Source: a virus
DNA length: 27,228 nucleotides
Reading direction: 5' to 3' (one strand)
IMG/VR virus record: IMGVR_UViG_3300042902_000071
Span: 1-27,228 of that record
In this document: piece by piece, positions 1 to 27,228 of the stretch
Position numbering within the stretch: the first letter of the stretch is position 1
How the letters are laid out: each line of letters starts with the position of its first letter
Notes under the pieces: generated by a model
Database searches by the model: none
Told to the model about the DNA's origin: nothing
The model's input: the letters and a program-made list of their open reading frames with translations, nothing else
Made by a program: the position numbers and the translations under genes

Positions 1-155
1 TGGGTGAGGATATTAAAGGCGCACTGCAGCAAAGTATCAACGACTTTGAAACGCCCGAGCTCGCCGAAAGTACGGTCGAGGCAAAAGGCTTCGCCAAACC
101 GCTTATCGATACCAGCCACATGCTGAACAGTGTGGCTTATGAGGTGAAAGAATAA
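1..155 (+). CDS. Tail-completion / HK97 gp10-like neck protein, C-terminal fragment
   Basis: An open frame enters from the left edge (first whole codon at 3) and stops with TAA at 153-155, giving about 50 residues. The end of the protein reads KPLIDTSHMLNSVAYEV, which resembles the C-terminal 'PLIDTG.L..S..Y.V' signature of small phage neck and minor tail proteins of the HK97 gp10 / virion-morphogenesis type. Such proteins sit at the head-tail joint. The stop overlaps the next start (TAATG), and everything downstream is tail genes, which fits. The start lies outside the window, so the total length is unknown. The family call rests on one short motif. Confidence 0.6.
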   Translation, partial: GEDIKGALQQSINDFETPELAESTVEAKGFAKPLIDTSHMLNSVAYEVKE

Positions 156-529
156 TGGACTTGCGCGGTATCGCCAACGGTGTCACAAGCTCGGTCAATC
201 CGAACGAAATGGTGACACTATTGCGCTCGACCGGCTACACCATCGGCGCGGGCGCGAAACAAGTCCCAGCATACGCCACGCCCGTCACCGGCTCCGCGAA
301 CGTGCAAGCGTTAGACAGTGACGACTTGAAGCAACTGGACGGCCTCAATATCCAAGGTGTGTTGCGGGCAATCTATTTGCGCGGCGAGCTGGCGGGCGTT
401 GTGCGGCCTGACCAAAAAGGCGGCGATATCATCCAGCGCGGCGACCCCGCTCAAAATTGGCTCATCGTCAAAGTGCTGGAAACTTGGCCGAACTGGACGA
501 AGGCCGTCATTGTATTGCAGGGTCCATAA
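155..529 (+). CDS. Putative neck/connector protein (124 aa)
   Basis: This 124-residue soluble protein has no recognisable catalytic motif. The middle (about residues 50-85) alternates polar and hydrophobic residues, and the C-terminus (WLIVKVLETWPNWTKAVIVLQ) looks like paired beta strands. It lies between a gp10-like gene and a gp12-like gene, linked to both by TAATG overlaps. That position is where contractile-tailed phages encode head-tail joining proteins. The role is inferred from position only; I do not recognise the family from sequence. Confidence 0.7.
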   Translation: MDLRGIANGVTSSVNPNEMVTLLRSTGYTIGAGAKQVPAYATPVTGSANVQALDSDDLKQLDGLNIQGVLRAIYLRGELAGVVRPDQKGGDIIQRGDPAQNWLIVKVLETWPNWTKAVIVLQGP

Positions 530-1041
530 TGGCTGACTACATACCCACCATCGTAATCGACACGGTCATCGAAAAGCTGGCCGCATTTATCGCACCCTTC
601 ATCCCTGGTGGTGAAGTTGTCCGCGCGCAAGTGAACCGCGTGGCGATGCCGGCAAATCCATGCGCGATATTGACCGAACTGCTCGGGGTCGATTTGTGCA
701 TTCCATACTTGGACCCCACAATAACCGCCGAAACTGCGACCATCAAAGGGCCGACGCGCATCGACGTGCAGATTGATTTTTACGGACCGCTCGCCGGCAA
801 TTACTGCAAGGCCGTGCAAGCCGCGTTCCGGTCGCAATGGGCCTATGGTCAGTTTCCGGCAAATATCCGCCCCCTATATACATCGGATGGCGTACAATCG
901 CCGCTATTGACGGGCGAACAGCAATACGAAAGTCGATGGACTTTGACGGCGTCCATGCAATACAATCCGACCGTCACGGTTCCGCAGCAATCGGCTAATG
1001 CGCTTGCGACGAATATCGTGGATGCAGTCGACGTGGGCTAA
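529..1041 (+). CDS. Tail terminator-like / neck protein (170 aa)
   Basis: The ATG at 529 overlaps the previous stop (TAATG), giving 170 residues. The frame is open further upstream, but an earlier start would overlap the previous gene by about 70 bp, so 529 is preferred. The sequence (DVQIDFYGP, then SRWTLTASMQYNP near the C-terminus) resembles phage neck-terminator proteins of the gp12-like (LIC_12616) type, which cap the tail tube and join it to the head. Directly before the sheath gene is the usual place for a tail terminator. The family call is from memory and of moderate strength. Confidence 0.7.
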   Translation: MADYIPTIVIDTVIEKLAAFIAPFIPGGEVVRAQVNRVAMPANPCAILTELLGVDLCIPYLDPTITAETATIKGPTRIDVQIDFYGPLAGNYCKAVQAAFRSQWAYGQFPANIRPLYTSDGVQSPLLTGEQQYESRWTLTASMQYNPTVTVPQQSANALATNIVDAVDVG

Positions 1042-1063
1042 CTGTAATTTAATGAGGTGAAAA

Positions 1064-2545
1064 ATGACTATTCCGGCCAGTGATATTGTTGTCGTAAATC
1101 CCGGCGTCATCGGTGCGGGCGGCAGCCCATTGGCGCTGAATGGCGTGATGCTCTCTCAAAATACTTTGATTCCGACCGGTAGCGTGCAATCGTTCGCGAG
1201 CGCGTCCGCCGTCAGCGATTATTTCGGCGCGGCGTCTGACGAATACGCGTTGGCTCAAACCTACTTCCTCGGCTTCGACAATTCGACAATCAAGCCGGGC
1301 ACGCTGATGTTCGCGCCGTTCGTATTGGCCGACCGCGAAGCGTGGTTGCGTTCGGGTAGCCTTGCTGGCATGACGCTCGCGCAGCTGCAGGCGTTGAGCG
1401 GTACGCTTATCGTCACCGTTGACGGCACCGAATTCACATCGGCGAGCATCAGCCTCGCGGCCGCTACCAGTTTCAGCAACGCCGCCACACTGATTGCAGC
1501 GGGCTTCACTGGTGTTGGTGCCCCGACCTGCGATTGGGACGCTGTGACCAGCACGTTCAACTTGCGCAGCACAACGACCGGCGCGGCTTCGACAATCGGT
1601 TACGCAACCGGCACGCTGTCGACCGACCTGATGTTCACCAGCGCAACCGGCGCGATTCCGTCCCAAGGTGCTGTCGCAGATACACCGACGACCGCGATGG
1701 ACAACGTCGTCGCGCTAACTCAAAACTGGGTCAGCTTTATGACCATGTTCGAGCCGGTTATCGCAGACAAAGAATTGTTCGCGACTTGGACCAACGCGCA
1801 GAATCAGCGTTATATCTACGTGGCTTGGGACACTGACGCGCAAGCAATCGTGAACGGCTCCCTGATTTGTTTCGGTGCTATCGCGAAGTCGCTCGCATAC
1901 GACGGCGTCGTGTCGGTATATAACACCGCAGCGCTCGCGGCGTTGTTCCTCGGCACTGTGGCTTCGATTGACTTTAGCCGACTGAACGGTCGCATCACCG
2001 CGGCGTTCAAATCGCAAAGCGGCTTCACCCCTACCGTGACCGACCAGCAAATTGCAGCGAACTTGCTCGCGAACGGTTACAGCTTCTACGGTTCCTATGC
2101 GACTGCGAACGACCAATTCAATTTCATTTACAACGGGCAAATGTCCGGCAAGTGGAAATGGGTCGACACCTTCGCGAATCAAGTCTATCTGAATTCGCAA
2201 TTTCAGCTCGCATTGCTGTCACTGCTGACTAGCGTTAAGTCGATTCCATACAACGCATCGGGTTACAGCCTGATTCGCGCGGCGATGATTGACCCAATCG
2301 CATCGGCGTTGAACTTCGGCAGCATTCGCGCAGGCGTGTCGTTGTCAGCCTCGCAGGCCGCGCAAGTCAATCAGGCCGCAGGCTTGGACGTTTCCACCAT
2401 CATCGAACAGCAAGGCTACTACCTGCAAATCGTTGACCCTGGTGCGCAAGTTCGAGGCAATCGCGGCACGCCAGTCATCAACTTTTGGTACACCGACGGC
2501 GGCGCGGTCCAAAAGATTACCGTCGCTTCAATCGATATCATGTAA
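1064..2545 (+). CDS. Tail sheath protein, DUF3383 family (493 aa)
   Basis: This is the contractile outer layer of the tail. The 493-residue protein starts with a short strand-rich N-terminus, followed by a domain rich in Thr/Ala/Ser (about residues 110-215) and a conserved C-terminal half containing YIYVAWDTDAQA, the RLNGRITAAFKSQSGFTP stretch and KWKWVDTFANQVYLN. These features, with the size and the immediately following tube gene, match DUF3383 sheath proteins of small myoviruses. The C-terminus (TPVINFWYTDGGAVQKI) would form the extended arms that knit neighbouring subunits together. A good Shine-Dalgarno (GAGGTG) lies 6 bases before the ATG. Confidence 0.9.
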   Translation: MTIPASDIVVVNPGVIGAGGSPLALNGVMLSQNTLIPTGSVQSFASASAVSDYFGAASDEYALAQTYFLGFDNSTIKPGTLMFAPFVLADREAWLRSGSLAGMTLAQLQALSGTLIVTVDGTEFTSASISLAAATSFSNAATLIAAGFTGVGAPTCDWDAVTSTFNLRSTTTGAASTIGYATGTLSTDLMFTSATGAIPSQGAVADTPTTAMDNVVALTQNWVSFMTMFEPVIADKELFATWTNAQNQRYIYVAWDTDAQAIVNGSLICFGAIAKSLAYDGVVSVYNTAALAALFLGTVASIDFSRLNGRITAAFKSQSGFTPTVTDQQIAANLLANGYSFYGSYATANDQFNFIYNGQMSGKWKWVDTFANQVYLNSQFQLALLSLLTSVKSIPYNASGYSLIRAAMIDPIASALNFGSIRAGVSLSASQAAQVNQAAGLDVSTIIEQQGYYLQIVDPGAQVRGNRGTPVINFWYTDGGAVQKITVASIDIM

Positions 2546-2557
2546 TCGGGGGCAACC

Positions 2558-2995
2558 ATGACAGACACTACAATCACAAGCGCGAATAGCGTCTTAACCT
2601 TGGTCGTTGCGGGCCTGTTTCCGGCTCCGGTTCAATTGCTCGGGTACGCCGTCGACAAGGCGTTCGCGACCGAGGCAATCGATTTGAGCGAGGTGCAAAT
2701 GGGCGTTGACGGTCGCATGACCGCCGGCTTTACGCCAAACCCGACCAAGATGACGGTTTCGCTGCAGGCCGATAGTCCGAGCAAAGATTTTTTCGCGGCC
2801 GTCATCCAGGCGATGAAGACTGCACGCGAGATTTACTTTATGTCGGGCTCGCTCGCGTTGCCGTCCACCGGCGAGTCGTTCACTTTGACCCGCGGTGTGC
2901 TGACGAACGTCAAGCAACTACCCGACGCTCAAAAAGTTTTGCAGCCGATGGACTTCGTCATTACGTGGGAAAGCGTAAACCGCTCACTGCTGTAA
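2558..2995 (+). CDS. Tail tube protein (DUF3277-like, 145 aa)
   Basis: This 145-residue, strand-rich protein follows the sheath gene by 12 bp. It has the features of the inner tail tube subunit: about 145 residues, a central GVDGRMTAGFTPNPTKMTVSLQ stretch that would form the beta-sandwich seen in tube proteins, and a C-terminal VITWESVNRSLL. Position between sheath and tail chaperone is the standard location. The DUF3277 assignment is from family memory. A 108-bp non-coding gap follows, the longest in the structural operon, and it holds a two-level hairpin. Confidence 0.87.
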   Translation: MTDTTITSANSVLTLVVAGLFPAPVQLLGYAVDKAFATEAIDLSEVQMGVDGRMTAGFTPNPTKMTVSLQADSPSKDFFAAVIQAMKTAREIYFMSGSLALPSTGESFTLTRGVLTNVKQLPDAQKVLQPMDFVITWESVNRSLL

Positions 2996-3007
2996 TGTAA
3001 CCAGTAA

Positions 3008-3061
3008 GCCACGGGCAAGGATTCGACACCCGCGCAGCCCTCTCCCTGCGCAGCCCGTGGC
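3008..3061 (+). promoter_or_regulatory. Nested stem-loop between tail tube and tail chaperone genes
   Basis: An outer perfect 9-bp stem pairs GCCACGGGC (3008-3016) with GCCCGTGGC (3053-3061). Inside it a second perfect 6-bp stem pairs GCGCAG (3032-3037) with CTGCGC (3046-3051) around an 8-base loop. No T-run follows, so it does not look like an ordinary intrinsic terminator. Possible roles are an RNA processing or stability element that sets the high tube:chaperone ratio, or a factor-dependent terminator. The structure is seen directly; the role is inference. Confidence 0.6.
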
Positions 3062-3103
3062 CCCTACATACCGGAGAGGAACAACGTTGCGGAGAGGTGA
3101 CGA

Positions 3104-3562
3104 ATGGCACGTACTACATTAAATTACACTGTAAAAGACAAGGGCCGCGATTGCGGCAAGGTTTTCGTATTGACCGAGCTACCTGCGGCCAAAGCTGAGT
3201 CGTGGGCGATGCGTGCGATTCTCGCGCTAATGGCTGGCGGCGCGGAAATGCCCGACAACTTTGAACAGCTCGGCATGTCCGGTATGGCCGAAATGGGCTT
3301 GAAAATGCTGTCGACGCTCGAATGGAAAGTCGCCGAGCCGCTTTTGGCTGAAATGTGGGAATGCGTGCAGTTCATGCCCGACCCCTCAAAGCCGCACGTC
3401 GTTCGCAAAGTCTTCGAGGATGATATCGAAGAGATTATGACGCGTATCAAATTGCGCGCGGAAGTGTGGTCATTACACACGGGTTTTTTGAAGGCCGTCG
3501 CCAACTCAAGCTCGGGCGGCTCCAAGACGGCGGCCGGCAAAAGCAATTCGCAGAATACGTAA
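3104..3562 (+). CDS. Tail assembly chaperone, short (unshifted) form (152 aa)
   Basis: This is the upstream product of a tail assembly chaperone gene, the equivalent of lambda gpG. The 152-residue protein is mostly helical, with a low-complexity tail (SSSGGSKTAAGKSNSQNT) typical of read-through past a frameshift site. It sits between the tube and tape-measure genes, where tail chaperones are found in nearly all long-tailed phages. The chaperone coats the tape measure during tail assembly and is absent from the mature virion. The best evidence is the overlapping -1 frame and slippery sequence described separately. An SD (GGAGAGGTG) precedes the ATG. Confidence 0.85.
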   Translation: MARTTLNYTVKDKGRDCGKVFVLTELPAAKAESWAMRAILALMAGGAEMPDNFEQLGMSGMAEMGLKMLSTLEWKVAEPLLAEMWECVQFMPDPSKPHVVRKVFEDDIEEIMTRIKLRAEVWSLHTGFLKAVANSSSGGSKTAAGKSNSQNT

Positions 3563-3711
3563 ACCTGTCGGCTCCGATTGCGACGGTGCTATCGCGACGC
3601 ATGGCCACGCTGCATGAGCTCGACACCGTCTACAGCACGCGCGACCTTTATGATATGCTCGAAGTAATCACGGTTGACGATTACAATAAAATTTTAGCGA
3701 GTCAGGAATAA
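3104..3711 (+). CDS. Tail assembly chaperone, long -1 frameshift product (about 202 aa)
   Basis: Ribosomes slipping back one base at GGGTTTT (3481-3487) would leave the short frame after residue 128 and enter the frame that ends at 3711. The fused product is about 202 residues, with the junction ...LHTGF|FEGRRQ.... The second frame has no credible start of its own: the nearest ATG (3466) lies inside the upstream gene without a ribosome site. Downstream residues (APIATVLSRRMATLHELDTVYSTRDLYDMLEV) form a sensible helical domain, as expected for the T extension that recruits the tape measure, like lambda gpGT. The stop is 5 bp from the tape-measure start. Confidence 0.82.
3481..3531 (+). promoter_or_regulatory. 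Programmed -1 ribosomal frameshift signal
   Basis: The heptamer G-GGT-TTT (3481-3487) is in the zero frame of the chaperone gene and fits the X-XXY-YYZ rule. An overlapping T-TTT-TTG could also serve. Six bases further on, GCCGTC (3494-3499) can pair with GACGGC (3526-3531) to form a stem that would stall the ribosome. Spacing and order match known tail-chaperone frameshift sites. Confidence 0.78.
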
Positions 3712-3716
3712 GCGCG

Positions 3717-5132
3717 ATGGCCACAATAATCGATAGTCTGTTGGTAAAACTTGGATTGGATTCGTCAGAATTCAAATCGGGGAAAAACGACGTCGACGCT
3801 GGCCTCAAAGACACTTCCAAAAAAGCCGACAAGACCGCCGAAAGTTTCGAGGTGGTCGCGAAGAAGGCCGCCAAATTCCTTGCCGTACTTGGCGGCACTA
3901 TGGCCGTCAAACATTTCATACAGAATCAAATCGAATCGAACGCGGCACTCGCTCGCCTATCGAAAAACTTGGGTGAAGGTGCTGACGAAATATCGGCCTG
4001 GTCACGTGCGGCCGAGCTTGCCGGCGGTTCGTCCTCGGGGCTGCAAGGCACTATGGATTCGCTCAGTCAATCTCAAACCGAACTGATGTTGACCGGACAA
4101 AGTGGACTCATCCCGTATTTTTCCGCGCTCGGCATAAGCATGGCTGACGCCGGCGGCAAAGCTCGCCCGGTTAGCGCGATGTTGCTCGACTTGGCCGACA
4201 AGTTCGGCAAGATGGACCGCACGACCGCAAACAATATGGGCCGCATGATGGGCATTGACCAAGGCACCATGCAATTGTTACTCAAGGGTCGAAGTGAAGT
4301 TGAAATGATGATTCGACGTCAGAAGGAACATGGCGCGGTCACCAAAAAGCAGGCCGAGGATTCGTTGCGCCTCAATCAAATAATGATTGCGAGCCGTCAA
4401 GGGTTCGAGACTTTCGGCCGCACGTTGCTATCGGTCGCGATGCCGGCATTGGAAGCCTTGGGTAATCTATTCGCGGACTTCGGTAATTGGGCGAGCTCGA
4501 ACATGGAATTCATACAAGGGTTCCTCACAGTCATCGCGGGCGGCCTCGCTGCGATAGCCGTGGCGTCCATGCCAATCAACCTGACGGTGTTGGCCGTGGT
4601 GGCGTTGGCCGCAGCCTTGGTGGCACTGTGGCAGGATTACCAAACGTTCAAGCGTGGCGGCGACACTCTCATCGACTGGAAGAAGTGGGGCCCGGGCATC
4701 GAAGCTGCGAAAACTGGGCTCGGGTTCCTCAAAGATTTGTTGATTGACATGCTAGTTCGCGCGGTCGCCGTTGGTGATGCGATACTCAAATTGGCGACCG
4801 GCGACTTTTCGGGCGCCATGATAGCCGCGAAAGCCGTGCTATTCGGCGTCGAAGGTGTCGGCCTGCAGTCGAATGACGGCGGCGGTGCACCCGCATCAAG
4901 CCCCGTCGCGGGGATACCTGGCGCGTCACGTTCCGCGGCCGGTGCTGGGGCCTCAAACGGCGTTCAAGCGCGATTGGCGGGCGCACCTCAAGCCGGCAAT
5001 CGAACTGTGACCACAACTATCGGCGAGATAAACGTAACCACCGCCGCGACTGACGCAAAGGGCGTCGCCGACGGTATGGGTAAATCGATGGACTATCTGT
5101 TTACATCGCAAGCCAATCTCGGGATGAACTGA
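3717..5132 (+). CDS. Tail tape measure protein (471 aa)
   Basis: This protein sets tail length and is ejected with the DNA. It begins MATIIDSLLVKLGLDSSEFK, a typical tape-measure N-terminus, then has a long helical region (about 20-235), a strongly hydrophobic stretch (about 267-305) that may insert into the host membrane, and a Gly/Ala-rich C-terminal part. It is 471 residues, short for the family. At about 0.15 nm per residue it predicts a tail near 70 nm. It directly follows the chaperone pair. No muramidase or peptidase motif was noticed. Confidence 0.88.
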   Translation: MATIIDSLLVKLGLDSSEFKSGKNDVDAGLKDTSKKADKTAESFEVVAKKAAKFLAVLGGTMAVKHFIQNQIESNAALARLSKNLGEGADEISAWSRAAELAGGSSSGLQGTMDSLSQSQTELMLTGQSGLIPYFSALGISMADAGGKARPVSAMLLDLADKFGKMDRTTANNMGRMMGIDQGTMQLLLKGRSEVEMMIRRQKEHGAVTKKQAEDSLRLNQIMIASRQGFETFGRTLLSVAMPALEALGNLFADFGNWASSNMEFIQGFLTVIAGGLAAIAVASMPINLTVLAVVALAAALVALWQDYQTFKRGGDTLIDWKKWGPGIEAAKTGLGFLKDLLIDMLVRAVAVGDAILKLATGDFSGAMIAAKAVLFGVEGVGLQSNDGGGAPASSPVAGIPGASRSAAGAGASNGVQARLAGAPQAGNRTVTTTIGEINVTTAATDAKGVADGMGKSMDYLFTSQANLGMN

Positions 5133-5133
5133 C

Positions 5134-5886
5134 ATGCCGAACATACCTTTCCCGAACGTGCCGGCGTTACCCGGCGTCCCGCAAATACCGCGCAGCGTGT
5201 CGTCACCGGCGCGCGCCGCCAGCTTGGGCGTGCTGCAAGGGTTACTATGGCGCATCTTTCAAGTCGATGCGCAATGGGGGATATTCAATAGCAACGGCGA
5301 AGCGCTCGGTGACCCCGCTATTTTTACGGGGCTTGTCGGTAACGCGCTGGAAGCTGCGGGCCTTGGCTCCACGCTGTCGACCGGTAGTGTGGAATATACG
5401 AAAGAGACAAAGGTCAGCGATTACCCAGTGGAGCGCGGCGGCTTTGCCAGTTATAACAAAGTCGAAACGCCAGCGTCGCCGATAGTCACGCTTTGCTTAT
5501 CCGGCACCGAGAGCAATCGCAAATCGTTTTTGGAATCCATCGACGCGGCCTGTAAGTCGACTGAGCTGTATAGCGTGGTCACGCCCGAAGTGACCTACGT
5601 CGACTATAGCCTCGAGCGTTACAACTACCAGCGGCGCAGCTCAAAGGGCGCGACGTTGCTGATTGTGGAAATCGCGTTGAAGGAAATCCGGCAAGTGTCG
5701 GCGCAATATGTCACAACGACCGCGACCGCAATTGATACGCCGAAAGACGTCGGGGCAACGCCGAGCGCATCGGGCGGTAAAGTGCAAGGGCGGAAGCCGA
5801 ACACTTCCACGCTAAAGAGCCTCGCCAATAAACTGCCAGGGCTTGCGGACACGGCCACGGCTTATATTCAAGGGCTGGTGAACTGA
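5134..5886 (+). CDS. Dit-like baseplate/tail protein (250 aa)
   Basis: This 250-residue protein follows the tape measure by one base. The N-terminus is Pro-rich (MPNIPFPNVPALPGVPQIP); then comes a strand-rich core with VEYTKETKVSDYPVERGGFASYNKVE and TLCLSGTESNRKSFLESID, resembling the N-terminal domain of Dit-like proteins of small contractile phages such as cyanophage Pam3. These rings join the tube end to the baseplate hub. The C-terminal third is Lys/Ser/Thr-rich and probably flexible. The family match is from memory; position supports it strongly. Confidence 0.72.
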   Translation: MPNIPFPNVPALPGVPQIPRSVSSPARAASLGVLQGLLWRIFQVDAQWGIFNSNGEALGDPAIFTGLVGNALEAAGLGSTLSTGSVEYTKETKVSDYPVERGGFASYNKVETPASPIVTLCLSGTESNRKSFLESIDAACKSTELYSVVTPEVTYVDYSLERYNYQRRSSKGATLLIVEIALKEIRQVSAQYVTTTATAIDTPKDVGATPSASGGKVQGRKPNTSTLKSLANKLPGLADTATAYIQGLVN

Positions 5887-6194
5887 TGCAGACCATACCC
5901 ATACAGGCGATACCCGCGCAAACCTTGCAAGTCGTGCTAGGTGGTCAGAATTGCCAAATATCCCTACGCCAAAAGTCGCAAGGCGTGTTCGTCGATATCA
6001 GCGTCGAAGACGTCGACGTCGTTGTTAGCGTAATCGCTCGCGACGCCGTGCCGCTAATGTGCCGTGAATACGTCGGGTTCGTCGGGAACATTCTGTTCAT
6101 CGACACACAAGGTTCGGACGACCCGAGTTATGAGGGTATGGGCTCGCGGTTCACTTTGAACTATCTGACGGCGGCCGAAAATGCTCTCATATAG
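5886..6194 (+). CDS. Baseplate plug-like protein (Pam3 gp18-like, 102 aa)
   Basis: This small strand-rich protein has the motif order IPAQTLQVVLGGQNCQISL, then a middle VDISVEDVDVVVSVIARDAVPLM, then GFVGNILFIDTQGSDDPSYEG. This matches the short baseplate plug family known from Pam3-type phages, which closes the end of the tail tube before contraction. Its ATG is at the stop of the Dit-like gene and its own end overlaps the hub gene by 14 bp. The order Dit-plug-hub-spike supports the call. Confidence 0.72.
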   Translation: MQTIPIQAIPAQTLQVVLGGQNCQISLRQKSQGVFVDISVEDVDVVVSVIARDAVPLMCREYVGFVGNILFIDTQGSDDPSYEGMGSRFTLNYLTAAENALI

Positions 6195-7053
6195 CAAAAA
6201 AGAATTACGTTTCATTATCACGCTCGGCACTGGTAAATTCGGGTCGTCGTCGAACGACCAAATCATTCTCCAAGGCTTTCGCGCGACCGCTGATATCGAC
6301 AAGGCTGGCGGTATGATGATGGGCACGCTACGCGCGAAAATTTACGGCGTGAAGCAAGACGACATGAACAGCATCACGACGCTACAGTGGAAGCCTGGGT
6401 CGCTTATCCCGAACACCGTGGAAGTCTACGCCGTGGAGCCTGACGCGGAAACGTTGGTCTTTGCCGGCAACATCGTCAACGCGTGGGGTGATTACCAAGG
6501 CATGCCCGACGTGTTCCTGCATATTCAAGCGCAAGCCGCATATTTTAACGGGCTGCGCGCGGTCAAGCCTTTCAGCATCAAGGGTGGCGTCGACGCGGCG
6601 GTCGTGATGGAACGAATCGCAACCGACATGGGGCTCGCGTTTGAAAATAATAACGTCAGTGTGATGCTCACCGACGTCTACTTGGCCAATACGCTTAAAG
6701 AGCAAGCGTTAGAGCTGGCCCGCATGTGCAATTTCACGCTTTACATTGACGACAAGGTGTTGGCCATCACCAACAAATACTCGCCGCGCAAAGGATTGAT
6801 TCCCGAAATATCGGCGCAATCCGGACTCATTGGTTACCCGACGTTCGACGGCATCGGCGTCAATTTTCAAACCGTATTCAATCCAGCCGTGGCGTTCGGT
6901 GGCGCGGTCAAGCTGACGACCGATATCGAACGTGCGGCCGGCGAGTGGGTTGTGGTATCGGTATCGCATCGACTTGAATCCGAAAAGCCAGGTGGCGCGT
7001 GGTTTTCAACAATCAGGGGAAATCTAAATGGCCTCGCCGTCGTCAAGCAGTAA
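6181..7053 (+). CDS. Baseplate hub protein (gp44/gpD-like, 290 aa)
   Basis: This 290-residue protein is placed between plug and spike genes, where contractile phages encode the trimeric hub that links tube and spike. Sequence features include an early FRATADIDKAGGMMMGTLRAKIYG stretch and a later EQALELARMCNFTLYIDDKVLAITNK, which resembles the hub fold of Mu gp44 and T4 gp27 relatives (a domain reading back a small binding pocket). The C-terminus (EWVVVSVSHRLESEKPGGAWFST) is also typical of late-control D-like hubs. It overlaps the following gene by 26 bp. Confidence 0.75.
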   Translation: MLSYSKKELRFIITLGTGKFGSSSNDQIILQGFRATADIDKAGGMMMGTLRAKIYGVKQDDMNSITTLQWKPGSLIPNTVEVYAVEPDAETLVFAGNIVNAWGDYQGMPDVFLHIQAQAAYFNGLRAVKPFSIKGGVDAAVVMERIATDMGLAFENNNVSVMLTDVYLANTLKEQALELARMCNFTLYIDDKVLAITNKYSPRKGLIPEISAQSGLIGYPTFDGIGVNFQTVFNPAVAFGGAVKLTTDIERAAGEWVVVSVSHRLESEKPGGAWFSTIRGNLNGLAVVKQ

Positions 7054-7759
7054 CGAAGTGCCGACCGGCACCCTCGACCCGTCTAGTACGTGGGGTGAGT
7101 TCAATAACATCATGTTTGCCGTGCAACAGGCGTTAAGCAAGATGCAGACGGCGACGCTTGTGCGAATCGAATCGTGTACCAACGCGGGCGAACTAACCCC
7201 AGTGGGTTACGTTGACGTAACACCTTTGGTCAATCAGCTGGACGGTGCGGGCAATCCGACGCCACATGAAACGATTTACAACGTGCCCTATTTCCGGCTC
7301 CAAGGTGGCGCGAACGGTATCATCATGGACCCAGTCAAGGGGGACGTTGGCATTTGCGTATTCGCAAGCCGCGACATATCCAAAATCAAGACGACGAAAA
7401 AGCAGGGCAACCCGGGCAGTCGACGCCAATATAGTTTTTCCGACGGCATGTATCTCGGCGGGATGCTCAACGGTACGCCCACCCAGTATGTGCAATTCAG
7501 CGCGGCCGGTATTCGCATACACTCGCCGACGCTGGTAAAGCTGGACGCTCCCGATATACAATTGAGTGCGGACACTGTGGAGATTGTGGGCACGACGTCG
7601 ACGACAATCACGACGCCCACTTTCACGGTAAACGGCGCGGCTCAATTTAACGGAACGATTGACGCGACGGGTGAAGTTACCGGCAACGGCATTGCATTGA
7701 GTACGCACGCGCACAGTGGCGTAACGCCTGGCGGAAGTAATACGGGGGGTCCGGTATGA
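7028..7759 (+). CDS. Baseplate spike, Gp138 N-terminal-like, with HxH tip (243 aa)
   Basis: This is the central membrane-piercing spike. The N-terminal part (about residues 25-150) contains VGYVDVTPLVNQLDGAGNPT and PVKGDVGICVFASRDIS, the OB-fold signature of phi92 Gp138-type spikes. The C-terminal part is a repetitive strand-rich stretch (IQLSADTVEIVGTTSTTITTPT) that fits a trimeric beta helix. It ends STHAHSGVTPGG (HAH at 227-229); in known spikes three HxH motifs hold an iron ion near the tip. An AGGGGA ribosome site precedes the ATG at 7028. Iron binding is known for relatives and inferred here. Confidence 0.85.
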   Translation: MASPSSSSNEVPTGTLDPSSTWGEFNNIMFAVQQALSKMQTATLVRIESCTNAGELTPVGYVDVTPLVNQLDGAGNPTPHETIYNVPYFRLQGGANGIIMDPVKGDVGICVFASRDISKIKTTKKQGNPGSRRQYSFSDGMYLGGMLNGTPTQYVQFSAAGIRIHSPTLVKLDAPDIQLSADTVEIVGTTSTTITTPTFTVNGAAQFNGTIDATGEVTGNGIALSTHAHSGVTPGGSNTGGPV

Positions 7760-8115
7760 CCGAATTTAACACCTTGCTTTTGGACCAAACCGAATGGGAT
7801 TTGGTCATCGATAGCGCGGGTAATATCGCGATGGCGTCGCCGCAATACGCCCTCGCGCAAGACGTTGCGAGCGCAGTTCGGCTATTCCTCGGCGAACTTT
7901 GGTACGATACGACAAAGGGCATTCCGTATTTCGAGGACGTGCTAGGACATTTGCCGCCGCTGTCGCTGATGCGGGCTTACATTGAAAATGCAGCGCTCAC
8001 GGTGCCGGGCGTCGTGTCGGCGCGATGTATAATCAGCGCATTCGAGTCTCGGCAGATAGTCGGGCAAGTGGAATTCATAGACGAAACGGGAGCTTCAAAT
8101 AATGTCACTTTCTAG
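7756..8115 (+). CDS. Baseplate wedge protein, gp25/gpW-like (119 aa)
   Basis: This 119-residue protein matches the gp25-like wedge family in size and position (between spike and gpJ). The stretch QDVASAVRLFLGELWYDTTKGIPYFEDVLG resembles the conserved 'I..ai...l.t..gE...d...G..y' core of gp25 proteins. The N-terminal LDQTEWDLVIDSAGNIAMA is common in this subfamily. Gp25-like proteins anchor the first sheath ring to the baseplate. The gene overlaps its neighbours by 4 bp (ATGA) and 14 bp. Confidence 0.82.
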   Translation: MTEFNTLLLDQTEWDLVIDSAGNIAMASPQYALAQDVASAVRLFLGELWYDTTKGIPYFEDVLGHLPPLSLMRAYIENAALTVPGVVSARCIISAFESRQIVGQVEFIDETGASNNVTF

Positions 8116-9319
8116 CGTACCGAGTTTGCAATTCACGGCAGCGGGCCTAGTGGTGCCGTCTGAGGCTGACATTCTCGCCGGTGTTCAAAGTGACATGGAT
8201 GCGGCATTTGGCGGTGGATTAAATCCGTCGTTGGAAACTCCGCAAGGTCAGCTCGCCTCGAGTCAAGCCGCAGTCATCGGCGATAAAAATAACGAAATCG
8301 CTTATGTGGTCAACCAGGTCGACCCGCGATATTCTGACGGTCGCTTTCAAGACGCCATCGGGCGCATTTACTTTCTGACACGTAAGCCGGCCATTGCGAC
8401 CACGGTGCAAGCCACGCTGACCGGCTTGGCTGGGACGGTCGTACCTGCAGGTACATTGGCGCAGGATACGTCGGGCAACACTTACGCCAGCACGGGCGAC
8501 GCGACAATCGGCGTCGGCGGCACTGTGGTCACCGAGTTCCAAAATATCGTCACTGGGCCGATTGCATGTGCCGCCGGCACCCTTACCTCAGTCTATCAAG
8601 CCGTCGCAGGCTGGGACGCCATCACGAACGTCGCAGCGGGCGTCTTGGGGTCGGTAGTGGAAAGCCGCGCCGACTTTGAGTATCGACGCGAGAGTTCGGT
8701 CGCAATCAACGCCGTCGGCTCGCTCGACTCAATTTATGCCGAAGTGTTCAATTTGCCCGACGTGCTGGACGTCTACGCGCTCGAAAATCCGAGCAATGCT
8801 GTCGTCAACGTGGGCGCGACTAACTACCCGATGGCTCCACACTCGCTTTACGTCGCGGTCGTGGGTGGCGTGGATGCTGATATCGCCGAAGCGATTTGGC
8901 GCAAAAAAGACCTCGGGTGTGACTACAACGGAAACACGACCGTCACCGTGACCGATACGGCCGGCTACAGCTACCCCGCGCCGAGCTATGACGTCAAGTT
9001 CGAGCGCCCGACCGCCGTACCGATAAAGTTCGACGTGCAATTGGTCAACGACCCGTCGCTACCCTCGAACATTTTGGAGCTGGTGCAAGCTGCAGTCATC
9101 GCCCAATTCACCGGCACCAACGCTAACGCATCGCGCGAGCGTATCGGTTCGCGCATCTTGTCGAGCCGATATTACGGGCCTGTCGCGGCAATCTCGCCGA
9201 ACGTGTCACTTATCGAAATCATGCTCGGGTCAGTCACGCCAACGCTGACTCAGTTACTCATGGGCATCGATGAACAACCGACCATTGACGCCGCTGATAT
9301 TGGTATCACGCTGATATGA
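8102..9319 (+). CDS. Baseplate J-like wedge protein (405 aa)
   Basis: This 405-residue protein is homologous in layout to P2 gpJ and Mu gp47. An N-terminal region (AAFGGGLNPSLETPQGQLASSQA, about residues 36-58) is the classic start of baseplate J proteins, followed by an Ile/Val/Gly-rich insertion (about 100-165), the ESRADFEYRRESSVAINAVGSLDSIYAEV core and a C-terminal domain. It forms the arms of the wedge around the hub. It overlaps the next gene by 4 bp. Confidence 0.9.
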   Translation: MSLSSVPSLQFTAAGLVVPSEADILAGVQSDMDAAFGGGLNPSLETPQGQLASSQAAVIGDKNNEIAYVVNQVDPRYSDGRFQDAIGRIYFLTRKPAIATTVQATLTGLAGTVVPAGTLAQDTSGNTYASTGDATIGVGGTVVTEFQNIVTGPIACAAGTLTSVYQAVAGWDAITNVAAGVLGSVVESRADFEYRRESSVAINAVGSLDSIYAEVFNLPDVLDVYALENPSNAVVNVGATNYPMAPHSLYVAVVGGVDADIAEAIWRKKDLGCDYNGNTTVTVTDTAGYSYPAPSYDVKFERPTAVPIKFDVQLVNDPSLPSNILELVQAAVIAQFTGTNANASRERIGSRILSSRYYGPVAAISPNVSLIEIMLGSVTPTLTQLLMGIDEQPTIDAADIGITLI

Positions 9320-9984
9320 TAAATGTCGAACGCACGATAATCAGCCAATACGGCAATAGCGCGACAATCACACAGTTGATTCGCGATATGAACGATTACG
9401 TCGACCCACGCGCGGATTTTGACGCGTTCTTTAATTTCGTCTGGAATGTGGAAACTGCCCAAGGCTTCGGGCTTGATATTTGGGGGCGCATTGTCGGTAT
9501 CGGTCGCGAGCTGAACATTGGCGACGTGACTCAGCGTTTCGGATTTGAAGAGGCGTTGCCAGGCTCATACCCGTTTGACGAAGCCCCCTTTTACGATAGT
9601 TCGCCGTCAGCGTCGAACACCTACGCGCTGAGTGACGACGCATATCGCAAGCTGATTTTGATTAAGGCCCTCGCCAACATTTCGGCGATGAACGCCAGCT
9701 CATTAAACCAGCTTGTCAAAAATCTATTCGTCGACCGCGGCCGCGCATATGTAAATGACTTGGGGGCAATGCAGCTTCGATACACATTCGAGTTCTTGCT
9801 AACGCCCGTCGAATTTGCGATTATGACGCAATCGGGAGCCGTACCGCGACCGGCCGGCGTGAAGGCATTTTTTATCAACACAGTGACACCAGTTTTCGGA
9901 TTTAGCGAGGCTGGTGTAGAATCCGCTTCACCATTCGGGCAAGCCCCGTTCATACAGGAAGGTGCCACAAATGTTATTACTTGA
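9316..9984 (+). CDS. Baseplate wedge / DUF2612 protein (222 aa, gpI-like)
   Basis: This 222-residue protein shows the DUF2612 pattern: NVETAQGFGLDIWGRIVGIGR near residue 50, then FGFEEALPGSYPFDEAPFY, and later LSDDAYRKLILIKALANIS. The family is the counterpart of P2 gpI and joins baseplate arms to tail fibres. Close to the C-terminus the phrase VFGFSEAGVESASPFGQAPF repeats the earlier FGFEEA...PFDEAPF theme, which is normal for this family. The gene overlaps the fibre gene start by 14 bp. Confidence 0.87.
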   Translation: MINVERTIISQYGNSATITQLIRDMNDYVDPRADFDAFFNFVWNVETAQGFGLDIWGRIVGIGRELNIGDVTQRFGFEEALPGSYPFDEAPFYDSSPSASNTYALSDDAYRKLILIKALANISAMNASSLNQLVKNLFVDRGRAYVNDLGAMQLRYTFEFLLTPVEFAIMTQSGAVPRPAGVKAFFINTVTPVFGFSEAGVESASPFGQAPFIQEGATNVIT

Positions 9985-11392
9985 CGCTCCCGACAAACTG
10001 GTACTGCCGTTCGCTGACGGTGGTGGTCGCAACGCGATACCCGCAGCCTCGCAAATCGGCATCACGCCCGGCGCGGCCTCGCTCGAAGACGGCTTCCCGC
10101 CTCTCACTCGAACACCACTGGCGGGCGGCGGCGTGCCCCCTTCCGGCTTGGACATGAACGGCATTCTGTTTGAAATGTCCGCCGTGATTCGCTGGGCAAA
10201 CGCCGGCGGTGGCTACCCTTACGACACGACATTTGCAAACGACGCCAACGTCGGCGGTTACCCCAAGGGCGCGCGAGTGCTGCGGTCCGACGGCCTCGGT
10301 TACTGGTTTAACACGGTCGACGACAATGTGACCGACCCCGAGAGTGCCGGCGCCGTTGCTGCCGGATGGGTGCCTGACTTTGCATATGGTGCCGCAGCAA
10401 TTGCGATGACCAGTGCGAATGTGACGCTGACCGAATTGGAATACGGCAAACCTGTCATTGTCATCACCGGGTTATTGACTGCGAACTTGAATTTGATTTT
10501 CCCCGATATCATCGGCGAGTGGCTGATATTCAACGGGACGACCGGAGCATTCAACATTACCGCAAAAACTTCCGGCGGCACTGGTGTTCCGATAAATGAT
10601 ACCGCGCAGAAAATCGCATGCAACGGTGTGAACGTCTATTCACCGTCAAGCTACGCCCCGTCGGTCGTTGGCTCCCATTCAAATCTCAAAGCGTCGGCCG
10701 ATGGTGTGTCGGCGAATGTCAGCGTGTCGGCCGACGAAATAATCGTCGAGAGCTCGGACAACGCCTATCAAACTTTGCGCAACGTGGCGCTAACGATTGC
10801 CGGCACTGCCGTCGGCGTGAACGGCATTGACGCGGGTGCGATTGGTGCAAACACATGGTACGCCTTGTGGGTGATTTGGAACGGCACGACCGTCGCCGGG
10901 CTCATGTCATTAAGCGCGACCGCTCCGACACTGCCTGCCGGATATACACATAAGGCGCGCGTCGGATGGATTCGCACGGACGGTACCGGTAACGCATATC
11001 CGTTGTCATTTAAACAGGTCGGGGCGAGCGTGCAGTACGTTGTCACCACGGGTTCCAACGTCCCGTATTATCCAATCATGGCTTCCGGTGTACTTGGGGA
11101 CGCAACAATACCTACTTTTTCCGCAGTGCCGTGGGCTGCATTTCTACCGCCTACGGCAGTTAGAGGCCGATTTGTAGCAACGAATGGCGGTGGAGTGGGC
11201 GGGATTACACTCAGCCCAAGCAATAATTTCGGAAATCTAGCGACCTTAAATACGGCTCCCCCTCTTATCTCCTACCCGGCTGGATATGGGGCGCAGGATG
11301 CTGATTGGGTATTAGAGGGGGTGAACATTTACTACACAGGGACGGTCACCTCTAACATGGTGCAGGCAACGGGATGGGAGGACTCATTATGA
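9971..11392 (+). CDS. Tail fibre protein (473 aa)
   Basis: This is the host-recognition fibre. The ATG at 9971 is preferred over the GTG at 9962 because AGGAAGG, ending at 9962, sits 8 bases before it. The N-terminal 120 residues (LPFADGGGRNAIPAASQIG, DGFPPLTRTPLAGGG, PPSGLDMNGILFEMSAVIRW, VGGYPKGARV) form the baseplate-attachment domain found in many phages of Burkholderia and relatives. The middle is a beta-rich shaft. From about 11080 the codon choice changes (more AAT, GAT, GGA, AGA, fewer TCG), suggesting that the receptor-binding tip was acquired separately. The gene ends in an ATGA overlap with its likely assembly chaperone. Confidence 0.86.
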   Translation: MLLLDAPDKLVLPFADGGGRNAIPAASQIGITPGAASLEDGFPPLTRTPLAGGGVPPSGLDMNGILFEMSAVIRWANAGGGYPYDTTFANDANVGGYPKGARVLRSDGLGYWFNTVDDNVTDPESAGAVAAGWVPDFAYGAAAIAMTSANVTLTELEYGKPVIVITGLLTANLNLIFPDIIGEWLIFNGTTGAFNITAKTSGGTGVPINDTAQKIACNGVNVYSPSSYAPSVVGSHSNLKASADGVSANVSVSADEIIVESSDNAYQTLRNVALTIAGTAVGVNGIDAGAIGANTWYALWVIWNGTTVAGLMSLSATAPTLPAGYTHKARVGWIRTDGTGNAYPLSFKQVGASVQYVVTTGSNVPYYPIMASGVLGDATIPTFSAVPWAAFLPPTAVRGRFVATNGGGVGGITLSPSNNFGNLATLNTAPPLISYPAGYGAQDADWVLEGVNIYYTGTVTSNMVQATGWEDSL

Positions 11393-11682
11393 GCTATGCA
11401 GTAAAGAAAGACGGAACAGGCTTTCGTGCGGTGTTGTCTGAAAATGATATCGATGCAGTGACGGAAGTATTTTCACAAACTCCGCCTACATTGCAATATG
11501 GGGAGGCAACCGTTCGCAGCGCGCGTGACCGTTTAATTGCGGCGTCAGACTGGACACAACTACCCGACGCCCCACTGACCACGACACAGAAAGCCGCTTG
11601 GAAAACATACAGGCAAGCGCTGCGGGACGTCACTGCGCAAGCGGGGTTTCCTGACAATGTGACCTGGCCGAAGGTGCCGTAA
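11389..11682 (+). CDS. Tail fibre assembly chaperone, Phage_tail_APC-like (97 aa)
   Basis: The ATG at 11389 follows GGGAGG by 7 bases and overlaps the fibre stop; a longer frame starting at 11374 lacks such a site. The C-terminal half (TTTQKAAWKTYRQALRDVT, then GFPDNVTWPKVP) is the hallmark of the Phage_tail_APC family, small proteins that help tail fibres fold or assemble and travel with the fibre gene. Base and codon use match the altered fibre tip rather than the upstream tail genes, so tip and chaperone probably moved together. Confidence 0.85.
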   Translation: MSYAVKKDGTGFRAVLSENDIDAVTEVFSQTPPTLQYGEATVRSARDRLIAASDWTQLPDAPLTTTQKAAWKTYRQALRDVTAQAGFPDNVTWPKVP

Positions 11683-12053
11683 TGGAACCGTGGATACTGA
11701 CAACTTTCATCGGCGTCGCTTTTTCAATAATCGGCTGGCTTCTCGCGAACAAGGATAAAAAACAAAGCGAGGAAATAAAAGCCGAATCGGTATCGCGCAA
11801 AGAGGATGACGACGCAATTGAAACAAATGTCGACTTACTGTTCAAACTTTACCACGAGCTCGAAAAAGATTTGTCAGCGTTCAAGCTCGAGATAGCCAAA
11901 AACCACTACCCGAAACATGAGCTCGACCAACGTTTCGCCGAACTGAACTTATCGATAAAAGAGGGTTTCGGGGCGTTAAGTGGCGAGCTCAAGGAAATGA
12001 ATAAATCTTTGCACAATCACTTCGACAAGCATCACTCGGGAGGTCAACAATGA
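11682..12053 (+). CDS. Membrane-anchored coiled-coil protein of the lysis cassette (123 aa)
   Basis: The N-terminus has one membrane segment (about residues 3-19, WILTTFIGVAFSIIGWLL), followed by a Lys/Glu-rich helix with heptad-like spacing (about 22-105) and a His-rich end (HNHFDKHHSGGQQ). It lies directly before the holin, overlapping by 4 bp. It could be a second holin or antiholin, an XhlA-like lysis helper, or an inner-membrane spanin. The basic residues just after the membrane segment (NKDKK) favour a cytoplasmic coiled coil, which argues against a spanin. I do not recognise a precise family. Confidence 0.75.
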   Translation: MEPWILTTFIGVAFSIIGWLLANKDKKQSEEIKAESVSRKEDDDAIETNVDLLFKLYHELEKDLSAFKLEIAKNHYPKHELDQRFAELNLSIKEGFGALSGELKEMNKSLHNHFDKHHSGGQQ

Positions 12054-12514
12054 GCGCTCTACTATCTTTCCTCGGCGGCTCCGTGTTTCGCATGCTATGG
12101 GGCGAAGTCTCGGCGTACTTCACGCGCAAGCAGGAACACGAACAGGAACTTGCGCGCATCACGGCCCAGGAAGTCATTGACGCCGCGCAGCACACTCGCA
12201 ACCTCGAGTCGATAAATCTGCAAGCCACCCTCGGCGTGAAGACCATACAGGTGCAGGCTGACGCGGATATGGCTCGAATCGACGCTGCGGCATGGGCAGA
12301 CGCGGTGCGCGATGTTGGCAAGCAGACCGGCATTAAGTTCATCGATATTTGGAACGGCATCATCAGGCCGTCGCTGGCCACGTTGGCGTGCGCGTTTTTG
12401 ATTGCGGAAGCCGTCCACAATGGAATGAACCCGACGCCGCATATCATCATGGTATGCGATGCGATTTTGGGCATCTATATTGCCGAACGTTCGTTGGGCA
12501 AGCGTGGCAAATGA
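12050..12514 (+). CDS. Holin, GTA_holin_3TM-like (154 aa)
   Basis: This is the probable holin, which opens the inner membrane at lysis. A hydrophobic N-terminal segment (about 3-17), a charged coiled-coil stretch (about 25-98) and two C-terminal membrane segments (about 105-121 and 129-145) follow one another; a basic tail (RSLGKRGK) ends it. This layout, including the W..IIRP start of the second hydrophobic part, resembles holins with three membrane segments. The gene overlaps the endolysin start (ATGA), as holin-endolysin pairs often do. Confidence 0.8.
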   Translation: MSALLSFLGGSVFRMLWGEVSAYFTRKQEHEQELARITAQEVIDAAQHTRNLESINLQATLGVKTIQVQADADMARIDAAAWADAVRDVGKQTGIKFIDIWNGIIRPSLATLACAFLIAEAVHNGMNPTPHIIMVCDAILGIYIAERSLGKRGK

Positions 12515-12960
12515 ATATCCCGCTCGCAGTGGAAGTGTCCGCATCACTCGCGCGTCGCTGGGAAGGGTGCTATTTGACGCCCTACCTTTGCCCAGCGGGC
12601 GTTCCGACCATAGGCTACGGCGCGACCTATTATGAGACTGGCGAGCGCGTGACGCTGCCTGATGCGCCCATAACCAAAGAGCGAGCCGAACGGTTGCTTG
12701 TGTGGATGGTCGCAGGTCGATATCTGCCGGCGGTCCTGAGACTGTGCCCGCATATCGATACGCCCGACCGCCTCGCGGCAATCATCGACTTCACGTTCAA
12801 CCTTGGTGCCGGTGCGCTAAAGGTCAGCACGCTACGCAAGCGAATCAACGCGGGCCGCTGGTCCGATGTACCCTATCAGCTGATGCGATGGAACAAAGCC
12901 GGCGGTCGCGTGCTGCGGGGGCTCACCTTACGCCGGAAGTCCGAAGCTGCGCTATGTTGA
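12511..12960 (+). CDS. Endolysin, GH24 phage lysozyme (149 aa)
   Basis: This muramidase cuts peptidoglycan glycan strands. The ATG at 12511 overlaps the holin stop; the frame is open upstream but only inside the holin gene. The active-site region WEGCYLTPYLCPAGVPTIGYG carries Glu18 and Thr33 with the same spacing as Glu11 and Thr26 of T4 lysozyme. The residue in the Asp20 position is Cys27. FNLGAGAL and RRKSEAALC are further family marks. There is no signal peptide or SAR segment, so export depends on the holin. The last 38 bp overlap a gene on the other strand. Confidence 0.92.
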   Translation: MNIPLAVEVSASLARRWEGCYLTPYLCPAGVPTIGYGATYYETGERVTLPDAPITKERAERLLVWMVAGRYLPAVLRLCPHIDTPDRLAAIIDFTFNLGAGALKVSTLRKRINAGRWSDVPYQLMRWNKAGGRVLRGLTLRRKSEAALC

Positions 12961-13096
12961 TATCGCAGTCGGTATAATCTCGACCGACAATTCGCGGCCC
13001 TTCGCTGGCTTCTTCACAATACGAAGCGTGCGTGTCCTGGTAATCCATGTGTGATGCTGCAGCGAACAACGCTAGAAGTGCAAAAAGTATTTTCAC
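12923..13096 (-). CDS. Small predicted secreted protein (57 aa)
   Basis: A GTG at 13096 (overlapping the upstream stop as GTGA, with AAGGGG upstream) opens a 57-residue frame ending at 12923. The N-terminus (MKILFALLALFAAASH) is a plausible signal peptide of about 15 residues with an Ala-rich cleavage region; the mature part is short and acidic, with two cysteines (Cys27, Cys44) that could pair. There is no lipobox. The frame overlaps the endolysin gene end to end by 38 bp. The function is unknown; a periplasmic effector or an unusual lysis accessory is possible. The main support is translational coupling and the signal peptide. Confidence 0.55.
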   Translation of the reverse strand: MKILFALLALFAAASHMDYQDTHASYCEEASEGPRIVGRDYTDCDINIAQLRTSGVR

Positions 13097-13305
13097 GACT
13101 TTACCCCTTTCATATATTCCAAAAATAGTTCCCTGCCACGTTTGGCTCCCGCCTCGACATGCTCGACCATTGTGTCAGCTGGTGCGGGTGACGCTTCGCC
13201 GCATGTCGGCGGGTCGGGGTCGTTCACGTCCCACGCCAGCGCGCACTTACCGCAACACATTTGGTCACCGTATTGCCGAGCGTGACAATCGCGACGGCCG
13301 GCCAT
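13093..13305 (-). CDS. Small Cys-rich, probable zinc-binding protein (70 aa)
   Basis: This 70-residue protein starts at an ATG 6 bases after GGGGAGG. It has Cys7, Cys17, Cys18, Cys21 and Cys35, arranged around the phrase CCGKCALAWDVNDPDPPTC. Very similar short 'C..C...WD..DPDPP.C' phrases occur in many small phage proteins of unknown role, and a zinc site is likely. The C-terminal half is helical. The start lies 1 base after the preceding stop and the end overlaps the next gene, so it belongs to a four-gene minus-strand cluster. Confidence 0.75.
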   Translation of the reverse strand: MAGRRDCHARQYGDQMCCGKCALAWDVNDPDPPTCGEASPAPADTMVEHVEAGAKRGRELFLEYMKGVKS

Positions 13306-13306
13306 G

Positions 13307-13492
13307 TCACACCTCCCCAGTAAACCACGGCTCCCGATAGTCCGGCGACTTCTTCCACGCCTTGTACCACGGTGCCATATAGATTGCGGAACGCGTCAGG
13401 CCAACTTGCTTGGCTGCGGCGTATGGCGTTTTGCCAATGGTCAGCACTAGCACTTTAGCGACGCCCATTTCGGCGGATTCTTTAGCGGCCAT
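13307..13492 (-). CDS. Small helix-turn-helix protein (61 aa)
   Basis: The ATG at 13492 has GAGGTG 4 bases upstream and overlaps the previous gene by 11 bp. The longer frame from 13612 would cover most of that gene and is rejected. The segment TPYAAAKQVGLTRSAIYMAP (about residues 21-40) has the A..QVGL..SAIY pattern of a helix-turn-helix that contacts DNA. At 61 residues it is small enough to be a Cro-like regulator or a DNA-binding accessory. Since the cluster promoter carries a palindrome, self-regulation by this protein is a reasonable guess, but it is not shown. Confidence 0.68.
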   Translation of the reverse strand: MAAKESAEMGVAKVLVLTIGKTPYAAAKQVGLTRSAIYMAPWYKAWKKSPDYREPWFTGEV

Positions 13493-13841
13493 TTGGCACC
13501 TCGACTTCAAAGATTGACTCGAGGTGTTCGGTAATCGCAGTGCCGTGACCGCTATCGCCCTCGTAGTCAGTAATCGCGATGCCGGACAAAGTGACGGCAA
13601 ACTTTTCGCCACTGCCGCGGTCGGTCAGTTTCGTGCCGACCGGATATGTTTTCAATTGCATTTTGTTCCCCGTTATTAGATTGCAGTATTCTTCCCATTC
13701 AGCGTCGGTCATTGAAGCGTCGCCAGTCGTCGGCGTTGCGAGTTGGCAGCCGTTTTCCTCGCGAGTGTGGGCGATGATGCGCCCGCTCGACAATTTTATG
13801 TAAGCGCGCGGCGGTTGTTGGTTAGCTTTGAAGTCAGACAT
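13482..13841 (-). CDS. Protein of unknown function (119 aa)
   Basis: This 119-residue acidic protein is the first gene of a small cluster, with a strong ribosome site (AGGAG, 6 bases before ATG). The first half has SSGRIIAHTREENGCQL and a TDAEWEEYCNLI helix; the second half (KTYPVGTKLTDRGSGEKFAVTLSGIAITDYEG) looks like an SH3-like or small beta-barrel fold. I do not recognise a family. It follows the DNA polymerase gene but has its own promoter overlapping the polymerase stop codon. Confidence 0.75.
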   Translation of the reverse strand: MSDFKANQQPPRAYIKLSSGRIIAHTREENGCQLATPTTGDASMTDAEWEEYCNLITGNKMQLKTYPVGTKLTDRGSGEKFAVTLSGIAITDYEGDSGHGTAITEHLESIFEVEVPNGR

Positions 13842-13846
13842 TTCGT

Positions 13847-13856
13847 TCTCCTAGTT
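13847..13856 (-). promoter_or_regulatory. Conserved translation-initiation leader, copy 1
   Basis: The minus strand reads AACTAGGAGA here, with the AGGAG core 6 bases before the ATG at 13841. The same 10 bases precede two other genes on this strand (17747-17756 and 19807-19816). Confidence 0.6.
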
Positions 13857-13873
13857 ATTTATTCGACGCACTC

Positions 13874-13902
13874 AGTATAGGCAAATAATTTACCTATGTC
13901 AA
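13874..13902 (-). promoter_or_regulatory. Strong sigma70-like promoter for the 13841-12923 gene cluster
   Basis: On the minus strand TTGACA (13902-13897) and TATACT (13879-13874) are separated by 17 bases, close to consensus. The -35 box falls within the last two codons of the polymerase gene. Transcription would start near 13867 and give a leader of about 26 bases before the ATG at 13841. Confidence 0.75.
13877..13897. promoter_or_regulatory. 21-bp near-perfect palindrome in the promoter spacer (candidate operator)
   Basis: The plus strand reads ATAGGCAAAT-A-ATTTACCTAT. Ten of the positions on each side pair except one (13882 with 13892). It fills the space between -35 and -10 and reaches into both boxes, so a bound dimer would exclude RNA polymerase. 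The palindrome is seen directly; the operator role is inference. Confidence 0.62.
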
Positions 13903-15918
13903 CACATAATAACCGACGTCGCGCAACATGCTTTCAGCCTTGTCGATGTACCACTGATAATCGATATCGTCGGGCAGGTCGTCGGGTAGCGTCATGCACG
14001 GGCGGGAGCCATAGGAAAGGCTGACGGTGTTGCCGTTGCTGGCGTAGACGATAGGCCCAGGTGAGCGCGTGCCGTAGTACCAGCGCACGACCTTGCCCAA
14101 GTATTCCGGCACTTGAGGCTCGAAGCATGTGTGATACGCCGTGCGCGGGTCGGTCAGCATGTCACCCAGGCGCCACTTGCGACCCTCTTTCACCCAGCCG
14201 TTCGCGGTGAGTGTGCCCACCATGTCCATGACGCGAGCATCTTTGCGCGGACCTTCACCCCACATTTTCACGCCACCACCGTTGACCTTTTGGATGGTGA
14301 CGAATTTGCGAATGTCTCGGCATGCCGAAATGGTGTATTCAAACGGGATACCTTTGGCCAGGAAGTCCGACACGGCATCGGCGCAAATCTCGACGTCGGG
14401 GTTTTTCTTCTCTACCAAACCGCCTTTGCCATACTCACCCTTGCGCTTCACGTCGTCGGGCGTTTTGATTGCAAAATAGTTATTGACGTCGCGCGCATAG
14501 ATGGCCAAATAATCGTCGGTTTCCATTTCCAAGCCGGTGCGCTTCTCCCATTCGGCTATCAGATACTCGGACGTTGCGAGCTTGTCGCGCGGGCACTTGA
14601 TGACGATGCCGTCGGTGTTCGCCGATATGACCGGTATGGCGTAATGATGGTGCCACTCAATCAGCATCAGCAACGACAGCTGACCGGTCAACGTGGTTTG
14701 GATAAGCATGGCTGGCGCGAATAGCACGCTGAACGGGCTACCGGTCTTGCCGAACGTTCCGTTAATCATAATCTTGCCGCCACCGTCGCCGGTCTTCGCG
14801 TCTTCATATTCGACGGTGCCGATAAATCCGGCCTTTTCGAGCTTCTTCGCGAGCGCTTTGCACAACAGGCGTTCGTCTTTAATGTCGCGGAATTCTTCGA
14901 GGAACTGCGGACCCAGCGCCGGCGGCCACTCTCCCGAATTGAGAATCAAGCTCGGGTAGTAACTGGCCACGTCCGGCATGCGGACCTGATGCGTTTCGTC
15001 GCTGATGGCGACTAGCTTCTTTTCCTGCGAGTGCAGGCCGCCGATACCCATTTTATAGGTCGACGTGCCGATGGTGATTTCGAGCCCTTCAAGCTGGTGC
15101 GGCATTTCAACGCGACCGGTCGGACCCAATCGAAAGACCGACTCGCGCACCAGCTCGAGCGCGCGTTGCAGCCGCGGCGTGCTGTATGAAATGAAATCCG
15201 GCACCTTGTAGCGGAACGCCAAATTCCAGTCGATGTCGGGTTTATAGATGCGATGACCCAACGCCTTCTCGCATCGATGCTTTAGCACGGCCTCGGCGAC
15301 TTGGGCGTCGGATTTGCTGCGCAGGTCCAGCCCGTAGCGCTCGCCCAACGCCTCACGCTGTCGCAGCTGCGGAGCCAGCGCGTCGAACAATTCTTCGAGT
15401 ACGTCAAGGTCGTTTTCGCAATACGTGTCGACTTCCACAATCTCAGGCTCGGTCAGATAGTGTGCAGGGTCATACGGCAAGTCCTGCATTTTTTTGCAAT
15501 GGATGCGGCCGGCGTATTGCTTTTGACTGCCCGCACCTGGCGCGACTTCCATTATGTCGATGTGGTCGGCAGGCTTCCAATCAGGCAACCCGAGTTCCCA
15601 CGGCTTGCGCTTCTCGACAATTATTTGGTCGTTGAGCCATTTCAATTGCTCGCACGTGTAGCCCGCGAGCGCTGCGGTAATCATCGGCACGTCGTAATAA
15701 TTGCCGTTGAAGCTGACCGAACAATAGGCGTCGAACAAAAGCCGGATACGCGCGGCCTCGCTTGGCTCGAACGATTGCCCAGCGCGGAGCCGGAACGCAT
15801 ACGCGACGCCGTTGCGCGGTCGGAATTTGAGCAACCAGTAGTTCGGGAAACACTCCGTGTCATAGAACGCACGCGGGGGCGTCCCGGCTACTGGTGGCGG
15901 TGGTGCTAGGTGAGTCAT
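13894..15918 (-). CDS. DNA polymerase, family B, with 3'-5' exonuclease (674 aa)
   Basis: This is the replicative polymerase. The ATG at 15918 overlaps the upstream stop (TGATG); a TTG 3 bases earlier is less likely. Exonuclease motifs are ExoI Asp20-x-Glu22, ExoII NGNYYD (71-76) and ExoIII YCEND (166-170). Polymerase motifs are A, DVASYYPS (316-323), B, KIMINGTFGK (382-391), and C, ANTDG (433-437). In motif C the usual Asp-Thr-Asp is Asn-Thr-Asp, so one metal ligand is changed. At 674 residues it is compact for family B. It is next to a MazG-like gene and near DUF2815/DUF2800 genes, a common phage replication set. Confidence 0.92.
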   Translation of the reverse strand: MTHLAPPPPVAGTPPRAFYDTECFPNYWLLKFRPRNGVAYAFRLRAGQSFEPSEAARIRLLFDAYCSVSFNGNYYDVPMITAALAGYTCEQLKWLNDQIIVEKRKPWELGLPDWKPADHIDIMEVAPGAGSQKQYAGRIHCKKMQDLPYDPAHYLTEPEIVEVDTYCENDLDVLEELFDALAPQLRQREALGERYGLDLRSKSDAQVAEAVLKHRCEKALGHRIYKPDIDWNLAFRYKVPDFISYSTPRLQRALELVRESVFRLGPTGRVEMPHQLEGLEITIGTSTYKMGIGGLHSQEKKLVAISDETHQVRMPDVASYYPSLILNSGEWPPALGPQFLEEFRDIKDERLLCKALAKKLEKAGFIGTVEYEDAKTGDGGGKIMINGTFGKTGSPFSVLFAPAMLIQTTLTGQLSLLMLIEWHHHYAIPVISANTDGIVIKCPRDKLATSEYLIAEWEKRTGLEMETDDYLAIYARDVNNYFAIKTPDDVKRKGEYGKGGLVEKKNPDVEICADAVSDFLAKGIPFEYTISACRDIRKFVTIQKVNGGGVKMWGEGPRKDARVMDMVGTLTANGWVKEGRKWRLGDMLTDPRTAYHTCFEPQVPEYLGKVVRWYYGTRSPGPIVYASNGNTVSLSYGSRPCMTLPDDLPDDIDYQWYIDKAESMLRDVGYYVLT

Positions 15919-16313
15919 CAATACTTCTTACCGTCATCAAGACGGCGATTCTCGGGCTTGTGGTCAGGACGCGTGGCATTGAACGCCAGCTTCTCGACAA
16001 TCGCGCCGCCGAGGTCAAGCCCCAACGCACCAGCGAGGTCGGCGATACGAATGACGGCGTCGGCCAATTCAACCTCAACCATCGGGCGATGCGGCAGTTT
16101 GTCGTCCATCAGATTTTTGCGGTGACCTTCCATCGCTTCGGACACTTCCGATACGACCAACATCAGCTTTTCGCCGACCACATGGGGGCGTGCGATGACC
16201 GGTTCGCCAGTCTCAAGGTCGTTCCACCAGCCAGCGTCGGTCGACGCCTTGTGGCAGCTTACGACTAGATTCTCAACGCCAATGCGCAAATTCTGTTTGA
16301 CTAAAGGGTGCAT
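15918..16313 (-). CDS. MazG-like nucleotide pyrophosphohydrolase (131 aa)
   Basis: It likely hydrolyses nucleoside triphosphates (NTP or dNTP to NMP plus pyrophosphate) and so cleans or adjusts the nucleotide pool during phage replication. The single MazG-type helical domain shows Glu56, Glu59 and Glu62 (SEVSEAME) followed by Glu82 and Asp85 (VELADAVIRIADLAG), the E..E...E..D metal-binding arrangement. The 131-residue size fits phage versions. A GGAGAG site lies 5 bases before the ATG. It is translationally coupled to the polymerase gene and separated from the upstream gene by a terminator. Confidence 0.82.
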   Translation of the reverse strand: MHPLVKQNLRIGVENLVVSCHKASTDAGWWNDLETGEPVIARPHVVGEKLMLVVSEVSEAMEGHRKNLMDDKLPHRPMVEVELADAVIRIADLAGALGLDLGGAIVEKLAFNATRPDHKPENRRLDDGKKY

Positions 16314-16324
16314 GTTTTCTCTCC

Positions 16325-16355
16325 AAAGAAAAAGCCCCGCGATGCGCTGCGGGGC
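16325..16355 (-). terminator. Intrinsic terminator inside the minus-strand operon
   Basis: Read on the minus strand, GCCCCGC (16355-16349) pairs with GCGGGGC (16340-16334) around an 8-base loop, followed by TTTTTCTTT. It lies just after the DUF2815-like gene and before the MazG-like gene, so it would lower expression of the MazG-polymerase pair relative to upstream genes. Confidence 0.85.
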
Positions 16356-16365
16356 CGTAGTTACG

Positions 16366-17403
16366 TTAAGCCAACATCAGCCCGTTTTGTACCAACATCG
16401 CGTCGGTCCAGCCTTGCGCGATGTAAGCCTCATACGCGATACCATTTGCGGCCGCCGTCATCTTGCTGACTGGTGCCGCTGGTGCCGCTGGTGCCGCTGG
16501 TGCAGCTGGTGCCGCTGGTGCCGCTGGTACTTGCAGGAAGCCCGCGTTAGGGACGACTGGTATGGCAGGCGCAGCCGGCGCAGGGGCGGGTGGCGTCGGC
16601 ACAGAACCAGCGGGCGCCAAAGGGGCAGGTACACCCGGTACGCTAGGAATGCCGGCAGGCGCCACATAGCCCATCGCGGGCGCTGGCATACCCGCGACCG
16701 CAGGGGCATACCCTGGAACCGGGACGGCTGCCGGCACGCCAGCGGGGGCCGCTTGTGGCAAAGGGATTGCGCCCGCTGGCGGTGTCATGCTCGCACCGGC
16801 TGGCAATGGTGCCTGACCAAAGCCCGCACTGGCCACGTCAGGGCCGAAAGTAATTTCCTGACCGTAGGCGCGGAAGCAAACCATGCTGTGATTGATATAA
16901 ACGCCCGGTTGTTGCGCGGAGCCGTTACCGTCGACCGAGCCCGCCACTTCGACAAAATAGCCAGGCTTGCAGAAGTCGGCTTGCGTGACTTGCACGTAAC
17001 CTTGGCCTTCTTGTTGGTACACCTTCGGCGCAAAACCGCCCGAGAATTTGACGACCCAACAACCCGCAAAACCTTCGGTTTCGGAATTCTTACGACCGTT
17101 TTTGTTCGGGATTTGACTGTCACCGTCTTCGATTTTCCAAGCGAAAGACGGGCTCTGCGCGATGTTCGGGAACGCTTGGTTACCGATGGTCCAAATCTGT
17201 GCACCCCAAGGCGTTTGGCCCCAGTGAGTTTCGCCAGGATTCTTCGGAATTGCCAGCGCGAAAAAGTAATTCGAGCGAGGCTGGCCCGCGTTAGGTCCAT
17301 GCTTGGTGACCAGCGGTTTACCTTCGGCGTCCGTCGTGTTCGGGTTATACAGCGAGCCCATGACGATGCGACCGACGGGGAATGTGATATTCGTTTTTGC
17401 CAT
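16366..17403 (-). CDS. Putative ssDNA-binding protein, DUF2815-like, with long Ala/Pro tail (345 aa)
   Basis: The ATG at 17403 comes just after the preceding stop; the upstream extension of the frame lies inside another gene. Residues 1-190 form a strand-rich domain (GRIVMGSLYNPN, NYFFALAIPKN, GYFVEVAGSVDGNG, YINHSMVCFRAYG) that I compare with DUF2815 / OB-fold single-strand DNA-binding proteins. Residues 195-312 are a long linker rich in Pro, Ala and Gly, including six APA-type repeats. The last 30 residues (YEAYIAQGWTDAMLVQNG) form a short conserved-looking helix that may bind partners, as acidic tips of SSBs do. The position between Cas4-like nuclease and polymerase fits. Confidence 0.68.
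   Translation of the reverse strand: MAKTNITFPVGRIVMGSLYNPNTTDAEGKPLVTKHGPNAGQPRSNYFFALAIPKNPGETHWGQTPWGAQIWTIGNQAFPNIAQSPSFAWKIEDGDSQIPNKNGRKNSETEGFAGCWVVKFSGGFAPKVYQQEGQGYVQVTQADFCKPGYFVEVAGSVDGNGSAQQPGVYINHSMVCFRAYGQEITFGPDVASAGFGQAPLPAGASMTPPAGAIPLPQAAPAGVPAAVPVPGYAPAVAGMPAPAMGYVAPAGIPSVPGVPAPLAPAGSVPTPPAPAPAAPAIPVVPNAGFLQVPAAPAAPAAPAAPAAPAAPVSKMTAAANGIAYEAYIAQGWTDAMLVQNGLMLA
16472..16525 (-). repeat. 9-bp tandem repeat, six copies
   Basis: The plus strand carries six copies of GGTGCCGCT, one with a single change (GGTGCAGCT at 16499-16507). They encode the (Ala-Pro-Ala) repeats in the linker of the DUF2815-like protein. All copies keep the frame, so slippage would lengthen or shorten the linker by whole triplets. 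Confidence 0.9.
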
Positions 17404-17404
17404 G

Positions 17405-17740
17405 TTAGTTACCACCTTTCTTCGGAGCGTGTTCGGGATATTCCGCGTAATACACGGATTCGGGTGTTTGCTCGCCGCGACCTTCGAGCCAGCCGTCACG
17501 GTCGGCTACAGCTTTCAAATTGTCGTGATGCTTGGCTACCGACTGCAGCTCGGCGTAAAAGTCGTCGTCGTTCAATACTGGCGGCTTCGCATCTACGACC
17601 TTTCCATAAAATGCGGGGAAGTGACCGCGCACCTTCTCTTCGTCGCCCTCGGCAAACCACTTGAGGAACATTTCAGCCTCAGTTTTGTCGGTCAGACTGT
17701 CGGCGAATTTTTCTGCATCAGCTTTCGTTTTCTTTACCAT
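17405..17740 (-). CDS. Small acidic protein of unknown function (111 aa)
   Basis: The ATG at 17740 is chosen because AGGAG lies 7 bases upstream; a longer frame to 17782 enters the previous gene. The 111-residue protein is rich in Lys, Glu and Asp and mostly helical in the first 55 residues (KADAEKFADSLTDKTEAEMFLKWFAEG), with a less ordered C-terminus (ESVYYAEYPEHAPKKGGN). It lies between the DUF2800 nuclease and the DUF2815-like gene, so a role in DNA replication or recombination is likely. No family was recognised. Confidence 0.75.
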   Translation of the reverse strand: MVKKTKADAEKFADSLTDKTEAEMFLKWFAEGDEEKVRGHFPAFYGKVVDAKPPVLNDDDFYAELQSVAKHHDNLKAVADRDGWLEGRGEQTPESVYYAEYPEHAPKKGGN

Positions 17741-17746
17741 GATGAA

Positions 17747-17756
17747 TCTCCTAGTT
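17747..17756 (-). promoter_or_regulatory. Conserved translation-initiation leader, copy 2
   Basis: AACTAGGAGA on the minus strand before the ATG at 17740. Its TAG is also the stop codon of the upstream DUF2800 gene. Confidence 0.6.
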
Positions 17757-18884
17757 CGTTGTGCCAAATACGCGTCGCGCATCGGCGGGATTATCGGGAA
17801 CCAACTTTACTGACCCCAATGGTGTAACACTGTACGCGCTAATGACGGCTTCGTCAACACCGATTTTTATCGCTTGTTTCGGAGTCTTGACGCCGGGCTT
17901 TGATAAGTCGACGCCCATGAGCTCGCCGATAGACAAAACCTGTTCGACTGGGACCGCCCACTGTTGCCGACCGTAACCTTGTTCGACGCGGTGGAACGGT
18001 ACGGCTTGACCTTGTCGCACGTAAGCGGTCACACATTCCCGCAGCCCCTCGACCCGTGATTGCAGTCGCTCCAATGAACGTTCCATCATTTTCAATTCGA
18101 GGCTCGCGGCGGCCGGCGGTAACTCTACGGGCGACGATTGCACTGCGAATTCGGCGTCGCTGTATGCACCCTTTTGCAAGGCTGGGCACGCATGTCGACC
18201 TGAGCAATCGACGCACTCCGAATTCGTGGTCGCCGTGGGATTCTCGGCAAGCCCCGCGATAGCTGCAGCGTTTAGCCGATTGACGTGCGCGCGCAAATCA
18301 CTCGCCATCACCGACCACGTGCGGACGGGCGCCCCTTTGTAAAAGCATCGGGGCTGTATGACTGTAAAGTGCACGCGGACGGATTGGTCAATGACACCTA
18401 TCGATTGCTCAAATTGGTCCGCGATTCGTTCCAATATGCCGACGGTGTAAATGATTCCCTGTTCGTTTTCGTATTCATCAACGAAGCGGTGCCCGAATTT
18501 GTAGTCGAATACGTGGAGCTCCCGTTGGTCCAAATTGAACGCCCAAATGTCGGGCGTACCCCAGCACTTTTCGTGCACGCACTGGGCGGCAATCGGCGTT
18601 TCGACATATAGCAATTCGGTCGTTGGCATGGCGCCCACTGTCTCGACAACCAGCTCGCTGCCGTCAATCATTTCCTCGGTGACATAGATGCCATTCGGGG
18701 CTTGCATGCCGACGGTGACCACTCGACCCTCGAGCATTTCGGCAAACACCCAATGCGCGGCGGTGCCTTCCATACTCTCGGGCGTGTCGGGCTTCGGGTA
18801 GAGCCTGTTCATCGTCACCCACATGGCGCAACGACTCCAAGCCTTCGCGCCCGACGGTGGCAAGATTGAGTGTGCGCCGCTCAT
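17751..18884 (-). CDS. DUF2800 PD-(D/E)XK nuclease, Cas4/RecB-like with Fe-S cysteines (377 aa)
   Basis: This is a probable single-strand or recombination exonuclease. Nuclease motifs are MEGTAAHWVFAE (38-49, with His44), GTPDIW (109-114, Asp112) and FDYKFG (126-131, Asp127 and Lys129), the D...D-x-K layout of RecB-family nucleases. Cys19, Cys224, Cys227 and Cys233 (one near the N-terminus, three clustered) match the cysteine set that holds a 4Fe-4S cluster in Cas4 and AddB-type enzymes. In many phages DUF2800 is next to DUF2815 and a DNA polymerase, as here. The C-terminus is an extra helical region of unknown role. Confidence 0.87.
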   Translation of the reverse strand: MSGAHSILPPSGAKAWSRCAMWVTMNRLYPKPDTPESMEGTAAHWVFAEMLEGRVVTVGMQAPNGIYVTEEMIDGSELVVETVGAMPTTELLYVETPIAAQCVHEKCWGTPDIWAFNLDQRELHVFDYKFGHRFVDEYENEQGIIYTVGILERIADQFEQSIGVIDQSVRVHFTVIQPRCFYKGAPVRTWSVMASDLRAHVNRLNAAAIAGLAENPTATTNSECVDCSGRHACPALQKGAYSDAEFAVQSSPVELPPAAASLELKMMERSLERLQSRVEGLRECVTAYVRQGQAVPFHRVEQGYGRQQWAVPVEQVLSIGELMGVDLSKPGVKTPKQAIKIGVDEAVISAYSVTPLGSVKLVPDNPADARRVFGTTN

Positions 18885-19798
18885 TATCGGGCCGCAATCA
18901 ACGCGTCGATATTGCGAGCGACTGCCTCGACCAAGTCCAAACGATTCGCCAGCAACGGCAACGCGTGAACGGCTCCACCGGTCGCATCACTACAGCACTG
19001 CGCGACTTCCGCTTGCGTGACCTTGTTGGCCTGCATCGCAGCCGACGTGCGCCCAATCAACGCGACGTAATGTTGGCGCGCGTCCGCGTTGGGTGCAGCT
19101 GGTGGCGTTGGTGCAGCTGGTGGCGTTGGTGCAGCTGGTGGCATCGGCGTCGACGCGGTGGCACTAGGGAACGGCCATTGCGGTTCGACCGGTGCTGTAG
19201 GTGCTGCACCCATAAGCTGACGCAATTCGGCCTCGACCGTCGTCACCAATGCGGCGTCAACCCTCGGCTTTTTGCGCCATGTACCATCGGCGATTTTAGC
19301 CTTGCTGCCGGCATGTATGCGCGCATCCCACGGCAGACCCTTGGTGTCGAGCTCAACGCTTGGCGCAGGGGTCGTGGGGGCCGCAGGTGCCGTCGGGGCA
19401 GTGGCCGTGGGTGCGGTCGGCGCAGGCGGTACGGGGGCGGTCGGCGGTGTCGAAGTAGCCAGCGGCGCCGCGGGGGCAGTCGGCAACGGAGCGGCACCCG
19501 CAGTGGATGGGGCAGCGGTCGCCCCCGGAACTAAAGGGGTGAACGACCCTGGGCCAAAAGCCAACACCGCGGCGTCCAATTCGTGCGAAGGTATCGCCGA
19601 GCCGGCATGCACGCCGAAAGCGGCTTCGGGCAATGTCGATGTGTGGTCGTGGTCCAGTTGCTCGAGTTCACGCGTGGACGTGTCCACTTTGCCGCAAGTG
19701 CCGGCGCACGACTTGGCTGGATATGCGAGGATGAAGCCTGCGACGGCTTCACGTTGTTTTTGGTCAAGACCTGATGGGTCAACGGTAATTTGCATCAT
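18884..19798 (-). CDS. Ala/Pro-rich protein with 'WDARIHAGSKAK' motif (304 aa)
   Basis: This is the first gene of the minus-strand replication operon. The first 55 residues contain two cysteines (CAGTCG). A long Pro/Thr/Ala-rich linker (about 85-145) follows, then a short conserved block LPWDARIHAGSKAKIADGTW (about 153-172) seen in many phage proteins of unknown role, a second Ala/Pro linker encoded by 18-bp repeats, and a helical C-terminal domain (about 240-304). The layout (small domains joined by flexible linkers) suggests a scaffold that brings replication proteins together. The first ATG fits AGGAG, 9 bases upstream. Function not established. Confidence 0.78.
   Translation of the reverse strand: MMQITVDPSGLDQKQREAVAGFILAYPAKSCAGTCGKVDTSTRELEQLDHDHTSTLPEAAFGVHAGSAIPSHELDAAVLAFGPGSFTPLVPGATAAPSTAGAAPLPTAPAAPLATSTPPTAPVPPAPTAPTATAPTAPAAPTTPAPSVELDTKGLPWDARIHAGSKAKIADGTWRKKPRVDAALVTTVEAELRQLMGAAPTAPVEPQWPFPSATASTPMPPAAPTPPAAPTPPAAPNADARQHYVALIGRTSAAMQANKVTQAEVAQCCSDATGGAVHALPLLANRLDLVEAVARNIDALIAAR
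19092..19144 (-). repeat. 18-bp tandem repeat, just under three copies
   Basis: GGTGCAGCT alternates with GGTGGCGTT from 19092; the third copy decays after 19136. It encodes a Pro-Pro-Ala-Ala-type linker in the 304-aa protein. Its half-unit GGTGCAGCT is the same as one copy in the 16472-16525 array. Confidence 0.85.
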
Positions 19799-19806
19799 TT
19801 CGATAT

Positions 19807-19816
19807 TCTCCTAGTT
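19807..19816 (-). promoter_or_regulatory. Conserved translation-initiation leader, copy 3
   Basis: AACTAGGAGA on the minus strand, upstream of the ATG at 19798; identical to the sites at 17747 and 13847. Confidence 0.6.
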
Positions 19817-19826
19817 GAAATAAAAA

Positions 19827-19855
19827 TTGACTGCGGTGCCAATTGTACCGATAAT
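19827..19855 (+). promoter_or_regulatory. Rightward sigma70-like promoter
   Basis: TTGACT (19827-19832) and GATAAT (19850-19855) with a 17-base spacer. A start near 19862 gives a leader of about 26 bases to the methyltransferase ATG at 19888. It overlaps a leftward promoter on the same DNA. Confidence 0.65.
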
Positions 19856-19869
19856 GACGCATCCGTCAA
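19842..19869 (-). promoter_or_regulatory. Leftward sigma70-like promoter of the replication operon
   Basis: On the minus strand TTGACG (19869-19864) and TACAAT (19847-19842) are 16 bases apart. Transcription would start near 19835, 37 bases before the ATG at 19798. Both promoter footprints cover the same 40 bp, so RNA polymerase could use only one at a time. Confidence 0.65.
19855..19868. promoter_or_regulatory. Inverted repeat across both divergent promoters (candidate operator)
   Basis: TGACG (19855-19859) and CGTCA (19864-19868) form a perfect 5-bp inverted repeat with a 4-base centre. It includes most of the leftward -35 box and abuts the rightward -10 box. A near copy (TGACG-4-CGTCAATAA) lies at 24958-24975. 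Confidence 0.5.
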
Positions 19870-19887
19870 TAACAATTTAACGAGACT

Positions 19888-20868
19888 ATGCAAATCTTTA
19901 AGAACAACAATGTTGCAAGCATCATGGTTGGCGATTGCCTGCAGTCAATATCCACAATGCCCGACAGGTCGATAAATTGCTGCGTCACGTCACCCCCTTA
20001 CTACGGGCTTCGCGACTACGGGCACGCTGGTCAAATCGGACTAGAAGAGTCACCCGAAATCTATATTGCGAAATTGGTCGAGGTGTTTCGAGAAGTCCGC
20101 CGCACGCTAACTGACGACGGGACACTGTGGCTAAATATCGGGGATAGTTACGCAAGTTTTCGCGATGGTAAAGCGACACCTGACACCACGCGGGGGGATG
20201 ACACCGGCACCGCCGTGCCCAAAGGGTCGGCGCGAAATCGAAGCGCATCGACATTTAGCGGCTCGAGTGTGAAACACAAAGACCTCATCGGCATCCCCTG
20301 GATGCTCGCGTTTGCACTTCGCGCTGACGGTTGGTATCTGCGTCAAGATATCATTTGGAACAAGCCGAACCCTATGCCCGAAAGCGTGCGCGACCGCTGC
20401 ACTAAATCGCATGAATATATTTTTCTACTGAGCAAATCCCCGAAGTACCATTTCGACGGTGCGGCGATTAAAGAAAAGGCGGTCGGTGGTAGCAAGGGCG
20501 CATCGGCGTCATTTAAGCGGACGGGAAGCAAACGCGGCGTTGCTGACGTGTGCCCTGCGAGCCCCATGCCGACGCACCGCGAAAATCGACCTGACGTTAA
20601 GTATGACGGCGACACTCGCAACCGACGCTCAGTGTGGAATGTGGCGACGCGACCATATAAGGGTGCGCATTTCGCAGTATTCCCTCAGGAACTTATTGAG
20701 CCTTGCATTTTGGCGGGTTGCCCTGCTGACGGTGTAGTGTTGGACCCGTTCGGGGGTAGCGGGACGACCGCCGGGGTGGCGTTGAAACTTGGACGAAACG
20801 CCGTGATTTGCGAATTGAACCCGGATTACTTACCCCTCATGCCGGATAGAATTGAGTCTATAAAATGA
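19888..20868 (+). CDS. DNA methyltransferase, beta class, N4-cytosine/N6-adenine type (326 aa)
   Basis: The catalytic motif TSPPYYGLRDYG (34-45) comes before the AdoMet-binding motif DPFGGSGTTAG (286-296), the order that defines the beta class. SPPY favours N4-cytosine but does not prove it. The middle (about 95-240) carries a variable Ser/Arg/Lys-rich target-recognition region. No restriction endonuclease was seen beside it, so it is probably an orphan enzyme protecting phage DNA from host restriction. The ribosome site before the ATG is weak. It overlaps the helicase gene by 4 bp. Confidence 0.9.
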   Translation: MQIFKNNNVASIMVGDCLQSISTMPDRSINCCVTSPPYYGLRDYGHAGQIGLEESPEIYIAKLVEVFREVRRTLTDDGTLWLNIGDSYASFRDGKATPDTTRGDDTGTAVPKGSARNRSASTFSGSSVKHKDLIGIPWMLAFALRADGWYLRQDIIWNKPNPMPESVRDRCTKSHEYIFLLSKSPKYHFDGAAIKEKAVGGSKGASASFKRTGSKRGVADVCPASPMPTHRENRPDVKYDGDTRNRRSVWNVATRPYKGAHFAVFPQELIEPCILAGCPADGVVLDPFGGSGTTAGVALKLGRNAVICELNPDYLPLMPDRIESIK

Positions 20869-22613
20869 CCGTAGCCCTTCGACCATTCCAACACGAACTA
20901 GAACGCGCTATCTATGAGGCGTGGCAAAGCGGGGCGCGGAACGTGATGCCGGTCGCGGCCACGGGGTCGGGCAAGACAGTTGTGTTATCGAAAGCGCTAC
21001 ACGACGAACCGGGCGTGTCGGCAGCCATCGCGCACCGTCAGGAATTGGTGAGTCAGATATCGATTGCGCTCGCTCGCAACGGTGTGCGGCATCGCGTCAT
21101 CGGAGCCAAAAAGGGCTCGAGTCTGATTCGGGTCATCAGTGCACTACAGGTCGCCGAGCTGGGTTATAGCTTTTTTGACCCCAATGCGAAAACTGGCGTC
21201 GGTGGTGTCGATACTGTGATTCGCATGGACAAGTCGGACCCCTTCTTTACGCAAGCCCGCCTGATGGTGCAAGACGAAGCGCACCACGTATTGAAAGATA
21301 ACAAGTGGGGGAAGGTCGCGCAAATGTTCCCGAATGCTCGCGGCTTACTCCCGACCGCAACACCGTTGCGCGCTGATGGTCGCGGGCTCGGTCGCCACGC
21401 TGACGGGCTGGTCGACGCGATGGTGTTGGCGCCATCCATGCGCGACATTATCGACATGGGGTATTTGACCGACTACCGCATTTTTGCGCCGCCGTCCGAC
21501 CTCGACTTGTCGGCCGTGGCCATGAGTCAGGCGACCGGTGACTACAACGCCGACCAGCTGCGCAAGGCCGTACATAAATCGCATATCACCGGTGACGTGG
21601 TCGCGCACTATCTCAGGCTCGCGCCTGGCAAACTCGGCGTGACCTTTGCCGTCGATGTGGAATCCGCGACCGAGATTGCCGCGGCGTTCCGTGCAGCGGG
21701 TGTGCCGGCCGAAGTGGTGAGCGCGAAAACACCCGACACGTTACGCGCACAAATCCTGCGACGCTTCAAGGCGCGTGAAGTGATGCAATTGGTCAACGTC
21801 GATTTGTTCGGTGAAGGCTTCGACCTGCCAGCGATTGAGGTGGTGAGCTTCGCGCGACCGACCGAATCTTTCGCCCTCTTCTCGCAACAGTTCGGCCGAG
21901 CGTTGCGCCTGATGCTGACCGGTGAAGAATTGCGCGGCTATGACCTACTGAGCGACGCGGGGCGCAAGGCCGTCATTGCTGGCAGCTCGAAGCCCGTGGC
22001 GTTCATCATCGACCACGTCAACAACGTATTGCGCCACGGGTTACCGGACGCACGCCGCGAATGGTCGTTGGATAGGCGCGAGCGTAGGGGTAGCAAAAAG
22101 TCGGACGCGATACCGTTGCGCATTTGCGTCAATGACCAGTGCATGCAGCCCTATGAGCGGATTTATAAATGCTGCCCGTACTGCGGACACTATCCGCCGC
22201 CGCCGTCGCGCAGCTCGCCGGAATATGTCGACGGCGATTTGTTGGAGCTGGACGCCGACACACTGGCTGCATTGCGCGGTGAGATATCGCGAATCGATGG
22301 GGATGCGACCATACCCTATGGCGCCGCACCGGAAGTGGTGGGCGCAGTGCGTAAGCGGCACTGGGAGCGTCGCGAGGCTCAAGGTCAATTGCGCAACGTC
22401 ATCGCGTGGTGGGCTGGCCTAGAGCATGCACAAGGCCGCGGCGAGTCTGAGAGTTACCGACGGTTTTATCACCGGTTCGGTATCGACGTCGCGAACGCTC
22501 AGACACTCGGCACACGTGAGGCCGCCGAGCTCGCCGAGCGCGTGCGGCTCGAGCTGGTCAAATTCGGTATTGACGGAACCGTCAACGCGGGCGCATACTT
22601 CGCGTATCAATAA
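20865..22613 (+). CDS. DEAH-box superfamily II helicase with zinc finger (582 aa)
   Basis: This ATP-dependent DNA or RNA translocase has the full SF2 motif set: Walker A ATGSGKT (32-38), DEAH (137-140), TAT (164-166), NVDLFGEGFDLP (311-322) and QQFGRALR (341-348). A C-terminal zinc finger has Cys421, Cys426, Cys436/437 and Cys440 (C....C.........CC..C), and a helical tail follows. The relatives I know are the SSL2/RecQ-like phage helicases found near VRR-NUC nucleases, as here. It may act in replication initiation or fork repair. The start overlaps the methyltransferase stop. Confidence 0.92.
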   Translation: MTVALRPFQHELERAIYEAWQSGARNVMPVAATGSGKTVVLSKALHDEPGVSAAIAHRQELVSQISIALARNGVRHRVIGAKKGSSLIRVISALQVAELGYSFFDPNAKTGVGGVDTVIRMDKSDPFFTQARLMVQDEAHHVLKDNKWGKVAQMFPNARGLLPTATPLRADGRGLGRHADGLVDAMVLAPSMRDIIDMGYLTDYRIFAPPSDLDLSAVAMSQATGDYNADQLRKAVHKSHITGDVVAHYLRLAPGKLGVTFAVDVESATEIAAAFRAAGVPAEVVSAKTPDTLRAQILRRFKAREVMQLVNVDLFGEGFDLPAIEVVSFARPTESFALFSQQFGRALRLMLTGEELRGYDLLSDAGRKAVIAGSSKPVAFIIDHVNNVLRHGLPDARREWSLDRRERRGSKKSDAIPLRICVNDQCMQPYERIYKCCPYCGHYPPPPSRSSPEYVDGDLLELDADTLAALRGEISRIDGDATIPYGAAPEVVGAVRKRHWERREAQGQLRNVIAWWAGLEHAQGRGESESYRRFYHRFGIDVANAQTLGTREAAELAERVRLELVKFGIDGTVNAGAYFAYQ

Positions 22614-22629
22614 CTGAGAGGGGTTGAAC

Positions 22630-22896
22630 ATGCCATTTCAAAATTACCGACAGCGGAGCCGCGACCAATGGGGTGTCACCACCGATGACGCACTGACACT
22701 TGAGCAGATAAACACCGGTGCGATTTTGCGTATCGCCGATGCGACCGAGCTGATGGCGACACGGCACACTGAGCTGATACGTGAGCGTGACCACTTCGCA
22801 TCAGTTGCCCGCCACATGCAAGCCGAGCTCGACAGGATGACTCGAAGCAACGCCGCACTTCGCGGACATTTGAAACGCTTAAAAAAGAAAGGTTGA
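22630..22896 (+). CDS. Small coiled-coil protein (88 aa)
   Basis: The ATG at 22630 follows GAGGGG by a good distance; a TTG start at 22624 is possible but weaker. The protein has a long helix (about 30-88, ADATELMATRHTELIRERD and AELDRMTRSNAAL) with heptad-like spacing and ends in a basic run (LKRLKKKG). It may dimerise and bind nucleic acid. The function is unknown. It lies in a cluster of four small genes between helicase and nuclease. Confidence 0.72.
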   Translation: MPFQNYRQRSRDQWGVTTDDALTLEQINTGAILRIADATELMATRHTELIRERDHFASVARHMQAELDRMTRSNAALRGHLKRLKKKG

Positions 22897-22898
22897 AT

Positions 22899-23096
22899 AT
22901 GGGACTGATACGGAAACTGCTAGCCGACATGCGCGCCGCACGTGCACGTCGCAAATATCGCGCTGCAGTCAGGGCGGCAATGTCGGTCGGAATGTTTTGC
23001 TGCGAGATTCAAGTGGTCGCGGGCACGCATTACCTAGTGAAGCATCCCGGCGGCCAAATGTTCAAAATCGGCAAGCCTATTAAGGGGGTGAAGTGA
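22899..23096 (+). CDS. Small basic protein (65 aa)
   Basis: The ATG at 22899 is 3 bases after the previous stop, preceded by AAAGG. The first half is an Arg/Ala-rich helix (LLADMRAARARRKYRAAVRAA), the second a short strand-rich piece with two adjacent cysteines (MFCCEIQVVAGTHYLVKHPGG). The amphipathic, strongly basic helix could bind DNA or a membrane. No family was recognised. The stop overlaps the next start (TGATG). Confidence 0.68.
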   Translation: MGLIRKLLADMRAARARRKYRAAVRAAMSVGMFCCEIQVVAGTHYLVKHPGGQMFKIGKPIKGVK

Positions 23097-23269
23097 TGGA
23101 CGCACACGACGAAATGATTACCAGCTTGAAAGGTGACGACCCGAGTTCGGAGGTCGAGCCGTCGCAGACTTGTTACCAATGCGAGCAACCCGCTAAATAT
23201 CTATTCGCCGATGGGCGCGGCAAATGCTGCACGCGTGTCACGCCGGAAGAAGTGACAGGCTGGCCATGA
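23096..23269 (+). CDS. Small zinc-ribbon-like protein (57 aa)
   Basis: A 57-residue frame starting at an ATG that overlaps the preceding stop (TGATG) and ending with an ATGA overlap to the next gene. It has CYQCEQ (Cys26 and Cys29) and KCCTR (Cys44 and Cys45), which could form a four-cysteine zinc site. The N-terminal 20 residues are acidic. Coupling on both sides makes it likely to be real. The function is unknown. Confidence 0.7.
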   Translation: MDAHDEMITSLKGDDPSSEVEPSQTCYQCEQPAKYLFADGRGKCCTRVTPEEVTGWP

Positions 23270-23478
23270 ACGATTATATATTTTGGGCAATCATCGTCGC
23301 GCTTTTCGCGTTCGCATACTGGATGCGCGAGCGGCACAAGTGGGAGTATCACAACCCATACGAGCGGCGCTGCAAAAAGTGCGGGCGCATCGAAGTTGAG
23401 TATTGCCGCGATTTGCGCTCATGGAATCAAAGTTGGTGGGAAGTGCACCGGTACGGCGACGGTTCCTGTACTAAATGA
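23266..23478 (+). CDS. Small membrane protein with Cys-rich tail (70 aa)
   Basis: The ATG at 23266 overlaps the preceding stop; the longer frame from 23224 lies over that gene. Residues 3-19 (DYIFWAIIVALFAFAYW) form one membrane segment, followed by basic residues (RERHKW) and a tail with Cys32, Cys35, Cys43 and Cys68 (RRCKKCGRIEVEYC), a possible zinc site in the cytoplasm. It is a predicted inner-membrane protein of unknown role, possibly acting on a host membrane target or blocking superinfection. It ends 4 bp into the VRR-NUC gene. Confidence 0.7.
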   Translation: MNDYIFWAIIVALFAFAYWMRERHKWEYHNPYERRCKKCGRIEVEYCRDLRSWNQSWWEVHRYGDGSCTK

Positions 23479-23960
23479 CACCCGCCGTCTATCAATGGGC
23501 CGTGCGCAACGGTGTGAGCCATCAAGCGCTTGTCGAGCTGCAAGCGTTGTTCGGCATGCACGGTGACCACACGTTACCGGACAGCGTCACGGGGGCGAGC
23601 GAGGGGGCCGTGCAAGCTGCGGTGAGGCTCGAGGCCGCGCGTAAGGGCGTCAAGCTATTCCGCAACAACGTCGGCGTGCTGATGGACGCAAACGGGCGGC
23701 CGGTGCGCTACGGCCTGGCGAACGACTCCAAGCAAGTGAATGAAGTGATGAAGTCGGGCGACCTTATCGGATGGCGCCCGGTGCTGATTGAACAACGGCA
23801 CGTCGGGCACGTCATCGCTCAATTCGTCAGCCGTGAGTGCAAGCGTAAGGGATGGCGATATACTGGAAGTGACAGGGAGCCGGCGCAGCTTGCGTGGGCG
23901 CAATTGATAACTAGCGGGGGCGGCGATGCGGCCTTTTGCGCGGGGGAGGGTACGTTGTGA
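23475..23960 (+). CDS. VRR-NUC domain nuclease (161 aa)
   Basis: This is a PD-(D/E)XK-type nuclease of the VRR-NUC group, which cuts branched DNA structures such as flaps or Holliday-like junctions in replication. Motifs are SEGAVQAAVRLEAARKG (42-58, Glu43, Gln47, Arg51), LFRNNVG (61-67), RYGLAN (78-83), SGDLIGW (94-100, Asp96) and VSRECKRKGWR (118-128, Glu121 and Lys123). EPAQLAWAQLITSGGGDAAF is the usual end. The pairing with an SF2 helicase in one operon is typical of phage replication modules. Confidence 0.88.
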   Translation: MTPAVYQWAVRNGVSHQALVELQALFGMHGDHTLPDSVTGASEGAVQAAVRLEAARKGVKLFRNNVGVLMDANGRPVRYGLANDSKQVNEVMKSGDLIGWRPVLIEQRHVGHVIAQFVSRECKRKGWRYTGSDREPAQLAWAQLITSGGGDAAFCAGEGTL

Positions 23961-24982
23961 TTTTACATATGGATTGCCGACACGGGCTGGCGATGTTGCC
24001 CGACAATTCGGTCGACGCAATACTTACCGACCCGCCGTATGAATTGGGATTCATGGGTAAGGCTTGGGACAAAACTGGCATTGCGTATGACGTCGAACTG
24101 TGGCGAGAAGCGTTGCGCGTTTTGAAGCCGGGCGGGCACATGTTGGCATTTTCATCAGCGCGAACTTATCACCGGATGGCGTGCGCAATCGAAGACTCGG
24201 GCTTTGATATCCGCGACCAAATCATGTGGGTTTACGGCAGCGGCTTTCCCAAATCAAAAAATCTCGACGGCGAATTGCAAGGCTGGGGCACCGCACTCAA
24301 GCCGGCGCATGAGCCGATATGTATGGCACGCAAGCCATTGATAGGCACCGTTGCGGCGAACGTGTTGGCCCACGGAACGGGTGCGATTAACATTGACGGC
24401 TGCAGGGTTGGGAGTGGTGCCGGTACAAATCTGACAGCCAGTGAGCATAACGAAGCGGGTCGCTGGCCCGCGAACCTTATCCACGACGGTAGCGATGAAG
24501 TGTTGAGCGCATTCCCCGACGCGCCTGGTCAACTTGCGAACGCCAGCACTAACGGTGAGGCGCGCAAAACTCAAAACGTTTACGGTAGCATGCGACGCGG
24601 GCGCGGCGATGAACCGAGCGCCACTAGCGACAACGCCGGACATGTTGGCTTTAAGATGAAGCCCGGCGAACGCAGGCTTGACGCGGGGAGCGCCGCACGC
24701 TTCTTCTACTGTGCGAAGGCGAGCAAATCCGAACGTGGCGCCGATAACAAACACCCAACGGTTAAACCGATAAAGCTCGGGCAATATTTGGCGCGACTCA
24801 TTTGCCCGAAGGGGGGAACGTTGGTTGACATATTCGCAGGCTCGGGCTCATTCGGAGTGGCGGCGAAACTTGAAGGTTTCGATTTTTTGGGGTTCGACAC
24901 TGACGTCGAAAGCGTGACCGTGGGTAATGCGAGAATTGAGTTGGCGCAACTTACCGTTGACGACCCCGTCAATAAGCAATAG
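23957..24982 (+). CDS. Second DNA methyltransferase, DPPY type (341 aa)
   Basis: The GTG at 23957 overlaps the upstream stop (GTGA) and has GGGGGAGGG 6 bases before it; a TTG at 23936 is a weaker choice. The catalytic DPPYELG (25-31) precedes a long variable target region and HPTVKP (266-271); the AdoMet-binding DIFAGSGSFG (291-300) is near the C-terminus, the beta-class order. DPPY with HPTxKP favours N6-adenine methylation. The protein is unrelated in its middle to the methyltransferase at 19888, so they probably mark different sites. No partner nuclease was seen. Confidence 0.9.
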   Translation: MILHMDCRHGLAMLPDNSVDAILTDPPYELGFMGKAWDKTGIAYDVELWREALRVLKPGGHMLAFSSARTYHRMACAIEDSGFDIRDQIMWVYGSGFPKSKNLDGELQGWGTALKPAHEPICMARKPLIGTVAANVLAHGTGAINIDGCRVGSGAGTNLTASEHNEAGRWPANLIHDGSDEVLSAFPDAPGQLANASTNGEARKTQNVYGSMRRGRGDEPSATSDNAGHVGFKMKPGERRLDAGSAARFFYCAKASKSERGADNKHPTVKPIKLGQYLARLICPKGGTLVDIFAGSGSFGVAAKLEGFDFLGFDTDVESVTVGNARIELAQLTVDDPVNKQ

Positions 24983-24985
24983 ACT
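24957..24985 (+). promoter_or_regulatory. Possible promoter with inverted repeat before the TetR-like gene
   Basis: TTGACG (24957-24962), 17-base spacer, TAGACT (24980-24985). The -35 is the left arm of a perfect 6-bp inverted repeat, TTGACG-ACCC-CGTCAA (24957-24972). It lies over the last codons of the methyltransferase gene. The -10 is only a fair match. Confidence 0.4.
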
Positions 24986-25013
24986 AGCCGCAACAATAAC
25001 CGGACCACATGAC

Positions 25014-25325
25014 ATGAGCAAAAAACGCCAGCAACCCGACGACCGTCGATATCAAATCCTAACCGCCGCGCTGACGGTCGCCGAACGACCTGGTGGATGG
25101 TCAGCACTGACGCGCGAGCTAGTGGCCAAAGAGGTCGGATGCGCCGAAGCGCTGATATCAAAATACTTTGGCACCATGCCCGACTTTAAGCGAACAATCA
25201 TGCGCTCGGCAATCCTGACTGAGAACTTGAGCATCATCGCGCAAGGGCTCGCAACCGGTGACCGCCACGCTCAGAAGGCCGACGACGCCGTCAAACAATC
25301 AGCACTCGCAACACTGATGGGCTGA
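25014..25325 (+). CDS. Small TetR-like HTH regulator (103 aa)
   Basis: The ATG at 25014 gives 103 residues. The segment RRYQILTAALTVAERPGGWSALTRELVAKEVGCAEALISKYFG (split over about residues 11-53) matches the TetR N-terminal domain: a first helix, then the 'V A.E.G....LI.KYFG' helix-turn-helix. The usual ligand-binding half is missing, leaving a short helical tail. It is a likely phage transcription regulator, and a candidate to bind the shared motif at 19855 and 24958. The ribosome site before the ATG is weak. The gene is followed by the primase after 2 bases. Confidence 0.72.
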   Translation: MSKKRQQPDDRRYQILTAALTVAERPGGWSALTRELVAKEVGCAEALISKYFGTMPDFKRTIMRSAILTENLSIIAQGLATGDRHAQKADDAVKQSALATLMG

Positions 25326-25327
25326 CC

Positions 25328-27228
25328 ATGAGAGAGCTACCGCAAGCCTTCGCGGCGATGGGTCAGTATCGCCAATTTATTGTTTACACGTCGCAGCCGA
25401 GCCCTAGCCGCCCCGGTAAAACGGACAAATTCCCCTGCGACTTTCGTACCGGAAAGGTTGCAAGTGCACACGACTCGAACATTTGGACTGACCATGCGAC
25501 GGCTATTGCTCACGCTATTCATTACGGTGCGAATTGTGGTGTCGGTTTCGTATTCACCGACGCCGACCCCTTCTTTTTTCTCGACCTCGACAATTGCTTA
25601 CAGCCCGACAATACGTGGTCGCCGGTCGCGCAGGGCTTGTGCGCACACTTTAGCGGGGCTGCGGTCGAAGTATCCCAGTCGAATCGCGGGCTCCACATTT
25701 TCGGAACATACTCAACCCCTATTGGCGCGCATGCTTGCAAAAATATCCCGCTAGGGCTCGAGCTGTATCACACGGGGCGATTCGTCGCGCTGACTGGAAC
25801 CGGTGCCGTCGGTAACGTTGCGGCCGATTGCTCGGGCGTACTGCCTGCGCTGATTGCGCAATACTTCCCGCCATCCGACGTGCACACTGGCGAACAAGGC
25901 TGGACCGAGGGACCCGTCGAAGAGTGGCACGGACCGACCGACGACGAAGAGTTGATTCGCCGCGCGCTACGCTCACAGTCGACCGCCGCCGCATTCGGTG
26001 GACGTGCCAGCTTCGCCGACCTATGGACGGGCAACGTCGAGGTGTTGGCGCGTTGCTACCCTGACCCCGCACGTGGATATGATAGCTCGAGCGCTGACGC
26101 GGCCTTGGCCCAGCATCTAGCCTTTTGGACGGGTAAAGACTGCGACCGCATCGAACGCCTTATGCGCCGCTCGAATTTGGTCCGCGATAAGTACGACCGC
26201 GAAGACTACTTGCCCCGCACGATTCTCGGCGCGGTCGGTCGTCAATTCGAGGTGCTGACCGATAAGCAAGTCGAAGCCGTGACCACTACCCACGACTCAC
26301 CCGCGCCCAGCGCTGCGACCGAACGCCCGAGGGCGACCGCCGTGGTCGGCGCGACCTTCGTCGGCAATGATGAACAAATCGAAATGTTCGCCGGTTGCGT
26401 TTACGTGCAAAGCCTGCACCGCGTCCTAGTGCCTGGCGGCGTGCTACTCAAGCCCGAACAATTCAAAGTCGCGTTCGGCGGCTTCACGTTCACCATGGAC
26501 ACCGCCAACGAGAAGACGACGCGCGACGCATGGGAAGCCTTCACGCAAAGCCAGTCGTATCGATGCCCACGGGTGAACGATATTTGTTTTCGGCCCGAGC
26601 TGCCAGCCGGCGCAATCGTCGAGCGTAGCGGTCAAATGATGGTGAACACTTATTGGCCAGTCGACGTGCCACGTAAGACCGGTGACGCGGAGCCGTTCCT
26701 AGCCCACTTGGCCAAAGTGCTGCCCGACGAACGCGACCGCTTCATTCTGCTTTGCTACATGGCCGCATGCGTGCAACACAAAGGCGTCAAGTTCCAATGG
26801 GCACCCATGCTGCAGGGCGTCGAGGGTAACGGCAAAAGCCTTATGAGCCGATGCGTGGCCGAGGCCGTCGGTCGTCGATATGTGCATTGGCCGAAAGCGT
26901 CGAAGCTGGCTGCGCAGTTCAATAGCTGGATGGTCGGCAAAATCTTTTTCGCGGTCGAAGACATTTATGTACCCGACCAAAAGCGCGAGGTCATCGAAGA
27001 ATTGAAGCCGATGATTACTGGCGGTGACGGCCTCGAGATTGAAGGCAAAGGCGTCGACCAAATCAGCGCGGATATTTGCGGTAACTTCATGTTCAACAGT
27101 AACCACCAAGACGCTATCCGTAAGACCGAGAATGACCGCCGCTTTTGTGTGATGTTTTGCGCGCAGCAACAGGCGTCAGACCTGCAGCGCGACGGCATGA
27201 CGGGCGACTACTTCCCTCGGCTTTACGA
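25328..27228 (+). CDS. Primase-polymerase / SF3 helicase fusion, N-terminal 633 aa (partial)
   Basis: An open frame from the ATG at 25328 runs off the window with no stop. The N-terminal domain has AEP-type prim-pol motifs: DADPFFFLDLDN (78-89, Asp86-x-Asp88), SQSNRGLHIFG (116-126, with Arg120 and His123) and LYHTGRFVALTG (146-157), as in NrS-1-like enzymes. A variable middle follows; the C-terminal helicase has Walker A GVEGNGKS (497-504), Walker B IFFAVEDIY (539-547) and a sensor FNSN (589-592) of the D5/DUF5906 SF3 group. It probably primes and unwinds DNA for the family B polymerase on the other strand. Confidence 0.88.
   Translation, partial: MRELPQAFAAMGQYRQFIVYTSQPSPSRPGKTDKFPCDFRTGKVASAHDSNIWTDHATAIAHAIHYGANCGVGFVFTDADPFFFLDLDNCLQPDNTWSPVAQGLCAHFSGAAVEVSQSNRGLHIFGTYSTPIGAHACKNIPLGLELYHTGRFVALTGTGAVGNVAADCSGVLPALIAQYFPPSDVHTGEQGWTEGPVEEWHGPTDDEELIRRALRSQSTAAAFGGRASFADLWTGNVEVLARCYPDPARGYDSSSADAALAQHLAFWTGKDCDRIERLMRRSNLVRDKYDREDYLPRTILGAVGRQFEVLTDKQVEAVTTTHDSPAPSAATERPRATAVVGATFVGNDEQIEMFAGCVYVQSLHRVLVPGGVLLKPEQFKVAFGGFTFTMDTANEKTTRDAWEAFTQSQSYRCPRVNDICFRPELPAGAIVERSGQMMVNTYWPVDVPRKTGDAEPFLAHLAKVLPDERDRFILLCYMAACVQHKGVKFQWAPMLQGVEGNGKSLMSRCVAEAVGRRYVHWPKASKLAAQFNSWMVGKIFFAVEDIYVPDQKREVIEELKPMITGGDGLEIEGKGVDQISADICGNFMFNSNHQDAIRKTENDRRFCVMFCAQQQASDLQRDGMTGDYFPRLY

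Follow-up and report, generated by a model that had tools for sequence, protein, structure and literature searches.

In phage phiC31, conserved inverted repeats serve as dispersed repressor sites, and in T4-type phages a repeated early-promoter cassette, the PeSL (promoter early stem-loop), precedes small variable genes. PeSL cassettes are mentioned in PMC4503421. The dispersed repressor sites of temperate mycobacteriophages, known as stoperators (PMC6550527, PMC9283540), are asymmetric (PMC9283540). At acr-aca promoters, an inverted repeat lies in the core promoter and a small helix-turn-helix (HTH) Aca autorepressor is encoded downstream, together with variable small genes (PMC9410906). Lastly, the paper on phages phiPLPE and CP-T1 noted 'tetR-like' genes and left their role open, and it described no promoters, motifs or palindromes (PMC3391216).

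Here we describe the P-box element, a putative repeated repressor-operator promoter of freshwater phages, starting from a window of 27,228 nucleotides (the whole stretch of DNA analysed; positions 1 to 27,228 of IMG/VR record IMGVR_UViG_3300042902_000071). Like acr-aca promoters, the P-box has an inverted repeat set within the core (-35/-10) of a strong promoter, a small HTH gene downstream on the same strand (24 of 24 loci) and variable small genes preceding the regulator gene, but it is repeated at 4–7 dispersed promoters and no anti-CRISPR or other anti-defence gene was recognised in the system. The resemblance noted here is one of architecture, and for the 61-aa HTH protein (HTH61) membership of an Aca family is not claimed. 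With stoperators and the phiC31 sites it would share the plan of one phage protein acting at many genomic sites with a specificity that varies between relatives; unlike stoperators, P-box sites are symmetric and promoter-internal, and a search of 12 relatives turned up neither an integrase nor a resolvase. As with PeSL, a repeated early-promoter cassette stands ahead of small variable genes, whereas the inverted repeat of the P-box is placed between -35 and -10, as a putative operator. The link to phiPLPE and CP-T1 is a homologous 103-aa TetR-like protein.

A palindrome within a near-consensus promoter

The DNA polymerase gene of the window (13894–15921, minus strand; PHROG 1252, E = 1.7e-179) ends inside a 21-bp palindrome, ATAGGCAAATAATTTACCTAT (13877–13897, no strand assigned), identified by direct reading, scanning and comparison. 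Nine of its 10 arm positions are paired, and the polymerase stop codon TAG (13896–13894) lies within it. Read directly, the minus strand is TTGACA-TAGGTAAATTATTTGCC-TATACT: the -35 hexamer TTGACA (13897–13902) doubles as the final two sense codons of the polymerase (TTG ACA, Leu-Thr) and is separated by a 17-bp spacer from the -10 hexamer TATACT (13874–13879). A promoter scan gave this sigma-70 promoter (13902–13874) 11 of 12 consensus matches and ranked it as the top promoter-like site of positions 1–20,000. The preliminary description, which had placed a near-consensus promoter at the polymerase stop, embedded in the last codons and with its TTGACA/TATACT gap filled by a palindrome unpaired at one position only, is upheld on each of these points.

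In shuffled windows, 21-mers with at least 9/10 pairs occurred at a mean of 1.07 per window, and 42 of 60 shuffles contained one or more. Since the palindrome alone is at chance level (about one per window), independent evidence is needed, and the case is carried by the coincidence with the promoter and by conservation. Another 21-mer that pairs at 9/10 or better, CGCATATCATCATGGTATGCG (12438–12458), is intragenic and chance-expected. The window is a 27-kb fragment with a single P-box, as no further copy was found in it at up to three mismatches.

A transcript start near 13867 would give a short leader, an RBS-like AGGAG (13848–13852, minus strand, by direct reading) and then an ATG at 13841, which opens a 119-aa gene. 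This first gene of the unit (13482–13841) has no assigned family and had no match in PADLOC, Pfam or PHROGs. It is followed, also on the minus strand, by the gene for HTH61 (13307–13492), the proposed ligand and autorepressor, a 70-aa gene (13093–13305; PHROG 8641, function unknown) and a closing 57-aa ORF (12923–13096; weak match to PHROG 6168).

Conservation and dispersal in relatives

Among 41 loci with polymerase homologues in IMG/VR, ~27 carry TTGACR-TAGRTAAATWATTTAYC-TATAMT or close variants at the polymerase stop, with TAGRTAAATWATTTAYCTA as the core; these relatives are uncultured. The genes behind the element differ among them, and a few sequences have an alternative polymerase end (TTG ACA GGC GCT AAA TAA), yet retain the core TAAATAATTTATC. 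Conservation of the palindrome in homologous phages despite drift in the coding part, put forward as a check in the preliminary description, is borne out by ~27 polymerase-stop copies with varying downstream genes. The polymerase-stop element is missing where the polymerase is only ~60% identical or less, and in relatives G005, G008 and G009. One relative is contained in a contig of an Azonexus MAG.

A search of seven long relatives with a 19-bp consensus, allowing up to four mismatches, returned 4–7 P-box sites in each (G002, 6; G003, 7; G004, 4; G006, 7; G011, 5; G013, 5; G015, 4), compared with a chance expectation of 0.0–0.2 (about 0.1) per relative. A few of the four-mismatch matches fall in coding sequence; nearly all of the remainder lie between a -35 and a -10, usually ~55–60 nt upstream of a small ORF. 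Near-consensus hexamers at the expected spacing are found in the window and in relatives, and the symmetric site overlapping the core promoter is conserved beyond chance. Over all fetched sequence, we counted 44 distinct P-box promoters, followed by 69 different first ORFs, most of them 30–220 aa long; these include a clamp/processivity-like protein, a ParB-like protein and a protein with pentapeptide repeats evident from its sequence; PADLOC found no known anti-defence genes behind P-boxes. A scan for the strict element recovered 35 stretches in viral contigs and, in 84,980 bacterial genomes, one match, on a phage contig that encodes homologues of genes found in these phages. We rejected a host regulon because this single match is to a phage contig.

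Many P-box promoters (L043–L062) share a leader, CATCAAC or CGTCAAC, just past the -10, together with an ACCGGAG Shine-Dalgarno sequence. Some P-box promoters (L046:620, L049:1349 and L043:11743) are immediately preceded by an intrinsic terminator (GCCCGC..GCGGGCTTTTT), which makes these arrangements terminator–promoter–small-gene cassettes. P-box-less relatives (L066–L071, from G008 and G009, as well as L125 and L130) have a different repeated promoter at the same places, for example GTATTGCGTTATTTGATTTCGTGTTGCATAATT, the core of which is common to six places in G009 and the character of which is direct-repeat, not palindromic. The CATCAAC/CGTCAAC leader is also present in the direct-repeat promoters of G008 and G009.

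Where the P-box has diverged, its two arms have changed together: as TATGTAAATAATTGACATA at four promoters of G006, and as TAGGTTAAAAATTAACCTA and TGGGTTAGTAATTAACCTA in L009. Across 26 distinct 19-mers, 196 of 234 arm cells in paired columns are Watson-Crick, a level reached in 19 of 2,000 shuffles (mean 189.7, s.d. 2.4). Compensatory cells show a weaker excess (level reached in 127 of 2,000 shuffles), and paired-column covariation in the arms is accordingly modest.

Two candidate regulators and a second operator class

The HTH61 gene is present in 24 loci, all of which (24/24) have the polymerase-stop element, with the gene downstream on the same strand at a distance of 0.2–1.7 kb. It was not found in site-less relatives with flanks long enough to judge, and G005, G008 and G009 have neither gene nor site; absence from site-less lineages could stem from shared ancestry. 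HTH61 is the sole recognisable DNA-binding protein found with a matching pattern. It has weak matches to HTH_3 and HTH_23, an AF2 model of mean pLDDT 81, no clear family, generic structural matches and no match to an Aca model in NCBIfam. A KorA-like identity was considered, as KorA and operator complexes stood high in a Foldseek list (E = 0.37), and is not claimed, because many unrelated HTH folds ranked equally and KorA was not among the best 50 matches listed.

The 103-aa protein (25014–25325, plus strand) matched TetR proteins of the PDB in a profile comparison (best E = 3.4e-7) and Pfam TetR_N at E = 0.0019, under the curated cut-off. Together with its AF2 model (pLDDT 90), these matches establish a TetR_N DNA-binding fold; the model has six helices only, with no large C-terminal ligand or dimer domain, indicating a truncated TetR-type protein. 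The presence of its gene does not depend on the P-box, as relatives of either kind carry it.

A different palindrome, TTGACG-N4-CGTCAA (T-box), with its left arm serving as the -35, is found at four promoters of the window, none of the sites being assigned a strand. The T-box TTGACGACCCCGTCAA (24957–24972), which is outside the P-box system, lies 57 nt ahead of the TetR-like gene; TTGACGGAACCGTCAA (22570–22585) falls within the final codons of the helicase gene, with a -10-like CATACT 18 bp on; ATGACGCATCCGTCAA (19854–19869) lies in the gap between two divergent promoters, one for the polymerase side and one for the helicase side; and ATGACGGCTTCGTCAA (17842–17857) belongs to a minus-strand promoter within the gene at 17751–18884 and is found at the same place in relatives. 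Within 150 nt upstream of the TetR-like gene, T-boxes of at least 10/12 were present in 28 of 44 phages compared with 5.8% of random windows, and exact T-boxes in 10 of 44 compared with 0.7%. The phages with an upstream T-box include that of the window and P-box-less phages, and the T-box is, on this pattern, a second putative operator class conserved across a wider phage group.

Sites of the form TTGAC-N6-GTCAA are enriched in Vibrio phage CP-T1 (L167; 13 sites compared with 1.1 expected) and Acinetobacter phage Scuro (L166; 7 compared with 0.6). Five of the seven Scuro sites are of a TATTGACA-N4-TGTCA-type variant, one of them directly before its TetR gene. As CP-T1 has been called temperate without known lysogeny genes, the TetR-like regulator could be its missing immunity repressor.

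Assignment of the P-box and alternative readings

The preliminary description had named both proteins as possible binders of the palindrome, with the 61-aa protein as a plausible autoregulator. A TetR-like ligand was favoured at first because its helix varies between lineages: the gene is in every full relative, its DNA-binding helix differs among lineages with different repeated promoters, and TetR proteins do bind palindromes of P-box size. It was dropped once the T-box turned up upstream of the TetR-like gene; the 103-aa protein more likely uses that palindrome, found upstream of its own gene in most of the 44 phages. Relative G006 is altered in both regulators and so does not discriminate between them. 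L009 does: its operator and the recognition helix of HTH61 (ITKSAIYQAG instead of LTRSAIYMAP) are altered, but its TetR-like helix (CAEALISRYF) and T-box are canonical. L011, with an altered HTH61 helix (LTAASIYMAP) and a canonical operator, does not obey a simple helix code. On this evidence, we consider HTH61 a fairly probable P-box ligand and the TetR-like protein an unlikely one. Autoregulation by the 61-aa protein gains plausibility from its co-occurrence with the site and from the position of its gene, always downstream.

HTH61 and the TetR-like protein are the only regulators recognised here, and the conserved cluster also encodes small orphan proteins with the same phyletic distribution. 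The binder might instead be a host regulator, or a further phage protein whose DNA-binding capacity escaped recognition. We regard this as improbable: HTH61 alone is recognisable as DNA-binding with a matching pattern, and the strict element occurred in bacterial genomes only in the one phage contig. The palindrome could also be incidental or structural, within a mobile promoter cassette that recombination maintains in the manner of T4 PeSL, its sequence identity enabling small-gene shuffling. The terminator–promoter–small-ORF cassettes, the near-identical 5' leaders and the 69 distinct first ORFs fit such shuffling, which is compatible with a repressor operator, but promoter copying leaves the symmetric two-arm change in G006 and L009 unexplained, and as a replacement for an operator this reading has little probability. 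Least probable is an RNA hairpin or terminator ending the polymerase transcript. A 9-bp stem of -7.5 kcal/mol is predicted, but its z-score is only -1.0, no U run follows it and most other P-box copies, still between -35 and -10, are away from a polymerase end; this candidate was rejected. An operator controlling lysogeny was rejected likewise, and early shut-off preferred to it, because neither tyrosine integrase nor resolvase families were found in the 12 relatives.

Proposed mechanism

We consider it reasonably probable, from sequence comparison, that the P-box is an operator placed over a strong host-type early promoter and bound by a dimeric HTH repressor of the phage, most likely HTH61. 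Promoter, palindrome, conservation, multi-copy dispersal in relatives, linked arm change and co-occurrence with the 61-aa gene are direct observations. On phage entry, host RNA polymerase would fire the near-consensus P-box promoters; in the window, the minus-strand promoter starting at ~13867 would drive the small-gene unit from 13841 to ~12923. HTH61, a product of the same unit, would accumulate and bind the P-box as a dimer across the -35 to -10 region, blocking access of host RNA polymerase to both hexamers. All P-box units, including the dispersed small-gene units, would then show an early burst followed by shut-off through negative feedback. The steps that we infer are binding, dimerization, an early timing and an effect that is repressing, not activating. 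The element, in up to seven copies per relative, thereby probably lets the 61-aa protein silence small genes after an early burst. So read, the P-box system would belong to a known kind, the phage early promoter with an autorepression operator, in this case one with a multi-copy regulon of unusual clarity.

More tentatively, these phages, which have no recognisable lysogeny genes, may possess a two-tier early network. One tier would be the TetR-type protein acting through T-boxes on replication operons and on its own gene; the other would be the Aca-like HTH61 acting through P-boxes on 4–7 dispersed and rapidly exchanged small-gene cassettes, with a specificity that diverges between lineages, so that phages whose specificities match could exchange cassettes.

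Dozens of small genes of unknown function, probably among the first expressed, are marked by this promoter-operator signature of 25 bp, which offers a handle on early host-takeover genes in uncultured phages. Binding sites are predicted for two regulators, HTH61 and the TetR-type protein, and for the latter a role is proposed where the CP-T1/phiPLPE literature gave none.

Follow-up and report, generated by a model that had tools for sequence, protein, structure and literature searches.

How do two divergent replication arms share a control region when their promoters lie on the same 43 bp? The question arises in a phage record of 27,228 bases, called here the window (the whole stretch of DNA analyzed), in which late genes run rightward up to ~13.8 kb and two replication arms diverge from a short gap (Table 1). 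For positions 19827–19869, the earlier note proposed two oppositely directed promoters, each with its −10 box inside the spacer of the other. RNA polymerase could not occupy both, so that the arms might be alternately expressed or balanced by a regulator. The first protein of the leftward arm (304 aa) has a long repetitive middle rich in Ala, Pro and Val; its sequence is weakly conserved, yet its gene stands first in the arm in most relatives. The rightward arm carries two DNA methyltransferase genes (19888–20868 and 23936–24982), and the presence and position of methyltransferases differ among relatives, none being found in this arm of the related records L109, L113 and L132. A genome collection search for the host returned a single match, a distant one in an Acetobacteraceae MAG.

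Table 1. Features of the window around the divergence of the two replication arms
Feature	Position	Strand	Details
Leftward replication arm	13894–19798	−	DNA polymerase, pyrophosphatase-like protein, gp2.5-like SSB, exonuclease, 304-aa protein
Rightward arm	from 19888	+	Methyltransferase, helicase, small ORFs, nuclease, second methyltransferase, TetR-like protein, primase-like protein
Divergent-ORF gap	19799–19887		89 bp, between the two arms
Rightward promoter TTGACT-17-GATAAT (predicted)	19827–19855	+	−35 19827–19832; −10 19850–19855; predicted start ~19862
Leftward promoter TTGACG-16-TACAAT (predicted)	19842–19869	−	−35 19869–19864; −10 19847–19842; predicted start ~19835
Putative operator TGACG-CATC-CGTCA	19855–19868	.	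Leftward −35; last base of rightward −10 to ~+7
Putative operator-promoter TTGACG-17-TACAGT	17829–17857	−	Palindrome 17843–17856; within exonuclease 3′ end, upstream of small ORF and SSB
Putative operator-promoter TTGACG-18-CATACT	22570–22599	+	Palindrome 22571–22584; within helicase gene 3′ end
Putative operator-promoter TTGACG-17-TAGACT	24957–24985	+	Palindrome 24958–24971; upstream of TetR-like gene
DNA polymerase	13894–15921	−
gp2.5-like ssDNA-binding/annealing protein	16366–17412	−	ORF bounds; ATG start probably 17403
Exonuclease	17751–18884	−	phrog_69
304-aa protein	18884–19798	−	Leftward arm gene 1; function unassigned
DNA methyltransferase	19888–20868	+	Rightward arm gene 1
DNA helicase	20865–22613	+	phrog_16
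TetR_N-type predicted DNA-binding protein	25014–25325	+	103 aa; PHROG_8723; candidate regulator

Both promoters were found exactly where the earlier note had put them, and the box coordinates confirm that each −10 lies within the spacer of the opposing promoter. The two promoters overlap by 14 bp, with 2 bp between their −10 boxes. Both score 10/12, and a blind scan returned them as the top two promoter-like sites within 15–25 kb. The rightward promoter faces the methyltransferase, helicase, nuclease, TetR and primase arm, while the leftward promoter faces the arm of the unassigned gene, exonuclease, SSB and polymerase, with an AGGAG ribosome site ahead of the start codon at 19798. When the gap was dinucleotide-shuffled, an overlapping face-to-face pair appeared in 0/5000 shuffles at a score of at least 10/12 and in 0.06% at a score of at least 9/12; in random 100-bp stretches of related phages the rate was 0.07–0.4%. 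These rates reject a chance promoter match.

The pair is kept in 26 of the 37 gaps examined, that is, in 18/18 near relatives and in 8 more distant phages. It is present in CP-T1, Scuro, SppYZU01, AeroV_348, PY6, PD0307 and Vibrio 1.009.O, all without the exact TGACG-N4-CGTCA in the gap. For the near clade, gaps were located by gene position only, which gave 18 distinct cores. TTGAC, CGT with TTAT, and GTCAA are each conserved in 100% of these cores and the intervening bases are poorly conserved; the two −35 boxes and the rightward −10 hardly vary, and the leftward −10 stands at 16–18 nt in every core. Although predicted from sequence, both overlapping promoters are real and evolutionarily conserved.

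One element was missed in the earlier note. A perfect palindrome overlaps both promoters, and the leftward −35 is itself one half of it, in the form TTGACG-N4-CGTCA(A). On the leftward promoter the palindrome spans ~−33 to −20, covering the −35 and half of the spacer, and on the rightward promoter it spans ~−7 to +7, predicted start included. A palindrome over a core promoter is where a repressor would sit. The window holds four exact copies of TGACGNNNNCGTCA, at 17843, 19855, 22571 and 24958; shuffled windows held a mean of 0.05 and a maximum of 1 in any of 300 shuffles. All four copies coincide with promoter-like sites of the blind scan, and each time a palindrome half forms the −35. As two of the four sites fall within genes, the encoded protein may account for part of their conservation; the exonuclease site is read as V-D-E-A/S-V and the helicase site as G-I-D-G-T-V-N. 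The exonuclease-end site is retained even with a codon change from Ala to Ser (L096 and L113).

Related records were fetched via their exonuclease and polymerase genes, without use of the motif. Of 40 such records, 29 contain the palindrome and a single one matches a reversed control pattern. Its recurrent places are ~40–60 bp upstream of the TetR-like gene, the divergence gap, the exonuclease 3′ end before SSB and the vicinity of the helicase end; the near relatives L113 and L120 have no copy directly upstream of the TetR gene. A −10 box matching at least 4/6 stands at 16–18 nt from 110 of 131 distinct palindrome loci versus 64 of 1421 other TTGACG (4.5%). The half-sites are separated by N4 87 times and by any other spacing at most 5 times, and this enrichment at N4 only rejects an any-spacing repeat artefact. 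An inverted half-site at a constant distance from a promoter −35 is what would be expected for a dimeric protein competing with polymerase. A reading of the N4 palindrome as an RNA hairpin with a tetraloop was rejected as well: the loop is variable, and transcription from the leftward promoter starts downstream of the element and therefore does not include it.

IMG/VR was scanned for the compound gap pattern, consisting of the palindrome, TTAT and GTCAA. The scan returned 43 stretches, ~31 of which hold the divergence gap seen here, with exonucleases of as little as ~30% identity; five belong to another phage group and seven are chance-like. The last seven (L153, L155, L163, L164, L169, L176 and L177) showed no homology to the genes of this phage and are probably chance matches. 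In the other phage group (L158, L161, L173, L174 and L178), the palindrome, TTATGGATAATAATTATCAC and GTCAA precede a gene unmatched by the window queries; the rightward spacer would be only 14 nt, so this may be a different arrangement. In the divergence gaps of L148 and L160, the palindrome of the face-to-face pair is accompanied by a second one at a distance of 57 bp, which belongs to a leftward operator-promoter downstream.

Among cultured phages, JD001 (Jedunavirus), CP-T1 and Scuro share with the window a homologous TetR gene, the same divergent arms and the same or variant palindromes. Their TetR family regulators exist as annotations, and no description of an operator or regulon was found in the papers searched; literature on the promoters of Jedunavirus, JD001, CP-T1, AAM22 and PEAT2 likewise yielded nothing relevant. 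Klebsiella JD001 carries nine exact palindromes in 39 kb and one near-copy ~57 bp upstream of its TetR gene, several of the palindromes adjoining small counter-oriented genes scattered among structural genes. Exact palindromes occur six times in Pectobacterium PEAT2 and three times in Pantoea AAM22. Acinetobacter Scuro has the variant TTGACA-N4-TGTCA five times, including in the gap and ~50 bp upstream of its own TetR gene, and Vibrio CP-T1 has TTGAC-N6-GTCAA five times, with the gap copy placed on the rightward −35 instead. In PY6, PD0307 and Vibrio 1.009.O, the TetR gene and the promoter pair are present and the exact palindrome was not found. A different dyad, GTAGCGC-N4-GCGCTAC, occurs five times in Pseudoalteromonas phage vB_Psp_PY6 (L192), at 201, 8397, 16007, 20375 and 21282, mostly at gene ends; it may represent terminators or another operator. 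No tyrosine integrase (PF00589) was found in 19 related records, several of 42–46 kb, which suggests a lytic life style, notwithstanding the record of CP-T1 as coming from an induced lysogen.

The candidate for binding the palindrome is the TetR-like protein of the rightward arm, which has a copy ~42 bp upstream of its gene. This gene is retained throughout the group. Its 19 homologues all belong to PHROG_8723 and 16 of the 19 match Pfam TetR_N, while the window protein itself, at 18.3 bits, misses the curated cut-off of 24 bits. Homologues in cultured relatives are annotated as TetR family. The AlphaFold model of the protein has a mean pLDDT of 89.9; the top PDB matches of a profile search and the Foldseek top 50 are TetR-type, with VIA Z up to 11.1. 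The family thus has the N-terminal TetR_N helix-turn-helix. A C-terminal ligand-binding/dimerisation domain (~120–150 residues) is missing, and because only ~35–50 residues follow the helix-turn-helix, the protein is not a standard family member; at about half the usual TetR length, it is rather a mini-regulator built around a TetR-type DNA-binding domain. The recognition helix of the JD001 protein differs from that of the window protein despite the same motif, and covariation between recognition helix and operator is suggestive only. From co-occurrence and adjacency, we conclude that the palindrome is probably bound by this small phage-encoded protein.

A dimer bound to the palindrome would lie over the leftward −35 with half of its spacer and over the rightward start region and so should block both promoters; joint shut-off is what a single operator overlapping both core promoters predicts. 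Near-consensus boxes at proper spacing mean that neither promoter needs activation. Since the regulator's own gene also carries an operator copy, the simplest circuit is negative feedback on both arms and on the regulator. The gap would then be a divergent early control region, where two sigma-70-type promoters over 43 bp would fire both arms on infection. Expression of the rightward arm would yield the TetR-type protein, whose gene stands behind an operator copy of its own; as it accumulates, the protein would bind the palindromes, shutting down both arms and itself together, either as negative feedback or as an early-gene off switch. Competition for RNA polymerase between the promoters may add balance without being the main control. 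Promoters, operator copies, their positions and conservation, and the regulator fold are read directly from the DNA; from these we infer protein-operator binding, repression and its timing. We consider it rather probable that these apparently lytic phages control their early genes through an autoregulated operator regulon, with a single operator closing down the two replication arms jointly. Whether a large, mostly lytic group of proteobacterial phages shares it as an undescribed early-gene regulon, with −35-half palindromes, a ~100-aa TetR-type protein and both arms under one operator, seems to us evenly balanced; this group spans uncultured environmental phages to Jedunavirus, AAM22, Scuro and CP-T1.

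How far does joint control agree with the earlier reading? The mutual exclusion of polymerases is sound by geometry and by precedent, as at a bidirectional promoter the binding of one RNA polymerase excludes the opposing one (PMC12825309). The conserved palindrome across both promoters also makes a regulator likely; alternate expression of the arms, however, is not supported. Alternation is not the default expectation, because the five E. coli bidirectional promoters tested competed only on strong activation, their basal activity being too low for it (PMC12825309). It could arise if the palindrome-bound regulator favored one arm and blocked the other, and a single site does overlap two opposing promoters. 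MerR-type regulators act in this way at PsoxS/soxR, activation of a bidirectional promoter in one direction represses the other (PMC12825309), and some TetR-type regulators also activate, such as LuxR (fold matches 7amn/7amt). We nevertheless hold such a directional switch to be quite unlikely: a dimer at this position should block both promoters, the spacers are 16–18 nt whereas MerR targets have long spacers, and the promoters are near consensus without activation.

The palindrome might also belong to a host regulator, with the phage TetR-like protein acting elsewhere. The same motif occurs alongside rather different TetR recognition helices, and the link between phage protein and site is a predicted one. 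Yet the motif recurs in phages whose hosts differ (Klebsiella, Pantoea and others) and lies upstream of the phage TetR gene, with the Scuro variant recurring at the TetR gene of that phage, so that we judge a host regulator unlikely. Conservation of the promoter pair extends beyond that of the exact palindrome, which would suit promoters balanced by RNA polymerase competition only, with no dedicated regulator and an incidental inverted repeat. This is very unlikely, as the second half-site CGTCA is no leftward promoter element and is kept at exactly N4, and the repeat is also found at single promoters, where such competition is impossible. Both promoters being predictions, only one of them could be functional and the other a by-product; we regard this as most improbable given the near-invariant −35 boxes and rightward −10 amid varying bases, the constant range of the leftward −10 in the 18 near-clade cores, and the gene start that each promoter faces.

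Overlapping divergent promoters under one operator are already known, and the phage operator set with joint shut-off proposed here is a new variant, widespread in phages. In the E. coli biotin operon (BirA, bioA/bioBFCD) and in argECBH, overlapping face-to-face promoters are co-repressed through one operator over both; these are host biosynthesis genes with a co-repressor ligand. Like them, the window has overlapping divergent promoters under one putative operator, an operator-like palindrome that overlaps both. Unlike them, it concerns phage replication arms and a TetR-type protein in which no ligand domain is evident, and its operator incorporates the −35 and recurs at several phage promoters. 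Tn10 tetR/tetA combines a TetR-type helix-turn-helix, palindromic operators in divergent overlapping promoters and autoregulation. The window protein (103 aa), in contrast, is about half the normal size, with no room for the usual ligand domain, and its putative regulon comprises at least four promoter regions.

Bidirectional promoters of E. coli have a shared symmetric −10 and starts mostly 18 (also 10 and 23) bp apart (Warman et al., 2026; PMC12825309). As in those promoters, the opposed sigma-70 promoters of the window cannot both hold polymerase; unlike them, the −10 boxes of the window (19842–19847 and 19850–19855) are separate and adjacent rather than shared, the starts are predicted ~27 bp apart and both promoters have −35 boxes. 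The pLS20 conjugation switch also has overlapping divergent promoters under regulation and, unlike the window, involves plasmid conjugation genes and DNA looping (PMC4207663). The open-access papers searched contained no description of the phage operator set or of its regulator.

With its short, near-invariant operator, the proposed circuit would provide a natural and conserved setting in which to ask how polymerase is divided between overlapping promoters. If the proposed circuit is true, PHROG_8723, annotated as "TetR family regulator" or unknown in many phages, would gain a binding site, targets and a role, which would be to switch off early replication genes in phages that seemingly do not lysogenise.
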